Below are positions 1 through 64,000 of a stretch of 64,000 bases of DNA, in pieces. The translations under genes were made by a program, and so were the position numbers. Below the pieces are notes generated by a model. The model was not told where the DNA came from. It was given only the letters and a program-made list of their open reading frames with translations, and made no database searches. Position 1 is the stretch's first letter. Each line of letters starts with the position of its first letter. The stretch comes from an uncultured Elusimicrobia bacterium (GTDB lineage: Bacteria > Elusimicrobiota > Elusimicrobia > Elusimicrobiales > UBA9959), in assembly GCA_903917735.1 (NCBI GenBank), contig CAIXBR010000046.1:62001-126000 (forward strand), written 5' to 3'.

Positions 1-386
1 CCATGGGCGGCTACGCGGCCGAGAAGATCAAGTACGGCGTCACCACCGAGGGGGTGCGCTCCGACTTCGCCAAGGCCACCACCCTGGCGCACGACATGGT
101 CTGGCGGCTGGGCATGGGCAGGTCCGGTTTTATGGGCGATTTTACCGTTATTCCCGAACATGAGCGCTCCAGCGACATAAGCAACGCCCTTAACCGCGAG
201 GCGCAGGAAATGATCAAGGGCGAGTATGAGGCCGTGGACCTGCTGCTTAAAGAGAACTGGCCCATAGTGGAGCGTTTTGTGAATGAGCTGCTGGCCCGGG
301 AAGAGCTGGACTACGACGAAATAGCCTCCGTCTTCAACGAATACGGCAAGCCGCCGCGGCCCTTGAAAAGGGCTGTCGAAAAGTAA
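1..386 (+). CDS. ftsH: ATP-dependent zinc metalloprotease FtsH, C-terminal fragment
   Basis: The gene enters from the left edge; only the last 127 residues are present. They match the C-terminal half of the M41 peptidase domain of FtsH, the membrane AAA protease that degrades unassembled membrane proteins and short-lived regulators. The segment MGGYAAEKIKYG followed by TTEGVRSDFAKATTLAHDMVWRLGMG corresponds to the family pattern GGRAAEE.(F)G..TTGA..DL..AT..AR.MV...GM. The AAA domain and HEXGH zinc site lie outside the window. The C-terminal tail is short and lysine/proline-rich (PPRPLKRAVEK). The stop codon is followed within 35 bases by a promoter for the next unit, so ftsH appears to end its own transcription unit. 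No clear terminator hairpin is visible after the stop. Confidence 0.93.
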   Translation, partial: MGGYAAEKIKYGVTTEGVRSDFAKATTLAHDMVWRLGMGRSGFMGDFTVIPEHERSSDISNALNREAQEMIKGEYEAVDLLLKENWPIVERFVNELLAREELDYDEIASVFNEYGKPPRPLKRAVEK

Positions 387-420
387 TTCCGCTGCGCTTG
401 ACGCTTTTCTATTCTGGGTC

Positions 421-449
421 TTGAAATATGGGATTTCCTCTGCTATAAC
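421..449 (+). promoter_or_regulatory. Sigma70-type promoter for the 571-2956 unit
   Basis: A -35 box TTGAAA (421-426) and a -10 box TATAAC (444-449) are separated by 17 bases. Transcription would start near 456. That leaves about 115 bases of leader before the start codon at 571. Confidence 0.7.
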
Positions 450-455
450 ATACGG

Positions 456-570
456 TAACGCAAAGGCCTTGGAGATGGTTCCTCTGCCAGGCCGTTCAGC
501 GCGCAGCGCTTTACGGCGCAGGCATAGCCAGTCCCCAGACCTTATGTTTTTTTGTATTCCAGGAGGGCGT
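456..570 (+). other. Structured 5' leader of unknown class
   Basis: The untranslated leader can fold into two consecutive hairpins. The first pairs GGCC.TGG with CCAGGCC around an 18-base loop. The second is nearly perfect: GCCGT-tc-AGCGC-gca-GCGCT-tt-ACGGC. A run of seven T (about 547-553) follows about 30 bases later, and then the ribosome site AGGAGGG just before the ATG at 571. The layout resembles an attenuator or riboswitch leader, but I do not recognise the class. It does not carry the two-hairpin GEMM signature seen at 3175 and 37672. Confidence 0.4.
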
Positions 571-1818
571 ATGGCTTGCGAAGAAGATGACGATAAGGGC
601 GCCGCGGCGCCCGGCGACAAGTCAAAGAATCGCTGGTGGCTGACATTGGGCCTGCTGCTGCTTTTCCTGGCCGGCGGCGGCTATTATACCGTCAGCTCCA
701 TGCGGGCCGCCGCCCATAAGCTGGCGGAAGGCGCCAACAACGGCGCCCTCGGAGAGGACAGCTCCGTTTCCAGCGGCGACGCCGCCGGCAAGAAAGAAGA
801 CCTTTTCGCCTCCGGCGAGGCGGCCCCCGCGAAGCAGAAGGCCTCCGGCTCAGCGCTTAACGACAAGCTCAGGCCGGGCTGGGTTAAAGAGATGATAGCG
901 GAAAGGGCGGCCGCAAGGCAGAACTCCGACGGGTCAGGCGCTTCCCCGGTGACGGCGGAGGCCGCGCAGGAAGAAGAGCGGGCGCGGGCCTCGGGCGGCG
1001 CGTCCGCTACGCAGCATGCCGGCGACAGTATGGGGGCCAAGCTGCAGGCCAAGGGGTCTTTCGGCGGCCATTCCGGCGCGGCCGGTCCTTCAAAAGGCGC
1101 GTCCACTGCCCAGGCGGGCGATTTTGATTCCGGCGAAGCTTCTTCGGGCAAGCCGCTGATACAGAAGAATACCCAGGCCGGTCTGCCCAGGAAGGGCGGC
1201 GGCGGCGGCGTGATGGACGCACTGAAAGGCGCGTTCCGCGCCTCCTTCTACGGGGCCCGCATAGCGTCGCAGGACTCGGCCAAAAGCTGGGTGGCCAAAA
1301 CTTTCGACGCCACCGCGGACTCGAACACGTCCATAGAATACGACGAGAAAATGCGCGCCAAGTTGGATGTGGTGAACCCCAACTCCATTCCCAAATTCCT
1401 GCGGGACCAGGACGTGAACTCCGCTGAAGCCAAAACCCTGGCGCCGGGCAGCGTCAGCTCGCCGCAGGGCGACAGCCAGGGCACCAGCGAAGCCCTCAAA
1501 ATAGACAAGGATTACCAGAACAAAAAGGCGATGGGCGGCATCGCGGACGGAATGCTTAACGGCCTGTATTCCGGCGTTTCCGGCGGGTCTTCCGGGGACA
1601 GCAAAACCGTGATCAACCTGCAGACCGACGTGGACTGGGATGAAGACCCCACGCTTGACGGCGTGGACGGGACGCTTCCCACTCAGGTGCCCGGCGCGGA
1701 CGGCATCACTTATATTTTCGGCGCCGACGGCACGCTGCTCGGCTGCGACGACGGCAAACAATGCCTTTTGCCGGGCGCGTCCGGCTGCTCCGCCGGCACC
1801 GCGCAGGCCAATCCATAA
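571..1818 (+). CDS. Membrane-anchored low-complexity protein of unknown function
   Basis: The protein has 415 residues. I chose the start at 571 because AGGAGGG lies 6 bases upstream; the frame stays open to 421, but that stretch is leader. The N-terminus is acidic (MACEEDDDKG). A single membrane segment spans roughly residues 25-44 (WWLTLGLLLLFLAGGGYYTV), which suggests a cytoplasmic tail and a large periplasmic region. Residues 50-250 are Ala/Gly/Ser-rich and probably disordered. The last 30 residues hold a small Cys cluster (GCDD.KQC, then GCS). No catalytic motif is visible and I do not recognise a family. It is probably cotranscribed with the S41-like gene that starts 10 bases after its stop. 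Confidence 0.75.
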   Translation: MACEEDDDKGAAAPGDKSKNRWWLTLGLLLLFLAGGGYYTVSSMRAAAHKLAEGANNGALGEDSSVSSGDAAGKKEDLFASGEAAPAKQKASGSALNDKLRPGWVKEMIAERAAARQNSDGSGASPVTAEAAQEEERARASGGASATQHAGDSMGAKLQAKGSFGGHSGAAGPSKGASTAQAGDFDSGEASSGKPLIQKNTQAGLPRKGGGGGVMDALKGAFRASFYGARIASQDSAKSWVAKTFDATADSNTSIEYDEKMRAKLDVVNPNSIPKFLRDQDVNSAEAKTLAPGSVSSPQGDSQGTSEALKIDKDYQNKKAMGGIADGMLNGLYSGVSGGSSGDSKTVINLQTDVDWDEDPTLDGVDGTLPTQVPGADGITYIFGADGTLLGCDDGKQCLLPGASGCSAGTAQANP

Positions 1819-1828
1819 CGGAGGACAG

Positions 1829-2956
1829 ATGTACCGACTATTGATCGCATCACTGTTGCTTGCCGCCGGCTGCTACGGCGACAAGGCCGACCCGGAAGAG
1901 ATAGCCAAAGTGTTCGCCAGGCACAGTTTCGCCGCGGACGACCCAGCGGCGGTTAAAAAGGCCTTTGGGTCGGGGCGCGCCTCCCTTATAATGCCGCTAG
2001 ACGCCTATGCCGCCGTGCTAAGCCCGGGGGAAAGGCTCGTGTCCGATTACCCGGTAAAGACGAAAGCCGGCGCGGGGCTGGTGCTCTGGCGCACTCCGGA
2101 GGGATTTTCCGCCGTGAAGGTCTTTGACGGTTCCCCGGCTTACCAGGCGGGCCTGAGGGACGGGGACCTTGTGGTAAAGCTGGACGGGCTTAATGCCGAG
2201 AACGCGCCGCCCGCCTCCGTGCTGGCCGCCCTTTGGGGCGCCAGGGGAGGGGAGTTCCGCTATGAGGCCGAGACGAAGGAAGGCAGGGCCCTTGCCGGAA
2301 CGCTGAAGCGGGAATTTGGCGGAATGCCCCTGGTCTGGAGTTTCATGGTGCCCGGATCCAAGACCGGTTATCTCAGGCTCGCTTCTTTTTCGGAGGGAAC
2401 CCCGGCTCAGGTAAAGAAAGAGCTGGAGGCCCTGCTCCGCTCGGGGGCGCGCGGCGTCATAATGGATCTGCGGCACAGCTATGGCGGCCCGATGGGGACG
2501 CTGGCCCAGACGCTGTCTCTTTTTGCTCCCGGCCCGGGGGCGCTGTTCAAGGCGGTTTCCCGCCACCCGGGGTACTGCAGGGATTTTGCCGCGCCGAAGG
2601 CCGGCCCCTTCGCCGGGCTTAAGCTGGTACTGCTGACGGATTCGGGTACGGTCTCCCTGGCCGAGGTCTTCGCGGCCTCGCTTAAGGAGGCAGGGCTCGC
2701 GATAGTGGCCGGCGGCAATACGGCGGGCAACGTCTCGGTCACAAAAACTTTCCGCCTCTCGCGCGGCGGCGCCCTGCGCATAACGGTGGCGCGGCTGGTC
2801 ACCCCGTCGGGGGCCGACCTGGACGGCCGTGGCCTGGCCCCGGACCTGCCGGTGGCGGACCCGCTTGACGGGGAATACGCCTTTTCTGCCGACTTCCCTC
2901 CGGCGCTGGCCGGGGCGGACCCGGTGATAGCGGAAGCTCTTAAAAAGCTGAAATAA
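1829..2956 (+). CDS. S41-family (C-terminal processing peptidase-like) lipoprotein with PDZ domain, altered catalytic dyad
   Basis: The protein has 375 residues. The start is set by GGAGG 5 bases upstream. A lipoprotein signal (MYRLLIASLLLAAGC, Cys15) anchors it in the envelope. A PDZ domain lies around residues 85-165 (SPAYQAGLRDGDLVVKLDG). The S41 fold follows, with the segment VLLTDSGTVSLAEVF carrying the nucleophile-position Ser276. In CtpA/Prc-type enzymes the catalytic Lys lies 25 residues after the Ser in a T.GKGSV motif. Here that position is Asn301 (TAGNVSV), so the Ser/Lys dyad is broken. The rest of the family pattern (LRITVARLVTPSG) is kept. It may be a non-catalytic peptide-binding relative, or may use the nearby Lys at +30. 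It closes the unit begun at 571. Confidence 0.85.
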   Translation: MYRLLIASLLLAAGCYGDKADPEEIAKVFARHSFAADDPAAVKKAFGSGRASLIMPLDAYAAVLSPGERLVSDYPVKTKAGAGLVLWRTPEGFSAVKVFDGSPAYQAGLRDGDLVVKLDGLNAENAPPASVLAALWGARGGEFRYEAETKEGRALAGTLKREFGGMPLVWSFMVPGSKTGYLRLASFSEGTPAQVKKELEALLRSGARGVIMDLRHSYGGPMGTLAQTLSLFAPGPGALFKAVSRHPGYCRDFAAPKAGPFAGLKLVLLTDSGTVSLAEVFAASLKEAGLAIVAGGNTAGNVSVTKTFRLSRGGALRITVARLVTPSGADLDGRGLAPDLPVADPLDGEYAFSADFPPALAGADPVIAEALKKLK

Positions 2957-2962
2957 TGCGGC

Positions 2963-3012
2963 TTGACCTGTCAAGGCCTGGGTCTTGACAAAGGGCCTAT
3001 ATCTGCTATAAT
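2963..3012 (+). promoter_or_regulatory. Strong promoter with upstream palindromic operator (copy 1)
   Basis: Consensus -35 TTGACA (2985-2990), a 16-base spacer and consensus -10 TATAAT (3007-3012) form a strong sigma70-type promoter. Ten bases upstream of the -35 lies the palindrome TTGAC-CT-GTCAA (2963-2974). The promoter at 37599 has the same half-sites at exactly the same distance. This points to a shared dimeric regulator. Confidence 0.85.
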
Positions 3013-3039
3013 ATGTTCGTAGCGTAGTGCGGTTGCAGT

Positions 3040-3166
3040 GCCCCGCCCTTTTGGCTTGGTACAGTGCAGAGCGGTGCGGTCGTGGAGTAGCGGTTGTAGT
3101 GCGGTCGCAGACAGGCGCGGTGCAGTGTGGGTGCGCGGTGTGTGTCCCAAAAGGGCGGGGCGTTTT
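3040..3166. repeat. Long inverted repeat around a GTGCGGT-rich loop, in the riboswitch leader
   Basis: A perfect 15-base inverted repeat (GCCCCGCCCTTTTGG at 3040-3054; complement at 3147-3161) encloses 92 bases. The loop is low-complexity, with repeated TAGTGCGGT and GCGGTGCAG words. The right arm is followed by GTTTT, so the structure could act as a weak terminator ahead of the riboswitch. It is absent from the otherwise parallel leader at 37627-37671. Confidence 0.7.
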
Positions 3167-3174
3167 AGTAAGTC

Positions 3175-3251
3175 CGATAATAGCAAAGCCGGCTAAAGCC
3201 GGCGGCGCAAAGCTGTGACCCGTTAAATTTACGGGGGTCAGGCTGCCGAAA
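3175..3251 (+). promoter_or_regulatory. GEMM-I class riboswitch (c-di-GMP or cGAMP), copy 1
   Basis: The element shows the GEMM-I layout. AGCAAAGCC opens a hairpin GCCGGC-TAAA-GCCGGC with a tetraloop. Next come GGCGCAAAGC (family: ACGCAAAGC), a second stem GACCCG...CGGGGGTC, and the closing strand AGGCTGCCGA (family: GGGTTGCCGA). The element at 37672 matches nearly base for base in the conserved parts, with compensatory changes in both stems. GEMM-I riboswitches bind cyclic di-GMP, and some (GEMM-Ib, Geobacter) bind 3',3'-cGAMP. I cannot decide the ligand by eye. It sits between a strong promoter and a terminator. Confidence 0.82.
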
Positions 3252-3296
3252 ATGAAAAAACGACCGGTTTGTCCGGCGTACTTGGAACGGATTTAG
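3252..3296 (+). CDS. Possible 14-residue leader peptide between riboswitch and terminator
   Basis: An ATG one base after the riboswitch opens a short frame MKKRPVCPAYLERI that ends at TAG 3294-3296, two bases before the terminator stem begins. GGGGGTCAGG inside the riboswitch could serve as its ribosome site. At the second riboswitch an ATG at nearly the same offset starts the PorV-like protein (MKRI). Whether this frame is translated is not known. Confidence 0.3.
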   Translation: MKKRPVCPAYLERI

Positions 3297-3297
3297 G

Positions 3298-3370
3298 CCG
3301 TTTCAGTTGTCTTCGGGGTATTAACCCAGAACCGGGTTAAGGCGAAGAAAACTGAAACGGTCTCTTTTTT
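3298..3370 (+). terminator. Riboswitch-linked intrinsic terminator
   Basis: An 18-base stem with one mismatch (3298-3315 with 3343-3360) encloses a smaller GGGTTAA-type hairpin and is followed by TCTCTTTTTT. A competing hairpin GAACGG...CCGTTTC (about 3285-3303) overlaps the left arm and could act as the antiterminator. It lies downstream of the riboswitch and upstream of the HEAT gene, as expected for an expression platform. Confidence 0.82.
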
Positions 3371-3560
3371 CTCGCCGCCGCAGTCTTTTGGAGGAGTCAT
3401 GCGCACTGTCTCCGGGACAGTTTCAATGGCAAGCAAGGCGCAACTGCACAGATTTAACTTTTCTATAACATTATCTTTATATTATAATGTCATAATAATA
3501 TATACGCCTTGCCGCCCCCGTGAAAAGGTAGTTGGGCTGCAAGGCCGTGGTGCTTTTTGT

Positions 3561-4229
3561 ATGAAATTTCTGACGCTTACTATATTTATCTTATTGGCCT
3601 GCTCTCCCGCTTTCGCGCAGGAGTCTTCCACGCGTCCCGATGCGAACGCCCCGCTTTCCGCCTCGGAAGTGAAACAGAAGATCTCCCAGCTGAAGGACCA
3701 GGACCGCCCCCTGGAGGCCATAGACGCGCTCGGCAAGGACGGCACCCCCGCCGCGAAACAAGCCCTACGTTCCGCTCTTAAAAAAGAGAAGAACCCGCAC
3801 GTCAGAGCCCGCCTGGTGGACGCTATCGACAAGAAGCAGGACAAAGACTCTGCCTCCGAGCTTTCCACCATGGCTAAAAGCGACGCCGATGCGGATGTGC
3901 GGAGCTCGGCCGTCCGCGCTCTGGGCTACTTGAAGGACGCGGCCGCCGTGGCCGTCCTGATAGAGAAATTCAACGATGAAAAAGAACAGTCGGGTATAAG
4001 ACTGCAGGCGGCTAATTCCCTGGCAAATTACCCCCGCGATGACGTTTTCACGGTCCTTGTGGAAGCCCTCGGAGACAGCAACGTCCTCATCAGGAAACAG
4101 GCGCTGGTCTCGCTTTACAATGGCTTCAGCTCGGACAAAGCACGTGTGCGGCCGCATCTGGAGAGGATGCTCAAGGACAACGACACCAAGGAGCTGGCGG
4201 AAAAATATCTTTCGCTTTTGGGGAAGTGA
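3561..4229 (+). CDS. Secreted HEAT-repeat protein
   Basis: The protein has 222 residues from the start at 3561. The signal peptide is MKFLTLTIFILLACSPAFAQ; it fits signal peptidase I cleavage at AFA-Q, and LLAC is also a weak lipobox. Residues 45-222 are about five helical HEAT-type repeats (for example DADVRSSAVRALGYLKDAAAVAVLIEKF). Such repeats act as protein-binding scaffolds. An upstream in-frame ATG at 3399 has a much better ribosome site (GGAGGAG). Starting there would put 54 AT-rich-encoded residues before the signal peptide, which would block secretion. I therefore prefer 3561, without being sure. An AT-rich stretch at 3440-3510 with TATAAT at 3483-3488 could be a second promoter. The stop lies 28 bases before the giant gene, so the two probably form an operon. 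Confidence 0.75.
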   Translation: MKFLTLTIFILLACSPAFAQESSTRPDANAPLSASEVKQKISQLKDQDRPLEAIDALGKDGTPAAKQALRSALKKEKNPHVRARLVDAIDKKQDKDSASELSTMAKSDADADVRSSAVRALGYLKDAAAVAVLIEKFNDEKEQSGIRLQAANSLANYPRDDVFTVLVEALGDSNVLIRKQALVSLYNGFSSDKARVRPHLERMLKDNDTKELAEKYLSLLGK

Positions 4230-4257
4230 CGAGAGGGTGAAGAACGTTAGTTAATTT

Positions 4258-7200
4258 ATGAGCCTTAAGCTTGGATTAAAAAGGATGACCAGCCGGACGG
4301 CCTTGAAAGCCGCCGCTGGCCTCCTTATTTCCCTGCTTCCCTTCCTTCTGGCTCCCAATGCCGGCGCAGACTATGACATCGGCACCGACTTCTACATGCA
4401 GGGCATTACCGGCCATGCGGTGCAGGCGACCAGTTGGGGATCCAACGGAACGACCGACCAGGTCACGCTTAGGTTCACCGCAAAGTACACCGGGTATATA
4501 GACTATATCTGGGTCCCGATACAGTCTATAGACACCGTCGAAGTGGACGGAAAAGAATACCAGGTCAATATAGCGGCGAATAACGACGGCAACCCCAGCT
4601 CTTTAGTGGTCCTTTCGACCGTAACGGCCACCTTCCCTTCAGTCGCGCCTTTCACAAAATGGGTGCCGTACGACTTAACGGGGTCTTCTGCCTCCGTTGT
4701 GGCAGGCGATATATACCATATCGTAATCACAGCAACAACCAATATGACTCCGACCGGGTCGGTGCGTGTTATCTGCGGTACCGGCCAGCCGAGCCCCAGC
4801 AGGATACCGAGAACTAACGACACGGACGCCAACGCCGACGTAAAATACTATATCAGCCCCACCTGGTTCGACCAGGGCTACCAGCCCCTCTATGTGGCCA
4901 GGTACGACGGCGGCGCCAACTACCAGGGCGTGCCTTTTGCCACGGCCAACGACGACGCCATTAATCTTGCCAACCCGATCTTAGGTTTTGCTAGCGGTAC
5001 GGACGACACCACGAAAGTAGCCCTTACCAGCATGGGCGGTGTCCAGTCCAGGGCCGAGAAATTCACGATGTCGGGCGGGAACATGGGCATCGTCAAACTG
5101 TATTTCTGGGGGAAAAGGAATATAGCCGCGCCCGCCGGCGGCTTTGATTTCAAAATAGAGACGGCCGACTCCCAGAAGACCCTGGTCCTGTCTACCCAGA
5201 CTATTCCGGCCGCTAATTTCCCGACAGCGGGCGCCTGGGGCCAGGTTTCAGCCACGTTTCCGGGCGCGGCCCTGCAGAACGGCGTGACCTACAGGCTTAT
5301 TTTCTGGGAAGACGGCTTTGCCGGCAATATTAACGACTACTTTGTTTCAACTTCTAGGACGCAGTTGAAGCAGGGCGCGGAAACCGTCTCCGGCAACTCG
5401 GACGTGCCTTTTTACCAAGAGACCTGGGGCGGCGGCAGTAATTATTTAGCCGCCTATTCGGCCGATTCGGGCGCCACCTGGACAGACTACGGCGGAACCG
5501 CTGATTTTACCCACAGGTTCACTATAGACCAGACCCTCCCCACCCTGGCTATCTCAAGCCCCACGTACAACACTTGGCGCAGCAGCGTGCCGTACATTGC
5601 CGGCACCGCCACTGATAATTACTTTATAAAGGCCGGCGATGTTAAGCTCTTCATCAAAGAGGAGGGCATAACCAATAATTACTATGTTCCGGGCACCGGC
5701 TGGTCCTCGTATGCTTCCGGCTACGAGTACGACCCGGCCAAATGGATCTCCACGGGCACGGTTTCGGCGGTAGCCGGGGCTACGAATAATTGGCTTTACG
5801 CCGATCCCGGCTGGTCGCCCAACCACCGGTACGTTATCTACGCCAAGGTCGTGGATTCGGCCGGGAATTATGCGCTTAACTGGTCCACCACGGCGTTCTA
5901 TTACGATACTTACTCCTTCGGACCGCCGGAAACCCCTGATTCCCTTACCCAATCACCGGCGGACGGCTCCGTGCTCAATTCCCTTTCCTCTATATACGGT
6001 ACCGCCGCCGACAACTCGATGGGCGGTATCAATAACGTAAAATGGGTGCTTTGGCGGAATTCGGACAACAATTACTGGATGGACCCCTGGACGGCGGGCC
6101 CTGTCCCGGCCAACCCCGTTTCCTGGCCCGACCCGACATTGGTCTCTCCCGCCGGCGGTACGCCGGTCTACTGGGAAAGGACCACCATGCTGCCCTCGGC
6201 CTCCGACATGGACGACGGCACCACTTACTACATAACCTCGGTGGCGGCCGACCGGGCGGTGGACGCCAGCGGGAACGCCGCGCCGAATTACGAGATAAAC
6301 AGGACCACCGTTACCTTCTGGTGGGATACCGTCGCGCCTGTCTCAATTACGACCATGCCCGCCGCCGGAGCCAGGTATTCCTCCATTTCGGGCATCTATG
6401 GCACCGCCTTTGACAGCGTGAAGATAGACTCGCTCCGCGTCAGAGTTAAGCGTGTCAGCGACGGCATGTACTGGAATGCCGGGGCTTTCACTCAATCCAA
6501 CGCTGAAGCTGCCTGGGTTACGCTGGGGTCCAACCTGGCGCAGAGAACTGCCAGCTGGATCTATAATGACGTCACATTAGCGGCGCAGCTGACCGGCAGT
6601 CCGGCCACGGACTACCAGGTGAACGTCCAGTCCAAGGACTACCTGCGTTATGAAACGTCCTTTACCACGGTCACTTTCACTTATGATAAACAGGCCCCGA
6701 CGCCGGCCATAACCGCTCCGGCTTCACTGGGCTACATTACGGCGCCGCTGGGGCCGCAGACCACCGTGCAGGGCACCATAGATACCGACTCGTCCCTTGT
6801 GTATCTGCAAATGCAGGACGTTTCAAGTTCCAATTATTGGAACGAATATACCAAGGAATGGATGGCCACGCCGCAATTGAGCACGGCCACGGTCTACAGT
6901 ATGGGTTACTGGCGTATCGATATTTCTTCCATGGCCTTTGTGAGCGGTCATAAATACAAGCTCTATGCTCAGGGCGTGGACTCCTCCACTCCCACCCCCA
7001 ACGTGGGGACCAGCGCTGCCCAGTTCTTCTGGTACGACGTGGACAAACCCACCTCGGCCGTCGCCAACGTGTCGACCGGCGCGGTGCTGGCCTCCCTTAC
7101 GCAGATAACCGGCACGGCCTGGGATACCGCCCCGACCGGTCCCGTCGGTACTTCTTTGCAGAGTGTCGGCGTTTCCATCTACAACCTGCAGACCGGGCAG

Positions 7201-10200
7201 TACTTCACCGGCTCCGGCTGGGGATTCCTTACGACACTTCCGGCTGCACTTGGCGGCGGAACGCTGAACACCACCAATAACCGATGGGAACATACCTGGA
7301 GCGTAACCCCGTCCACCGGCTGGGTGAACGATTACACTTATGAGATCCGCTACGTGGCCACCGACCTGGCGGGCAACGTCGAAAACCACAGCCTATCCAA
7401 TCCCGGCGTTTCCAGTATGACATTCACTATGGACCTGCAGGCTCCGGCGTCGGTAGCGACTTCCCCGGCTAACGGCAGCATCTACGGCGCCGGTTCCTGG
7501 CAGCTTTTCGGCACCGCTTCGGACAACCAGGGTCTTAACGAAGTGGACCTGTGCCTGAAAAAATCCACTTCCTCGGCTTTTACGTCGCCCTACCAGTACT
7601 GGAACGGCTTGTTCTGGCAGGACGATCCCGGCTATGATATCTGGGTCAGTTCCGCCAACATGCAGTCCCTCCCGGAAAAAACGCTCAGCTGGTCGTATGG
7701 CGGCATAAGCTGGTACTCAGGCACATATCAGGCCAGGTCGCGCGCCCAGGACGACGTGGGCCATTGGCAGAGCGCCATTACAACCAATAGCTTTACCATA
7801 GACATGACCGCGCCGACCGCCAGCATCACGGCGCCGGCCGATGCCGGGGCTTATAACAATGCGGTCAACTCGCTGAACAAGTTCCAGGGCCTGGCTGTGG
7901 ACGATATGTCAGGCATCCCCTCCGGGGGCGTGTCGGTCTGGATACAGGACCTCGGGCCGATAGGCAGCGCCCTGGCCTGGCCCACCACCTACTATACAGG
8001 TTCAGGTTGGGGCACCAGCCAGACGTGGCTTGTCGCCACGGTGGCCAACCCGGGCCTGAAAACCCCGTGGACCTACACCACTCCGACGCTAACCGACGGG
8101 CATAGCTACATCACACAGGTCCGGGCCACTGACGTGGCAGGGAACGTGCAGACGCCTATCAATCAAAACGGGTTCACGTACGATGTTAACTACCCCACCG
8201 CTTCCATAACCAACCCTGTCAACGGTGCTAACCTGAGCGGCCTGACCGACCTCGTCGGGAGTTACAACGACCCTTACCCCGGCTCCAATCCTGCAGCCCT
8301 TCCGGTTAAGATCTCCATCAGGCAGAACTTCGGCTCCAACCTGTACTGGATGGGCTCGGTCGGGGGCTGGGGGAGCAGTACCGAGCAGTGGCTTGACCCC
8401 ACCATGGGGAATGTCACCTCAGACACCACCACCTACACGCAGGCGAACTGGGACTATTCCGACGTGCCGCCATGGGAGAACCAGAAGATCTACCGCATAC
8501 GGGCGAAGGCCGTGGACTCGGCCGGCAACGCGCAGGATGCCTTGGGTGATTCCCATATTTCGGTATCCACGTTTACTTTCGACAACCAGAGCCCGACGGT
8601 TACCCTGTCGTACCCGCTGGACGGGGCAGCCTATTGCGCGGCTAATCCCCCTATCCCGAGTTCCGGCACGGCCTATAAGACGGGCCAGAGCGCGCCTAAT
8701 ACCGGGGTAAGCACGGTGGCGGTGCAGATAATGATGGACCCGGCCGGGACGCCTACCTGTTTCGACGGGGTTTCGGCGTTCGGGGCCTGCCCCGCCTGGC
8801 TGCCGGCGCAGGGGAGCGTGGCGGCGTGGACTTACACCAAGGCGGGGCTGCCCTTCATCAACAATCATTCGTACCGCGTGGACTCCAAGGCCACCGACTT
8901 CGCCGGCAACCCCTCTTCCGTGGTCTCGGCGACGATAAAGTACGAGGTGGATAAGCCCACCTCCGCCATCCTGTCCCCGCTCAACGGTTATACCACCGGT
9001 TTCGCGCAGGTGTCGGGAACCGCCGCCGACTTCACGGAGGCGTACATGGCCGGATTGGGCACTTACACGGTGAAAGTGGCCTTTAAGCGCGAGACTGGTT
9101 CTGAGACGGGCTGGTGGAACGGTTCCAATTTCGCCAACACCAACTCCGCCCCGACCTGGTACGAGGTTAGTCTGGCGACCACAGGGGCCAGTTCCGGCAA
9201 GTTCTTCTATAACCTGGACGGCAATCTTAAGAACTACCTGGCTGATTCGGGCTATCAGAACTCTTCCTACCGCATAGTTACCTGGGCCTATGACCTGGCC
9301 CTTAACCCGGAATACGGCCCCGTAGGCAGCCAGCCGCAGGCCGCCGACGTCCCGGCCGGCGTGGGCAAGGTGATAATTTTCGACAACCAGCCGCCGGCCA
9401 GCCACATAACGCTGCCCGTGCTGCCGTATTATAACAGTCTGCCCGTCATTTCTGGCACGACCGGCGATAATGTAAAGGTGTCAAAGACCTGGTTCTCCAT
9501 CTACAATACAACCCTGAACCAATATTATGACCCTTCGATCCATGCCTCCTGGCCCTGGGCGAGCGGCACCGAGGCTCAAGCTCCGTGGATCTCCCTGCAG
9601 CCGACCGAGACCGTTTACCTTAGCTCGTCGGTTTGGACCTACACCATTACTGATTCCAGCTGGACCAGCGGCGCCTGGTACGACATCCGCGCGAAAGCCG
9701 TGGACATCGTCGGGAATTACGATACGACCTACACCACGGCCACTTTTATGTTCGACAATGTGGCGCCCGTCTCCACGGTGACCGTGCCGGCGGACGGCAG
9801 CTACCTGAATTATATGCCCTCGCAGGTGAAAGGGACCAGTTTCGACGCGGCTTCGGGAGTTGTGGCCATAAATATCTATGTCACGCGCGACGCCGCGCCG
9901 CAGTATTGGAACGGCCTGGCGTGGGACGTCAATCAGCCTACGCTTTCGGTGAACAATCCCACGCTGGACACATGGGACTGGACGATATCTCCCACAATGT
10001 TCAACAGCAACGACGGCCGGCGCTTTACTATATTCACCAAAGCCGCGGACGCGGCGCTCAACAAGGAGAACTCCGACGCGTTCTCGATGAAGGCGTCGTT
10101 CGTTTACGACATCTCGAACCCCACGGCCGCCATCACCTACCCGTCGGACGGCGGCTATATCAGCAAGACCGGCAAAATAACCGGCGGCTGCTACGATATT

Positions 10201-13200
10201 CCCAACGGCGTGGTCAAGGACGTCTTCGTCGTCATAAAAGAGACCGCGCCCGGCACCAATTACGGCAAATACTACAGCGTGAACGGCGCCTCCTGGACCG
10301 CGGCCAACACGGTGAACAACGTTCTCACGTACGGCACGCTCAGCTCCGGCGCCACCTGGTGGCAGCTTAACACGCCCTCGCCCTGGCAGAGCGGAGAGGT
10401 CTACGAGATCTACGCCTGGGACGTGGACAAGGCCGGCAATTACCAACTTGCCTATTCCACTGCCGCCAACGTGAAAGCCGACTTCACCAACCCTCTTTCC
10501 ACCGTTACCGACCCCGGCAACGGCGCCGCCCCCTATTCGGACCTGACCGTTATCTCGGGCTCGGCTTCCGACGTGGCCCCCGGCACGCTGGCCGACGTCA
10601 AACTGTCCTATTACTGCATGTCCGACACGTGCAACGGCAAGTACTGGGACAGTTCGGCCATGTCCTGGGGGGCCACGGAAAAGTTCTACAGCGCCACCAC
10701 CATAGGCGGAGGCGCCTGGCAGGCCACCGGGGTCTCCACCCCCACCTGGGTGTTCAACAGCGCCAGCGGCGTGCTTTACCAGATCTTTGCCCAGGCCGTG
10801 GACGCGGCCGGCAACGTGACCACCAAGCCCGGAGCGGCGGCCCCCGCCTCCCCGCTGGTGCAGTTCACCCTGTATCCGCCGCGGCCGGTCAGCGCGATAA
10901 CGACCCCCGACGCCGCTACCCCGCATTATCAGCCCGGCCAGGCCATTATCGGTACGGCCATCTACGCTACCACTGTGGCCGTTCGCGTGGTGGATTACGG
11001 CGGGGACCTGACCGAGGGCACCAGCGACGACAGGGTGTGGAACGGCGGGGCCTGGGTCTCCACCACCGTCTTTACCGGCTACACCGGCGTTACTGCTTTC
11101 GCCGCTCCGAACTGGCAGTGGGACATCCCCGACACCAGCTGGAACGGCAACCGCAAATACCGCGTCACCTCCAGGGCGGTCAGCAGCGTGTACATCACTA
11201 CGGAAGTACCGTCCACCAGCAGGGAGTTCGTGGTGGACTCCACGGCCCCGTCCGCCGGCGTTACCATGCCGAACACGACCTTTATACACACGCTGACGTC
11301 TCTGTCCGGCACCGTCTCGGACGCGGCGCCCGGCACGGTGGTGTCCGCCCTCTTCCGCGTGAAGCGCACTTCTGACAGCAAGTACTGGAACTGGGTGGCG
11401 TCCACTTTTACCACGTCCGGGGCCAACACCGACCTGCCGGCCAGCTCGTTCGTCTGGGACGACGTGCTGAAGACCGGCACTATCGGCTATACCACCACCT
11501 ATTTCCAGGCGAACGTGGTCTTCGAGCCGGACCACAGCTATTCCGAGGAGATCTCCGTCACCGACAGGGCGGGCTGGACCACCGCCAACGCCGCCTCTTT
11601 CGCTTTCACCATGGATATAACCTCTCCTTCGGCCAGGATACTTATCCCGTCGACCTCCTCGGTCAACGGCGTGCGCCTGGTGAACGCCATAAGCGGCACG
11701 GCCTGGGATAATTCCGGCTACAACTACAATGTTTCCGTAGCCATCCAGCAGCTCGACCAGACCGGCGCCTGGTTCAGCAACTCCGCCCAAGCCTTCAACC
11801 TGATCCAGACGCAGCCGAACTGGATACCACTGCTTGGCAATACCAGCGCCTACCTGTCGCCCAGCGCCACCAGCTGGATGTACGCGCCCGCCGGCCTGGA
11901 CACGCGCTTTAACCCGTACGACGACGGCGTAAAGTACCTGATAATGGTAAAGGCGCTGGACGTGGCCAATAACGAGCAGGACGCGTTCGGCGTGGGCGTT
12001 TCCTCGGTGGTCATACGCATAGACAAGGCGCCGCCGTCCTCCGCCTTCATCCTTCCGGCGGACGACCTGGACGGCGCAAGCGGCCGCTACAAATCCACGA
12101 ACCTCGGCAAGAACGGCTCCAACTACCTGAACGGAACCGCCACGGACTCCGCCTACCATGTGAACAACGCCGGAGTGGTGGACGGCCGCATCCGCCTGTC
12201 CTACCTGGCGGCCGGCGTCACCTACTATTATAACGGCTCTAACTTCGTCAGCGGTGTTTCCTCGGATACCATGTGGCAGAACATCTCGGTAACCGGCTCG
12301 GCCCCTGCCTGGGCCTGGACCTACGGCCAGAATATAACCTGGCCGAGCCCGGTGGAGCATGAGTACAAGGCCGAAGTAAAGACCATGGACGATTCCCGCC
12401 TGCCCGACGCCAGCGTTGGCGGCAACTGGGAAACCGCGCAGGCGCGCGGCGACAATGTGCGGTATTTCATACTTAACGACTCTCCCCCGTCGGTGCTGAT
12501 AACCACGCCGTCCGTAGTAGCGGTGCGCACGCTGCCCGGCATAGGCGGCACCGTGAGCGCCAGCACAGTCGGCTTCAGCGGGGTGGAGCTGCAGATCTCC
12601 ACCGCTTCCTACGCGCGCTACTGGAACGACAGCACCGGCTTGTGGCAGGCCGGGGCAAAATGGATAACTACCAACGGCAAGCTGGGCGATACCTCCTGGT
12701 ATTACACTATACCGGCGGCCATGCTGGCCGACGACGTGGTATACACCTTCAATGCGCGCGCGCTGGATTATGCCGGCAACTACTCCACGCTTTATGCCAC
12801 CAGTGCTGTCACGTACGATATTAAGGCCCCGAATGTGACCATGTCCTATCCGTTGGAAGGCGCTGCCTATTCGCATATTCTGGTTTCTACGCAGGTGACA
12901 GGCGGAACTACTTCCAGCCAGTTGTCCGCCAATACCGGGGTAAGCACCGTGGCGGTGGCGGTCAGCCAGGTTTCCGGCGGCGGCGCCTATCTCTACTGCT
13001 TCGACGGCTCCACCTTTACGGCCTGCTCGGCGCCGGTTTTCCGGCCCGCGCAGGGAACGCTGCCCAATTGGAATTATACGGAGCCCGGGCTGGCCTTCGG
13101 GAACGACTTCCTGTACAGGTACGATGTCCGCGCTATGGACTTAGCCGGCAACTATTCCTCCGTGGTAGGGGTCACCACCAGATATGACGTGCAGATCCCC

Positions 13201-16200
13201 ACGTCCACGGTGACCTCGCAGGCCGCGGAATACGTCAATACCCTTGCGGCGGTACAGGGCACGGCCTCAGATGAGAGGTACGGGAGCCACTCCTACGAGG
13301 CCGGGCTGGGCACTTATACCGTTAAGGTCGCCATCCGGCAGGTCGGGCGCGACTGGTGGAACGAAGTTACCAAGGATTTCGACCGCGCCGAGCCTAAATG
13401 GTACGAAGCCGCTGTGGACACCGCCCCCGCCACTTACGGCAACTGGGCCTATAGCCTGACGGCGGATATGATCAACACGATCTCAGGCTGGGGCCGCAAG
13501 GATTACCTGATAGTCCCCTGGGCTTACGACCTGGCCCTGAACAGGGAGTTCGGCCCGGTCTCCGGAGATCCGCCCAGCGCAACCGTGCCGCCCGGAGTAG
13601 GACGTGTAGTAAAGTTCGACAACGTGCTGCCCGTGGCCACCGCCACCTCCCCCATAAGCGGCGCCTACGTCAATAGCGTCAATTATATATACGGCGTGGT
13701 CTACGACACCGGCGTCGTCACCGGGGTGCAGGTAATGATAAAGGCCCGCGGCGGACTTAACGGCACTTGGAAAGGGACTTATTTGAACAGCATCTCCGAC
13801 TGGGACGACTCCTCCGGCAAGTACCTAAACTGGATCAACGTCACCCCTGTCAACGGCGCCTGGAAGGTATTGCTGCCGTCCCTGTCCCCGGTGGACAATA
13901 ATAATATTTCCGTCTGGGCGCGCGCCAGCGACCAGGCCGGGAACTGGCAGGCTACGCCGTCGAACACGCAGATAGCGTTCAACCTGAATTCGGACGGCTC
14001 CACCGCGTATTACTTTAATTTCGACGATCTGAGCCCCTGGACTACGGTCACAACTCCTGACCACTACGCCCTCAGCGTGGCCACGGGGCTGATAGCCGGC
14101 ATGTCTTACGAGCAAGGCTCCGAGCCTTCCGGGGTCAACGAGGTGCGCGTGAATCTGCACCGTTCAGACGGGGCGTACTGGAGCTTCGCCAACACCAACT
14201 GGGGCGCGACGTTCGCGGACTTTGCCGGTGTTACCGGCACCACCTATTGGACCAAGAACCTAAGTGTCCTGTCGCAGGACGATGGCTACCAGTACGACAT
14301 TTATAGTTATGCGAAGGACAATGCCCTTAACAACAGCACCGGGGCCTATTATTCCACCTTCACCTTTATAGTGGACATGACCACGCCCACCTCCAAGGTG
14401 ACTTTCCCGGTGAACAACAGCTTCATGGGTTCCGTGGTCTCCATCTCCGGTACGGCCGACGACTCCGTGGAGAACCTGCACGCCGGCGAAGGCTGGCCCG
14501 CCTCCCGCAGCTACGAGTCAGGCTTGACCGCGGGCGGCGTGGAACTGGCCATGCAGAATCTCAAGACCGGGCTGTGGTGGGACGGCGGCGGCTTCAGCCT
14601 GGGCGCGGCGAAGTGGAACACGACCGCCTTTACCGGAACCTCGTCCGGAACCTGGAATTACTCCCTAACCGCGGGCTCGATAGTGGACGGCACTACTTAT
14701 TACGCCATAAGCCGGGCGCGCGATATAGTGAGCAACCTGCAGACGCAGTACACCACCAACTATTTCACCGGCGATACCGCGGGGCCCGCATCGCTCGCCA
14801 CCTACCCTACCGTGCAGATCTCCTCCACCAGTTTTATCTCCGGCTGGGCGCAGGATACACCTCCCGGAGAACTAAGGGTTTCCGGAGTGGTGAACATAGC
14901 GTTGCGGCGCACTTCGCCCTCAGTAGCCTGCTACAACAACACTAACAATACCTGGGATACGTGCCCCAATGGACTATATACCGACTCTAATTCCGACGGC
15001 CTGCCCAATGACCGCCTGTGGTTCTCCACCGGCACTATAAGCGACCCAAAGGGCCAGCCCGGCCTCTGGAGCTGGAATACCGCCGCCCTTAGCTGGTTAA
15101 ACAACGCCACTTACGACGTACAGACCCTGGCCGTGGACAAGGCCGGCAATATACGCACCCGGCCGGGTCAGTCCGTCTATGATCTCACGTTCCAGTTCGT
15201 TTCTGTGTCGGCCAACACCACCATCACCAGTCCCGCCACCGAATGGAGAAATTATACCAGTGCTGCGGTGCCGTCTGTACGGGGCAACGGCGACAACCTG
15301 CGCTCCCAGAACAGCGTGCAGGTGCATATAAAACGCCTCAAAGACCCCGTGGTCTGGTGGGATGAGAACAGCGTTCCCGCCAACAGGGCTTGGCTGGCCT
15401 ACGACACCTATACCTTCGTGAACGCCATAAGCGGCCTCTGGACCATGGACGTTTCGAGCGGTTCCGCCTTTACGGTGGACAACGCCAGCTACACTATCAC
15501 CAGCATCGGATACAATCCGACCGGCGAGGCCCAGGTCATTCCCACGAACCGCAATATAATAATAGACAATACGCTGCCGCAGGGCGCCATGCTTTCCCCG
15601 AACATCCCGTACATAAATTCGATGCCGACCATAAGCGGCACCGCCATAGACCCGGGCCGCACCAATCTGCCTGAGGGTATGAACCGGGTGCTGCTGCGCA
15701 TAAAAGACTTATATTCCGGCACCTACTGGAACGGGGAAAACTTCGGCAGCAGCTTGCTGTCTTCCAGCACCATCCTTACCGCCGGAACCCTGACCTGGAG
15801 CACCGCCACCGCCGTGACGCCGGCGCTGCTGGACGGCCACAACTATACGATCTACGCGAATCCGGAGGACAAGGCCGGCAACCGCGACAACAACGAGGAG
15901 TCCAACTCTGTTCCCACCGAGCCCATCTACACCGTGATCTACGACACCTCCCCGCCGGCCTCCTGGATAGTGCAGCCGGGCCCCTTCACCGTGCTGCGCT
16001 CTCTGCCGTCTATAACCGGCACCGCTTTGGACCCCTACGGCGTTTATGGCGATAACCTGAGGTCGGACCTGGCCAGGGTGGAGCTGCAGATCTACGACCC
16101 GCTGGGTAACCAGTGGTGGCAGGAAAACGGCGCTTCCGGTGCGTTCGGGTATAGCCTTCTTAGTTCCAGCTTCAACATAGTCGCGGGCACCGCTACCTGG

Positions 16201-19200
16201 AGCTATTCGCACCCGTCCCTGTCCTTCACTTCAGGCAAGGCTTACATACTGAATTCTCGCGCGTTGGACTGCGCCGGGAACATGCAGGCCGGCTTCGTTT
16301 CCAATAATTCCTCCGTGACCTTTATCTGGGATAACGACCCGCCGGTGAGCTCCCTGACACATCCGGTGGACGGCGCCAGCTATACGCCGGCGAACATGGC
16401 CGGGGGCAACCCGCTGCGCGGCACCGCCACGGACGGGACGCTGCCTTATATAACCGACCATATTAACAAGGTGCAGATGAACCTGTCGTACCTGCGGTCC
16501 GGCAACACCTATTACTGGACGGGTGTCGCCTTCAGTTCCTTCCCCACTACCGAAGCCAGCTCCTGGCAAGATGTGATGGGGACCGGCGGCTGGAGCTACG
16601 CTTTCGGCAGCGGCAACTGGGTTTCCGACATGCCGTACTTAGTGCGCGTGCGCGCCTTCGACACGGCGCTTCCCTTCTCGGGCCCCAACGGCGGCAACGA
16701 GCAGAACCCGTACACGGCGGCCTCGTTCGTGGTGGACGGCACGCCGCCGGTTTCCCGCGTGTCCACGCCCACCGCCGGCAGCTTCATACAGCACAGCCTG
16801 GACGTGATCTCCGGCACCAGCTTCGCCGGCCTGTCCGGGCAGGCCCTTTCCGGCGGGCTTAATCTGAGGATCTCCCACATGGCCGGCGCGGACGCCTATT
16901 ACTGGAACGGGAAAACCGCGCTTGGCTGGAGCTCCGGCACGCCGGTCGATCTGCCTGTGTCTTATACCTCCGCGGCCTCCACTATAACGTGGACCTATCC
17001 GATACCTCTCAGCTCCTGGGTGGCGCCGTCTATCTCCACGGATAACCACGTATACACCATCTCCATAGCGGGCGTGGATCAGGCCGGCAACGCCGAAACG
17101 CCCGCGTCCATTACCGTCACTTCGGACTTCAACTACCCGGCTATAGGCATCTCTACTCCCGTGGCGGGCGCCGGCGCCTTCTACGGTCCGAACAGGCCCA
17201 CGGGCCAGCTGCTGGGCACCGCTTCCGACAGCCCGTCCGGCATAGTCCCGCCCATAAAGATACAGATCTCGAATCTTTCCGAGCCCGGGTCTCCGAAGCC
17301 TGTGTGGGACGGCGGGGTTTGGACTACCGCTGCCTCTCCCTGGCTTGCCGTCACCAGCCTGAACCCCTGGTCTTTCACTCCTCCTTCGTGGCCGCTGAAT
17401 AAGCGTTTCCGCGTAGATAAATGGGCGCAGGACTACGCCGGCAACCAGGTGCCGGCCTTAACCACTCCGGTTACGGAGTTCATCTACGACGTGAACAAAC
17501 CGTCCAGCACCATAATCACGCCGGCCACGGCTTTCCTGAACGCGTCGCAGACCCTCGCTTTCTCAGGCTCGGCCGTAGATTGGGTCAACAATGTAGCTAC
17601 GGAGGCCATGAGCGGATTGGATCCGAGCGGAGTGTCGGTGGAGATAGTGGAAGCCGCCGCCAGCAAGGTTTTCGACGGAACCAGCTTCAAGGACCAGGCG
17701 GATCTGCCGGAGTCCTGGCACACGGCCAAAATTACTCCCGTGACATCTGCTGGGAGTGTTATGGGCGTGAACATAATTTCAGGGGTCACCTGGTCCTATC
17801 CTAACCTGACCGACACATGGCCGCCGCCCCTGGTGGACGCCAGCACCTATACCGTACGCGTGCGCTCCCTGGACCGTTCCCAGAACCTGGAGGATTACGT
17901 AGAGAAGTCTTTCTGCTATGACGCCTCGGCGCCCACGGCTACCATAACCATGCCGGGCAATTACGCCTACGCCAGCATGCCTTCCATCTACGGCACGGTG
18001 GCCGAGAAGGTCAGCATGCTGAACCCCGTAGACGGCATACAGGTGGCGCTGCAGCTTGCTGCCGACAACTCGTTCTGGGACGGCGTCGACTTCATTTCCA
18101 CCGGAACCGCCATGTATTGGCGCAATGCCGTTCTTGTGAATTCCGACAACTGGATCTACTCCAACGCGAATTTAGCGACCTATCTTGCCACCCAGAAGAC
18201 TACTGCTTACTCGCGGCAATTCAACGTCTATGTCCGCGCCAAGGACGTGGTCGGGAATGTTTCCAGGCCGGATACGGCGCCCTCGGCCAACCCGGTGGCG
18301 TTTACGGTAGACCCTATAGTTCCGACTTCAGCTATCACCTATCCCGCAACCGGCTACCTGAACGCGCCGATATCATACCTGGGCGGCACCGCAACCGACG
18401 CCAGCAACGGCACGCCTTCCGGCCTGAACAGGGTGCAGGTGCGTATTTCAAGGCTGGACTCCTCCGGCGTCAGGACCTATTACCACTGGGGGAACCAGAA
18501 CTGGACAGCTGCCACCTGGACGTTCATGCCCTTTGACGGGGGGACTATCGGCGCCTGGACAAAATCCATACCGCCTTCAGCTTTCACCGCTTCCCCTACG
18601 CCCGGGAACAACGCCGACGGCTACCGCTTCGAGCTGCAGTCGGAGGCCATGGATAATACCCAGTCCGTCAACGGCGGCCCCAACACCGAGGTGGCCTACG
18701 CCACTTTCACCTTCCTGATGGACTTCAGCACGCCGACGGCTTCCATACAGCAGCCTGCGCAGCTGAGCTATTTCCGCTCCCTTGCCGCACTTACCGGCAC
18801 CGCCTTCGACCCTGTTGTCGGCGGGAATACCCCGTCCGGGCTGCAGTCCCTAGAGTACGACCTTACCGATACCGACGTTAAGCCGAACAAGTATTGGAAC
18901 TTCAATACCAAGCTGTGGCAGGCCGGCTATATTTCTACCGTTACCTCGCCTTCCATGAGCTGGACCATGTCGGGGTCGATACCTTCCAACGCGACCACGG
19001 GCGCCGCCTCATGGGCCGTGGGCCGCTCCAGCGCCACCTATCTGCTGCGCGCCAAGGTCATGGACAATGCCGGCAACGTTTCCGGGTTCAACCTGAACTA
19101 TTCAACCTTTACGCTTGACCTGATACTGCCGGATTCGCTGATGACCTTCCCGTCCGTGGAAGGCGGCGCACTGGTCACTATCTCCACCATAACAGGCACG

Positions 19201-22200
19201 GCCACCGACTTCACCTCGGGAGTTTCCACCGTGCAGATACGCATACAGCAGTCCACGGCCGCGTACCAGGATCCCAGTTGTTCCAACGGCGGGCTGGACG
19301 GCTGGTACTGGAACGGGACCTCCTGGCAGAGTTCCGAGATCTGGCTGGGCGTGAACCAGTTCACTTCAGCCAATTCTATCTCCTGGGAGTACGACCCGGC
19401 GCAGTCCGACGGCAAGACCCCTTTCAAGGCGCAGTGCTACTACGTCATACAGTCCAGCGCCGTGGACAACGTGGCCAACGGCGAACTTTCGCTGGGCTAC
19501 CGCCGGTTCAAGTACACCCCGCCTCCCGCGGGCACCAGCGTGCTGGTGCCGGCGAACGGCAAGTACTACAAGGCCCTCAGCCTTGTGAGCGGCACGGCCA
19601 ATAGCGACACCAAAGAGGTCGCCCTGCAGCTGTACAGCTACAGCTACAACAAGTACTGGGATTTCTCCAGCGCTTGGCAGGTTGCCGTGACCTCCGTCAC
19701 CATCCTCGTTCCGGGCGGCGGGTCCTGGAGCCAGATGAGCTCCCTGCCCGCGCTGGTAAGCGGCTCTTCCTATACCTTCACCTCCATAGGCAAGAGCAAC
19801 GACAACGTGGACGCGACGCCGGCCGTGAACACGGTTTATTTCGACACCCAGAAACCCTCGGCCTACGTGCAGCTGCCGGCCGTGGCCCAGGTTTACTACA
19901 ATAGCCTGCCCAAGCTGGGCGGCACGGCCATAGACCCGCCCGGCACCACTCCGCCGGCCGCCGGTGTGAACACCGTGTGGGGGGAACTGTACGCGGTGAA
20001 CGGGCCCCAGACCGGCAAATTCTGGGATAACGCCACCTCCAATTTTACGACCGTCTGGAACCAGACCGGCAACCCGGGCTCCTACTTCGTGGCTGTCTCT
20101 TCCTGGGAATATACCGTCAGCTATCCCACCGCCGCCTTCTCCAACGGGGCGCAGTACAGGGTGCGCGCCAAGGCGCTGGACAACACCTATAACAACTCCG
20201 CCTTCTCCGGCACGGAATCGGATTTCACCGCGGACTTCCTGTCCGGCGGCATTATATTCAACTATGACATAACGGTCCCCACCGCCGTGGTGACCTCGGT
20301 GTACGCGGGAGAGAGGCGCTCAGCGGTTGTTGTAGCCAGCGGTACGCTAATAGAGGACAACGTGTTGGCGAACAACATAGGTTACCAGCCCGGCACGCAG
20401 ATACAGGGCGTGAGGGTGAAGATCAGGAACAATTATACGGGATTCTACTGGGATACTGTTTCGGGCTGGCTTCTAGCTCCCACGTCCTGGCCTTCCGCCA
20501 CGGTGTTCCAGTCCTCCTGGTCCTACACGCCTTCGTTCACCTGGAGCGACAATACCTGGTACACCGTCACGGCCGAAGCCACCGACAAGGCCGGGAACGT
20601 GCAGACCAACTTCACAGGCAACGGCTCTTCCGTGACCTTCGCCATGGACCAGATCCCCCCGACCGTGGCGGTGCTGACCCCCGCCGCCGGTTCCAAGATC
20701 TCGTCTGTGAACTCTCTCACCGGCACGGCCGACGACCCCAATTACGCCACTAATTCGGGCATAGCCGGCGCTGCCAATATTCAGGCGCAGGTCTCTTATC
20801 TGCTTGGCGCCGACACCTATTACTTTGACAACTCTACGGCGTTCTCCTCCTCCAGCCTGACCGATATAAACTCCTGGTACAACGCCAGTATGTGGACCCT
20901 GCAGGGCCCGTCTTCCGGGACCTGGCAGTACTCTCCCTCCGGCCTGCACAACGCCGTGGCGGCGGGGGGGGACCGGGTGTATCGTTTCCGGGCGCGCGCC
21001 CAGGATGACGCCGTGCCGGTTCCGAATCCCGCCTCGAAGATGGACAACGTGGTCACCAACGCCAACGTTATCTATGACTTCACCAAGCCCGTCTCCAGGG
21101 TGACCTACCCGCTTGAAGGCTCCAGGGTAAATGCGTTGACCACCATAACCGGCACCGCGCTGGACAACCTGGCCGGTATTTCAACTAAGGGCCAGATAGC
21201 GGTGAGCATAGCCGAGGTCTCCCCCGCCGCGGGCAACTGGAACGGAGTTTTCGCCGGCACTTTCACCCTTACTTCGGAAACTTTCCAGCCGCTCAGCGAA
21301 CACACCATCGGAACTTCGTACAATACCGGTACCGGGGTCTGGAGTTTTGCTATTTCGCCTACCATGCTGCGCGATGGCTACACGTACCGCATTAAGGTGC
21401 GCGCTTCGGACGATGTCTCGCCCTCCAACTTGGAAACCGACATCTCCTCCATCACCTTTACTTACGACAAGACGGCGCCGCTGGCCAATATTTCCTACCC
21501 TGTGTCCCTGCCGGCTTCCGGAGCCAATCTCAACGTCCTTTCCGTGGTGGCCGGCACCGCCTACGAGGAGTTCGGTATAAAGTCGGCCTCTATCGCGGTT
21601 GCGGAGGTGGGCCCTCCGGTCCTTTACTACGATACCCAGACCTCGACTTTTAGCTCGGCCGCGGCTAAGTGGATAACTGCCACTATCCCGGGCACTCAGA
21701 CCGGCCCCAACTATACCTGGACCGCCGTTCCGCCGCCGTTGACGGACAACAAGGTCTATAATCTGTATGTCGCGGCCAACGACGTGGCCGGCAACGTCTT
21801 TACTCTGGCTTCGCCGGTGGTCATACGCTATGACATTACGCCGCCCGTTTCCAATCCGACCACTCCTCCGGACAACGTCTTTATAAAGCAGCTTTCGGCT
21901 ATATCCGGCACCGCCGCGGACCTGAATTCCAACCCCTCCGGTGTTTCGGGGGCACAGCTCAAAATACGCAGGGGAGACGGCGCGTATTGGACCGGCTCCA
22001 TCTGGGGTTCGGAGACCTGGCTTGACCCTGCTCCGGTGGTCCTTGGCGCCTGGACCAAGACCACGCAACTGCCGCCTTCCGATAATTTAAACGGTTTCCA
22101 GGACGGGCTGCTTTATACCGTCCAGACGCGCGCCTACGATATAGCCGGCAATACGGAGCCGGTCCCCATGGCCGGCAATTCCTTCCGGTTCGACGTCTCG

Positions 22201-25200
22201 AGCCCGACAGTCTTCGTGTCGCTGCCGCTTAACGGGGCCAGGTACAACACGCTGCCGTCCGTTACCGGCACGGCCGCGGACACCTGGAACGTAAACTTCC
22301 CCCTGGTGCGCGTCTACGATATACAGCTAAATAAATACTGGATGGATGGCACCGGCATGTGTGGCAACGCCTCACTGCCAGGCTGGGTCAGAGACATAGA
22401 TGGTTGTCCATCCTTCCCGGAGATCTGGAATACAGCCCTGTCTTCCTCGTCAATAGGCGGCAGCTTCAACTGGAGCTACAATGCGGCTTCCCTGCCCTTA
22501 ATGGAGCGCGACAACGGACTGCGGCTGGACGCTAAAGCCATGGACGCGGCCGGCAACTACTCGATAGCTTCTTCTACGTTCAGTTTCGACAGCGTGGCGC
22601 CGGATTCGCTTACGCTGTATCCGCCCGTGGATGGGACACTTTACTCCTCCATGACGGCCATCTCCGGCGCTTCTTCTGACAATACCTCCGCTATTAACGC
22701 GGTATACATAAAGATATGGTATCTGAGCGGCTCGACCACCTATTACTGGCAGACCGATACCCCGCATTGGGCCACTTCGGAGAACTGGGTTTCAATCGCC
22801 GACGGACCGCACTCAAGCGGTCCTGGCGGCTGGGACTACTCTAACCCAGCTTTTTACACATCCGGCTCCAACTTCGCCTGGAAGGATTCCACCCACGACC
22901 ATGGCAACGGCAAAATCTTCTACATAGTAACAAAGGCCGTCGATACTACTACCAACTGGCAGGTAGTGCTGGCTACCAGGACTTTCCAGTTCGACAATGT
23001 GCCGGCTATCTCCGCGCCGTACCAGCCCGGAGTGGACACCGCGTACAATAATATTTCGACTATCTACGGTACCGCCACCGACGCCGTTGTCCCCAAGGTG
23101 AGCGGCGTGAAAATTTCTATCCTGGGCCAGGACGAGACCGTGGGCCCCAGGTACTTCGACGGCTCGACTTTCACGGCCACGGCCGAAACCTGGCTGACGG
23201 TGCCGGCGGCCAGTGTTTATCTGTCCTCCTGGACTTTCTCTCCCAGCGGCTCGCTGAGTTTCACCAACAGGCATCACTATATAGTGAAATCTTCGGCTAC
23301 CGACTCCATAGGCAACGTGCAGACCATAGTCGGGCAGTCCAGGTTCCTGTTCGACACTACGGAGCCGCAGTCCTCGGTGCAGCAGCCGCCCAACTCGGTG
23401 GTTAATGAGGACAGCCTCAAACTGTCCGGTAACTTCTCGGACAGCGGCTTTACCTCCGGCATAGACGGCACCGGTTCCGGAGTCTATCCCACCCCGCCCT
23501 GGCACGCCGGCAAGGTCGAAGTGGCGGTTTTCAGGGACGCGGACCCGGCGCTCAGCGCGGACGGGCCTATAATCTACGGCGCATGGGACAGCTCCGGCTA
23601 TTTCTGGAACGGCTCCACCTGGACCCCCTCGGCGGACGGCGCCGTCTGGGTGCCGGCGCAGTTGGACGAGTACGGTAACTGGCAGTATTCGGGCCTCACC
23701 TGCGACAACGACACCGAGCGCGCCGCCTATACCTGCTGGGTGCGCGGTGTTCCGTACGCCGCCTGGGTGCGCGCCACCGACAACGCCGGCAACGTCCAGG
23801 GAACGCTGAGCACTATAACCCAGGGCCCCAAGTTCTATATCGCGGCTCCGGCCAATAGCTTCCTGATAACCGCGGCGGACCCGATGACGGCGGGGTCCGA
23901 TATCAGCATTACCGTAGAGGCGAAAGACCTTTTTAACGGCGCCGGCAACAGGGCCACGGCCTACACCGGCACCGTCAATTTCTACATGGACGGCAACCCC
24001 GGCGGCCCCGAAGTGATGGATAACGATGACGTCCCGGGCAATGACAATTATCACGGCCTGCCGCAGCAATATACCTTCAAATCCAGCGACCGCGGCATAA
24101 AGGTCTTCCACATAATCCCGCGCAAGGCGGGGGCGCGCATACTGCGCGCCGAGGACAATGATAAGCCGTCCATATTCGGCGTGGATAACGTGACGGTAAA
24201 GCCGACGGTTCCCTCCCAGGTGCAGGTCATAGCCGATTATGGCCTCGACGGAGAGATGCCGGCTCCGGGCCGCATGAACAGCCCAGCGGAGAGCGGAGTG
24301 GAAGGCAGCACCGGTACGCCGCGCACAAAAACAGCCGGCATCAGCATCCCGTTCCTGCTGCAGGTCACGGACATGTACTGGAACCTGGTCTCCTCGGCGG
24401 CCACGGTCTATGTGACCGACACCGATACCAACAGCTATGTGGCCTCGCCGGACAGCTATGTCACTTTCGTGGGGTCCGTCACCGTTTCCCGCACTTTCGT
24501 TTCCGCCAACTCGGCCGGCTGGAACGTTTCCGCCTCGGGGTATGGTACTTACCCCAACTCCAGGAACCCGTCCACCAGCGTGCCTGTTACGGCGGGAAGC
24601 GCGGACCGCATGCTGGTGATGCTGCCCGGCGAGACCCGCGTGCAGGGCAAATACACGGCGTCGCCGTATGGCAAGACCGGCACGCCCTCGGATTGGCTGG
24701 CCGGCTCCACTGCCGCCGTGGTGGTATACGGCGTGGATTCATACTATAACACCGCCCCCGCGGCCAGTTTCCAGGTACTGTCGTCCATAGCCACCGACCC
24801 TTACGATGTCACGCCGGCCGCCCAGAACCTGGTTTCCGGAGCTACAACGTTCGTCTTCGTTCCTATAGTGGCCGGCACGCAGACCATAAAGGCCGAGAGC
24901 TCCGCGCTGGGTTCAGCCACCTCCACCTACTTCACCCCCACGCCGGTAAAGGTGTGGTGGAACAAGCCCTCCACGCTGCACCTGATAGCTGCGGGCCAGA
25001 AACTGGTGCCCGGGCTGCCGCTGTACACCCACAACCCCTCCGGCGGCGGCAGAACCGGCACGCCAACGCCGCTAATGGCCGGTGTCACCACGCAGCTGAC
25101 GGTATATCTGACCGACGACTATTATAACGTGGTAGGCGGCACCACGCCGTTCCTGGCGGTCTCGTCCAATATGCCGCAGGTGCAGATAGATTTCCCAAAT

Positions 25201-28200
25201 GACCCCTATATACAGCTGCGGCATCTGGAGAACAACCCTTACCAGAAAAGCCTTAGCGCGGGCGGCTCTGTAGATTTCAGCGTGATTCCCGTCACCCGCA
25301 ACCAAGCCTCCGGCCTGTCCGTGCAGGTAACCGACACCGGGCTGGCCTATCCCGGCAATCATTACAGCACCGACACGGTAGGAGGCATAATAGTTAACCC
25401 CGCCGCCGCCTCCAGCATACTACTGGTGGCGCCCGGCGAGACGGCGACGGAAGGCATTGCCGGCGGCAAGACCGGAGTCCCCTCGCCGCTGACCGCCGGC
25501 ACCCTCTATACCATATACGCGCGCTCGGTGGATGTTTTCGGCAACCTTACCACCGACAATCGCATGGTGCGTCTGTATTCTAATGACATTTACGCCGTGC
25601 ATCCTCCCGAGCAGTCCATGGCCGGAGGCATAGCCACCATGGCCGGCTTCATCCCCAGCGCCGCCACCTCAAACCTGGTCATAGACGCGGTGGATTACGA
25701 CAGCAAGATCCCCAAGCTCTCCACCGGCACCGACTCCGGCATAACCGTGGTCCCCGGCGCCGCGTCCAGCCTTATCGTGCTGTTGCCCACGCAATACCTG
25801 GTCCCCGGCAAGGTGGTGGCGCCTTACGGTGTAGACGGCAGCATCTCCACGCAGACGGCCGGCGTGTTCTTTGACGCCAATATCTACGCGACGGACTCGC
25901 GCTACAACGTGGTCGCCACCGTGAACAGGAACAACATGCAGATCACCTCGGACGACACTTTCTCCAGTCCGCCTTTCCTCACGGGTTATCCCAGTTCCTT
26001 CAATATGACCGGCGGCAGCGCTACCGTTACCGGCCTCTACATGAGGACCGCCGGGGTAAGGACCATAACCGCCACCGACCAGAGCGGCGCAACCCCCTCG
26101 CTGGGCGCCACTATCAGCGGCGGCCTGATGCTTACCCCCAGGAATCCCACCAACCTGCGCACCATGGTGCCGGGTGAGAGCCGGGTTTCCGGTTCCACCG
26201 GCAACGGCCGCACCGGCAACCCGGGCGGGCAGAAGGCCGGTACGCCGTTCACCGTGGTGGTGGACATAGTCGACGGGTTCTGGAACCTGACCCCCGGCGC
26301 CAGCCAGCAGATACGCCTGCTTTCGGACGACCCCTTCTCCACCGTCAGCCCGTCCTCGCAGGTGATAGTCGGCTCCGCCACTTTCACAGTGACGCCTTAC
26401 CGGGCCGGCAGCACCTATGTGAGGGCGGAGCTGGTTAATTCGCTGTCTCTGCCCACTCTTTACACTGATACCGCCACGGTGGTAAGTGTAGCTCACGGTG
26501 ATCCCAGCCGCCTGCTGCTGCTCATTCCGGGCGAATCCTTCAGCCAGGGCTCTTCTACCGGGAAGATAGGCTCGGCCCTGGACCAGACGGCCGGCAAGGA
26601 TTTCCCGGTGCAGGTGGGCGTGGTGGACTCCTACTTCAACCTCTGCCCCGGCCAAACGTACGACGTGCGTGTGAAGACGCCGGCAGATCTCTTCGCGCCG
26701 GCGGTAAGCACTGCGGCTATAAATCCGGCGTACGGCTATACCGACCTCGGCAAGATCCAGGTCGATCTGCACCTGGCGGCCACGCAGTACCTTTCCGTTA
26801 CCGCCGCCGGGTCCGGACTGTCGGACGACCCGCAGTCCTCCACTTTCACCGTGAGCGCCGCCAAGCCTACCGGCCTGCAGCTGGTGATACCCGGCGAGAC
26901 CGCGGTGCCGGGGTCCGGAAATTACCCTGTGGGCGGCAAGATCGTCGGGGCCTCCACGCAGACGGCTGGAGCGCCCTTCAGCGTAACGGTGAACCTGGTG
27001 GACCAGTATATGAACGTCTACAAGGGTCTGCAGGCCGGCCCGACGGTCTATGTCTGGACTTCCGACCCTTACGACGTGGACCCGGCCAGCATTCCCCTGA
27101 GCGGCGGTTCGCGGTTGTTCTCCATTACCCCGGTTACAAAGAACAGCGCAGCCGCTATAAAGGTTTTCCTGGATAACTCCTCGCTCGCCAACTCCGTCTG
27201 TTCCGCCAACGTGGTGACGGGCGGCTTATGTCTTAACAGCGACACGGCCGCCAAGTCTACCTTCAAGGTATACGCCTCCACCGCCGTCAGGCTCGAGGTG
27301 GTGCTGCCGGGGCAGACCCTTGTGGAAGGCAAGTGCAATGTAAGCGGGATCTGCCGCGATGCCGGCGCCTGGCCCGGCAGGAGTGGGCCGCCTGCGGCCT
27401 ACACTATAGAATCTGGCGCTCTTTCCGCCAGTGTTTATCTTACGGACCAGTTCTATAACAGGGCCACGGACGCTACCGGGGCGCTGGAGGATACCAACCC
27501 GATAGCCGTTATGCCGAAGGTCGCCGTTTCAGCGCCCGGGGACTGGCAGATATCCGCCACGGACCCGCAGCTGCTTACGGACGGCAGCGCGATATTCTCA
27601 CTGAAATCGCAAGTCGCTTTCAGCACCTATACCCTGCTGGCGGCCACCACCTCCGCGTCAGCGGCCAATTACGCCGTGGGGATAGCCACCCTGGCGGTGA
27701 ACCCCGGCCTGCCCACGCATATGGTATACGTGCTGCCGTCCACCACGGTATTCGCCGGTACCGCGTTCTCGGCTACGCTGTATGTCAAAGACCAGTACCA
27801 GAACATCTGTTCTACCGGCAACAACGTCTATTTGGGCACCGCCACCTTCGTGGTCACCGACCAGGTCAACCCCAACCAGCTGCCCATCCTGTCCTCTCCC
27901 ACGGTTTCGTTCGGGATCTCGGATATGGGCGTTAAGAGCCTTCCCAACTGGTTCACGCTGAAAAAGGCCGGGCCGGACTATATCGGCGCGTACGATACCG
28001 TGGACGAGTCCATTGCGGTCAGCCCGTTGCTGCAGGTAAGCGTGACTCCGGGCGCGCCCAATATTTATGCCGTTTCTCCCAACGCGGACGTTGAGGTGCC
28101 CGCGGGCTCGATGCTTACCCCCGGGCGCCAGCTGGTTACCGCCCAGCTCGCCGACGCCTATGACAACAACATCTCCTCGCCCGGGGTTATCGCATACATG

Positions 28201-31200
28201 AGTTTGGCCTCGGTATACGGTTCCACCGGCTCCCTGCAGTATCAGAGCGGTTCCGCCTGGCTCGACCTCGGGACCTCAACCGTCAGTTATACCGACGCGA
28301 AAGGCCAGATAGGCATTTCCACGCAGATAGCCTACAAGGTTTCCAGCAAAGCCGGCGACTGGGTCCGCGTGTGGATAGGTACTACCGCCATAAATCCCGC
28401 GTCCTACGCCACCTACGCCGCCGCCCGGCAGAATGTCAGCGGCCAGCTTACTACTACAGGAGGCGATCCTTCGAAGCTGCTATTAATTTCAACTCCGGCC
28501 ATTTCGGCCATAGTAGGCCTGGACAAGAACGATGTCTTCGGGTCCGGGGCGCGCTATACCATTCAGCGCCGTGACGATTTCGACAACCTGACCAAACAGG
28601 GCCAGTCCATCGTTTACCTTAGCATCCCCCCGGCCCAGGAAGACATACACAGGGCCCTGGGCATGGGGGATATCGGCGTCCCCGGGGGGACATACGGTTT
28701 CCGCGCGTTGGCGGATGTAATGTTCACGAACTCTATCAGCATACCGCCTAACCAGACGCAGGCCTCCTTTATTTACCGTGACAAGACATCCTCGTATGCC
28801 GGAGTGTCTCCGGAAACAAACACGTACAAGGGCGGCCGGCCCGGCTATTGGACGATACTGGTAAATTCCGGTTCCATGCAGCCGGCCACGCACCAGCTGC
28901 GCATGGACCCGATAGCCATAACCCAGGTCACTTTCGGCAACCCGCAGCGGGAGCTGATAGCCGGAAATATAACCGACATCCTCGGCGACGATCAACCTTT
29001 TGAGGCCGATCTGTGCGATAAATTCAACAACCCGGCGATAGCCACTGCTGATGTGCACGTGCTGTTGTCCACTTATACCCCCGGCGGCCGCCAGGACTCC
29101 CTTATTAATAACGCTTTTTCCTTCTCCGGCTCAAGCGCGATGTCCGCAGCCTTCCCGCCTGTTTTTCAGTCTACAACCTCTTACGTGACAATACCGCTGA
29201 ATTCCTACTTCGCAACTTTCTATTATCTGGACACTACGGCCTCCAGCGTATATCCCTCTTCGGCCGCGTGGCTAAGGCCGGTGATCCAGCTTTCTGTTCC
29301 TGAGAACACAAGCTTGACCTCGTCTACGCAGTCCATTACGGTCCAGCCCGACGCCACCTACAGGATAAACGTCAGCTCCGGCGCGGGGCAAGTCCTGACC
29401 GCCGGCGTGCCCTCGCATATGTTCATGCTCTCGATAGAGGACAAGTTCGGCAACCCTACCCCCATCGCTTCCGGCCAGGAGGACTCGGGCTTGGGGTCGG
29501 GCAGAAGTTTTGTGCTAAACTCCGACTCCCTGGGCAGCGTGACCTTTGCTGCCCCGGAGCCGGTAAATTTCACGGCCCAGCCCGGCTCGGTCAAGATGGC
29601 GCTTGGCCAGGGTTCCACCGGGTTTTACATGATAGATACGCTGATGTCGGCACCCACGCACCAGCTTACGGTCAATGCCGCCTTGTCAGGCTCAGGCTGG
29701 CTGCCGGCAGTCTTTCCGTATGCGGTCATCCCGGCCGGGCCCGATCACCTGGGGTTCATTACGCAGCAGCACCGCCTGGTGGCCGGCACGACCGTGCAGT
29801 ATATTGACTATTCCGCGAACCTGACCACGGCCACCATTATTACGGTGGCGCTGAAGGACAGGTTCGAGAACACCACTTCCACCACCGCGGCCATCAGCGT
29901 GAGTTTCTCGGCCGCGCGCAATACTGCTTACGGCGGCATTGACCCCTTGCAGGAGGTCACGTCCTCCAATCCCCAGTGGAAGCTGCTCAAGACCAATCCG
30001 GTGTCCATCCCTATATTCGCGAACCATTCCTATGCCAATTTTTACGTCTGGGATACCATTGTGGGCACTTCCACTATAACGGCCGCCACTCTTCCCGGTG
30101 ATAACCCAATTATACTGCCCACTATTTCGCAGGACCAGTACATAACGCCCAGCACGGCCGCGTATTTCACGCTGCACCACGGCTATGTCCTCACCAAGCC
30201 GCTGGGCGTAAGCACGCCCGGCATGGTGACCCTGCGCGTGAGGGACAGGTTCGGCAATATCGCCACTGGAGACAGCGGGAACGGCAATTATTACCTCGGC
30301 AAGATAAAGATGGCCACCAATACCAAGGGGTCGGCGAGCCTGTACGACTGGCTTATCACCCCCCCGGCGACCTACTATTCTTTCGTCAAGTCCGACGCCG
30401 GCGAGCGCCAGCTGATGCTGCAGGATACCATGGTGGAGACGCTGAAGGTCACCGTGACCGACTACGCCGACGCCACTCTTTACGGGAACACCGGGGACAC
30501 GGCCCGCACCCTGCCGGTACACTCTAATGCCGACGTGGTGCTCTCGGGCCTTGTGATCACCCCTACCGATCTGGCGCCCGAGGACCCGCTGCCGACCTCC
30601 AAGACTTCCATCGGCCTCACTAAACGCGCCATCTATCAGGGCGACGGCGCCATAGACGGCGTCCCCGCCCCGGTGCCCATGCTGCGTCTTACCATGCAGA
30701 CTTCCCCCACGGGTGCGCCGGCGGCCTATCTTAAGTCGGTGCAGGTCAAGAGTTCCGGCACTCTCTCTTACAGTGACATAATCCAAATCGGCATGTACGC
30801 CGATAACCCGGTGAACGGACAGCTGGGCGCTTTCGACGGCGAGACCGTGCTGGGCGGCAATCCTGTGGACATCTTTATGTCCAGCGGCGTATATGACACC
30901 GGCCTTGGGACCTGGCTCTTCGATAACCTGAATACCAAGGTCTCGACCGCGGCTATAGTTTCCAATACCCCGCGTAACTTCTTCTTCGCCGTGCGCGTCT
31001 CCACCGTGGCGGAAACCCCGCGCAGTTTCGCGCTGGTGATGGACAAGCCGGACTTCGTGGTTATGTACAACACCTCCGTGGGTGTGGCCGACAATAATTT
31101 CCCCATCTTTACCGCCACCTCGCCGGTGCGCAACCAGCCGGCCACGGTGAGGATACAGGGGACGGATATAGCGGCCTGGTGGCAGCCGACGGTGGGCACC

Positions 31201-34200
31201 ACCACGCTGTCGCTGGGCCAGTACGGTTACGTGGAACAAGGCCGGGACCGCGTCGGCTTCCTGAAGATACAAGTCTGGACGGATAATTTCCTGGGCACTA
31301 TAAAGTCATTTAAGGTGCTGAAGACCGGCACCGGCGCCGGCTCCGACCTTAAGAGCGTGCGGCTGTTCATGGACGCCTCGGGCGGGGACCCGGCGATGGG
31401 CGACTGCGCCGTCTCCAGCACCACCTGCGCCTTTGAGCCCAGCATAGACAAAGAGGTCTCGGACCCCTCGAACCCGCCCACATTCGACCCCAACGACCCG
31501 GGAACCTTCGTGCTGCCGCTCTATAACCCGGCGCTGGACGGCGCGGTGTCTATAAGCACCCGCACCTATTTCGTGGTTTATGAGTTCGCGCCGGACGCTA
31601 TTTCCAACGTGACGCACGGGGCGCGCCTGGAGAACTCCGGCGTCGCGCTTATCGACGGAGCGGTGGGAGCTTTCTCGCCGATAAATTCGTCCACGGTGCC
31701 GCTGTTCGCCACCTCCGACATAGTGTATCTTACCGACGTGAATAGTTCTATCGGCGGCTTCTCCAAGCCCTCCTTCGTCACGCAGAACGACGTAAATAAG
31801 GCCGTAGCCCGCCTTACCCTGCAGATAAACGGTTCGCAGGGTTCCGCCGTCTGGAAAGGCCTTAAGCTGGACCGCTGGATAACCGGCGCCGAGAACGGCG
31901 ACACCCCCGCCTGGAACAAGGTCACCGACGTGAAGAAGATAAGCGTCTGGCACGAAACCACCGGCGACGGCATGCTGGAGACCACTACCACGGTAAAGGA
32001 CACCGAGGTCCTGCTCTTGGGATCCAAGAACCGCACCTTCCCATACGATACTATCAGAACCCCGCTGCTCTCCACCGATACCGTGATACACGTGGGGGAT
32101 ATCCAGCTCTTCTTCCCGAGCGACAGCCCTTTCACGGTGCAGGCGCCGGGCCGGCTGATAATGAACGACGGCCAGGAAGACCCATCGCTGAAGGAGGTGG
32201 TCTACTACAAGACCGTGGACGTGCTGAATAATAATTTCGTCGGGCTTACGCGCGGCGCGGAGGGGACGTCCAAGACGGTTTGGTCCAGCGGCACGGTAGT
32301 CTCCGGCCAGGCCGTGCTGCCGCTGATGGGAGAGGGGTCCAACCTGGACGGCCAGGTACTGTATACCACAGCCAAGGACTATTACGTCACCTACGACATA
32401 GACCCGCTGGCCAATGTGTCCAATTTCTCGTATTTAGGCCTGGCCATACGGTCCACGGATTATTTCTATCTCGACGCGCCGAAGATCCTAAGTTCCTTTA
32501 ACGTGGGGGTCACCGGTCAGGGCAAGTCGGTCTCCCTTGTCGGCAAGGTCAAGGAATACGCCGACCAGGTCGTGATAAAGGCCAGCGATACCTATACGGG
32601 AGAGACGCTGCAGCAGAAGGCCGTGAACCAGCCGATACTTTCGTTAACCATTAAGACCGACGTCGCCGACGCGCTGCTCCGCTGGATGATGGTTTATGCC
32701 ACCGGCACGGTGATACAGGAAGGCTCCGCCATAAACGACGTAGCCGCCGTAAAACTCTGGTATGACCTGGACAATAACGGCTTCCTCGGGGCCAGCGACG
32801 TGCTGGTAGGTTCCGGCACTTTTGGAAATACCATCTACGGCCCGCTGGTTTCCAGGATAAGCTTCACGGGCGACCGGAGGATAGTCACCGAGGATAAGGC
32901 GGGCAGCGACGGGATATCCCAGCGCTATTTCATCACTTACGACATCAGGAATTCGGCCCTTCCGAACGACTCCCTGGGCAACCCGCGCTATCTTGGCGCG
33001 TATATCAAGGCGGAGTCCTTTCTCCAGAACAGCCCCGCGACGGACGACGCGGCAAAGAACTCCATTTCGCTGCCGAACTTTTTCTCGCCCACCCTCTCCA
33101 ACCTGCCTTTCACCTCCCAGGTGAGGGAGGTTGTCGCTTCGCCCAGTACCGTTACGGTGGTTGCGGAGCCCATCTTCTCGCCGAGCGGCACGGGCTCAAT
33201 GCCGTCGCTGCGCCTTGCCCAGGATATAACCAGCCCCGGGCCCATAGACGCCGCCTGGCTGGTGGTCTCCACCGCGGGCGCTCCCTCATCCGGCTATGCC
33301 ATGGCCGACAACGAGATAATATATTACGGCGGCACCCTGGGCGGGGCGCTGACCACGGTGACCAGGGGCGCGTTCAGCTCGCCCATAGTCAATCACAGTT
33401 CAGGCACAGTCATAGGCGGAATGGTGCAGCAGGGCTGGACCAACTATCCGTTCATGAAGATGACGCTGACCAGCCCCGGCTACGGCGTGCGCTGGCAGGG
33501 GATAAAACTGGTGCGCAAGCAGCCCTCCAGCCTGAACGGTTACGATTCCGACGTGGCCGGCATAAAGATCTGGAAGGACAACGGCAACGGCATTTTCGAC
33601 CGCGACGCGGCCAGCGGCCTGGACACTTCGGACACCATTATCGGCACGGGCCTGTTCGGGGCCGGCACCGACGCCGTAGGCAAGGCCACCATCAACGTGG
33701 CGGACCCGGCGCTTAAGAACCAGAGCTATGTAGTCATAAGCGCCACCCCGACGGTGATCTTCATCTCGATGGATATAGACAAGGCCTCTAATTTCTCGAA
33801 CGCCCTGCTCACCCTGCCCAACGACGTGCTGGGAGTGGACGTGCCTTACGAGACCAACTTTATTTTCGGCCCGGAGAACTCCGGACATAACGCCTATTTC
33901 CCGACCCCGGCCCTGGGGCAGGTGAGCGTGGTAATGCCCACGCTCAATAACATTACCATGACCCCGGAGGACATCTCGCCGGCCAACGTGACCCAGAACG
34001 ACCACAACGTCGGCCTGCTGGCGATGAGGATGGTCACCGACAAGACCTCGGCGCGCGTCCAGGCCATACGCTTTAGCCGCCGCGGCACCGCCAACGACTC
34101 GGACATAGACCTGATAAAGGTCTGGCAGGATTCCAACGATAACTGCATACTGGATTCCGTGGATACGGCCAGCAACACCGCCGGGGACTACCCGAACCTG

Positions 34201-37200
34201 ATGAGCTACGGCAACGAGTCCTTCTCCTCCAGCACGGTGAACCTGGTGCTGAAGAAAGAGATAATCGTCACCACAACGCCGGCCTGCTCCTTTATCAGCT
34301 ATGACGTGTCCCAGTTCGCCCTGGTGGGGTCCAGCGCGGCTGTGGTGGTGCTTTCCTCCTCCAGCTTCACTATAGGCATCCCCAATACCATTACGCTGTC
34401 CACCTGGCCTATAGCCACCATGCCCATGATAGTCAAGGAAATCCCGTCCAACGTGGTGCTGGGAGCGAACGACATAGCGTCGGACCTGGTGCTGCAGGGC
34501 GGAGTGGGCCAGGCCGAGGTCAAGGTCCCGATGGCCCGGTTCAACCTTACTACCGAGGCCGGGAACGCCCGCTGGTCCGCCATAAAAGTGCAGCGCACCG
34601 GCGCCTCTTATAGCGACCTTAATTCGCCTTTCGGCAAGAATAACGACGTGAAGTTCGTGAGCATCTGCCAGGATTCCAACCAGAACGACATCCTGGACGT
34701 GAACGACCTGAACATTTCAGAGGCGAAGACCACGCTGTTGGCGTATGTCGCCTCTACCGGCACGGTGCCGTTCCAGCTGATAGTGAAATCCACGGTCGGC
34801 TTCCCGGATGCCGGGCGTATCTACGTGAGCGAGGCCGAGCTAATGAGCTATTCCGGCACCGGGATCACTACGGACGGCAAGCAGTACCTGACCATCACTT
34901 CCAGGGGGGAGAAGCTCGGCGATTTCTATACGCCTACGGTGAGCCATCCTCTCCTCGCCTCGGTGCGCAAGGTGGACGTTTTCGACCAGGAGAATCCGCT
35001 TAATACGCAGATACTGGTCAACCTGTCGCAAGTACAGACGCTCAGCTCGCTGCCGCAGACCTATTTCGCGGTGTATGACATCGGCGAAATGGCTGTAAAG
35101 GCCAACAAGGTCGGACTAATGATACGGGACAAGTCGTGGATAACGGTGAATGTCCCCCACGACATTTCCAGCGTGTTGTATATGGGCGTGACCAAGGCCA
35201 TGCCGAAAGGCGTTTACCAGGATATCTATCCTTTCAGCTCCAGCCTTGTGCCTATAAACTCCGTTACCCTCGGGGTAAAGGGCATTAATATCGCGCCCAA
35301 GTCGGCGGTAAAGAACAGCAGGAACATCCCCATAATGACCTTTAACCTGGCCACGCTGTCCGATCACGTGGCTATCGGGCAGATAAACTTTACCCAGACT
35401 GGCACTATAAGCAGTTCAACTCTAAAATACGGCGACGGCGACCTGGCCGGGGTCTCGGTCTGGAAGGACGACGGGGACGGCGCTTTCAGCCCGATAACGG
35501 ATACCAGGCTGGGCTACCTCGCCAATTCCTCCACCAGCTCCTTCAAGTCCGGGATCGCGATAAATCTGACGGACGGCAACCTGCCGTATCTTGTAGTTTC
35601 CAGCAAGACGGTAATACTGCATCTGGTAGCCGATATAAGTTCGAGCACGGACCAGTCCGGCGCGGATACTATGGGGCATTTTGCGGGGCTGTCGCTGGCG
35701 GCTTTCACGGACCTGCGCGGCTTCGCCGGGCTGCCGCTGGCCGCCGGGCAATACTATAACGACATGTATCCGATGTCCTCCAACCAGGTGCTGATCGCTC
35801 CGGCCATTATCCCGCTCACGCCGGTTTATAAGAGCTTTATGCTGGCTTCCAACGGCTATCCGGCCTACGTTCAGACCGACCACATCACCGGAGACATTGT
35901 TCTCGGCGCCGGGAACCTGCCGGTGGCCGACACCAGCAAGTGGATCTACAACTACACGGCCTCAGGCTGCAAGGCCAACGAACCGCTGGTGGACATAAAC
36001 GGCGACGGTATCCCCGACAATTTCGACTATTACGGCACCGGCAAGTGCAATAACATCAGCCTTAACAACACCGGCCTGCCGTCTTTCGATATCGACGGCG
36101 ACCATATACTGGATTTCGACGCCAATAACGACTACGTGCCGGATAAGATCGTGGACGACGGCACCGGCAAGGCGCTGTATTTCATCGGGGACAACGTGCA
36201 GAACCAGAAGCTGCAGCTGGCGGTGTCCGACCTCGGTGCGGTGCCGTCGGCCTGGTATTCCAAGACCACGGAGTTGCCGGCCATGTGGAACCCCCCCTCT
36301 ACGGGGACGATAACCGGCTACGAGCTCTCCCTGGGTGGCAGTTATTCCGACCCGACCAGCGTAAAGAACGCCTGGCAGACCGTAGGTAAAGTGCTGAGAG
36401 GCAAGATCACTAACGTGGCGCTGTCGCCCGGGCATTTCACGCGTCTGGAAAGCCGCATAGAAGTCAACACCTCCTCTTTCACGGTCGACTCCACGGAGGG
36501 GTTCGCTGCCGAAGGCGTGGTGTATGTGGGCAACGAGATAATCCTGGTGACAAAGGTGGACAACACCACCTTCGCGATAAACGAGCGCGGCGTACAGGGC
36601 TCTTTTAAGGGGCCGCACACGGCATGGGGCGAGACGGTGTCCGACCGCGGCTACGTGCTAAGCGTGCGCGGCGTAATGGCCGACGGGCACTATATCCCCA
36701 GCGAGAGCGGCACCCCGGTAATGATCTACCGCATAGACACCACCTACCCGACCGTGCCCGGCGCGCCAGAGCCGCAGGTGGCCAAAGGCGTAGCCTCGGG
36801 GCAGTCCTACACGCTGAAATGGACCGCGGCCACCGACCCGGAGTCGAACATCTCCGCGTATGAAGTGCAGGAGCGCGAGGGGGTCAGTCCCGTCTGGACA
36901 ACGATCGCGGCGATCCCGGGCTTTAAGACCGGCGGAGCCATAAATAATATTTACACGGTCGGCGACCCCGTCAACCCCGGCGAGACGCCGCGCCCGCTGG
37001 GCAAGTACTACACCTACCGCGTGCGCAGCTGGAATTTTGCCAGCCAGCATTCCGACTGGTCCACGGTCTCTACCCCGGCCGGCACGGCTATAGGCGAAGA
37101 GCTGATAAGCAAGGTTTCCAGCTATCCTAACCCTGTCGATCTGCGCAAGGGCGGCGTCGAAGGAAGGGTGGATCTTACTTATACCTTAAATGACAACGCC

Positions 37201-37422
37201 GAGGTGACGCTGACCATCTACGATCTGCTGGGCTACGTGGTCAGGGAATTCAGCTTCACCAGCGGCAGCCCCGGCGGCGCGCTGGGGCCCAACCACGTCC
37301 TCTGGGACGGGCACAACGGCCTGGGCGGCGTGGTTTCCAAGGGCGGCTATATCGTCAGGATAAAGGCCTCCAGCCCCAAGGGCAGCAAGGTCATAATGCG
37401 CAAGGTGGGTGTGATCCACTAA
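4258..37422 (+). CDS. Giant secreted Ig-repeat surface protein (11,054 residues) with type 9 secretion-like C-terminal domain
   Basis: This is one uninterrupted frame of 33.2 kb, over half the window. Order of parts: a signal peptide (about residues 1-38, MTSRTALKAAAGLLISLLPFLLAPNAGA being its core); two beta-sandwich-like anchor domains (about 40-425); about 47 Ig-like domains of about 130 residues (425-6530); about 17 domains of a second Ig-like family (6530-8760); a third repeat family with dockerin/EF-like D.N.NG..D loops (8760-10525); an Asp-rich calcium-type segment (about 10575-10640); a fibronectin type III-like domain (about 10835-10940); and a FlgD-like tail (10950-11054). The architecture is that of a giant adhesin displayed on the cell surface. 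Expression is probably set by the riboswitch at 3175 together with the HEAT gene. The start at 4258 is the first ATG of the frame; GAGGG lies about 20 bases upstream, further than usual, and ATG 4285 is an alternative. Confidence 0.93.
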   Translation: MSLKLGLKRMTSRTALKAAAGLLISLLPFLLAPNAGADYDIGTDFYMQGITGHAVQATSWGSNGTTDQVTLRFTAKYTGYIDYIWVPIQSIDTVEVDGKEYQVNIAANNDGNPSSLVVLSTVTATFPSVAPFTKWVPYDLTGSSASVVAGDIYHIVITATTNMTPTGSVRVICGTGQPSPSRIPRTNDTDANADVKYYISPTWFDQGYQPLYVARYDGGANYQGVPFATANDDAINLANPILGFASGTDDTTKVALTSMGGVQSRAEKFTMSGGNMGIVKLYFWGKRNIAAPAGGFDFKIETADSQKTLVLSTQTIPAANFPTAGAWGQVSATFPGAALQNGVTYRLIFWEDGFAGNINDYFVSTSRTQLKQGAETVSGNSDVPFYQETWGGGSNYLAAYSADSGATWTDYGGTADFTHRFTIDQTLPTLAISSPTYNTWRSSVPYIAGTATDNYFIKAGDVKLFIKEEGITNNYYVPGTGWSSYASGYEYDPAKWISTGTVSAVAGATNNWLYADPGWSPNHRYVIYAKVVDSAGNYALNWSTTAFYYDTYSFGPPETPDSLTQSPADGSVLNSLSSIYGTAADNSMGGINNVKWVLWRNSDNNYWMDPWTAGPVPANPVSWPDPTLVSPAGGTPVYWERTTMLPSASDMDDGTTYYITSVAADRAVDASGNAAPNYEINRTTVTFWWDTVAPVSITTMPAAGARYSSISGIYGTAFDSVKIDSLRVRVKRVSDGMYWNAGAFTQSNAEAAWVTLGSNLAQRTASWIYNDVTLAAQLTGSPATDYQVNVQSKDYLRYETSFTTVTFTYDKQAPTPAITAPASLGYITAPLGPQTTVQGTIDTDSSLVYLQMQDVSSSNYWNEYTKEWMATPQLSTATVYSMGYWRIDISSMAFVSGHKYKLYAQGVDSSTPTPNVGTSAAQFFWYDVDKPTSAVANVSTGAVLASLTQITGTAWDTAPTGPVGTSLQSVGVSIYNLQTGQYFTGSGWGFLTTLPAALGGGTLNTTNNRWEHTWSVTPSTGWVNDYTYEIRYVATDLAGNVENHSLSNPGVSSMTFTMDLQAPASVATSPANGSIYGAGSWQLFGTASDNQGLNEVDLCLKKSTSSAFTSPYQYWNGLFWQDDPGYDIWVSSANMQSLPEKTLSWSYGGISWYSGTYQARSRAQDDVGHWQSAITTNSFTIDMTAPTASITAPADAGAYNNAVNSLNKFQGLAVDDMSGIPSGGVSVWIQDLGPIGSALAWPTTYYTGSGWGTSQTWLVATVANPGLKTPWTYTTPTLTDGHSYITQVRATDVAGNVQTPINQNGFTYDVNYPTASITNPVNGANLSGLTDLVGSYNDPYPGSNPAALPVKISIRQNFGSNLYWMGSVGGWGSSTEQWLDPTMGNVTSDTTTYTQANWDYSDVPPWENQKIYRIRAKAVDSAGNAQDALGDSHISVSTFTFDNQSPTVTLSYPLDGAAYCAANPPIPSSGTAYKTGQSAPNTGVSTVAVQIMMDPAGTPTCFDGVSAFGACPAWLPAQGSVAAWTYTKAGLPFINNHSYRVDSKATDFAGNPSSVVSATIKYEVDKPTSAILSPLNGYTTGFAQVSGTAADFTEAYMAGLGTYTVKVAFKRETGSETGWWNGSNFANTNSAPTWYEVSLATTGASSGKFFYNLDGNLKNYLADSGYQNSSYRIVTWAYDLALNPEYGPVGSQPQAADVPAGVGKVIIFDNQPPASHITLPVLPYYNSLPVISGTTGDNVKVSKTWFSIYNTTLNQYYDPSIHASWPWASGTEAQAPWISLQPTETVYLSSSVWTYTITDSSWTSGAWYDIRAKAVDIVGNYDTTYTTATFMFDNVAPVSTVTVPADGSYLNYMPSQVKGTSFDAASGVVAINIYVTRDAAPQYWNGLAWDVNQPTLSVNNPTLDTWDWTISPTMFNSNDGRRFTIFTKAADAALNKENSDAFSMKASFVYDISNPTAAITYPSDGGYISKTGKITGGCYDIPNGVVKDVFVVIKETAPGTNYGKYYSVNGASWTAANTVNNVLTYGTLSSGATWWQLNTPSPWQSGEVYEIYAWDVDKAGNYQLAYSTAANVKADFTNPLSTVTDPGNGAAPYSDLTVISGSASDVAPGTLADVKLSYYCMSDTCNGKYWDSSAMSWGATEKFYSATTIGGGAWQATGVSTPTWVFNSASGVLYQIFAQAVDAAGNVTTKPGAAAPASPLVQFTLYPPRPVSAITTPDAATPHYQPGQAIIGTAIYATTVAVRVVDYGGDLTEGTSDDRVWNGGAWVSTTVFTGYTGVTAFAAPNWQWDIPDTSWNGNRKYRVTSRAVSSVYITTEVPSTSREFVVDSTAPSAGVTMPNTTFIHTLTSLSGTVSDAAPGTVVSALFRVKRTSDSKYWNWVASTFTTSGANTDLPASSFVWDDVLKTGTIGYTTTYFQANVVFEPDHSYSEEISVTDRAGWTTANAASFAFTMDITSPSARILIPSTSSVNGVRLVNAISGTAWDNSGYNYNVSVAIQQLDQTGAWFSNSAQAFNLIQTQPNWIPLLGNTSAYLSPSATSWMYAPAGLDTRFNPYDDGVKYLIMVKALDVANNEQDAFGVGVSSVVIRIDKAPPSSAFILPADDLDGASGRYKSTNLGKNGSNYLNGTATDSAYHVNNAGVVDGRIRLSYLAAGVTYYYNGSNFVSGVSSDTMWQNISVTGSAPAWAWTYGQNITWPSPVEHEYKAEVKTMDDSRLPDASVGGNWETAQARGDNVRYFILNDSPPSVLITTPSVVAVRTLPGIGGTVSASTVGFSGVELQISTASYARYWNDSTGLWQAGAKWITTNGKLGDTSWYYTIPAAMLADDVVYTFNARALDYAGNYSTLYATSAVTYDIKAPNVTMSYPLEGAAYSHILVSTQVTGGTTSSQLSANTGVSTVAVAVSQVSGGGAYLYCFDGSTFTACSAPVFRPAQGTLPNWNYTEPGLAFGNDFLYRYDVRAMDLAGNYSSVVGVTTRYDVQIPTSTVTSQAAEYVNTLAAVQGTASDERYGSHSYEAGLGTYTVKVAIRQVGRDWWNEVTKDFDRAEPKWYEAAVDTAPATYGNWAYSLTADMINTISGWGRKDYLIVPWAYDLALNREFGPVSGDPPSATVPPGVGRVVKFDNVLPVATATSPISGAYVNSVNYIYGVVYDTGVVTGVQVMIKARGGLNGTWKGTYLNSISDWDDSSGKYLNWINVTPVNGAWKVLLPSLSPVDNNNISVWARASDQAGNWQATPSNTQIAFNLNSDGSTAYYFNFDDLSPWTTVTTPDHYALSVATGLIAGMSYEQGSEPSGVNEVRVNLHRSDGAYWSFANTNWGATFADFAGVTGTTYWTKNLSVLSQDDGYQYDIYSYAKDNALNNSTGAYYSTFTFIVDMTTPTSKVTFPVNNSFMGSVVSISGTADDSVENLHAGEGWPASRSYESGLTAGGVELAMQNLKTGLWWDGGGFSLGAAKWNTTAFTGTSSGTWNYSLTAGSIVDGTTYYAISRARDIVSNLQTQYTTNYFTGDTAGPASLATYPTVQISSTSFISGWAQDTPPGELRVSGVVNIALRRTSPSVACYNNTNNTWDTCPNGLYTDSNSDGLPNDRLWFSTGTISDPKGQPGLWSWNTAALSWLNNATYDVQTLAVDKAGNIRTRPGQSVYDLTFQFVSVSANTTITSPATEWRNYTSAAVPSVRGNGDNLRSQNSVQVHIKRLKDPVVWWDENSVPANRAWLAYDTYTFVNAISGLWTMDVSSGSAFTVDNASYTITSIGYNPTGEAQVIPTNRNIIIDNTLPQGAMLSPNIPYINSMPTISGTAIDPGRTNLPEGMNRVLLRIKDLYSGTYWNGENFGSSLLSSSTILTAGTLTWSTATAVTPALLDGHNYTIYANPEDKAGNRDNNEESNSVPTEPIYTVIYDTSPPASWIVQPGPFTVLRSLPSITGTALDPYGVYGDNLRSDLARVELQIYDPLGNQWWQENGASGAFGYSLLSSSFNIVAGTATWSYSHPSLSFTSGKAYILNSRALDCAGNMQAGFVSNNSSVTFIWDNDPPVSSLTHPVDGASYTPANMAGGNPLRGTATDGTLPYITDHINKVQMNLSYLRSGNTYYWTGVAFSSFPTTEASSWQDVMGTGGWSYAFGSGNWVSDMPYLVRVRAFDTALPFSGPNGGNEQNPYTAASFVVDGTPPVSRVSTPTAGSFIQHSLDVISGTSFAGLSGQALSGGLNLRISHMAGADAYYWNGKTALGWSSGTPVDLPVSYTSAASTITWTYPIPLSSWVAPSISTDNHVYTISIAGVDQAGNAETPASITVTSDFNYPAIGISTPVAGAGAFYGPNRPTGQLLGTASDSPSGIVPPIKIQISNLSEPGSPKPVWDGGVWTTAASPWLAVTSLNPWSFTPPSWPLNKRFRVDKWAQDYAGNQVPALTTPVTEFIYDVNKPSSTIITPATAFLNASQTLAFSGSAVDWVNNVATEAMSGLDPSGVSVEIVEAAASKVFDGTSFKDQADLPESWHTAKITPVTSAGSVMGVNIISGVTWSYPNLTDTWPPPLVDASTYTVRVRSLDRSQNLEDYVEKSFCYDASAPTATITMPGNYAYASMPSIYGTVAEKVSMLNPVDGIQVALQLAADNSFWDGVDFISTGTAMYWRNAVLVNSDNWIYSNANLATYLATQKTTAYSRQFNVYVRAKDVVGNVSRPDTAPSANPVAFTVDPIVPTSAITYPATGYLNAPISYLGGTATDASNGTPSGLNRVQVRISRLDSSGVRTYYHWGNQNWTAATWTFMPFDGGTIGAWTKSIPPSAFTASPTPGNNADGYRFELQSEAMDNTQSVNGGPNTEVAYATFTFLMDFSTPTASIQQPAQLSYFRSLAALTGTAFDPVVGGNTPSGLQSLEYDLTDTDVKPNKYWNFNTKLWQAGYISTVTSPSMSWTMSGSIPSNATTGAASWAVGRSSATYLLRAKVMDNAGNVSGFNLNYSTFTLDLILPDSLMTFPSVEGGALVTISTITGTATDFTSGVSTVQIRIQQSTAAYQDPSCSNGGLDGWYWNGTSWQSSEIWLGVNQFTSANSISWEYDPAQSDGKTPFKAQCYYVIQSSAVDNVANGELSLGYRRFKYTPPPAGTSVLVPANGKYYKALSLVSGTANSDTKEVALQLYSYSYNKYWDFSSAWQVAVTSVTILVPGGGSWSQMSSLPALVSGSSYTFTSIGKSNDNVDATPAVNTVYFDTQKPSAYVQLPAVAQVYYNSLPKLGGTAIDPPGTTPPAAGVNTVWGELYAVNGPQTGKFWDNATSNFTTVWNQTGNPGSYFVAVSSWEYTVSYPTAAFSNGAQYRVRAKALDNTYNNSAFSGTESDFTADFLSGGIIFNYDITVPTAVVTSVYAGERRSAVVVASGTLIEDNVLANNIGYQPGTQIQGVRVKIRNNYTGFYWDTVSGWLLAPTSWPSATVFQSSWSYTPSFTWSDNTWYTVTAEATDKAGNVQTNFTGNGSSVTFAMDQIPPTVAVLTPAAGSKISSVNSLTGTADDPNYATNSGIAGAANIQAQVSYLLGADTYYFDNSTAFSSSSLTDINSWYNASMWTLQGPSSGTWQYSPSGLHNAVAAGGDRVYRFRARAQDDAVPVPNPASKMDNVVTNANVIYDFTKPVSRVTYPLEGSRVNALTTITGTALDNLAGISTKGQIAVSIAEVSPAAGNWNGVFAGTFTLTSETFQPLSEHTIGTSYNTGTGVWSFAISPTMLRDGYTYRIKVRASDDVSPSNLETDISSITFTYDKTAPLANISYPVSLPASGANLNVLSVVAGTAYEEFGIKSASIAVAEVGPPVLYYDTQTSTFSSAAAKWITATIPGTQTGPNYTWTAVPPPLTDNKVYNLYVAANDVAGNVFTLASPVVIRYDITPPVSNPTTPPDNVFIKQLSAISGTAADLNSNPSGVSGAQLKIRRGDGAYWTGSIWGSETWLDPAPVVLGAWTKTTQLPPSDNLNGFQDGLLYTVQTRAYDIAGNTEPVPMAGNSFRFDVSSPTVFVSLPLNGARYNTLPSVTGTAADTWNVNFPLVRVYDIQLNKYWMDGTGMCGNASLPGWVRDIDGCPSFPEIWNTALSSSSIGGSFNWSYNAASLPLMERDNGLRLDAKAMDAAGNYSIASSTFSFDSVAPDSLTLYPPVDGTLYSSMTAISGASSDNTSAINAVYIKIWYLSGSTTYYWQTDTPHWATSENWVSIADGPHSSGPGGWDYSNPAFYTSGSNFAWKDSTHDHGNGKIFYIVTKAVDTTTNWQVVLATRTFQFDNVPAISAPYQPGVDTAYNNISTIYGTATDAVVPKVSGVKISILGQDETVGPRYFDGSTFTATAETWLTVPAASVYLSSWTFSPSGSLSFTNRHHYIVKSSATDSIGNVQTIVGQSRFLFDTTEPQSSVQQPPNSVVNEDSLKLSGNFSDSGFTSGIDGTGSGVYPTPPWHAGKVEVAVFRDADPALSADGPIIYGAWDSSGYFWNGSTWTPSADGAVWVPAQLDEYGNWQYSGLTCDNDTERAAYTCWVRGVPYAAWVRATDNAGNVQGTLSTITQGPKFYIAAPANSFLITAADPMTAGSDISITVEAKDLFNGAGNRATAYTGTVNFYMDGNPGGPEVMDNDDVPGNDNYHGLPQQYTFKSSDRGIKVFHIIPRKAGARILRAEDNDKPSIFGVDNVTVKPTVPSQVQVIADYGLDGEMPAPGRMNSPAESGVEGSTGTPRTKTAGISIPFLLQVTDMYWNLVSSAATVYVTDTDTNSYVASPDSYVTFVGSVTVSRTFVSANSAGWNVSASGYGTYPNSRNPSTSVPVTAGSADRMLVMLPGETRVQGKYTASPYGKTGTPSDWLAGSTAAVVVYGVDSYYNTAPAASFQVLSSIATDPYDVTPAAQNLVSGATTFVFVPIVAGTQTIKAESSALGSATSTYFTPTPVKVWWNKPSTLHLIAAGQKLVPGLPLYTHNPSGGGRTGTPTPLMAGVTTQLTVYLTDDYYNVVGGTTPFLAVSSNMPQVQIDFPNDPYIQLRHLENNPYQKSLSAGGSVDFSVIPVTRNQASGLSVQVTDTGLAYPGNHYSTDTVGGIIVNPAAASSILLVAPGETATEGIAGGKTGVPSPLTAGTLYTIYARSVDVFGNLTTDNRMVRLYSNDIYAVHPPEQSMAGGIATMAGFIPSAATSNLVIDAVDYDSKIPKLSTGTDSGITVVPGAASSLIVLLPTQYLVPGKVVAPYGVDGSISTQTAGVFFDANIYATDSRYNVVATVNRNNMQITSDDTFSSPPFLTGYPSSFNMTGGSATVTGLYMRTAGVRTITATDQSGATPSLGATISGGLMLTPRNPTNLRTMVPGESRVSGSTGNGRTGNPGGQKAGTPFTVVVDIVDGFWNLTPGASQQIRLLSDDPFSTVSPSSQVIVGSATFTVTPYRAGSTYVRAELVNSLSLPTLYTDTATVVSVAHGDPSRLLLLIPGESFSQGSSTGKIGSALDQTAGKDFPVQVGVVDSYFNLCPGQTYDVRVKTPADLFAPAVSTAAINPAYGYTDLGKIQVDLHLAATQYLSVTAAGSGLSDDPQSSTFTVSAAKPTGLQLVIPGETAVPGSGNYPVGGKIVGASTQTAGAPFSVTVNLVDQYMNVYKGLQAGPTVYVWTSDPYDVDPASIPLSGGSRLFSITPVTKNSAAAIKVFLDNSSLANSVCSANVVTGGLCLNSDTAAKSTFKVYASTAVRLEVVLPGQTLVEGKCNVSGICRDAGAWPGRSGPPAAYTIESGALSASVYLTDQFYNRATDATGALEDTNPIAVMPKVAVSAPGDWQISATDPQLLTDGSAIFSLKSQVAFSTYTLLAATTSASAANYAVGIATLAVNPGLPTHMVYVLPSTTVFAGTAFSATLYVKDQYQNICSTGNNVYLGTATFVVTDQVNPNQLPILSSPTVSFGISDMGVKSLPNWFTLKKAGPDYIGAYDTVDESIAVSPLLQVSVTPGAPNIYAVSPNADVEVPAGSMLTPGRQLVTAQLADAYDNNISSPGVIAYMSLASVYGSTGSLQYQSGSAWLDLGTSTVSYTDAKGQIGISTQIAYKVSSKAGDWVRVWIGTTAINPASYATYAAARQNVSGQLTTTGGDPSKLLLISTPAISAIVGLDKNDVFGSGARYTIQRRDDFDNLTKQGQSIVYLSIPPAQEDIHRALGMGDIGVPGGTYGFRALADVMFTNSISIPPNQTQASFIYRDKTSSYAGVSPETNTYKGGRPGYWTILVNSGSMQPATHQLRMDPIAITQVTFGNPQRELIAGNITDILGDDQPFEADLCDKFNNPAIATADVHVLLSTYTPGGRQDSLINNAFSFSGSSAMSAAFPPVFQSTTSYVTIPLNSYFATFYYLDTTASSVYPSSAAWLRPVIQLSVPENTSLTSSTQSITVQPDATYRINVSSGAGQVLTAGVPSHMFMLSIEDKFGNPTPIASGQEDSGLGSGRSFVLNSDSLGSVTFAAPEPVNFTAQPGSVKMALGQGSTGFYMIDTLMSAPTHQLTVNAALSGSGWLPAVFPYAVIPAGPDHLGFITQQHRLVAGTTVQYIDYSANLTTATIITVALKDRFENTTSTTAAISVSFSAARNTAYGGIDPLQEVTSSNPQWKLLKTNPVSIPIFANHSYANFYVWDTIVGTSTITAATLPGDNPIILPTISQDQYITPSTAAYFTLHHGYVLTKPLGVSTPGMVTLRVRDRFGNIATGDSGNGNYYLGKIKMATNTKGSASLYDWLITPPATYYSFVKSDAGERQLMLQDTMVETLKVTVTDYADATLYGNTGDTARTLPVHSNADVVLSGLVITPTDLAPEDPLPTSKTSIGLTKRAIYQGDGAIDGVPAPVPMLRLTMQTSPTGAPAAYLKSVQVKSSGTLSYSDIIQIGMYADNPVNGQLGAFDGETVLGGNPVDIFMSSGVYDTGLGTWLFDNLNTKVSTAAIVSNTPRNFFFAVRVSTVAETPRSFALVMDKPDFVVMYNTSVGVADNNFPIFTATSPVRNQPATVRIQGTDIAAWWQPTVGTTTLSLGQYGYVEQGRDRVGFLKIQVWTDNFLGTIKSFKVLKTGTGAGSDLKSVRLFMDASGGDPAMGDCAVSSTTCAFEPSIDKEVSDPSNPPTFDPNDPGTFVLPLYNPALDGAVSISTRTYFVVYEFAPDAISNVTHGARLENSGVALIDGAVGAFSPINSSTVPLFATSDIVYLTDVNSSIGGFSKPSFVTQNDVNKAVARLTLQINGSQGSAVWKGLKLDRWITGAENGDTPAWNKVTDVKKISVWHETTGDGMLETTTTVKDTEVLLLGSKNRTFPYDTIRTPLLSTDTVIHVGDIQLFFPSDSPFTVQAPGRLIMNDGQEDPSLKEVVYYKTVDVLNNNFVGLTRGAEGTSKTVWSSGTVVSGQAVLPLMGEGSNLDGQVLYTTAKDYYVTYDIDPLANVSNFSYLGLAIRSTDYFYLDAPKILSSFNVGVTGQGKSVSLVGKVKEYADQVVIKASDTYTGETLQQKAVNQPILSLTIKTDVADALLRWMMVYATGTVIQEGSAINDVAAVKLWYDLDNNGFLGASDVLVGSGTFGNTIYGPLVSRISFTGDRRIVTEDKAGSDGISQRYFITYDIRNSALPNDSLGNPRYLGAYIKAESFLQNSPATDDAAKNSISLPNFFSPTLSNLPFTSQVREVVASPSTVTVVAEPIFSPSGTGSMPSLRLAQDITSPGPIDAAWLVVSTAGAPSSGYAMADNEIIYYGGTLGGALTTVTRGAFSSPIVNHSSGTVIGGMVQQGWTNYPFMKMTLTSPGYGVRWQGIKLVRKQPSSLNGYDSDVAGIKIWKDNGNGIFDRDAASGLDTSDTIIGTGLFGAGTDAVGKATINVADPALKNQSYVVISATPTVIFISMDIDKASNFSNALLTLPNDVLGVDVPYETNFIFGPENSGHNAYFPTPALGQVSVVMPTLNNITMTPEDISPANVTQNDHNVGLLAMRMVTDKTSARVQAIRFSRRGTANDSDIDLIKVWQDSNDNCILDSVDTASNTAGDYPNLMSYGNESFSSSTVNLVLKKEIIVTTTPACSFISYDVSQFALVGSSAAVVVLSSSSFTIGIPNTITLSTWPIATMPMIVKEIPSNVVLGANDIASDLVLQGGVGQAEVKVPMARFNLTTEAGNARWSAIKVQRTGASYSDLNSPFGKNNDVKFVSICQDSNQNDILDVNDLNISEAKTTLLAYVASTGTVPFQLIVKSTVGFPDAGRIYVSEAELMSYSGTGITTDGKQYLTITSRGEKLGDFYTPTVSHPLLASVRKVDVFDQENPLNTQILVNLSQVQTLSSLPQTYFAVYDIGEMAVKANKVGLMIRDKSWITVNVPHDISSVLYMGVTKAMPKGVYQDIYPFSSSLVPINSVTLGVKGINIAPKSAVKNSRNIPIMTFNLATLSDHVAIGQINFTQTGTISSSTLKYGDGDLAGVSVWKDDGDGAFSPITDTRLGYLANSSTSSFKSGIAINLTDGNLPYLVVSSKTVILHLVADISSSTDQSGADTMGHFAGLSLAAFTDLRGFAGLPLAAGQYYNDMYPMSSNQVLIAPAIIPLTPVYKSFMLASNGYPAYVQTDHITGDIVLGAGNLPVADTSKWIYNYTASGCKANEPLVDINGDGIPDNFDYYGTGKCNNISLNNTGLPSFDIDGDHILDFDANNDYVPDKIVDDGTGKALYFIGDNVQNQKLQLAVSDLGAVPSAWYSKTTELPAMWNPPSTGTITGYELSLGGSYSDPTSVKNAWQTVGKVLRGKITNVALSPGHFTRLESRIEVNTSSFTVDSTEGFAAEGVVYVGNEIILVTKVDNTTFAINERGVQGSFKGPHTAWGETVSDRGYVLSVRGVMADGHYIPSESGTPVMIYRIDTTYPTVPGAPEPQVAKGVASGQSYTLKWTAATDPESNISAYEVQEREGVSPVWTTIAAIPGFKTGGAINNIYTVGDPVNPGETPRPLGKYYTYRVRSWNFASQHSDWSTVSTPAGTAIGEELISKVSSYPNPVDLRKGGVEGRVDLTYTLNDNAEVTLTIYDLLGYVVREFSFTSGSPGGALGPNHVLWDGHNGLGGVVSKGGYIVRIKASSPKGSKVIMRKVGVIH
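5530..23850 (+). repeat. Array of about 47 Ig-like domains with an 11-domain higher-order period
   Basis: Each unit of about 390 bases encodes a consensus of the type D..AP.S.IT.P..G..YNSL..I.GTA.D, then a middle motif [YF]WNG..[WF], then Y.I..RA.D.AGN. I counted 47 GTA-type starts. Special variants recur every 11 units. Units 4, 15, 26 and 37 lack the D.AGN motif. Units 14, 25 and 36 carry an extra Cys pair or cluster. Units 9/10, 20/21 and 31/32 share a two-domain block. Units 18, 29 and 40 share a long LSYL-type insert. The period is 4.2-4.35 kb of DNA. Confidence 0.85.
23850..30530 (+). repeat. Second repeat family: about 17 Ig-like domains with PGE...TAG...VD.Y.N signature
   Basis: Units of about 350-400 bases encode a start like PS.L.LL.PGE (PSRLLLLIPGES, PTGLQLVIPGET), a middle G.TG.P..QTAG and then V...VD.Y.N (VDSYFN, TDDYYN, VDQYMN). 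This resembles the bacterial Ig-like domains built around the phrase D.YGN in invasin-type adhesins. Later units diverge and lose the PGE motif but keep D.F.N. The family follows the first array without a break in frame. Confidence 0.75.
30540..35830 (+). repeat. Third repeat family with dockerin/EF-hand-like loops and inserted mini-domains
   Basis: Roughly nine units share a strand pattern V.ML.L.MQT....A.LK..KV..TGT followed by a calcium-loop-like segment such as KIWKDNGNGIFDRDA or QDSNDNCILDSVD, then Y.ITYDI. Three of four copies of a separate mini-domain (G.I.V...E...Y, then RG..GT, then SGT.V) are inserted here, near 32120-32310, 33254-33420 and 34775-34975. The fourth lies at 36458-36645. 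The Asp/Asn loops suggest calcium binding that stiffens the cell-proximal stalk. Confidence 0.65.
37105..37422 (+). other. FlgD-like / type 9 secretion-type C-terminal sorting domain of the giant protein
   Basis: The last 105 codons encode SSYPNPVDLR, then VDLTYTLNDNAEVTLTIYDL, LGYVVREF, VLWDGHNGLGG and GGYIVRIKAS. This is the pattern NP..P..G.T.I.Y.L....V...IYD..G..V......G....WDG.N..G..V..G.Y that defines FlgD-like Ig tails and type A sorting domains. In Bacteroidetes such tails direct export by the type 9 system and are bound by PorV. A PorV-like gene follows at 37752. Confidence 0.8.
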
Positions 37423-37429
37423 AGGGCCT

Positions 37430-37563
37430 GGCCGTCCTTCCAGGGGGCCGGGTTAGCAAAACCTTCTTGAGTCCGAGGCTTGCGCAGCGCCGAGGACGAG
37501 AGATGGGGGAGGCCACGGTGTGGCCGACCGCGTTTTGCGTCCCGGCCCCCTGGAAGGATGGCC
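37430..37563. repeat. Intergenic hairpin repeat, family copy 1
   Basis: A 23-base inverted repeat with a single G-T position (37430-37452 and 37541-37563) encloses a core also found at 41426-41549 and, inverted, at 57502-57676. The core includes GAGGCTTGCGCAGCGCCGAG and the small palindrome GGCCACGGTGTGGCC (37511-37525). Inner arms GCAAAAC/GTTTTGC are shared with copy 3. It starts 7 bases after the stop of the giant gene and could act as its terminator or 3' stabiliser. Confidence 0.8.
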
Positions 37564-37576
37564 AAAAAGCCAGGGG

Positions 37577-37626
37577 TTGACATGTCAAGGGTGGGGCCTT
37601 GACAAAGCATATTAATCTGCTATACT
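37577..37626 (+). promoter_or_regulatory. Strong promoter with upstream palindromic operator (copy 2)
   Basis: The perfect palindrome TTGACATGTCAA (37577-37588) lies 10 bases before -35 TTGACA (37599-37604). A 16-base spacer and -10 TATACT (37621-37626) follow. Palindrome, offset and spacer match the promoter at 2963-3012, while the bases between them differ. Transcription starts near 37633 and leads directly into the riboswitch. Confidence 0.87.
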
Positions 37627-37671
37627 ATTAATGCCGTAAATCTGTAACGAGTTTGTAATACTGTATTGTTA

Positions 37672-37750
37672 CGATAATAGCAAAGCCGGTGAAAACCGGC
37701 GGCGCAAAGCTAAGACCCGCTAAGTGAGCGGGGGTCAGGCTGCCGAAAAC
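37672..37750 (+). promoter_or_regulatory. GEMM-I class riboswitch (c-di-GMP or cGAMP), copy 2
   Basis: AGCAAAGCC opens a hairpin GCCGGT-GAAA-ACCGGC with a true GAAA tetraloop. GGCGCAAAGC, the stem GACCCGCT...AGCGGGGGTC and the closing AGGCTGCCGA follow. The tetraloop and the CGCAAAGC element are hallmarks of the GEMM-I fold. Stem bases differ from copy 1 in a compensatory way. The start codon of the PorV-like gene follows at 37752, within a few bases of the closing strand. Confidence 0.85.
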
Positions 37751-37751
37751 G

Positions 37752-39368
37752 ATGAAACGCATTCTTATTGATGCATTTGCCCCCTTGGCTATACGGGCTT
37801 TCCTGAAGCGCTTAATACGCTTCAGCCCCGCCATGGGGTTTTTTATTGCGTTTTCGGCGGTTTCCGCCCTGGCCCAGAGCGGCGGCCAGCCCGGCCAGTT
37901 CATGTCTTACGGCGCCGGCGCCCGCGCCCTCGGAATGGGCGGCGCCTTCTTCGCCGCGGCCGACGACGCTTCAGCCTCCTACTGGAACCCCGCGGCCCTC
38001 ACCCTGCTGGAACGCAAGGAATTCACCGCGATGCAGGCCACCCTGTTCGCCGACACCACCCTGAACTTCTTCACCTACGCGCACCCCACCACCAGCAGGG
38101 GCACCTGGGCAGTAAGCATGACCCAGCTGAAGTCGGTGGGCTTCGAGAAGATCTCCATCACCGCTAACCCGGCCGGCGACGAAATAATCGACATTAAGAA
38201 CCTGGGCAATTTCGACAGCACGGAGCGGGCTCTCGCTTTCTCCTGGGGCCGCGATGTTTCCGAGAAGCTCTCTTTCGGTGTGATGGCCAAGAACATCAGC
38301 CGCCAGCTTGACACCTCCAAGGACTCCTTCAACGCCATAGACATAGCGATGCTGCAGAAGTTCTCTTCCACCTACCGCGCCGCGGTGGGCATACAGAACG
38401 TATTCTCGATGGCCTCCGGCGACACCGAGGACAAGCTCCCCCTGACCCTGAAGTTCGGCCAGGCCTTGAGCCTCTTCAAAGGCAGCCTGTTGTTCGGGTT
38501 CGATATAGCCAAGCCCCAGGGCGCCGCCATGAACTGGCGCTTCGGCGGCGAGTACTGGCTGATGTACTGGGCGGCGCTCCGCTTCGGCGTGATGGGGGCC
38601 CCCGGCATACAGGAAGCCGACTTCGGCCTGGGCATAAAGTACAAGAGCCTCGGCTTCGACGTGGCCGAGGGCGTGCACGCGCTCGGCACCACCACCCGCT
38701 TTTCCGTGACCATGCGCATGGGCGCTTCCAATAAGACGAAGCATGAAAAAGAAGTCCGCGACATTGTCCGCCAGGCTCTGCAGTATTTCAAGTCCGGCTA
38801 TTTCAGCCGCGCGATGGAGAAGCTGCGCAGCGCCATGGACGCCGATCCCGGCAACACCGAGATCCGCCGCATGATCACCCGCCTCCAGGCCGCCATAGAC
38901 TACGTGCCGGAAGCCACCGGCAGCGAGGAAGTGCCCACCCTCACCCGCCGCGGTATCATCTCCTACGTGGACGGTAAGGATATGCGCTCCTCCGTCAACA
39001 TCCTGCGCCACTCCTTCAACAAGGACCCGAAGAACGACCGCCTGCTCTCCCTGCTGAACATGGTGGAGAAAGAGTCCGGCGTTACCGAACTGACCCGCAA
39101 GCCGGAAGGCCCCGAGATATTCACCTATATCGACCAGCGCACCTACGACGCCCGCCAGGCCATCTACGAGGGCAAATACGACCTGGCGATGAAGCGCTCG
39201 CAGGACATCCTGGACCTGGAGCCCAACAACGAGACCGCCCTTGAGATCATGGGCAGCTCCTTCTACCTGATGGACCAGAAAGAGAAAGCCAAGGTCATCT
39301 GGGAGAAGGTCCTTGAGATCAACCCCAACAACCAGCTGATCAAGAACTTCCTGAAGCAGGTGCGTTAA
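37752..39368 (+). CDS. PorV-like outer-membrane beta-barrel with C-terminal TPR domain
   Basis: The protein has 538 residues. The N-terminus has a long basic region, a hydrophobic core and a cleavage site (LKRLIRFSPAMGFFIAFSAVSALA-Q). The mature part starts with the hallmark of PorV/PorQ and FadL-like barrels: GAGARALGMGGAFFAAADDASASYWNPAAL. A 14-strand-type barrel of about 290 residues follows. From about residue 335 the chain turns into TPR-type helices (ALQYFKSGYFSRAMEKLRSAMDADPGN; later YEGKYDLAMKRSQDILDLEPNN). In type 9 secretion, PorV carries C-terminal-domain substrates at the outer membrane; here it follows the gene for such a substrate. The TPR tail is not part of classical PorV. An internal ATG at 37833 would remove the basic residues of the signal, so I prefer 37752. 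Confidence 0.8.
   Translation: MKRILIDAFAPLAIRAFLKRLIRFSPAMGFFIAFSAVSALAQSGGQPGQFMSYGAGARALGMGGAFFAAADDASASYWNPAALTLLERKEFTAMQATLFADTTLNFFTYAHPTTSRGTWAVSMTQLKSVGFEKISITANPAGDEIIDIKNLGNFDSTERALAFSWGRDVSEKLSFGVMAKNISRQLDTSKDSFNAIDIAMLQKFSSTYRAAVGIQNVFSMASGDTEDKLPLTLKFGQALSLFKGSLLFGFDIAKPQGAAMNWRFGGEYWLMYWAALRFGVMGAPGIQEADFGLGIKYKSLGFDVAEGVHALGTTTRFSVTMRMGASNKTKHEKEVRDIVRQALQYFKSGYFSRAMEKLRSAMDADPGNTEIRRMITRLQAAIDYVPEATGSEEVPTLTRRGIISYVDGKDMRSSVNILRHSFNKDPKNDRLLSLLNMVEKESGVTELTRKPEGPEIFTYIDQRTYDARQAIYEGKYDLAMKRSQDILDLEPNNETALEIMGSSFYLMDQKEKAKVIWEKVLEINPNNQLIKNFLKQVR
37803..37844 (+). terminator. Terminator-like stems inside the start of the PorV-like gene
   Basis: CTGAAGCG-cttaata-CGCTTCAG (37803-37825) is followed at once by CCCC-gccat-GGGG (37826-37838) and TTTTTT (37839-37844). 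This is a good intrinsic terminator, but it lies within codons 18-31 of the frame that starts at 37752. It is placed where the riboswitch expression platform is expected. Confidence 0.7.
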
Positions 39369-39480
39369 TAACCGATGGCCAATAACCTTCTGCTGCCTTG
39401 CGCGGCTTTCCTGCCTTCAGTTGCTATAGCTTCACCTTTTTGAAACTTTTCTGTAATAGGATAAAGATAGAATCATCTAT

Positions 39481-41418
39481 ATGAGGAAGTTACTTTTTCC
39501 GCCCCTTCTGTTCCTTCTCGCGCTGCCCGCGGTGCCCGAGCGCCTTTATGCGCAGCAGGAGAACATGGAGACTTCCCTGATGGAGAAGCAGGACGGCATG
39601 CGCCGGGAAGTGGAGACCAAGATAAAGAAAGAGATACTGGACCCTATACTCGGGGCGGACAGGTCTTTCGTTTTTGCCGACGTGGAGATGGAGGTTATAG
39701 CGAAAAAGGCCGACCAGACCAACGAGGGCGTGGGCGTAATACAGAAGTACAGGGAGAAAGGCGCCGGCCAGGATCAGGGCGGCAACACTGATTTTCTGCT
39801 GCCCGGCATCCCCAAGCCTAAATCCGTGCTGGGCACCGACAACAAGCGCCCCGAGTCGTCCCTGGGCCAGCAGACCCAGCAGGCCAAGGGCATGCAGAAG
39901 ACGCGCTACGGCCTTGAGACCGAGATAACCGGTTTTCAGCTGACCGTGATACACGACGACCTGCTGCCCAAGGCCGCCGTGGCGCTGGCCCGCGAGCGGG
40001 TGAACGATTTCCTTCTGCCGTACAAGATACGAAAAAAAGACGCGCCCACGGTGGTGTTCAAGCCCACCAAGTTCAAGGCGGCCAACCCGCTAGACGACCT
40101 GAAGCGGCCCTCGGTCTATCTGCCGTTGCTTTACGCGCTACTTTTCCTTATACTGCTATTGTTCCTTTTCGGCCCGCTCTGGGGCTTCTTCCGCAAGTAC
40201 GTCAAGGCGCTGATGGCCAAGCCCGGCGCCGAGGTGAACATCGAGGATAAGAGGGAGGAGGGGGGCGGAGGCGAGGAGGAGGGTAAGGATGAGACCGAGG
40301 GCCACCAGAGCATAGACATGAGTTTCCTCCAGAAGGATGAGGAGAAAAAGGAAGACGAGGACGCGCTTATGAAAAAATTTGACCCTTTTACCTACCTCAA
40401 CGAGGAAAATCTGAAACGCCTGATCTACCTGTTCCTGCTCAGGAAAGAGGACCCTTGGGTGATAGCGGTGGTGCTCAGCTACCTGAAGCCGGACCTGTCC
40501 CGCCAGGCGCTGTCCATGCTGCCGGTGGAGATGCAGTCACGAGTGGCGCTGGAGGCGCTGACCGTGCGCCAGGCTACCCGCGAGCAGATAGACGCGATAG
40601 ACAAGGACATACGCGACAACGTGGATTTCGTGATGGGAGGCATAGAGCGGCTGTCGAAGATGTTGGAGGATTCCGATCCGGCGACCCGCAAGAACATCAT
40701 AGAGTACCTTAAGACTCAGAAGCCGGACATCTTCGAGAAGGTCAAGCGCATAATGATGATGTTCGAGGATATCGTCAATTTCCCGGACCGCGATATGCAG
40801 ACCATCATACGCAGCCTGTCCAACGAGGACATAGCCAAGGCCGTAGCGAAGGCGGACCCCGCCCTGGCCAACAAGTTCTTCTCCAATATGTCCCAGGGCG
40901 CGGTAAGCGCCATAAAGGAAATAATGGAGTACTCCGGGGAAATAACCCCTGTGCAGCAGGATGAGTCCCAGATGAAGATCCTGGACGCCATAAAGGCGCT
41001 GGAGGCTGAGGGCAAGATAAACGTGCGCCAGGGCAACACTCAGGAGGTCTATATAATAGACGGCGGCGAGATGTCCTCCGGCGACGAGCGCAAACGCAAG
41101 TTCGAGAGCATGACCGCTCCGAAGGAAGAGGCTTCCACCGGGCTCACGCGTGAGCAGACCGAGCAGGCCCGCCAGTACATGGCCGCCGGAGTGGACATGT
41201 ACAATCAGGGGAAGATACAGGAGAGCCTGCAGTATCTGGAGTACGCCTCCTCGGTCAATCCCGGTGACGCCCAGACCTGGCAGTACCTGGGCGCCGCGTA
41301 TTACGCCCTTCAGCGCGTGGATGACGCGGTGGCCGCCTACGAGAAGTACGCTATCCTTTCCGGGGACCCGGCCGCGGCCGAATGGCTGACCGGCTTCAAG
41401 CAGCAGGTGGGGAGATAA
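39481..41418 (+). CDS. FliF/FliG-like fusion protein with TPR tail (rotor-like)
   Basis: The protein has 645 residues. After a signal sequence (MRKLLFPPLLFLLALPAVPERLYA), residues 45-200 resemble the periplasmic ring-building/collar region of FliF: KKEILDPILGADRSFVFADVEME, a linker, then GFQLTVIHDDLLP and a closing VVFKPTKF. A membrane segment follows (about 211-237), then an acidic linker. Residues 300-512 match FliG middle and C-terminal domains: KEDPWVIAVVLSYLKP (family EHPQ.IA..L..L.P), MGGIERLSKMLEDSDP, then FEDIVNFPDRDMQTIIRSL and FFSNMSQGA (family NMS.RA). A TPR pair ends the protein (about 560-645). It looks like an MS-ring and C-ring fused in one chain, without FliF RBM1/RBM2 or the FliG N-domain. 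A TAGAAT box lies 7 bases before the ATG with no Shine-Dalgarno, suggesting a leaderless mRNA. Confidence 0.8.
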   Translation: MRKLLFPPLLFLLALPAVPERLYAQQENMETSLMEKQDGMRREVETKIKKEILDPILGADRSFVFADVEMEVIAKKADQTNEGVGVIQKYREKGAGQDQGGNTDFLLPGIPKPKSVLGTDNKRPESSLGQQTQQAKGMQKTRYGLETEITGFQLTVIHDDLLPKAAVALARERVNDFLLPYKIRKKDAPTVVFKPTKFKAANPLDDLKRPSVYLPLLYALLFLILLLFLFGPLWGFFRKYVKALMAKPGAEVNIEDKREEGGGGEEEGKDETEGHQSIDMSFLQKDEEKKEDEDALMKKFDPFTYLNEENLKRLIYLFLLRKEDPWVIAVVLSYLKPDLSRQALSMLPVEMQSRVALEALTVRQATREQIDAIDKDIRDNVDFVMGGIERLSKMLEDSDPATRKNIIEYLKTQKPDIFEKVKRIMMMFEDIVNFPDRDMQTIIRSLSNEDIAKAVAKADPALANKFFSNMSQGAVSAIKEIMEYSGEITPVQQDESQMKILDAIKALEAEGKINVRQGNTQEVYIIDGGEMSSGDERKRKFESMTAPKEEASTGLTREQTEQARQYMAAGVDMYNQGKIQESLQYLEYASSVNPGDAQTWQYLGAAYYALQRVDDAVAAYEKYAILSGDPAAAEWLTGFKQQVGR

Positions 41419-41425
41419 AGAAAGA

Positions 41426-41549
41426 CCGCCCGGGGCATGGGCCCGTCGGGCCCTCACGGAAGGCGAGGCTTGCGTAGCGCCGAGCCTGAGTGGGGAGCGC
41501 GGCCACGGTGTGGCCGACGCGGTGCCCGACGGGCCCATGCCCCGGGCGG
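41426..41549. repeat. Intergenic hairpin repeat, family copy 2
   Basis: A perfect 25-base inverted repeat (41426-41450 and 41525-41549) surrounds the same core as copy 1: GAGGCTTGCGTAGCGCCGAG and GGCCACGGTGTGGCC (41501-41515). The arm sequence is unrelated to that of copy 1. It begins 8 bases after the stop of the fusion gene. The rest of the gap to 41671 is AT-rich and holds a promoter. Confidence 0.82.
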
Positions 41550-41612
41550 GCTTACGAGTTATGCAGAGGATTAGGAACTGGATTTTAAGTTGTTAACAAT
41601 TTTTTAACTTAA

Positions 41613-41640
41613 TTGAAATCAGCTTTCTTTAGAATATAGT
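41613..41640 (+). promoter_or_regulatory. Promoter of the coiled-coil gene
   Basis: The -35 TTGAAA (41613-41618), a 16-base spacer and the -10 TATAGT (41635-41640) lie in an AT-rich stretch. Transcription would start near 41647, about 25 bases before the start codon. Confidence 0.65.
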
Positions 41641-41671
41641 GGAAGCAGAATAGCGAAAAAGCAGCTTATAT

Positions 41672-44044
41672 ATGGACGACAAGGACAAGAAAATTTCTAA
41701 GCCCGGCATACCTCCGCTGCCGCCCGGCATGATGAAGCCGAACCTTCCGCCCATGCTGGGGGGAAAGCCTTCTTTGTCCCCGGTACAGCCGTCTTTCGGA
41801 GCGTTCCCTTCTCCCGGCATGCCGCAGATGCCGTTCGCTAATCAGTTCTCCCAGCCGCAGCAGCCCCAGTCTTCCCAGGCCGCCAGGGACGCCGCCGCCG
41901 AGGAGTCCCAGCGGATGAAGGACGATAAGGACAAGCTGGAGAAAAAGATCACCGACATGGAAAAGCTCCTCTCCCAGGAGAAGGAGAAAGCCCTGCTCGC
42001 CACGCTGAAGAACCAGCAGGACGAGGCACTCTCTTCCCGGGTGGAGTCCTCGCTGAAGGATATACAGGACAAAATGCGCCGCGACCGCCGCGACCACGAG
42101 GTCGAGGAGGAAAGGCTGACGTTGAGAGGGAAGATAAAGGAACTGGAGACCCGCCTTTCGCAGGAGCGCGAGACCTGGATGCACACGCTCAAGGAGCAGA
42201 TGTCGGAGCGCGAAACCCAGGGCCGTGACGTGGAAGGGCATTTTATTTATCGGCTGCAGGAGATGGAGCGCCGCTGGCTGGACGAGAAGGCGCAGTGGCA
42301 GAAAGAGATCTCTTCGCGCGAAGAAACGATCCGCTCCCTGAAGACCGCCTCGGAACGCCTGCGCGAAGTGGAGGACGAATTCCGCAAGGTTTCCCTGGAA
42401 AAGTCCATGACGGAACGCGAAGCCTCGAAGCTCCGTGACGACGTGGCCCGCGCCGAGCGCGAAAAGGCCTCGATAGAATCCTATATAAAGATGATTCCCG
42501 AGAAAGAGCGGGAGATCGCGGACCTCAGGTCGGAAAATATAATGCTGCGCGGCCGTGAGGAAATGACGAACTCCGCGGTGCGGTCCCGCGAAGAGGCCGC
42601 CCGCCTGGAAGCGCTGCATCGCGATGAAAAATATAATTCCGAGATGGGCCGCCTCCAGGCCGAGCTCGGGTCCATCTCCGACCGCAAGAACGCCGAGAAG
42701 AACGAAGAACTGAAGACGGTCCAGGCCCGCTACGAGGGTGAGCTGCAGGAAAAGGAAAAATCCATTGCCGACATTTCCGGAGAGAAGATCCGCGCCGTGT
42801 CCGAGCTTTTGAAGATAAAAGGCTTTGTTTCAAGGGTGCAGGCCATAAACGCCGTGCTTGACAAGGAGCGCGGCCAGCTTAAACTGGAGAAAATGCAGCT
42901 CGCGCAGAACATGGCCGCCCAGCTGGAGGAGATTAGGCGCCAGAGGCAGGAGCTGGACAGCTTGAAAGCCGCCCACCAGCGCGAACTTGAGGCGCAGGCT
43001 GTAGCCTTCAAGGCCGCAATAGCCAGGGTAAAGGACGGTTATGGCGCGGAGATGGACCACAAGCACGCCGAGGATCTGGCCGCCGCCGCCCGCACCCGCC
43101 AAGAGGAGCTGGAAAGGATCTCAACCGCTCACCAGTTGGAGCTTTCCAAAACCGCTTCGTCTTACCAGGCGGAGATAGCCAGGATTTCAAACCTCAGCCA
43201 GGAGGAGGCCGCCAAGTCCGCCGCCGCCCACCAGGCCGAGATGTCAAGGATAGCTGCGGAGGGTCAGGGAAAAGTGGAGGAATGCGTGTCGCAGATGCGC
43301 ATCAGGCTTGAGGCCTCCGCCGAGGAAGAAAAGAATGCCCTCAGGCGCCAGCTGGAGGCCGAGCACGAGGCGCAGCTTAAGGAAGCCAAGGACGCAGCCG
43401 ACGCTTCAATGGATTCTATCGCGAAGCTTGAGGTGGAGAACCGCCGGCTCCGGGCCGTAGCCGCCGACTTCGACATGACGATGGCCGCGCGCACCAAGGA
43501 ATCCGGGGAGCGTATGGCCCGCCTGGAAGAAGATATGCGCCGCCAGGACGCCCAGTTGGCTGCCGCCTCGGCTCAGAAGGCCGAAGCGGAGAGCCTGGCC
43601 CGCGACGCCGGCAAATACGCCCGCGACGCCGCGGACGAGTACCAGAAAATTTCTTCGGAACACGCCTCCATAAGGGAGCAGTACGCCGCTCTCGCCGCGC
43701 AGAAAGCCGCCGCGGACGCCGATATCGCCAAGCTGGCCGAGACTCTCCGCGCCCAGGGCGAGGACCTCAGAACGGGAAGCGAAAACCGCGCCCGCTCCGA
43801 ATCTGAACTCCTTTTCCTGAAGCAGAAAATACAGCAGATGGAATATCAGGCGCAGGAAACCGCGGCCGCTCTCGAGGCCGAACGCGCCGCCGCGCAGGCC
43901 GCCCGGGACGCCGCGGCCGAACAGAAGGCCCGCGACACCGCCGGCATGGCGGAGCTTTCCGGGGCGCTGGCCCGCTATAAGGCGCTTGAGGCCTCCTTTC
44001 CGGAAAGGCTGAAGTGGGCTATTAAAGGCAAAAAGCAAAGTTGA
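41672..44044 (+). CDS. Long cytoplasmic coiled-coil protein
   Basis: The protein has 790 residues and no signal peptide or membrane segment. Residues 1-70 are Pro/Met-rich and flexible (GIPPLPPGMMKPNLPPMLGG). From about residue 75 to 770 the sequence is an almost continuous Glu/Lys/Arg/Ala-rich coiled coil of the SMC/tropomyosin type. It ends with a basic tail (SFPERLKWAIKGKKQS). No ATPase motif is present. Its place between the FliF/FliG-like rotor gene and flbD-motA-motB suggests a structural partner of that machine, for example a scaffold or linker to the cytoskeleton; this is inference from position. Coiled-coil cytoplasmic proteins such as AglZ play such roles in Myxococcus gliding, without detectable homology here. 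Start: first ATG, no clear ribosome site. Confidence 0.85.
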   Translation: MDDKDKKISKPGIPPLPPGMMKPNLPPMLGGKPSLSPVQPSFGAFPSPGMPQMPFANQFSQPQQPQSSQAARDAAAEESQRMKDDKDKLEKKITDMEKLLSQEKEKALLATLKNQQDEALSSRVESSLKDIQDKMRRDRRDHEVEEERLTLRGKIKELETRLSQERETWMHTLKEQMSERETQGRDVEGHFIYRLQEMERRWLDEKAQWQKEISSREETIRSLKTASERLREVEDEFRKVSLEKSMTEREASKLRDDVARAEREKASIESYIKMIPEKEREIADLRSENIMLRGREEMTNSAVRSREEAARLEALHRDEKYNSEMGRLQAELGSISDRKNAEKNEELKTVQARYEGELQEKEKSIADISGEKIRAVSELLKIKGFVSRVQAINAVLDKERGQLKLEKMQLAQNMAAQLEEIRRQRQELDSLKAAHQRELEAQAVAFKAAIARVKDGYGAEMDHKHAEDLAAAARTRQEELERISTAHQLELSKTASSYQAEIARISNLSQEEAAKSAAAHQAEMSRIAAEGQGKVEECVSQMRIRLEASAEEEKNALRRQLEAEHEAQLKEAKDAADASMDSIAKLEVENRRLRAVAADFDMTMAARTKESGERMARLEEDMRRQDAQLAAASAQKAEAESLARDAGKYARDAADEYQKISSEHASIREQYAALAAQKAAADADIAKLAETLRAQGEDLRTGSENRARSESELLFLKQKIQQMEYQAQETAAALEAERAAAQAARDAAAEQKARDTAGMAELSGALARYKALEASFPERLKWAIKGKKQS

Positions 44045-44061
44045 TACGCAGGCAAAGCTTT

Positions 44062-44112
44062 GGAGACGGGATGTTTAGGGTGCAGGCTTTGCGTCCTTAA
44101 ATGCCCGTCTCC
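44062..44112 (+). terminator. Stem-loop after the coiled-coil gene
   Basis: GGAGACGGG (44062-44070) pairs with CCCGTCTCC (44104-44112), with an inner TTTAGG/CCTTAAA extension. It lies 18 bases after the stop. There is no T-run, so it may be an RNA-stabilising 3' stem rather than an intrinsic terminator. Confidence 0.5.
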
Positions 44113-44140
44113 TCGCATCTCGACGGCACGGCAATTTAAG

Positions 44141-44146
44141 TATAAT
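44141..44146 (+). promoter_or_regulatory. -10 box of flbD, leaderless type
   Basis: A perfect TATAAT lies 7 bases before the ATG at 44154 and no Shine-Dalgarno is present. Transcription would begin at or next to the start codon. The -35 region is not recognisable. Confidence 0.55.
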
Positions 44147-44153
44147 TAATCTG

Positions 44154-44378
44154 ATGATAAAGCTTGAGAAACTCAACGGGACCACGATAGTGATCAACGC
44201 TGAACTCATCGAAAGCGTTGAGGCCGCGCCCGACACGGTCATAAACCTCGCCACCGGCAACAGGTACCTGGTAAAGGACCCGGTTGACGTCGTGATAGCA
44301 AAGGTGATCGAGTATAAAAAAAAGGTTTACGCCGAGCGGAAGTGCGTGAACCCGCTGGAAGGATTTGAGAGGAAGTAG
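44154..44378 (+). CDS. flbD: FlbD family flagellar-associated protein
   Basis: The protein has 74 residues and matches the small FlbD family over its full length: MIKLEKLNGTTIVINAELIE, then ESVEAAPDTVINLATGNRYL and VKDPVDVVIAKVIEYKK. In flagellated bacteria of several phyla flbD sits directly before motA-motB in the flagellar operon, and the same order is kept here. Its biochemical role is not settled. It is one of the few flagellar-locus genes left in this window, and this supports a flagellar origin of the neighbouring motor genes. The motA start lies 29 bases downstream, so the genes are probably cotranscribed. Confidence 0.88.
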   Translation: MIKLEKLNGTTIVINAELIESVEAAPDTVINLATGNRYLVKDPVDVVIAKVIEYKKKVYAERKCVNPLEGFERK

Positions 44379-44407
44379 CGGCGGCCCGCTAATTCTCCGG
44401 AGTTAAT

Positions 44408-45196
44408 ATGGATATAGCAACATTCACCGGGATCGTGGTTTTCGCGGGTTTCGTTTTCGGCGCCATCTATATGCAGGAAGGTATAGCCGGCTTCAAACCC
44501 TTCATGAACCTGGAAGCGTTCATGCTGGTGCTGGGCGGTACCTTCTGCGCGCTGCTGGTCAATTTCCCCCTCTCCTCCGTCATCGGAGTGGGCAAGGTGC
44601 TGAAGAAGGTCATGACCTCGAAGGGCGAGGATACGTCCAAGCTCGTCTCCACCTTCGTCTCTCTTTCGCAGAAAGCCAAAAAAGAGGGCTTCCTGGCGCT
44701 GGAGGGCGATGTTAAGGCGATAGACAATGATTTCCTGAAACGCGGCGTGCAGCTGGTCATCGACGGCGCCGACCACGAATTCATCCGCAACATGCTCGAG
44801 ACCGAGATCGACTTCATAAGGGCGCGCCATAAGGCCGGCCGGGAGATCTTCAACGCGCTCGGCACCTACGCCCCGGCTTTCGGCATCATCGGCACCGTGC
44901 TCGGCATGATCCTGATGCTTTCCTCCATCGACGACGTGGCCCAGGTGCCGCGGCGCATGGCCATGGCGCTGGCGTCCGCCTTCTTCGGCCTGGCGTCGGG
45001 CTATTGGCTTTTCCTGCCCATCGGCGGCAAGCTCAAGAACCGCTCCGAAGAGGAGCTGTTCGTCAAGGAGATCATCATACGCGGCGTACTGCTGCTGCAG
45101 AGCGGCGCCACCCCCAGCGTGGTAGAGGCCAACCTTAAAGCCTACCTGGAACCGGAGAAGCGCAAGGCCGTAAAGAAGGAAGGCGCGGCGGCCTGA
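44408..45196 (+). CDS. motA: MotA-like proton/sodium channel stator subunit
   Basis: The protein has 262 residues with four membrane segments in the MotA layout. Two lie near the N-terminus (TGIVVFAGFVFGAIY and the LVLGGTFCALLVNFPL hairpin). A large cytoplasmic loop has charged residues (EIDFIRARHKAGREIF). Two C-terminal helices follow (YAPAFGIIGTVLGMILML and MALASAFFGLASGYWLFLPI). The GGTF..LVN.P and GTYAPAFGIIGTVLG motifs are typical of flagellar MotA rather than ExbB/TolQ. MotA forms the pentameric ring of the ion-driven stator and pushes on FliG; the likely partner here is the FliG-like domain at 39481. CGGAG precedes the ATG. The tail is basic (EKRKAVKKEGAAA). Confidence 0.92.
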   Translation: MDIATFTGIVVFAGFVFGAIYMQEGIAGFKPFMNLEAFMLVLGGTFCALLVNFPLSSVIGVGKVLKKVMTSKGEDTSKLVSTFVSLSQKAKKEGFLALEGDVKAIDNDFLKRGVQLVIDGADHEFIRNMLETEIDFIRARHKAGREIFNALGTYAPAFGIIGTVLGMILMLSSIDDVAQVPRRMAMALASAFFGLASGYWLFLPIGGKLKNRSEEELFVKEIIIRGVLLLQSGATPSVVEANLKAYLEPEKRKAVKKEGAAA

Positions 45197-45218
45197 GATA
45201 CCCGGCACGGATCCAACT

Positions 45219-46013
45219 ATGGCTTTAAAGATGCGCAATATGATCCCGGAGGACGACAGGCGCGTGGCGCCTGTGGGTGAGCCCGCGCCCCCGTGGATGG
45301 TCAATTACGCCGACCTCATGACCGAGCTGGTCTGCTTCTTCATCATCCTTTACGCCCTGAGCGCCGCGCTCAGCAAGGATATGCAGAAAGCCCAGCAGGA
45401 AGTGCAGGAGATGATAAAAGAGGGCAAAATGGCCGGACAGGTGGCCATGGACAAAGAGGGGATGCGCATAACCCTGGAGGAACAAAGCCAGATGGCTTTC
45501 TTCGAGAGCGGCAAGGCGGACATGACCGACCAGATGCGCGCCCAGATGGACAAGCTGGCGCCTGTCCTTTTAAAACTTTCCGAAAAACACGACATAGTGG
45601 TGGAGGGGCATACTGATAATATCCCCATAGCCACCAAGCTGTACGCTTCCAACTGGGAGCTTTCCACCGCCCGCTCCACCAGCGTGGTCAAATACCTGCT
45701 GTCGTCAAATTTCAGCCCGAAGCGCCTGTCAGCGGTAGGCTACGGGGAATACCACCCTATAGTGCCGAACGACACGGAGCCCAACCGCAAGAAGAACCGA
45801 AGGGTGGTATTCTTTATAAAGAACAACCCGTACCCGGAGGCCAAGGCGAACGGGCCCCCTGTCCCGGCCAAGAAAGCCGCTGGGCAGCCCGGAGCCGAGC
45901 AGCCCGCTGCCCCGGTTGAAGCGGTGCCGGCGGCGGAACCCGCGCCCGCACCCGCAGCGGAGGGGGAAGTCCCTCCGGCAGCAGGGGCCGCGGGAACTGA
46001 AGGCGGGCAGTGA
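45219..46013 (+). CDS. motB: MotB-like stator subunit with OmpA-type peptidoglycan-binding domain
   Basis: The protein has 264 residues. One membrane helix carries the channel aspartate: WMVNYADLMTELVCFFIILYA, Asp32, the position essential for ion flow in MotB. A plug-like amphipathic stretch (DMQKAQQEVQEMIKEG) follows. The OmpA/MotB domain has the pattern VVEGHTDN.P and NWELSTARSTSVVKYLL, then RLSAVGYGEYHPIVPN and NRRVVFFI. The last 50 residues are an Ala/Pro-rich tail not usual for MotB. It follows motA by 22 bases and runs into the lipoprotein gene. Confidence 0.93.
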   Translation: MALKMRNMIPEDDRRVAPVGEPAPPWMVNYADLMTELVCFFIILYALSAALSKDMQKAQQEVQEMIKEGKMAGQVAMDKEGMRITLEEQSQMAFFESGKADMTDQMRAQMDKLAPVLLKLSEKHDIVVEGHTDNIPIATKLYASNWELSTARSTSVVKYLLSSNFSPKRLSAVGYGEYHPIVPNDTEPNRKKNRRVVFFIKNNPYPEAKANGPPVPAKKAAGQPGAEQPAAPVEAVPAAEPAPAPAAEGEVPPAAGAAGTEGGQ

Positions 46014-46018
46014 ACAAC

Positions 46019-46777
46019 ATGAGAAAAATAAAGTTGATCTTCAGGCTTGGCGCTCTGGCGCTGCTGTCCGCCCCGCTGGCGGGCTGTTTTGGCGGGATGA
46101 AACGCCTTAAGGTGGTGGATTATACCGACCAGCGCGTTGGAGACCTGTCGCTTACCAAGAAGGTCACAGGGAAGAGGGATTTTCTGTTCTTCTCCACCAC
46201 AAAGATGGGTATCTTCATGGAAGGCAACCTGCAGGGCATAATAACCGACTACCAGGGCAACCCTATAGAGGGGGTCACGGTAAAAGTAGTGCCGGACGCG
46301 GGCAAGTCCAAGACCGGTATTGAAATGGGGGCGGACGAACTGGCCGCGGCGCAGGAGAACGCCGGCGCGTCTATAAACCTTTCTTTCGCCCCGGGCATCA
46401 GCGATACCATGGGCCTTTACAAGATACATTTTTCCCTGCCGGTGGTGGACGACGAGGTGGATGTGCGCGGCAAGCTGGTCTATAACCCCGGCTGGGACCA
46501 GCAGAAGCTTAACCTGGGCAAGGCTTATGAGCCGCAGATGAAGGAATCCCCTTTCCGGCTTTACTACGACCTGAACAACGGCTTTCTAGCTTTCGCAGAG
46601 GGCGTACGCAAGGTGATAGTTCAGCCCGTGGGCGAGGGCAAGGGGCGAATGCAGAACCTGCCCGGCTCCAAGGCGCCCGAGCAGACCAAGCCGGCCGGCG
46701 CTGCGGGCGAGGCCGCCCCGGCAGAAGGCGGCAAGGCTGAAGAGGATCTGTTCAAGGGTTTCGATTTCGGGCAGTAA
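46019..46777 (+). CDS. Lipoprotein with carboxypeptidase-regulatory-like (Ig) domain
   Basis: The protein has 252 residues from the ATG at 46019, which has GAAGGCGGG upstream. A GTG at 46010 in the same frame is a weaker choice. The lipobox is ALLSAPLAGC. Residues 70-130 contain GNLQGIITDYQGNPIEGVTVKVV, the signature of peptidase-associated/CarboxypepD_reg Ig domains often found on outer-membrane proteins. The C-terminal 60 residues are Ala/Pro/Glu-rich and end with EEDLFKGFDFGQ. It takes the place where fliL or fliM follows motB in true flagellar operons. An envelope part of the motor, perhaps linking the stator to the outer membrane, is a guess from position. Confidence 0.78.
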   Translation: MRKIKLIFRLGALALLSAPLAGCFGGMKRLKVVDYTDQRVGDLSLTKKVTGKRDFLFFSTTKMGIFMEGNLQGIITDYQGNPIEGVTVKVVPDAGKSKTGIEMGADELAAAQENAGASINLSFAPGISDTMGLYKIHFSLPVVDDEVDVRGKLVYNPGWDQQKLNLGKAYEPQMKESPFRLYYDLNNGFLAFAEGVRKVIVQPVGEGKGRMQNLPGSKAPEQTKPAGAAGEAAPAEGGKAEEDLFKGFDFGQ

Positions 46778-46802
46778 AGCGTCAGTCGGATCGGCGGATA
46801 GG

Positions 46803-46843
46803 CGGCCATAAGGGGCAGCGGACCTTATGGCCGTCTGTTTGTC
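46803..46843 (+). terminator. Terminator-like hairpin after the motAB unit
   Basis: CGGCCATAAGG (46803-46813) pairs perfectly with CCTTATGGCCG (46823-46833) around a 9-base loop. T-rich TCTGTTTGTCT follows. It ends the motor unit before mnmA. Confidence 0.65.
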
Positions 46844-46890
46844 TATCCGTCCAACTGTCTATCCATCCGTCAAAATACTAAAATATCTTT

Positions 46891-47967
46891 ATGAAGAAAG
46901 TCGTGGTCGCCATGTCCGGCGGTGTTGATTCCTCCGTTACCGCGGCCCTGCTCAAGAAAGAGGGGTTCGAGGTGGTGGGCGTTACCCTGCGGCTTTTCTC
47001 AGAGACTAAAAACTCGGTAAAATGCTGCGGCGGGGCCGACAGCGCGGCCTCGGCCCGGGCCTCGGCGCAAGCCATAGGGATACGGCATTATTTCAAAAGC
47101 GCGCAGGGCCTTTTCTCAAAGACCGTGATCGACGATTTCGTGAAGGGCTATCTCTCCGGCGCCACGCCCAACCCTTGCGTGGAATGCAACAGGCATCTAA
47201 AATTCTCATACCTTTACGACCTGGCCCGTTCCATGGGCGCCGATTACCTGGCCACGGGGCATTATGCAGTTATAAAAAAATCCGGCGGGGAGTACGGCCT
47301 TTACCGGGGGGCAGACCCGTTGAAAGACCAGAGCTATTTCCTTTACTGTCTTGAAAAAAAACAGCTGGGCAATGTGCTTTTTCCGCTGGGCGGCATGACA
47401 AAAAAAGAAGTGCGGCGCCTGGCCGATGACTTCTCCCTGCCCACAGCTAAGGCGCCTGAGTCCAACGACATCTGCTTCGTGACCGAAGGCAACTACGACC
47501 TGTACCTCAGGAAGACGGCCGGCATAAAGCCGCGCCCCGGGCCTATAGTGGATATGGCGGGGAAACTTCTGGGAAAGCATAACGGTTTTTTTAATTTTAC
47601 CGTGGGTCAGCGCAGGGGCACGGGGGTTTACGGCGGCTCCAGGCTTTATGTGGTGGAAATAAGGCCGGAAATCAACGAAGTCGTGCTCGGTCCCCTGGAG
47701 GCGGCGCACAGTTCCGCCTTCGGGGTAAAAGACCTCAACTGGCTGGCGCTTCCTCCGCGGGACGAATTCGAAACCTCAGCGCAGATACGCTATCGGCATA
47801 AGCCGGAGCCCTGCGCCGTAAAGTTGGCGCCGGGCGGGCGCGCCGGAGTGCGTCTGTACAGCCCGCAGTTCGCTGTGGCGGCGGGGCAGTCAGTAGTCTT
47901 TTACGACGGCGGCAGGGTGCTGGGCGGGGGGATAATAACTGCGGGCCTCAAGGAGAAAGATCTATGA
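46891..47967 (+). CDS. mnmA: tRNA-uridine 2-sulfurtransferase MnmA
   Basis: The protein has 358 residues, the usual length. MnmA thiolates U34 of tRNAs for Lys, Glu and Gln with sulfur passed by TusE or a cysteine desulfurase. It has the PP-loop SGGVDSS at the N-terminus, NPCVECNRHLKF with the first catalytic Cys, SNDICFV with the second Cys, and FTVGQRRGTGV in the central domain. A TAAAAT box ends 6 bases before the ATG and no ribosome site is visible, suggesting a leaderless transcript. It overlaps ddl by four bases (ATGA). Confidence 0.95.
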   Translation: MKKVVVAMSGGVDSSVTAALLKKEGFEVVGVTLRLFSETKNSVKCCGGADSAASARASAQAIGIRHYFKSAQGLFSKTVIDDFVKGYLSGATPNPCVECNRHLKFSYLYDLARSMGADYLATGHYAVIKKSGGEYGLYRGADPLKDQSYFLYCLEKKQLGNVLFPLGGMTKKEVRRLADDFSLPTAKAPESNDICFVTEGNYDLYLRKTAGIKPRPGPIVDMAGKLLGKHNGFFNFTVGQRRGTGVYGGSRLYVVEIRPEINEVVLGPLEAAHSSAFGVKDLNWLALPPRDEFETSAQIRYRHKPEPCAVKLAPGGRAGVRLYSPQFAVAAGQSVVFYDGGRVLGGGIITAGLKEKDL

Positions 47968-49043
47968 AAAAAAAGATAGGCGTTATTTTCGGTGGGAAGT
48001 CGCCCGAGCATGAGGTTTCCATAGAGTCCGCTAAAACGGTCTGCGCCAAATTCGAGAAAGCCGGCTTTACCGCGCTCCCTCTTTACGCGCCCCGCTCCGG
48101 GGGCTGGAGGCTGGTGCCGCTCAAGACCCTGCTTGCGGGCGGGAAGCTGGCCGGGGCAGAAATAGAGCCTTCGCTGGCGCGCGGCTGCTTCGTGAAAAAG
48201 GGTGGAAGCGCCGTGCGGCCGGACGCGCTTTTCCCGATAATACACGGCTCCACAGGGGAGGACGGCGTTCTTCAGGGGATGCTGGAGCTGCTAGGCATCC
48301 CTTATACAGGCTGCGGCGTCACCGCCTCGGCGGTGGGCATGGACAAGGTCATTTCAAAGGAGTTGGCCGCGCTGGATGCTATTCCCGTTCTTCCGCACGT
48401 GGTGATAAGGGCTCACCAGAAAGCCGCTATAAGGCCGCTGCTTAAAAAGGCCGAGAAGCTGGGCTTCCCTCTTTTCGTCAAGCCTGTTTCCCAGGGTTCT
48501 TCAGTGGGCGTAACCAAGGTAAAGCGCGCTTCGGAGCTGCGCGCGGCGGTGCTAAACGCTTTCAGGTTCGATACCGCCGTTATGGCGGAAAAAGGGGTGG
48601 ACCGGGCGCGCGAGATAGTCTGCGGCGTGCTTGGTTCAGCCGAGGGGGCTAAAGCCAGCATATGCGGGGAAGTCGTTCCGCAGGGTAAGCACGAGTTCTA
48701 CGACTACGAGGCCAAGTATCTGGACGACAGAGGCATGGCGCTGAAAATGCCGGCGCCGCTTTCGGCCGGGACCGCCGCAAAATTAAGAGAGCTCTCGGTC
48801 AGGATCTTCCTGGCGCTGGGCGGTTCGGGGCTGGCGCGCGTGGATTTCCTGGTGGACCCTAAGGACGAAAAGAAGATCTATTTCTGCGAGATAAATACTC
48901 TGCCGGGTTTTACTTCGCACAGCCTGTACCCCAGGCTTTGGGAAAAGACCGGGCTCAAGCCGGAAAAAGTACTGAAGGAGCTGGTCTCGATAGCTGTGCG
49001 CTCTATGGCGGCGCGCCGCCGGCTGAGCATAGCGAGAAAATAG
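47964..49043 (+). CDS. ddl: D-alanine--D-alanine ligase
   Basis: The protein has 359 residues. It makes the D-Ala-D-Ala dipeptide for peptidoglycan precursors using ATP. It has the N-terminal motif GVIFGGKSPEHEVSIESA, ATP-grasp parts (LFVKPVSQGSSVGVTKV, EIVCGVLG) and the C-terminal ARVDFLVD...INTLPGFTSHSLYPRLW that binds Mg-ATP and substrate. The start overlaps the mnmA stop, so translation is coupled. With alr at 57711 and PBP1A at 55272 the window holds three steps of D-Ala-dependent wall synthesis. Confidence 0.95.
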   Translation: MKKKIGVIFGGKSPEHEVSIESAKTVCAKFEKAGFTALPLYAPRSGGWRLVPLKTLLAGGKLAGAEIEPSLARGCFVKKGGSAVRPDALFPIIHGSTGEDGVLQGMLELLGIPYTGCGVTASAVGMDKVISKELAALDAIPVLPHVVIRAHQKAAIRPLLKKAEKLGFPLFVKPVSQGSSVGVTKVKRASELRAAVLNAFRFDTAVMAEKGVDRAREIVCGVLGSAEGAKASICGEVVPQGKHEFYDYEAKYLDDRGMALKMPAPLSAGTAAKLRELSVRIFLALGGSGLARVDFLVDPKDEKKIYFCEINTLPGFTSHSLYPRLWEKTGLKPEKVLKELVSIAVRSMAARRRLSIARK

Positions 49044-49064
49044 GGCCGCAGTATCTGGTAAGCA

Positions 49065-49097
49065 AGAGGCCCGCTGAAAGCGGGCCTCTTATCTTAT
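49065..49097. terminator. Bidirectional terminator between ddl and the minus-strand gene
   Basis: AGAGGCCCGC-tgaaa-GCGGGCCTCT is a 10-base perfect stem placed between two convergent genes. A T-rich stretch (TATCTTAT) follows on the plus side. Confidence 0.7.
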
Positions 49098-49120
49098 ACG
49101 GACGATAACTCCGTCCGTCT

Positions 49121-51067
49121 TTATTTCCCTGTCCCGTCGTCCTCTTCGTATACATATTCGTATTCCCCTTCATTGGCCGCCGCCGGCTTGGTTGATGCGG
49201 CCTTTTGGGGCTGCTGTCGAGGGGGCTGTTTTACTGCTTTCTGTCTGCCGGCTTTTCTTTTAGCCTTGGCTGCCGCAAGCGAGCTGAAGGCCGCTTTACC
49301 CGTGTCGTCGGCCGGCTGCAGCGTTTTCTGGTCCAGATTTACCGTAAAGGTGTAGTAAAGGTTCCCTGCCTTGGAGGGGATCACTGCCGCTATCTCGTAA
49401 GCGCCTTGTACCGGCGGCTTTACCTTCCAGCTTGTGCGGTTATAGTTGCCGCCTGATTTAGCCGCTTCCGCGTATATCTTGTCCTCAAGGCTGGGCCCGG
49501 CCGGTTTCAGCTTGAAGGTGCGGGTGAAATATATGACTTCCGGCGAGTGATCGGGCTCCTTCTGGGCCTGTTCCTGAGGCTGCTGCTGGGGCTCGGCTCC
49601 CTGCGGCTGGGCCTGCTGCTGCGAGTTCTGGCTCTGCTGCGCGCCTTGGGCCAGACCCTGAGGGGCACCCTGCGGCTGGGCCTGCTGAGCCCCTGTCTGA
49701 GCCGCCTGCTGGGGCTGGGTAGCGGCGGACTGCTGTTCCTGGGACGCCTGCTCTGACGCCTGCTGCGCGGCGCCGCCGGTGAACGGCAGCGGGAAGGGAA
49801 TGAATTTAGTCGCGTCAAAAATACCGAATTTATTCAGGCCGATCACCGCCCCCAGAAGGACGGCTATAAGGAGGACTATTGTCAGTATCGCTTTAAAGGC
49901 TTTTTTAAAAAGCGGCCCTAACTTGAATTTGGAGGTCTTGCTGCCCTGGTCTACCATTTCGGCCGGTTTAGCCGTTTCTTTGGCGGGATCGGCTTTGGGC
50001 GCTTCCTTTGGGGGAGGCTGCACGCCCATGAATACGTCTGAAGCCCTTTCCATCTTCAGCGGAACCGGCTCGGCGGCGGGCCGCGGCGCTGACTGGAGGT
50101 TCTTTACCGAGGACTTCATTTCCGCTATGGCGCCCTCCAGGTAGTTAAGCTTGTCCATCACCTCCCGCTGGAACTGGGAATTCTTTATGGCGGAGAGAAC
50201 TTCGCCCATCTGGTCCAGCTTAAGGCGCAAAGGGTCCACCGCTGAAGAGATGTCATGGCGGGTAACGGCGGCTTTAGAGATGGCGTCCAGTCTGTTCACC
50301 AGCGCGTTCAGCGCCGCGGTGTCGGCCACTGCCGCGCCGGCCGGCTGGGCCGCGAGGGGTTCCGCAGCAGCCGAAGAAGGGCTGAAAGCAGGCGTTCGCT
50401 CCTGCGGGGCCGGAGCCGCCGGCTGTTCCTCGGCGGGCGCGGGGGCGCTGAAAGCGGGGGTTTCAGGCTCGTTCTGGTGGGTGATAGCGGAGATTTCAAG
50501 GCCGGCCAGATGCCCGGCGGGCGCAGGCTCCGCCTGTGAAAAGGCCGCTGAAGGTTCTTTCGCTATTTCGCCTTCGCGGGAATCCTGCCCGGAGAGAGTT
50601 TCTGTGCGGCGCATTATCGTTGAGAGGCTTATCGGGTCGAAAGCGGAGCCTTGGGAGGGAGATCCGGCGCCGGGCGCAGGTTCGGCATGCGCTTTGCCCA
50701 GTTTATTGCTGGAGATGTTTATCCCGGCTAATCCGTGGTCTGAAGGAGGGACAGGGTCTATGGATGACGCCGTAAGGGACTTAAAGGTGTGCGCGGAAGG
50801 TTCTATGGCGCTGGTTTTTTGCGCCGGAGGCTCATGCTGCTGCGGCGCGGTTTCGGGGGCCGCAGAGGCGTGCGAAAGCCCGGAGCCGGAAGCTATAAGT
50901 GCGGAGAGCTCGGGGTAGGTGGCGGCTTCCTTCCAGTCTTCGGTCTTCTCTCCCACAGGCGTCTGCGGGCAGACCAGCAGGGAAGGGGAAAACGAGGGAA
51001 GCTCAAGCAGCTTCTCCTTTTCGAACGGGCCTAAGATCTCGTTGTTAACGTATGCCCAATATTTCAT
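49121..51067 (-). CDS. GYF_2-like domain protein with one membrane segment and Q-rich periplasmic linker
   Basis: The protein has 648 residues. I chose the start at 51067 because AGGAAA lies about 9 bases upstream and the product begins with a recognisable domain: WAYVNNEILGPFEKEKLLEL...W, the GYF_2 pattern (W...N....GP......L). Residues 60-330 are Ala/Pro/Ser-rich and probably disordered. A short coiled coil follows (about 290-345), then a membrane helix near residues 388-412 (ILTIVLLIAVLLGAVIGL). A 75-residue Gln/Ala/Pro linker leads to a small C-terminal domain (VIYFTRTFKLKPAGPSLEDKIYAEA) and an acidic Tyr-rich end (EYEYVYEEDD). GYF-like domains bind proline-rich peptides. No enzyme motif is seen. 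It is divergent from the gene at 51240 across 172 AT-rich bases. Confidence 0.72.
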   Translation of the reverse strand: MKYWAYVNNEILGPFEKEKLLELPSFSPSLLVCPQTPVGEKTEDWKEAATYPELSALIASGSGLSHASAAPETAPQQHEPPAQKTSAIEPSAHTFKSLTASSIDPVPPSDHGLAGINISSNKLGKAHAEPAPGAGSPSQGSAFDPISLSTIMRRTETLSGQDSREGEIAKEPSAAFSQAEPAPAGHLAGLEISAITHQNEPETPAFSAPAPAEEQPAAPAPQERTPAFSPSSAAAEPLAAQPAGAAVADTAALNALVNRLDAISKAAVTRHDISSAVDPLRLKLDQMGEVLSAIKNSQFQREVMDKLNYLEGAIAEMKSSVKNLQSAPRPAAEPVPLKMERASDVFMGVQPPPKEAPKADPAKETAKPAEMVDQGSKTSKFKLGPLFKKAFKAILTIVLLIAVLLGAVIGLNKFGIFDATKFIPFPLPFTGGAAQQASEQASQEQQSAATQPQQAAQTGAQQAQPQGAPQGLAQGAQQSQNSQQQAQPQGAEPQQQPQEQAQKEPDHSPEVIYFTRTFKLKPAGPSLEDKIYAEAAKSGGNYNRTSWKVKPPVQGAYEIAAVIPSKAGNLYYTFTVNLDQKTLQPADDTGKAAFSSLAAAKAKRKAGRQKAVKQPPRQQPQKAASTKPAAANEGEYEYVYEEDDGTGK

Positions 51068-51217
51068 AGCGCTTTCCTGTTTCCGTGGGGCCGTGCCGTA
51101 CCGTTGCACCCAAGTCCGCCCGGAATAACCATCCTTAAAGGAATTATAATCATTGCTATATAATTCTACTCCCGGGCTGTTACAGAAATAATAACTAATA
51201 GTTAAATCCTTTTTTTG

Positions 51218-51223
51218 TAGAAT
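51218..51223 (+). promoter_or_regulatory. Possible -10 box in the divergent intergenic region
   Basis: TAGAAT at 51218-51223 would start transcription near 51230 for the plus-strand gene at 51240. The region 51068-51239 is strongly AT-rich. On the opposite strand it holds another TATAAT (about 51146-51151) that could serve the minus-strand gene. Confidence 0.4.
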
Positions 51224-51239
51224 CGTAATTGGCCGATCT

Positions 51240-52058
51240 ATGGACAACAGACTGCTTAGAACACTGATATACCTTTTTTCCGGGATCATCCTCGTATTTA
51301 CCCTGCTTATACTGGTCAACTACCTCGGCAGCCTGGCCAGTTTCCGCGCCCAATCGCGGGGGCGGGAAGAGGCAGGCAAAAAGGCGGACAGCGCCGCCGA
51401 TATGGCGCAGCAGGCCCTGGCGGCGGCTAAAGCCAGCGGCGGCGGCACTAACTCCATGGAGCCGTACAGCAAAGGGGTCTCCCCGTCCGCGGTGAACTCC
51501 AGCGGGGCGATAATGCTGGTAAAAGATAAGGGTTTCGGCGGGGTGGCGGAACAGCCTAAGGATATGATGTCTATCTTAAGCGACCTTGGCGGCGGGGACA
51601 AGCGCAAGCCCGCGCCGATAGCCCTAAAAGACTCCGACCTGGACAAGAAGATAACTGTAGCGGGGGAGCCCGGCCGTGAGCCGCATCTGTCGGCCTCAAC
51701 CATGCCGGAGATGGGGCGCAGTCCCGGCCAGGAAGGTCTGACCATGCTCAGCGCGCCGGTGGACTACAAGATCTTCAAGAGTTCGGATGTCTGGGGGGCT
51801 TTCGCGCTTTCCCGCAAAATGAAGCCGGTGGAATATGATTTTTCTTCCTACAACCTGCTGATATTGATCTCGCTTTCGGAGTTTCCCAGCGGCATCTTCA
51901 GCATAACCGGCGTGGAGGCCGGCAAGAAGGAAACCGTGGTGAAATACCGCGTGAACCCGCTGGCAATGGCCTCGGAGTCGCCAAGCGAACAGCGCGAGGC
52001 GTACGCCAGGGCGCCGGTGCCAAAGGGCCGCCCGGTCCGTCTTGAACAGGTGCCGTAA
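51240..52058 (+). CDS. Membrane-anchored protein with PrcB-like C-terminal domain
   Basis: The protein has 272 residues. A single N-terminal membrane helix (residues 8-29, TLIYLFSGIILVFTLLILVNYL) has no cleavage site, so it is an inner-membrane anchor. Residues 35-165 are low-complexity. The last 95 residues resemble the PrcB C-terminal domain: a Trp (SSDVWGAF), then VEYDFSSYNLLILISLSEFPSGIFSITGVE and ETVVKYRVNPL. This matches the family theme DF....L....G....G.Y.I.I......V.Y...P. PrcB in Treponema regulates a surface protease. The assignment is by pattern only. No clear ribosome site precedes the ATG. Confidence 0.62.
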   Translation: MDNRLLRTLIYLFSGIILVFTLLILVNYLGSLASFRAQSRGREEAGKKADSAADMAQQALAAAKASGGGTNSMEPYSKGVSPSAVNSSGAIMLVKDKGFGGVAEQPKDMMSILSDLGGGDKRKPAPIALKDSDLDKKITVAGEPGREPHLSASTMPEMGRSPGQEGLTMLSAPVDYKIFKSSDVWGAFALSRKMKPVEYDFSSYNLLILISLSEFPSGIFSITGVEAGKKETVVKYRVNPLAMASESPSEQREAYARAPVPKGRPVRLEQVP

Positions 52059-52065
52059 GGCAGGC

Positions 52066-53028
52066 CTAGATCTTTTTCCTGAAGGATCCTTTCTTTTCTT
52101 TTTTTGCCATAAGGCGCGCCGCGAAAATTATCGCGGCGGCCATGCCGGAGGCGTCCGCCCTGTTCTTCCAGGCTATATCGAAAGCCGTTCCGTGGGCGGG
52201 GGAGGTGCGCGGGAACGAAAGCCCCCAGGTCCAGTGTACGGCGGGGCCTTTCGCTTCCGCTGCTACTTTCAGCGGCGCCAGGGCCTGGTCGTGATAGAGG
52301 GCCAGCAACCCGTCGCTTTTACCGGCCAGGTGGCGGGCCCAGGCCGCGTCGGAGGGAGTAGGGTCGCTTATGTTCAGGCCGCGCCTTCTGAGCTCGCGCG
52401 CGGCAGGGGTCAGCGTTTCTATTTCTTCCGAACCTATTACGCCCCCGTCTCCGGCGTGCGGATTGAGAGCGCATAGTGTTATTGAGGGTTTTTTAAAGCC
52501 GAGAGCTTTGAGGGCCGCGCAGAACAGGAGGGCTTTTGTCTTCAGGAGGTCTTTGGTTAGCCTGCGGCTGAGATCCTTGACCGGCACATGCTCGGTGGCC
52601 AGCGCGGCGTTCACCCGCCCGCGCGAAAAAAGCATCAGCGGCTCCCTTTTCTCCAGCAGGCGAAACAGGTCCGTGTGGGCCGGGGCGGGGGCGCCGGCCA
52701 GGTTCCAGGCTTCTTTGGAGACTGGCGCGGTGACAAGCGCCCCGGGAAAGCCGGCTCTTATCATTTCATATGCGGCCAGTACCGCCTGGAGCGAGGCGGC
52801 GCCGCCGGCCGCCGTAGGGCTGGGTCTCGAGAAATTCAGTTTTACCGCGTCCACCGGGAAAAGCGGGCAAAGCGCCGGCGTCCAGCCGGCCCGCCGCAGG
52901 GCCGCGGTGTCTCCTATCACGAAAGGGAGGCAGGCCCGTCGCACCGAGCGGTCTTTAAGGGCTTTTACCGTTATTTCCGGGCCTATCCCCAGGGGATCGC
53001 CTGCTGTGATCAGTATGTTAGGCTTCAT
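52066..53028 (-). CDS. pdxA: 4-hydroxythreonine-4-phosphate dehydrogenase
   Basis: The protein has 320 residues from the ATG at 53028. It oxidises 4-phosphohydroxy-L-threonine in the DXP-dependent pathway to pyridoxal phosphate. The N-terminal GDPLGIGPEI is the family signature. The three metal-binding histidines are visible in AHTDLF, NPHAGDGG and LYHDQALAPLK. A TATAAT box on the minus strand (plus 53036-53041) lies 7 bases before this ATG and no ribosome site is seen, supporting this start and a leaderless mRNA. It converges with the gene ending at 52058. PLP made by this pathway is the cofactor of Alr at 57711. Confidence 0.94.
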   Translation of the reverse strand: MKPNILITAGDPLGIGPEITVKALKDRSVRRACLPFVIGDTAALRRAGWTPALCPLFPVDAVKLNFSRPSPTAAGGAASLQAVLAAYEMIRAGFPGALVTAPVSKEAWNLAGAPAPAHTDLFRLLEKREPLMLFSRGRVNAALATEHVPVKDLSRRLTKDLLKTKALLFCAALKALGFKKPSITLCALNPHAGDGGVIGSEEIETLTPAARELRRRGLNISDPTPSDAAWARHLAGKSDGLLALYHDQALAPLKVAAEAKGPAVHWTWGLSFPRTSPAHGTAFDIAWKNRADASGMAAAIIFAARLMAKKEKKGSFRKKI

Positions 53029-53054
53029 TGGTGTAATTATATCAACTGAAGGCG

Positions 53055-53143
53055 GGAAAGCAGCGGAAGGCAGCTGAAAGTAAGAGGACAAAAAACTTTC
53101 TTACCTTCTGCTGCCTTCCGTTGTCTTCCGTTGCCCGCTTTAT
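53055..53143. repeat. Imperfect inverted repeat between pdxA and the foldase genes
   Basis: GCGGAAGGCAGCTGAAAGTAAG on the left side pairs with CTTACCTTCTGCTGCCTTCCG on the right around ACAAAAAAC. The right arm contains tandem TTCCGTTG words. It lies directly after the stop of the foldase gene (minus strand) and is probably its terminator or 3' stem. Confidence 0.55.
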
Positions 53144-53144
53144 A

Positions 53145-54245
53145 TCAATTCTTCTTATCCATGAAGATCTCTATTTTCGCGTCTTTGTGAAGGTCTTTGA
53201 TATACGCGCCGAGTTCTATGGCGAAGCTGTTCTGCGCCAGGACCTGTTCCAAGTCGTCCTTGACGGACTCGAAGCGGAGTTTCTGCGCAGCGCGCTTTTC
53301 TTCAAGGCGCAGTATGTGCCAGCCGAATTTGCTTTGCAGCGGTTGGGAATTCTCGCCGACCTGCATTTTGAAGGCCGCGCTCTCCACTTCCTGCGGGAGC
53401 ATGCCTTTAACCACGTAGCCGAGGTCGCCTCCGCGGCGGGCGGTGTCCTGGTCGTCCGAGTTCTTTGTCACCGCGTCGTCGAACTCAAGCGTCCCGTCCA
53501 GGTCCTTGCGGATGGCCAGTGCCTTGTCCTGGGCGGCTTTCTTCTCCTCGGGGGTGGCGTTGTCCGCGACCTTTATAAGGATATGGCGCAGGCGGAGCCG
53601 CTCGGAGGTTATTTCCTTGAAGCGTCCGGCTACCGCTGTCAGGTCCTGCATGGCTTCCTCGTCCAGGCCTTTTATGGAAGCCTGTTCGCCTTTCAGGACC
53701 AGGAGCACGTTGTCGAAGTAGGCTTTTACCTCCGCGTCGCCGGGGATCTTTGCCTTCGCCTTTACGGTGTCCTGCACCAGCTTCTGTACCATCAGCTGCT
53801 TGCGGATGCGCTCCCGGAACTCTTCCATGGTAACGCCTTCTTTCTTTAGCTCGTCGCGGAAGGCCGCTTCCGCCTTCTCGGTGGAAAGGGCGGTGCCGTC
53901 GGGAGCGTGGGCGAAGCGCTTGCGGATCTCGGCCACCCCGGTCTCCAGTTCCCGCTCATAGACCTTGATCTTCAGGGCTTCGGCTTTCTGGCGGAGCAAG
54001 GCCTCGTCCACCAGTTTGTCCAGGGCCGCTTTCTCGAGCTGCGCGTCGGCGTCCTTCTGCTTGAAGAAGTCGGGCATGGCGGAGGCGTACTGCTCGGTAA
54101 GCGCCTCTTTGGCCTGTTTGTATTCGGTTGTCGTGATGGCCTCGTTGTTGACCTTGGCGGCCAGTTCCTCTACGACTTTGGCCTGTAATGGAACCGCTAA
54201 GGCGCAGAACGCCGCGGCCGCGAGGATTTTATTTGTAGTTCTCAT
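53145..54245 (-). CDS. SurA-like periplasmic peptidyl-prolyl isomerase/chaperone
   Basis: The protein has 366 residues. The signal peptide is MRTTNKILAAAAFCALAVPLQA. The N-terminal SurA_N-type chaperone region begins VEELAAKVNNEAITTTEYKQA. One parvulin domain follows (residues about 225-325): LRLRHILIKVADNATPEEK, GGDLGYVVKGMLPQEVESAAFKM and SKFGWHILRLEEKR, all parvulin hallmarks. Classical SurA has two parvulin domains; here there is one. It should help fold outer-membrane proteins such as the PorV-like barrel. Its first 17 bases overlap the 3' end of the upstream foldase gene, so the two are translationally coupled. Confidence 0.88.
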   Translation of the reverse strand: MRTTNKILAAAAFCALAVPLQAKVVEELAAKVNNEAITTTEYKQAKEALTEQYASAMPDFFKQKDADAQLEKAALDKLVDEALLRQKAEALKIKVYERELETGVAEIRKRFAHAPDGTALSTEKAEAAFRDELKKEGVTMEEFRERIRKQLMVQKLVQDTVKAKAKIPGDAEVKAYFDNVLLVLKGEQASIKGLDEEAMQDLTAVAGRFKEITSERLRLRHILIKVADNATPEEKKAAQDKALAIRKDLDGTLEFDDAVTKNSDDQDTARRGGDLGYVVKGMLPQEVESAAFKMQVGENSQPLQSKFGWHILRLEEKRAAQKLRFESVKDDLEQVLAQNSFAIELGAYIKDLHKDAKIEIFMDKKN

Positions 54246-55032
54246 CTATGACCTCCACCTTGTTCTTTTCTTGGAATTTCGCCAGATAGGCGTCAAATTT
54301 CTTCTTTTCGAGTATCTTACGCACGCGCTCCAGCGCGCGGGTCTCGTCCACCTTTTCCTGCGAAAGCTTCTTTATTATATGGAAGCCGAGCGAGGTCTTC
54401 ACTATGCCCTGCGTCTCTCCCACGCGCATCTTGAAAGCCATATCCTCGAGCTCGGGCAGGAATTCCCCGTACATGACGGGCGGCAGGCGCACGGTTTCCT
54501 TGTCCAGCGAATATTCTTTGGCCGTCCTTTCGAAGTCAGCCCCGGCCTTCAGTTTTTTCATGACCTTCTCGGCTACCTCTTCGCTGGGCAGCAGTATGTG
54601 CGCCAGTGTGACCGTATTCGGGTACTGCCGGTAATAGTCCCTGGCTTCCGCGTCCGTAACCTTTAATTCTCCGGAGCGCATATCCTCTACCCACATCCGG
54701 GTGAGCATGAAATCCTTATAATCTTCCAGTGTTTCCTTCATCTCCGCCTCTTTCTGCTTCACGCGCGTCTTATAGTCCTCGCCGTTCGCTATGCGGCTTT
54801 TCCTGGCGGCGATAAGCATGAGGCGCTCGTGGATGATCACGTCCAGGAACTGCCGGCGGCCGGGCTTGGAGGCCAGGTATTCCCGTGCGGCGGGACTTAT
54901 TTCGGCGAATTTGGACTGAAGGTAGGGCTCGGTGATCTTTTCCGAACCCACACGGGCCAACACTTTGCCGTCCTGCCTGGAGCAGGCTGAGATCAGAAGC
55001 ACCACCCCGAGAAGAGTTAAAAGTCTTTTCAT
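54229..55032 (-). CDS. Parvulin-type foldase lipoprotein (PrsA/PpiC-like)
   Basis: The protein has 267 residues. The lipobox is LGVVLLISAC. The N-terminal helical region resembles SurA/PrsA (KVLARVGSEKITEPYLQSKF). A parvulin domain spans about 135-240 (TVTLAHILLPSEEVAEKVMKKL; later EDMAFKMRVGETQGIVKTSLGFHIIKKL). The region after HILL is shorter than in active enzymes, and the usual G.LG motif reads VMYGEFLP, so isomerase activity may be weak. It is the first gene of a two-gene minus-strand operon with the SurA-like protein. Confidence 0.86.
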   Translation of the reverse strand: MKRLLTLLGVVLLISACSRQDGKVLARVGSEKITEPYLQSKFAEISPAAREYLASKPGRRQFLDVIIHERLMLIAARKSRIANGEDYKTRVKQKEAEMKETLEDYKDFMLTRMWVEDMRSGELKVTDAEARDYYRQYPNTVTLAHILLPSEEVAEKVMKKLKAGADFERTAKEYSLDKETVRLPPVMYGEFLPELEDMAFKMRVGETQGIVKTSLGFHIIKKLSQEKVDETRALERVRKILEKKKFDAYLAKFQEKNKVEVIDENYK

Positions 55033-55259
55033 ATTAGGGTAAATGTATCATTTTAACCTCGGGCCGGGCAATTGGCCGGGGGATTGGCCGGGGGATATAT
55101 TAGAGCAACGCAAGGCAAGAGAGCAACGGGAGGCCGCGTAAAGCAAAAAGGGTACACAAAATAAGTCTTACGCATTTTTGCTTTTAGTTGCTTTCACCGG
55201 CCTTCCTTTGCTTTCTTTTGCTGTCAACCGTAATTTTGCCTTCAGTTGCCATTAATCTA

Positions 55260-55265
55260 TATAAT
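55260..55265 (+). promoter_or_regulatory. -10 box of the PBP1A gene, leaderless type
   Basis: TATAAT ends 6 bases before the ATG at 55272, and no Shine-Dalgarno is present. Upstream, 55033-55259 holds tandem ATTGGCCGGGG words near 55070-55095 and an imperfect purine/pyrimidine inverted repeat, but no gene. Confidence 0.6.
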
Positions 55266-55271
55266 CATCTT

Positions 55272-57422
55272 ATGTCTTTTATCCGCAATCTTTTTGATTA
55301 TATCGACAGTCTTTCGGCCAGGGAGCTGGTTCTTAAGGCTGTATACCTTATGGGCGTGGTTTCCGCCGCCGGTATAATTGTCTCCGCCGTGCTTATGCAC
55401 AAGATCCTTTCCGACATCCCGTCCGTGGATAAACTGGACGAGTATACGCCTTCGCTTACCACCTACGTTTACGACGTAAACAACCAGGTCATCGCCGAGT
55501 TCTCGGTGGAGAAGCGCGCCATCCTGCCGCTTTCCAAGATCCCGGTGGATATGCAGAACGCGGTTATCGCCATGGAGGACCAGAATTTTTTCAGGCACTG
55601 GGGCATTTCTCCCAGGGGAATAGCGCGCGCTCTGCTGCGCGACGTGCTGCACCGGCGCAGCGCCCAGGGCGGCTCCACCCTTACCCAGCAGCTCTCCAAG
55701 CTTATCTTCCTCAAGCCGGAGAAGACGCTGGGCCGCAAGGTGAAGGAGATGGTGCTGGCGCTGCAGATAGAGCGCAATTTTTCCAAGCAGGAGATACTGG
55801 CGCTTTACCTGAACCAGATCTATTTCGGGAACGGCGTCTACGGCGTGCAGTCGGCCTCCAAGCTTTATTTCGGCAAGGACGTGTCCGAAATGACGCTGGG
55901 CGAATGCGCCATGCTGACCGGCCTTATCCCGTCGCCGGAGCGCTTCTCGCCTTTCAACAGCCTGGAGCGGGCCAAGCAGCGCCGCCACCTGGTGCTGCAG
56001 AGGATGCGGGAGGAGAACTATATAACCGCCAAGGAAGCCGAGGCCGCCGAGGCCGAGACCATCCCCACCGAAAAATCCACGCTGTTCGCCAGCCACGCCC
56101 CTTATTTCGTGGAATACGTGCGCCAGATCCTGGAGCCGAAATACGGCACCGCCCAGCTCTGGAAGGGCGGGATGAAGATCTACACCACGCTGGACCTGAC
56201 CATGCAGGTGCCGGCGGAAGACGTTATGGAGCGATCCCTGGCGAAGTACGACCAGGACGCGGCCAAGAGCAAGGCTGCTTCGCAGGAAAAGGACGGCGAG
56301 AAAGATAAGGATAAGGATTCCGGAGTGGAAGCTTCTTCCGCGGCGCTGCAGGGCGCTTTCCTGATACTGGACACCAGGACCGGCGCCATAAAGGCCATGA
56401 TAGGCGGGCGCAATTACCGCGACAGCAAGTTCAACCGCGTGACGCAGGCCGCGCGGCAGGCCGGCTCAACCTTCAAGCCCATGGTCTGGATGTCCGCGCT
56501 GATGAACGGCTACACCCCCGCTACCATGGTGGACGACTCGCCGATGGCCTACTATTACGACGGCAAGGACTGGAGACTGCTCGAGGGTGCCACCGATCAG
56601 TACGCCATAGACCTGGCCATACAGCCTTTCGTCGGCAACAAGGATTTTAAGATCTGGGTGCCTAACGATTTCGACGGCAAGAGCATGGGGCGCATAACCC
56701 TGCGGCACGCCCTTGAGCTCTCACGCAACCTGGCCTCCATCTACCTGGTAACCCGGGTCGGGCCGTCGCTGGTGGCCGACGTGGCGCACCGGGCCGGCAT
56801 CAAGCGCAGCCTCGACGCCGTGCCGTCCATCGGCCTCGGTACTTCGCTGGTGAGCCCCATCGAGATGGCCAGCTCTTTCTCCACTTTCGCCAACGGCGGC
56901 ATACACGCCACGCCATTCGGGGTTCTGAAAGTCACGGACAACCAGGGCCGGGTGCTGGAAGAGTCGGTGCCGGAGGAAATCGAGAGCTTCTCTCCGCAGC
57001 TTTCATACGTGCTGGTCAACATGATGAAGGGCGTGGTGCAGCGCGGTACCGGCTCCTACGCCTCAAAGCTGAAACGGCCCATAGCCGGCAAGACCGGCAC
57101 CAGCCAGGACTCGAAGGATATGTGGTTTATAGGCATGACGCCCGACCTGACGGCGGCCGCCTGGATGGGTTACGACGATTACGGCTCCATCCCGCTTAAG
57201 GACTGGACCGGCGGCGGCACCGTAGTGCCGTGGTGGACGGAGATAATGGAAGCCGTGCTGAAGGATCAGCCGGTACGCGATTTCCCGGTGCCTGAGGGTA
57301 TAGTGTTCGTGACGGTGGACCAGGAGACGGGCAAGCTTGCGCTGCCTACCTGCAAGAAGAAGATCCTGGAGGCCTTCATAAAGGGCACCGAGCCCAAAGA
57401 ATTCTGCGACGCCGGGCACTGA
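55272..57422 (+). CDS. mrcA: Class A penicillin-binding protein (PBP1A type)
   Basis: The protein has 716 residues. It polymerises glycan strands and crosslinks peptides in peptidoglycan. The start at 55272 follows the -10 box by 6 bases; the frame extends upstream but without a promoter. A membrane anchor lies at about residues 22-44. The GT51 glycosyltransferase domain has AMEDQNFFRHWG (catalytic Glu), RSAQGGSTLTQQLSK and ALQIERNFSKQEILALYLNQIYFG. The transpeptidase has GSTFKP (Ser-x-x-Lys), SRN and KTGTS. A Lys/Asp-rich insert (EKDGEKDKDKDSG) lies between the two. The gene symbol is by family; mrcA and ponA are both in use. Confidence 0.93.
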   Translation: MSFIRNLFDYIDSLSARELVLKAVYLMGVVSAAGIIVSAVLMHKILSDIPSVDKLDEYTPSLTTYVYDVNNQVIAEFSVEKRAILPLSKIPVDMQNAVIAMEDQNFFRHWGISPRGIARALLRDVLHRRSAQGGSTLTQQLSKLIFLKPEKTLGRKVKEMVLALQIERNFSKQEILALYLNQIYFGNGVYGVQSASKLYFGKDVSEMTLGECAMLTGLIPSPERFSPFNSLERAKQRRHLVLQRMREENYITAKEAEAAEAETIPTEKSTLFASHAPYFVEYVRQILEPKYGTAQLWKGGMKIYTTLDLTMQVPAEDVMERSLAKYDQDAAKSKAASQEKDGEKDKDKDSGVEASSAALQGAFLILDTRTGAIKAMIGGRNYRDSKFNRVTQAARQAGSTFKPMVWMSALMNGYTPATMVDDSPMAYYYDGKDWRLLEGATDQYAIDLAIQPFVGNKDFKIWVPNDFDGKSMGRITLRHALELSRNLASIYLVTRVGPSLVADVAHRAGIKRSLDAVPSIGLGTSLVSPIEMASSFSTFANGGIHATPFGVLKVTDNQGRVLEESVPEEIESFSPQLSYVLVNMMKGVVQRGTGSYASKLKRPIAGKTGTSQDSKDMWFIGMTPDLTAAAWMGYDDYGSIPLKDWTGGGTVVPWWTEIMEAVLKDQPVRDFPVPEGIVFVTVDQETGKLALPTCKKKILEAFIKGTEPKEFCDAGH

Positions 57423-57444
57423 CGAATCGGCTGTGTGCCATTGA

Positions 57445-57475
57445 TAAGCCGCGGGCAACCCCGCGGCTTATTTTT
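57445..57475 (+). terminator. Intrinsic terminator of the PBP1A gene
   Basis: TAAGCCGCGGG-caac-CCCGCGGCTTA is a perfect 11-base stem followed by TTTTT, 22 bases after the stop codon. Confidence 0.92.
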
Positions 57476-57501
57476 GTCTCTCATCTCCCACGCATCCGCC
57501 G

Positions 57502-57676
57502 TGGGGGCAGGAACGCAAAACACGGCGTTGGCCACACCGTGGCCGCGCCTCCCCACACTGCGGTGGCCTTAGGCCACCCGGCCTCCGCGCTTACGCAAGT
57601 GTCGGGCACAGAAGTGACCGGGCGGAAACGCGGGAAGCGAAGTCCACGCCGTGAGGGTTTTGCTTATCCTGTCCCC
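57502..57676. repeat. Intergenic hairpin repeat, family copy 3 (inverted)
   Basis: The minus strand reads like copies 1 and 2: CTTGCGTAAGCGC, GTGGGGAGGCGCGGCC and the palindrome GGCCACGGTGTGGCC (plus 57530-57544). The outer arms pair imperfectly (GGGGACAGGA..GCAAAAC..CACGGCGT). It is longer than copies 1 and 2 and holds an extra palindrome GGTGGCCTTAGGCCACC. It fills the gap between the PBP1A terminator and the end of alr. Confidence 0.75.
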
Positions 57677-57710
57677 GCGTCGAACGCGGTTGACCTGAAC
57701 TGGCATAAGA

Positions 57711-58787
57711 CTATTTCTTGTAGATGCGGGGGATACGGGCGTTTGCGGCGGTGCGGCGCACGTGCAAGGCAACAGGGGTTCCGATGACCGCTTCGGGGAG
57801 GTTCGTTACGTCCAGCATGGTGTGGACTATGCCGGTCCTGCCAGTGAAATAGGCTCTCTTGCCGTTTATGACGCCCCAATAATTGAAGCCGGCCGCTATG
57901 CGTATGTGGTTCTCGGTCGGCTCCATCGTGAGGCCGTCCGAGTAGCCGGACGGGATGGTGGCCAGGCGCATGGCGCGCGGCGCGGTGAATTCCCCGGCGT
58001 AGCCCAGCGCTTCGCCCTTTTTGACGTTCCTCACCGAAATTATCCTGGCGTAGAACTGCCACGGCCGTCCCAGCCCGGGCAGCGGCGGCCCCTGTTTTTT
58101 CTTTTTATAGATGTCGGTGGGGTAGATGCCGTACATCAGGTTGCCTACCCGCACCATGTCCAGCTGCCAGTGAGGGAAGTCGCAGAGTATGGAACTATTG
58201 GCCGCGTGAGCTTTCAGCCGCGGCGCCGCTGCGCGCAACTTGTCCGCCAGGGCGCTGAAGGAAGAAAGCTTTTCTTCGGCCTCTATCATGTTCTGGGCTG
58301 GCCTGTAGGCAAGATGGGCGGAAAGGCCGTAAAGCCCTGCCTTGGCAAAACCTGATGCGGCGCGCAGGAAAGCTTCAGCGTCGCCGGGCTTAACTCCCCA
58401 GCGCCCGAGGCCCAGGTCTATGTCCAGGTGGTACGGTCCCGGCTTTTTTGCCGCCTTGTGCAGCGTCTTTAGGAACTCAATCGAGTCGGCGGTGGGGATA
58501 AGGCGGTTCTTCAATATAAGGGGGACTTCTTCCGGCAGCGAAGGGGCCAGCAGGTGGATGGCGGCTTGGGGGCAGGATACACGTAGCGATGCTCCCTCTT
58601 CGGCGGTAAGCACACCCAGGCAGTCGGCGCCGTTGGCCAGGGCCGTTTTAGAAGCGGCCGCGGCGCCGTGGCCGTAGCCGTCGGCTTTTACCACGGCCAT
58701 AAGATCCACGCCGGGCTTAAGGGCGTTCTTTACCGCCCGGACGTTCCCGGCCATTACCTTCAAATCTATTTCAACCCATTTAAGCAT
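57711..58787 (-). CDS. alr: Alanine racemase
   Basis: The protein has 358 residues from the ATG at 58787, which has AGGA about 11 bases upstream. It interconverts L- and D-alanine with PLP and so feeds Ddl. The PLP lysine motif AVVKADGYGHGA is at the N-terminus. HLDIDLGLGRWG and VRVGNLMYGIYP (PLP phosphate and active-site loops) follow. The catalytic Tyr lies in ALGYAGEFTAP, with GYSDGL after it. Its minus-strand -10 box overlaps the -10 box of the divergent mfd gene. The 3' end lies 35 bases from a hairpin repeat. Confidence 0.94.
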   Translation of the reverse strand: MLKWVEIDLKVMAGNVRAVKNALKPGVDLMAVVKADGYGHGAAAASKTALANGADCLGVLTAEEGASLRVSCPQAAIHLLAPSLPEEVPLILKNRLIPTADSIEFLKTLHKAAKKPGPYHLDIDLGLGRWGVKPGDAEAFLRAASGFAKAGLYGLSAHLAYRPAQNMIEAEEKLSSFSALADKLRAAAPRLKAHAANSSILCDFPHWQLDMVRVGNLMYGIYPTDIYKKKKQGPPLPGLGRPWQFYARIISVRNVKKGEALGYAGEFTAPRAMRLATIPSGYSDGLTMEPTENHIRIAAGFNYWGVINGKRAYFTGRTGIVHTMLDVTNLPEAVIGTPVALHVRRTAANARIPRIYKK

Positions 58788-58817
58788 ATAGCGCCGCTGT
58801 CCTGCGGATACCACAAA

Positions 58818-58827
58818 ATTATATCAT
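58818..58827. promoter_or_regulatory. Overlapping divergent -10 boxes of alr and mfd
   Basis: TATAAT on the minus strand (58823 to 58818) would start alr near 58811. On the plus strand TATATC (58820-58825) or TATCAT (58822-58827) would start mfd at or next to its ATG at 58835. The two promoters share bases, so RNA polymerase can occupy only one at a time. Confidence 0.55.
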
Positions 58828-58834
58828 TAACCTG

Positions 58835-61800
58835 ATGGACGTTAAGGTTATCAAGGGTGTCCCGAATATAAGCGCCAAAGCCTGGTTCGCTCTGAAGGCC
58901 TATGAGAAGGCTCCGTCGAACATCCTGGTCGCCGCCTCGGGCGAAGACGCCCTTGATTCCTGGCTGCATGCCTTTAATTCCCTTTCCGGCCTGATCAAAG
59001 AACTCCCGCCTTTTACGGTCTGCCTCTGGGGCGGGGACAGCTCTGAAAAGGCTAAGGCCATGCGTGCGCTCTACTCGCCGGAGCCCGGGCGCAATTACGT
59101 CCATGTGGCTTCGCCGGAGGCCCTGGCCGAGCCGCTGATGGCGGGTGAGGCATATTCCTCGCTCCGTTTTTTCTTCAGGCAGGGTCACTCCTATGAAAGG
59201 ACCGCCTCGCTGGACCTGTTCATAAAAGCAGGCTACGAACGCGTTTCCTTCGTGGAGGAAAAGGGGCAGTTCGCGGCGCGCGGCTCGGTGGTGGATTTCT
59301 TCGCGCCCGGCTCGGACAAGCCGGTGCGGCTGTTCTTCTCCGATAAGAAGCTGGACAGCATACGCTATTTCGAGATAGACACCCAGCATACCTCGGATTT
59401 CTTCGAGAGCGTGGACGTGCCGCCCAACACTTTCGGCGGCACGGGCCGGCCGCTGGCCGCCTGCGCCGGGCCGGGCTGGAAGGCTTTCCTCGACGCGGAC
59501 CTGCCGGAGGGCGCGGCAACTGAAGCCGGGGAAGCGTACGCTTTTTCGGCACTGGGCGGGGAGCAGGACTTCAGCGCGGTCTCCAATCTGAATTTCAATT
59601 CGGACATAAAGCTGCTGGCGGGGGAGCTGAGGCGTCTGAAAAAAACCGGCGCCGCCGCCAGGGTCTTCTGCATAAACCGCGGCGAGGCCGAACGACTGGC
59701 TGAGTCGCTGGCCGACGAGGGGGCCGGCGGGCTGGTCTCCATCTCCACCGGCTACATAGAGGAGGGTTTCGTCCATCTTCCTTCGAGGACCGCGGTAATA
59801 ACCTCCTCCGAGTTCTTCCGCCGGCGCTACCGCTTCGACCCGGCTTCGATAAAGCCAAAAAATAAATTCTTCAAATGGACCGACCTCAAGACCGGCGACT
59901 TCATCGTGCACGAGGATTACGGCGTGGGCCGCTACCTCGGCATCAAGAAGGCTTTCTTCCGGAACGCCCAGGGTGAGCAGGTGGAGGACTCGGACTGCCT
60001 TTACCTGGAGTACGCGCGTGGCGACAAGCTCCTGGTGCCGCTGCACGACTTCAGCCGCGTGCAGAAATACATAAGTTCCGAGGGCAAGGTGCCCCGCCTG
60101 TCCCACATGGACACAAAGACCTGGGGTGAGATGAAGACCCGGGTGAAGAAAGAGGTGGAGGCGCTGGCGCTGGATATTTTAAAGCTGGAAGCCGAGCGCG
60201 CCGCCGTGAAGACCGCCGCCCTGCCGCACGGCGGACATTTGGAAGAAGAGTTCGCGGCTTCCTTCCCTTTCCAGGAGACCCCCGACCAGACCCGCGCCAT
60301 AGTGGAGGTCCTATCCGACCTGGAGGGGCAGCTGCCGATGAACCGGCTGGTGGCCGGCGACGTGGGCTTCGGCAAGACCGAGGTGGCCATGCGCGCCGCC
60401 ATGCGCGCCGTGGCCAACGGGAAGCAGGCCGCCGTGCTGGTACCCACCACCATATTGGCCGACCAGCACTGCAGAAATTTCGTAAAGCGTTTCGCCGGTT
60501 TCCCGGTTAATATAGCCGTTATCTCCCGTTTTGTGCCTAAGGCCGAGCAGAAAAAGATACTGGCGGACCTGGCGCGGGGGAAAGTGGATATCATAGTCGG
60601 CACGCACCGCCTGCTGCAGAAAGACGTGCAGTTCACGGACCTCGGCTTGATGGTGGCCGACGAGGAACACCGCTTCGGCGTGAAGGACAAGGACCGCATA
60701 AAGTCCATGGCCAAGGGCGTGCACTGCCTCTTGATGAGCGCCACGCCCATCCCCCGCACACTTTACCAGTCCCTGTCCTCGCTGAAGTCCATGTCAGTGA
60801 TAGAAAGCGCGCCGGTGGGGCGCCAGGCCATCTCCACTTTCGTGCGGCCTTTCACCGAAAAAAGCGCGGCCGAGGCCGTCACCTACGAGCTGGCCCGCGG
60901 CGGGCAGGTCTATTACGTGCACAACCGCGTGCAGACCATAGACAGCCGCAGGGCCTATCTTAAAAAAATAATGCCGGAGTTGCGCATAGCCGTGATACAC
61001 GGCCAGATGCGCGCCGACGCCGTAGAAAAGCACATGTGGGATTTTCTCAACCGCAAATACGACGTGTTGATGGCTACCACCATAATAGAGTCCGGCCTGG
61101 ACATCCCCAACGTCAATACCATGATAGTGGAGAACGCCCACGAAATGGGCCTGGCACAGCTTTACCAGCTGCGCGGCCGCATAGGGCGCGAGAAGCAGAA
61201 GGCCTACTGCTATCTGTTCTACCCCGGCTGGATGAAGACCGGGGCCGAGCGCCTTAAGCAGAAAGCCGAACTTTTGAAGTCCAGGGCGGAAGGCAACGAC
61301 GAGCCGGCTCCGATAAGCGAGGACGCCGTCCGCCGCCTGAGCGCGCTGGAGGAATTTACCGAGCTGGGCTCCGGTTTCCGCCTGGCCATGCGCGACCTTG
61401 AGATACGCGGCGCGGGCGAACTGCTCGGCCTGCGCCAGCACGGCTTCATAAATTCCATAGGCCTGGAGATGTACATCAAGCTGCTCAACGGCGAGATAGA
61501 CCGCATAAAAGGCCGGGCCGACGCCAGGGAACTGCCTGAGCCTAAGATGGATATCCTTGTGCCGGCCTTCATTCCGGAAGATTATGTCGGTGACGACATG
61601 GAACGCCTGAACTTCTACAAAAAGCTGCTGAACGCCAAAGAGCGTGAGCTGGCCGGCCTGCTGAAAGATTTCGAGGATATCTCCGGCCCAGCGCCGGCGC
61701 CGCTGAAGAACCTGGTGGAGATGATACGGCTGAAAAAAGTCCTGGCCAAAAAGTCAGTGCGCGCCGTTACCCAGAAGGAGGAAGACCTTGAAATCTTCTT

Positions 61801-61966
61801 CCTCGCCGGGGCCCAGGTGCAGCCGAAGGTCATCGGCGGCTGGCGTCAGGCCTTCGGCGCGCGGCTCTCGTTCCTGCCCTCCAAGGCCGGCGACGGCATA
61901 AGGATCTCTTCGGTGGACGACCCTCTTTCCGACATAGCCATAACGGCTAATATCCTTGAAAGCTGA
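58835..61966 (+). CDS. mfd: Transcription-repair coupling factor Mfd
   Basis: The protein has 1043 residues. It removes stalled RNA polymerase at DNA lesions and recruits UvrA. The N-terminal UvrB-like region is present but shorter than usual (Mfd is typically about 1150). The RNA-polymerase-interacting domain begins near residue 345 (KTGDFIVHEDYGVGRYLGIKK). The RecG-like motor has Walker A GDVGFGKTEVAMRAA (about 508), DEEHRFGV (about 609), SATPIPRTLYQSL and QLRGRIGREKQKAYCYLFY. The C-terminal TRCF domain closes the protein (IRGAGELLGLRQHGFINSIG). There is no ribosome site; the -10 box lies 7-9 bases upstream, so the mRNA is probably leaderless. Confidence 0.96.
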   Translation: MDVKVIKGVPNISAKAWFALKAYEKAPSNILVAASGEDALDSWLHAFNSLSGLIKELPPFTVCLWGGDSSEKAKAMRALYSPEPGRNYVHVASPEALAEPLMAGEAYSSLRFFFRQGHSYERTASLDLFIKAGYERVSFVEEKGQFAARGSVVDFFAPGSDKPVRLFFSDKKLDSIRYFEIDTQHTSDFFESVDVPPNTFGGTGRPLAACAGPGWKAFLDADLPEGAATEAGEAYAFSALGGEQDFSAVSNLNFNSDIKLLAGELRRLKKTGAAARVFCINRGEAERLAESLADEGAGGLVSISTGYIEEGFVHLPSRTAVITSSEFFRRRYRFDPASIKPKNKFFKWTDLKTGDFIVHEDYGVGRYLGIKKAFFRNAQGEQVEDSDCLYLEYARGDKLLVPLHDFSRVQKYISSEGKVPRLSHMDTKTWGEMKTRVKKEVEALALDILKLEAERAAVKTAALPHGGHLEEEFAASFPFQETPDQTRAIVEVLSDLEGQLPMNRLVAGDVGFGKTEVAMRAAMRAVANGKQAAVLVPTTILADQHCRNFVKRFAGFPVNIAVISRFVPKAEQKKILADLARGKVDIIVGTHRLLQKDVQFTDLGLMVADEEHRFGVKDKDRIKSMAKGVHCLLMSATPIPRTLYQSLSSLKSMSVIESAPVGRQAISTFVRPFTEKSAAEAVTYELARGGQVYYVHNRVQTIDSRRAYLKKIMPELRIAVIHGQMRADAVEKHMWDFLNRKYDVLMATTIIESGLDIPNVNTMIVENAHEMGLAQLYQLRGRIGREKQKAYCYLFYPGWMKTGAERLKQKAELLKSRAEGNDEPAPISEDAVRRLSALEEFTELGSGFRLAMRDLEIRGAGELLGLRQHGFINSIGLEMYIKLLNGEIDRIKGRADARELPEPKMDILVPAFIPEDYVGDDMERLNFYKKLLNAKERELAGLLKDFEDISGPAPAPLKNLVEMIRLKKVLAKKSVRAVTQKEEDLEIFFLAGAQVQPKVIGGWRQAFGARLSFLPSKAGDGIRISSVDDPLSDIAITANILES

Positions 61967-61986
61967 CATAAGACCTACGCGGTCAT

Positions 61987-62017
61987 AGGCCCAATAACTT
62001 CCTGTTTTTGGGCCTTT
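61987..62017 (+). terminator. Intrinsic terminator of mfd
   Basis: AGGCCCAA (61987-61994) pairs with TTGGGCCT (62008-62015), followed by a short T-run, about 20 bases after the stop. Confidence 0.7.
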
Positions 62018-62098
62018 CGCTTCTATTTTCCCGCCCTGCATAAATCTTAAGATTTTCTTAAGCAGTGGAAGACGGACTTAAGTCAAAGGGGAAAGTGA

Positions 62099-63349
62099 AT
62101 GTTAAATAAGAAATTCGCCGCAGTAACTCCGGTCCTGATCCTCGCGCTCTCATCCAGTGCCTTCGCATGGGAATCCATCGCGCTATTAAAATCCTCCACT
62201 CATAAAAAGATCGCCGACAAGGCTCTTCACCTGGTAGATTTCAGCCAGTACCCGGACATGGACACCGCCTCTCAGCAGATAAAGGACGGTTCCTCCTCGG
62301 AGGCCGGCCACGAGAATATTCATAACGGCGGCGGCAAGCCGCAGGACTGGTGGACCGGCGGAGACGGCCGCGGCACCCTGAAGGGCGGCGTGCTGCCGAA
62401 CTACACCAGGCTGCAGATAACCGACGCTTATATGAATATAGGAAGGATGTGCCACCTCACCCAGGACCAGGCCGTGCCGGCGCATGCCGCCCATATCCCG
62501 CACAGTGTAGTGCTCAACCTGCCGCCGGACGGCATGGAGAAATATGTGGGCAAGCACCCGGATTTCGGCGCTATCCCCCAGGTATCCAACGAGAAAATGC
62601 CTTTCGAGTACTACCAGATGCTGCAGAACGACACCAGGCAGCATTTAGCCGAGTGGATAAATCCCAGGACCGGCGGTCCCTTCTGGACGCCGTCCGTTGA
62701 AGCCTCCCGCTATGTGGACGCTACCCAGGGCCCGATAGGCGTGTACGGCGGAGGGGCCGACACTTTCGGCGACGCCGTGACGGAGAATTTAAGGAGCGGC
62801 GCTTCCATGACCGCCGCTGAAATAGCCGCCCGCCAGCTCGGCATGGCCGCCGGCTACACCAAGGCCCTGGTGGAATCCGCCTCCAGAAGACTGCCTCCCC
62901 TGGTTTCCGGCCTGTCGGTCTCTCCCAATGTGGTAACACCCGGGAGCATTGTAGAAATAGATTTTACCGCCCTGGAGAACCGCACTAACCACGTCAGATA
63001 CACCGTGGTGCTTACTGCGAAAGGCGGCCAGCCCCAGACCGCCATGACTGGCGAACTCACCTTGGACAAACCCCGCCCCGTAGTTAACAGCGGCAATGAT
63101 AATTCCCAGGCGGTGACACCTGAAAACAACCTTTTCAACCGCCGCGTAAGCCTTAAGCTGGGCTCCATGCCTAACGGCCGGCCGCTGGCTGAAGGCACAT
63201 ATGCCGTGGAAGTGCAGCTGACCGACGACGACGGCAACACCATCCCTGCCTCGGTCAATACCGACGACGTCAGCGGGAATAATTCCATCGCCGTGCTCTC
63301 GGTGGTGAACACCGCGCCGAAGGACCTGACTCCCTTCTCCTTCAACTGA
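62099..63349 (+). CDS. Secreted zinc phospholipase C / P1-nuclease-like protein with C-terminal Ig-like domain
   Basis: The protein has 416 residues; AAGGGG lies 9-14 bases before the ATG. The signal peptide is cleaved at SSAFA-WES, leaving an N-terminal Trp. In zinc-dependent phospholipase C and S1/P1 nucleases the mature N-terminal Trp is itself a zinc ligand. Other ligands fit as well: STHKKIADKAL (His), GHENIHN and CHLTQDQAVPAHAAH (the H...QD...P.H pattern). From about residue 270 a beta-rich Ig-like domain follows (LPPLVSGLSVSPNVVTPGSIVEIDF). The substrate, phospholipid or nucleic acid, cannot be told. It may be an exoenzyme. A strong terminator follows. Confidence 0.82.
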   Translation: MLNKKFAAVTPVLILALSSSAFAWESIALLKSSTHKKIADKALHLVDFSQYPDMDTASQQIKDGSSSEAGHENIHNGGGKPQDWWTGGDGRGTLKGGVLPNYTRLQITDAYMNIGRMCHLTQDQAVPAHAAHIPHSVVLNLPPDGMEKYVGKHPDFGAIPQVSNEKMPFEYYQMLQNDTRQHLAEWINPRTGGPFWTPSVEASRYVDATQGPIGVYGGGADTFGDAVTENLRSGASMTAAEIAARQLGMAAGYTKALVESASRRLPPLVSGLSVSPNVVTPGSIVEIDFTALENRTNHVRYTVVLTAKGGQPQTAMTGELTLDKPRPVVNSGNDNSQAVTPENNLFNRRVSLKLGSMPNGRPLAEGTYAVEVQLTDDDGNTIPASVNTDDVSGNNSIAVLSVVNTAPKDLTPFSFN

Positions 63350-63371
63350 CCGTAGTTGCAGGCAGTCAAAA

Positions 63372-63397
63372 GGCCCGGGTCACCCCCGGGCCTTTTT
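63372..63397 (+). terminator. Intrinsic terminator after the phospholipase-like gene
   Basis: GGCCCGGG-tcaccc-CCCGGGCC (an 8-base perfect stem) is followed by TTTTT, 22 bases after the stop. Confidence 0.93.
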
Positions 63398-63436
63398 ATC
63401 TATGGTTTTCCCAATGAAAACCTGCTAGACTATATG

Positions 63437-63625
63437 GGTAACGTAAGCAGTATCGCTCTTTGAGAACCCTCTTGTTGTATAGGTTCCCCATTCCTCTCAG
63501 GAAAGGGGTTCAGCCGTCCTGGCCCCCGCGTAAGCGGGCTGGCCGACGGCGACGACATAATGGGGAAAACCTGGGTTTTCCCCTTGTAGAGCACCTGGCC
63601 GAGTACCTTTATTAGGCCAGGCGTT
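63437..63625 (+). ncRNA. Rod-shaped structured RNA candidate (6S-like?) upstream of tmRNA
   Basis: About 270 bases lie between the terminator and tmRNA without a gene. They can fold into one long rod: GCTCT/AGAGC (63455-63459, 63588-63592), GAGAACCC/GGGTTTTC (63462-63469, 63573-63580), AGGTTCCCCATT/AATGGGGAAAACCT (63481-63492, 63559-63572) and an apical GCCGTC/GACGGC stem (63513-63550). An 11-base bulge (63470-63480) sits on one side only. A -10-like TAGACT at 63425 could start it near 63437. CCTGGCC/GGCCAGG (63594-63621) could end it. A long rod with a large bulge is the shape of 6S RNA, but I see no sequence signature that proves it. Confidence 0.4.
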
Positions 63626-63630
63626 ATTCG

Positions 63631-63658
63631 CCCCGCACGCTATGCAGTGCGTGTGGGG
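63631..63658 (+). other. GC-rich hairpin just upstream of tmRNA
   Basis: CCCCGCACGC pairs with GCGTGTGGGG around TATGCAGT, 11 bases before the tmRNA 5' end. Next to it, TATTCGCCCC (63625-63634) is complementary to GGGGCGAATA at the tmRNA 5' end. It may belong to the pre-tmRNA processed by RNase P. Confidence 0.5.
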
Positions 63659-63668
63659 TGCGACAAGC

Positions 63669-64000
63669 GGGGGCGAATAGGTTCGACGTTAACTTGTTCT
63701 GTCAGATCAGCAGGTCATGGTTGACCAGGCCATGTAAAACAGGGTCAAAAAACATAAAAGCCAACTCCAACGAGATGGCCTGGGCGCACGCTTAAGTGTG
63801 CCTCGCTTATAGCCTACCCGCCTGAGCGGGCTGTACTGCGTTAAATTCAGGCTGCTGCCTACGGGAGCGCACTTCGTCCCGCGTAGGCTTAAGACAATAC
63901 GGAGCATGGCCGGGAATTGTTGCCTTGATCTAATCCCGGCCGAGACAAACTCAGGGCTAAGCCTGTAGCGGTTCTGACAAGCGGTTCACGGACCCGGGTG
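63669..64000 (+). ncRNA. ssrA: Transfer-messenger RNA, 3' truncated by the window edge
   Basis: The 5' end GGGGGCGAATAGGTTCGACG is the conserved acceptor/D-like part of tmRNA. About 75 bases on, the tag frame opens after AACATAAAA: GCC AAC TCC AAC GAG ATG GCC TGG GCG CAC GCT TAA (63760-63795), giving ANSNEMAWAHA. Pseudoknot-type GC stems follow (for example CTACGGGAGCGC...CCGCGTAGGC). The right edge CACGGACCCGGG is the start of the tRNA-like 3' part; the T arm and CCA end lie outside the window. tmRNA with SmpB rescues stalled ribosomes and tags the peptide for proteolysis, also by FtsH. Confidence 0.93.

Follow-up and report, generated by a model that had tools for sequence, protein, structure and literature searches.

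Why do rotor and stator genes of flagellar type stand together in the genome of an uncultured Elusimicrobiota bacterium, and what would a motor built from them move? The locus lies in the window, as we call the whole stretch of 64,000 nucleotides that was analysed, which belongs to a genome that is 93.5% complete (G000). Phylum-wide counts given below come from profile searches of 341 Elusimicrobiota genomes. A first-pass annotation of the window had described a fliF/fliG-like fusion, flbD, motA and motB grouped on one strand, and had suggested an ion-driven rotary motor that was kept and repurposed for another output. All four genes are indeed found there on the + strand, and we discuss them first, followed by the missing flagellar parts and the neighbouring genes on which the output of such a motor would depend.

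Rotor and stator genes

The gene at 39481..41418 (+ strand) encodes a protein of 645 aa that, judged by its sequence, is a real FliF-FliG fusion with an added TPR, and thus a candidate rotor subunit. Its FliG-like nature, already proposed in the first-pass annotation, is borne out by its Pfam domains, in a PDB sequence search and in profile-profile comparison. Behind a signal-peptide-like N-terminus, residues 27-200 (39559..40080) are predicted to form a periplasmic FliF RBM3-like domain (hhalign and, among orthologues, PF08345). This is followed, all on the + strand, by a single strong transmembrane segment at residues 212-230 (40114..40170; Kyte-Doolittle peak 2.77), FliG_M at residues 319-380 (40435..40620; PF14841, 1.1e-10), the FliG_C torque domain at residues 409-514 (40705..41022; PF01706, 6e-25) and a C-terminal TPR at residues 566-640 (41176..41400; TPR_2 in 39/39 orthologues). 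The best relative with a solved structure in the PDB sequence search is FliG of T. maritima (6e-32), and profile-profile comparison of the fusion with flagellar FliG gives 1.8e-27. The FliF half is remote, with hhalign against the true FliF of flagellated Elusimicrobiota covering the RBM3 region only (Prob 96, E 1.4e-9) and the Pfam FliF C-domain PF08345 being found in 12/39 orthologues, the window protein not among them.

The fusion also matches MgtE_N weakly (1.8e-6), as it might if the FliG-like part were a mere MgtE-N-like adaptor and no rotor, but the FliG_C, FliG_M, T. maritima FliG and flagellar FliG profile scores given above are far higher. The adaptor was rejected on these scores, and we consider it very improbable. 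An AlphaFold2 model of the fusion, made from three sequences, is too poor for a fold search (pLDDT 43.8, pTM 0.23); its periplasmic part has an RBM-like alpha-beta-beta-alpha-beta order, which carries no evidential weight at that confidence. A scan of viral contigs found no further relatives of the fusion.

Further downstream on the + strand we observe genes for a FlbD/SwrD-family protein of 74 aa (44154..44378; PF06289, 4e-25), for the flagellar-type stator A subunit MotA (44408..45196; PF01618, 1e-27) and for the stator B subunit MotB (45219..46013), the last with a plug (6.5e-12), Asp32 and a peptidoglycan-binding OmpA domain (1.4e-18). As the first-pass annotation had noted, the flbD-motA-motB order is that of flagellar operons, and we likewise count it as a flagellum-like feature; in several deep lineages flbD-motA-motB sits at a separate locus. 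NCBIfam MotP/MotA/PomA models cover the whole length of MotA, with values down to 5e-69, and the NCBIfam ExbB/TolQ models do not match it. The channel residue Asp32, earlier reported as retained in MotB, is invariant in 26/26 orthologues, and the MotA prolines are invariant among orthologues as well. With respect to the contact between rotor and stator, the charge pair of MotA R90 and FliG D288/D289 is kept: MotA K91 is basic in 28/28 sequences, and E480 of the fusion, at the position of E. coli FliG D288, is Glu in 39/39 orthologues, with the D289 position acidic in only about half of them. The charge pair of E. coli MotA E98 and FliG R281 is lost, MotA having Glu or Gln and FliG having Gly, Asn or Ser in 39/39 orthologues, and the FliM-binding EHPQR motif of the fusion is partly lost. 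Since MotB Asp32 and the MotA prolines are invariant and one FliG-MotA charge pair is conserved, a working motor is suggested, and we hold it to be highly probable that FliFG/MotAB forms an active one. In such a motor, FliF-FliG subunits would assemble into an inner-membrane ring, each crossing the membrane with one helix so that its RBM3-like domain faces the periplasm and FliG_M and FliG_C lie in the cytoplasm. MotA/MotB units would be anchored to peptidoglycan via the OmpA domain of MotB, ion flow via Asp32 would turn the ring through the FliG-MotA contact, and FlbD may tune the stator.

Missing flagellar parts and the history of the proposed motor

The first-pass annotation had seen no hook, rod, filament, FliM/FliN or export gene in the window, and profile searches extend this picture to the genome. 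The FlhA export gate (PF00771), the FliM/FliN switch proteins (PF01052), the YscJ-type or full FliF MS-ring part (PF01514), rod/hook proteins (PF06429) and flagellin (PF00669) each have 0 matches in G000, with controls positive in every case. Neither of the two results that would have refuted the first-pass annotation, a full set of flagellar structural and export genes elsewhere in the genome or a 39481 protein unlike FliG, was obtained. Across the phylum, FliG_C is found in 151/341 genomes and FlhA in only 5/341, and PF01052 is above cut-off in 4/341, each of which also has FlhA. Genome incompleteness was rejected as the reason for the absent parts, because FlhA is missing from 147 of the 151 FliG-bearing genomes. 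G000 encodes five FliG proteins, each clustered with MotA and MotB, and six MotA-family genes, five of which are those in the FliG clusters, where FliG and MotA pair one-to-one. FlbD-bearing genomes nearly always carry FliG too (97/100). FliG is mostly missing from small-genome, probably host-associated lineages, which fits the frequent loss of motility there. On these counts the phylum is mostly unable to build flagella, yet rotor and stator genes are conserved, often in several copies.

In the tree, for which flagellar-type FliG from the plasmid search supplied the comparison rows, the window-type fusion forms one clade across the phylum that follows taxonomy. The gene order and the partial loss of EHPQR could be read as signs that the system is what remains of a lost flagellum, degenerate and by now devoid of motor function, but Asp32, the MotA prolines and E480 are invariant across the phylum, the fusion is a single vertically inherited clade, and G000 holds five clusters. 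Moreover, true FliG and the fusion coexist in one flagellated genome (G110), indicating that the fusion is not simply a leftover. A flagellar relic was accordingly rejected on conservation, several clusters and coexistence with a true flagellum, and we regard it as extremely improbable. Of the earlier suggestion that a motor was kept and repurposed, the motor is supported by the conserved residues and the absent flagellar parts, whereas the word "kept" is less secure: the split of the fusion from flagellar FliG is supported only at 62/52, and the motor may either have been retained from a flagellum or be an old sister of it. Possibly, the system does not descend from the flagellar motor but is its ancient sister.

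Neighbouring genes and the possible output of the proposed motor

Another output for the motor, as had been proposed, accords with the absence of flagellar parts but is itself inferred. Upstream of the fusion, the + strand encodes a giant secreted protein of 11,054 aa with Ig-like repeats (4258..37422; Big_13/Big_3_2), a candidate adhesin, followed by a PorV/PorQ-family outer-membrane barrel with C-terminal TPRs (37752..39368; NF033709 2.9e-31, over cut-off; TPR_19 2e-7). The C-terminus of the giant matches FlgD_ig (1.1e-6) and, below cut-off, the T9SS type-A-like sorting model TIGR04183 (0.0015). A cytoplasmic coiled-coil protein of 790 aa with no Pfam or NCBIfam match is encoded between fliFG and flbD (41672..44044, + strand). 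The lipoprotein gene that had been noted in the place of fliL/fliM is found at 46010..46777 (+ strand), overlapping the end of motB; its product is a predicted outer-membrane lipoprotein whose lipobox Cys26 is invariant in 14 homologues and whose CarboxypepD_reg-like domain is weak (PF13620 in 14/14, best 0.0011, below cut-off). The coiled-coil gene, the C-terminal TPR of the fusion, the PorV-TPR gene and the giant-protein gene lie outside the first-pass annotation.

These neighbours recur. The PorV-TPR gene is upstream of fliFG in 34/35 loci (the exception being L073), a related secreted C-terminus is encoded upstream at 21 of the 35, and the coiled-coil gene is downstream of fliFG at most of them. 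Upstream giants of 8,300-14,454 aa occur in seven further genomes, one of them outside the class; no giant gene was found upstream in G107 and G156. The most likely reading is that an ion-driven FliFG/MotAB motor moves a giant adhesin resembling SprB, or powers its delivery. A SprA-like match in G000, below the family cut-off, and the lack of a GldM match, for which controls were silent, also speak for this reading. The coiled-coil protein could bind the TPR of the rotor and so position it, and the periplasmic face of the rotor would act on the PorV-TPR barrel, the lipoprotein or both. The giant type-IX-like surface protein would thereby be moved along the cell, as SprB is in Flavobacterium, and the cell would glide. 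To this explanation as a whole, motor and gliding output together, we give an even chance.

The motor might instead energise type-IX-like secretion, with a SprA-like translocon, PorV-like shuttles and sorting domains, replacing GldLM/PorLM and having the giant as cargo. In line with this, PorV-family barrels and proteins that look like cargo, their C-termini being type-A-like, are encoded next to the motor clusters of G000, a SprA/Sov translocon is matched in G000 (TIGR04189, 1.2e-21, below the curated cut-off), SprA-like proteins are present in 292/341 genomes, GldM is matched in 0/341 although the control genomes were silent too, and in Flavobacterium one motor powers secretion as well as gliding (PMC8986121). 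However, SprA-like proteins are equally common in FliG-less lineages (families f2 and f21), and the secretion pathway therefore needs no such motor there; five motors per genome would also be many for a single translocon. We consider secretion alone unlikely, if worth keeping in view. The several paralogous motors of G000 have differing outer-membrane partners and regulators, with a histidine-kinase domain in one neighbour, as would suit mechanical work on the envelope without motility, such as load sensing, surface-layer remodelling or the pulling of outer-membrane proteins for particle attachment. Phylum-wide synteny with a giant surface protein, in one clade, is more like a single dedicated machine, and such envelope work appears distinctly improbable to us.

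Comparison with known machines

The system resembles the flagellar motor in its FliF RBM3 region, FliG_M and FliG_C, flagellar-type MotA, MotB with Asp32 and OmpA domain, and flbD-motA-motB order. It differs in that FliF and FliG are fused, the RBM1/RBM2 part of FliF is absent and a TPR is added, in that FliM/FliN, export gate, rod/hook and flagellin are unmatched and EHPQR is partly lost, and in that the adjoining genes encode outer-membrane and giant surface proteins. The Agl-Glt gliding motor of Myxococcus (AglRQS) likewise has a MotAB-superfamily stator without a flagellum; to our knowledge it has no FliG rotor, and we know of FliG only as a flagellar protein. AglRS have been grouped with generic ExbBD/TolQR-like transporters, outside the flagellar group (PMC12505986). 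Engineered fusions join the same two flagellar proteins, FliF and FliG, and form rings (PMC6079021, PMC11481574; PDB 8z4d); these are laboratory-made, whereas the fusion described here is natural, shortened and equipped with a TPR.

The type III secretion injectisome is also a machine having part of the flagellum in common, as an export apparatus without the flagellar motor, and the system described here is the converse, having the motor but no export apparatus. If FliF-FliG/MotAB is a conserved motor in genomes from which all other flagellar parts searched for are missing, it would mirror the injectisome, and it makes testable the old question of whether the flagellum drew its rotary motor and its export apparatus from separate origins. 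Such a motor would also provide a candidate means of movement for Elusimicrobiota, a mostly uncultured phylum, and would connect a flagellar-type motor with type-IX-like outer-membrane proteins. We found no earlier description of such a system in the open-access literature searched. The finding is larger than the first-pass annotation stated. Conceivably, and with a probability that we would put just short of one half, rotary machines of this class occur throughout the phylum, in several kinds per cell, as the motor half of a flagellum that lacks the export half; they would drive giant surface proteins and might be an ancient sister group to the flagellar motor.

With the type IX secretion and gliding machinery of Bacteroidota (GldLM, SprA, PorV, SprB) the system shares PorV-family barrels and, as predicted, an ion-driven motor, and it may also share a SprA-like translocon (match below cut-off) and a giant surface protein with a putative type-A-like C-terminus (TIGR04183 below cut-off), whereas the motor predicted here is of FliFG/MotAB rather than GldLM type (GldM not found, controls silent). 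The giants described here, at 8-14 thousand residues, are longer than SprB, which has about 6,500 residues.

The fusion protein and its neighbourhood

The window occupies positions 62001-126000 of contig C46 in the source genome (G000; 3.59 Mb, completeness 93.5%), and the closest named relatives, all Elusimicrobiota MAGs, show 77-78% identity in the 39481 protein. On the + strand, a giant protein (11,054 aa; 4258-37422) is followed by a PorV-family barrel with TPRs (37752-39368), the 39481 protein (645 aa; 39481-41418), a coiled-coil protein (790 aa; 41672-44044), FlbD (44154-44378), MotA (44408-45196), MotB (45219-46013) and a lipoprotein (46010-46777), with MnmA-like and Ddl-like genes, assigned by eye, downstream. 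This confirms the rotor and stator genes that the first-pass annotation had placed here, with clear Pfam matches of the 39481 protein to FliG_C (6e-25), FliG_M (1.1e-10) and TPR. Its proposed likeness to FliG also holds, with T. maritima FliG as closest solved relative (6e-32), a profile comparison with FliG of flagellated Elusimicrobiota at 1.8e-27, and an NCBIfam fliG match (8e-34) under that model's full-length cut-off.

The N-terminal half resembles RBM3, the third ring-building motif of FliF. A profile alignment to FliF from flagellated Elusimicrobiota covers the RBM3 region only (E 1.4e-9), and the Pfam FliF C-domain is recognised in 12 of 39 orthologues and in a G000 paralogue (1.7e-7). 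The FliF portion preceding RBM3 is missing, and residues 212-230 form a single strong membrane segment. G327 carries, besides a full fusion (locus L053), a 346-aa fusion-clade FliG without the FliF part (L082:8836-9876), and in G227 two tandem FliG_M-like fragments of 89 aa each lie just upstream of the full fusion (L060:8042-8591).

Across 35 loci of window-type fusions, the PorV-TPR gene lies directly upstream in all except L073 (34/35), a giant-type C-terminus is recognisable upstream in 21/35, and MotA/MotB follow within about 10 kb downstream in 22/35; in several deep lineages, flbD-motA-motB are found at another place in the genome. The upstream giant measures 14,428 aa in G150, 14,454 aa in G331 and 11,664 aa in G112 (other genes intervening), and at least 8,300-10,800 aa in G119, G124, G141 and G239 (stretch end or uncertain start); no giant was found upstream of the fusion in G107 and G156. 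FliG is present in 97 of the 100 genomes with FlbD over cut-off; as related genomes are not independent, the hypergeometric value for this overlap cannot serve as a true probability. In deep lineages (L049:10204-15012; similarly L057, L074 and L080) an extra protein of ~1,550-1,850 aa separates fliFG from the coiled-coil gene, with C-terminal TPRs in L049 and L057. The window lipoprotein shows a weak CarboxypepD_reg-like match, present in 14/14 homologues; such a domain has been reported in the type IX protein PorE (PMC12204202).

Missing flagellum and descent

FlhA, FliM/FliN, YscJ_FliF (PF01514), the rod/hook C-domain and flagellin were unmatched in G000, with control genomes giving matches, which bears out the earlier claim that a flagellum is lacking. 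Five defining flagellar features were tested in G000 and none was found, so that, judged from gene content, the system is not a flagellum. PMC7031533 remarks that Elusimicrobia clearly lack flagellar genes. Among 341 genomes of the phylum, FliG_C occurs in 151 (69/100 genera), FlhA in 5 and FliMN_C over cut-off in 4, and FlhA is missing from 147 of the 151 FliG-bearing genomes. Nearly all genomes of family f2 lack FliG, and none of family f21 gave a match; from their small genomes, and from what is known of the biology of Elusimicrobia and Endomicrobia in the gut, we infer that both groups are host-associated. G168, which has FlhA and lacks a FliG_C match, carries a 248-aa FliG-like frame ahead of fliM (L089:39-785), either a MAG frameshift or a FliG that lacks the C-terminal domain.

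The 32 window-type fusions group together (support 97/87) in a tree built from 53 FliG_M/C domains; this single clade tracks taxonomy and extends to other classes of the phylum. A fusion occurs alongside a true flagellar FliG, the latter among flagellar genes, in G110, which as a MAG calls for caution. Since the split of the 43 non-flagellar from the 10 flagellar rows has a support of just 62/52 and the paralogues form long branches, the motor may have arisen either from the flagellum or beside it, and both readings stand.

Conserved residues and paralogous clusters

In E. coli, MotA R90 contacts FliG D288-D289 and MotA E98 contacts FliG R281 (PMC12505986, in which Elusimicrobiota are not mentioned). 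Here, the MotA K91 position is basic in 28/28 and FliG E480 is Glu in 39/39, and the E98/R281 pair is lost, with Gly, Asn or Ser in 39/39 FliG and mostly Glu or Gln in MotA. All 26 MotB orthologues keep Asp32, and P156 and P204 of MotA are likewise invariant. In the FliM-binding EHPQR motif, E and P remain but Q/R is lost in most proteins, as expected where there is no FliM. As conservation arguments, these patterns suggest a working motor with a putative stator-rotor contact.

G000 encodes five FliG_C proteins. Of its six MotA/ExbB-family proteins, five sit in the five FliG clusters, and NCBIfam models class the four paralogous MotA, too, as flagellar-type. Near the clusters we observe PorV-like barrels and secreted proteins with similar C-termini. 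Two G000 clusters have two MotB genes apiece. Tandem, unlike MotB genes beside one MotA (L045:7215-8527, L046:10320-11721, L069, L081, L056) could provide a stator whose two B subunits differ. The gene immediately downstream of FliG in one G000 paralogue cluster (L044:8867-10870) encodes a protein with a C-terminal histidine-kinase ATPase domain (HATPase_c, 6e-20), which may be a signalling protein tied to that motor.

Motor output and known systems

The predicted motor core follows from the protein families, and its output we infer from neighbouring genes. FlbD would tune the stator. SwrD, the FlbD homologue of Bacillus, would fit this. It raises flagellar power, according to the part of PMC9195833 citing Hall et al. 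2018.

Judged by its parts, the system works like a flagellar rotor-stator motor, and its core, taken by itself, might count as a variant of that motor. Type IX secretion is the home of PorV-family barrels and type-A C-termini. The system is a candidate type IX gliding machine, not a demonstrated one: its motor differs from the type IX one, the matches to the SprA translocon and to the C-terminal sorting domain lie under cut-off, and the GldM search had no positive control. The whole, which combines a FliF-FliG rotor with type-IX-like outer-membrane partners and a giant surface protein and has no export apparatus, fits no kind known to us. A search of the open-access literature found no description of FliG, MotA, flagella, type IX secretion or a gliding motor in Elusimicrobiota, nor of a non-flagellar FliG; preprints and most subscription papers lay outside this scope, which makes priority provisional.

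The earlier idea of a repurposed ion-driven motor is supported in substance, with the mechanism of its output unproven. In Flavobacterium, the type IX motor powers secretion as well as the movement of the adhesin SprB (PMC8986121). A SprA-like protein, matching under the curated cut-off, occurs in 292/341 genomes, including G000, and GldM gave 0 matches in a profile search of the phylum genomes that had no positive control. SprA-like proteins are also retained in lineages that lack FliG, which makes gliding the better reading and secretion alone the weaker one; a double role in secretion and gliding is possible. The SprA-like protein of G000 (1,808 aa; L099:10168-15594, contig C94) has no good Pfam match, adjoins two lptF/lptG-looking genes, and is of a type found in most Elusimicrobiota.
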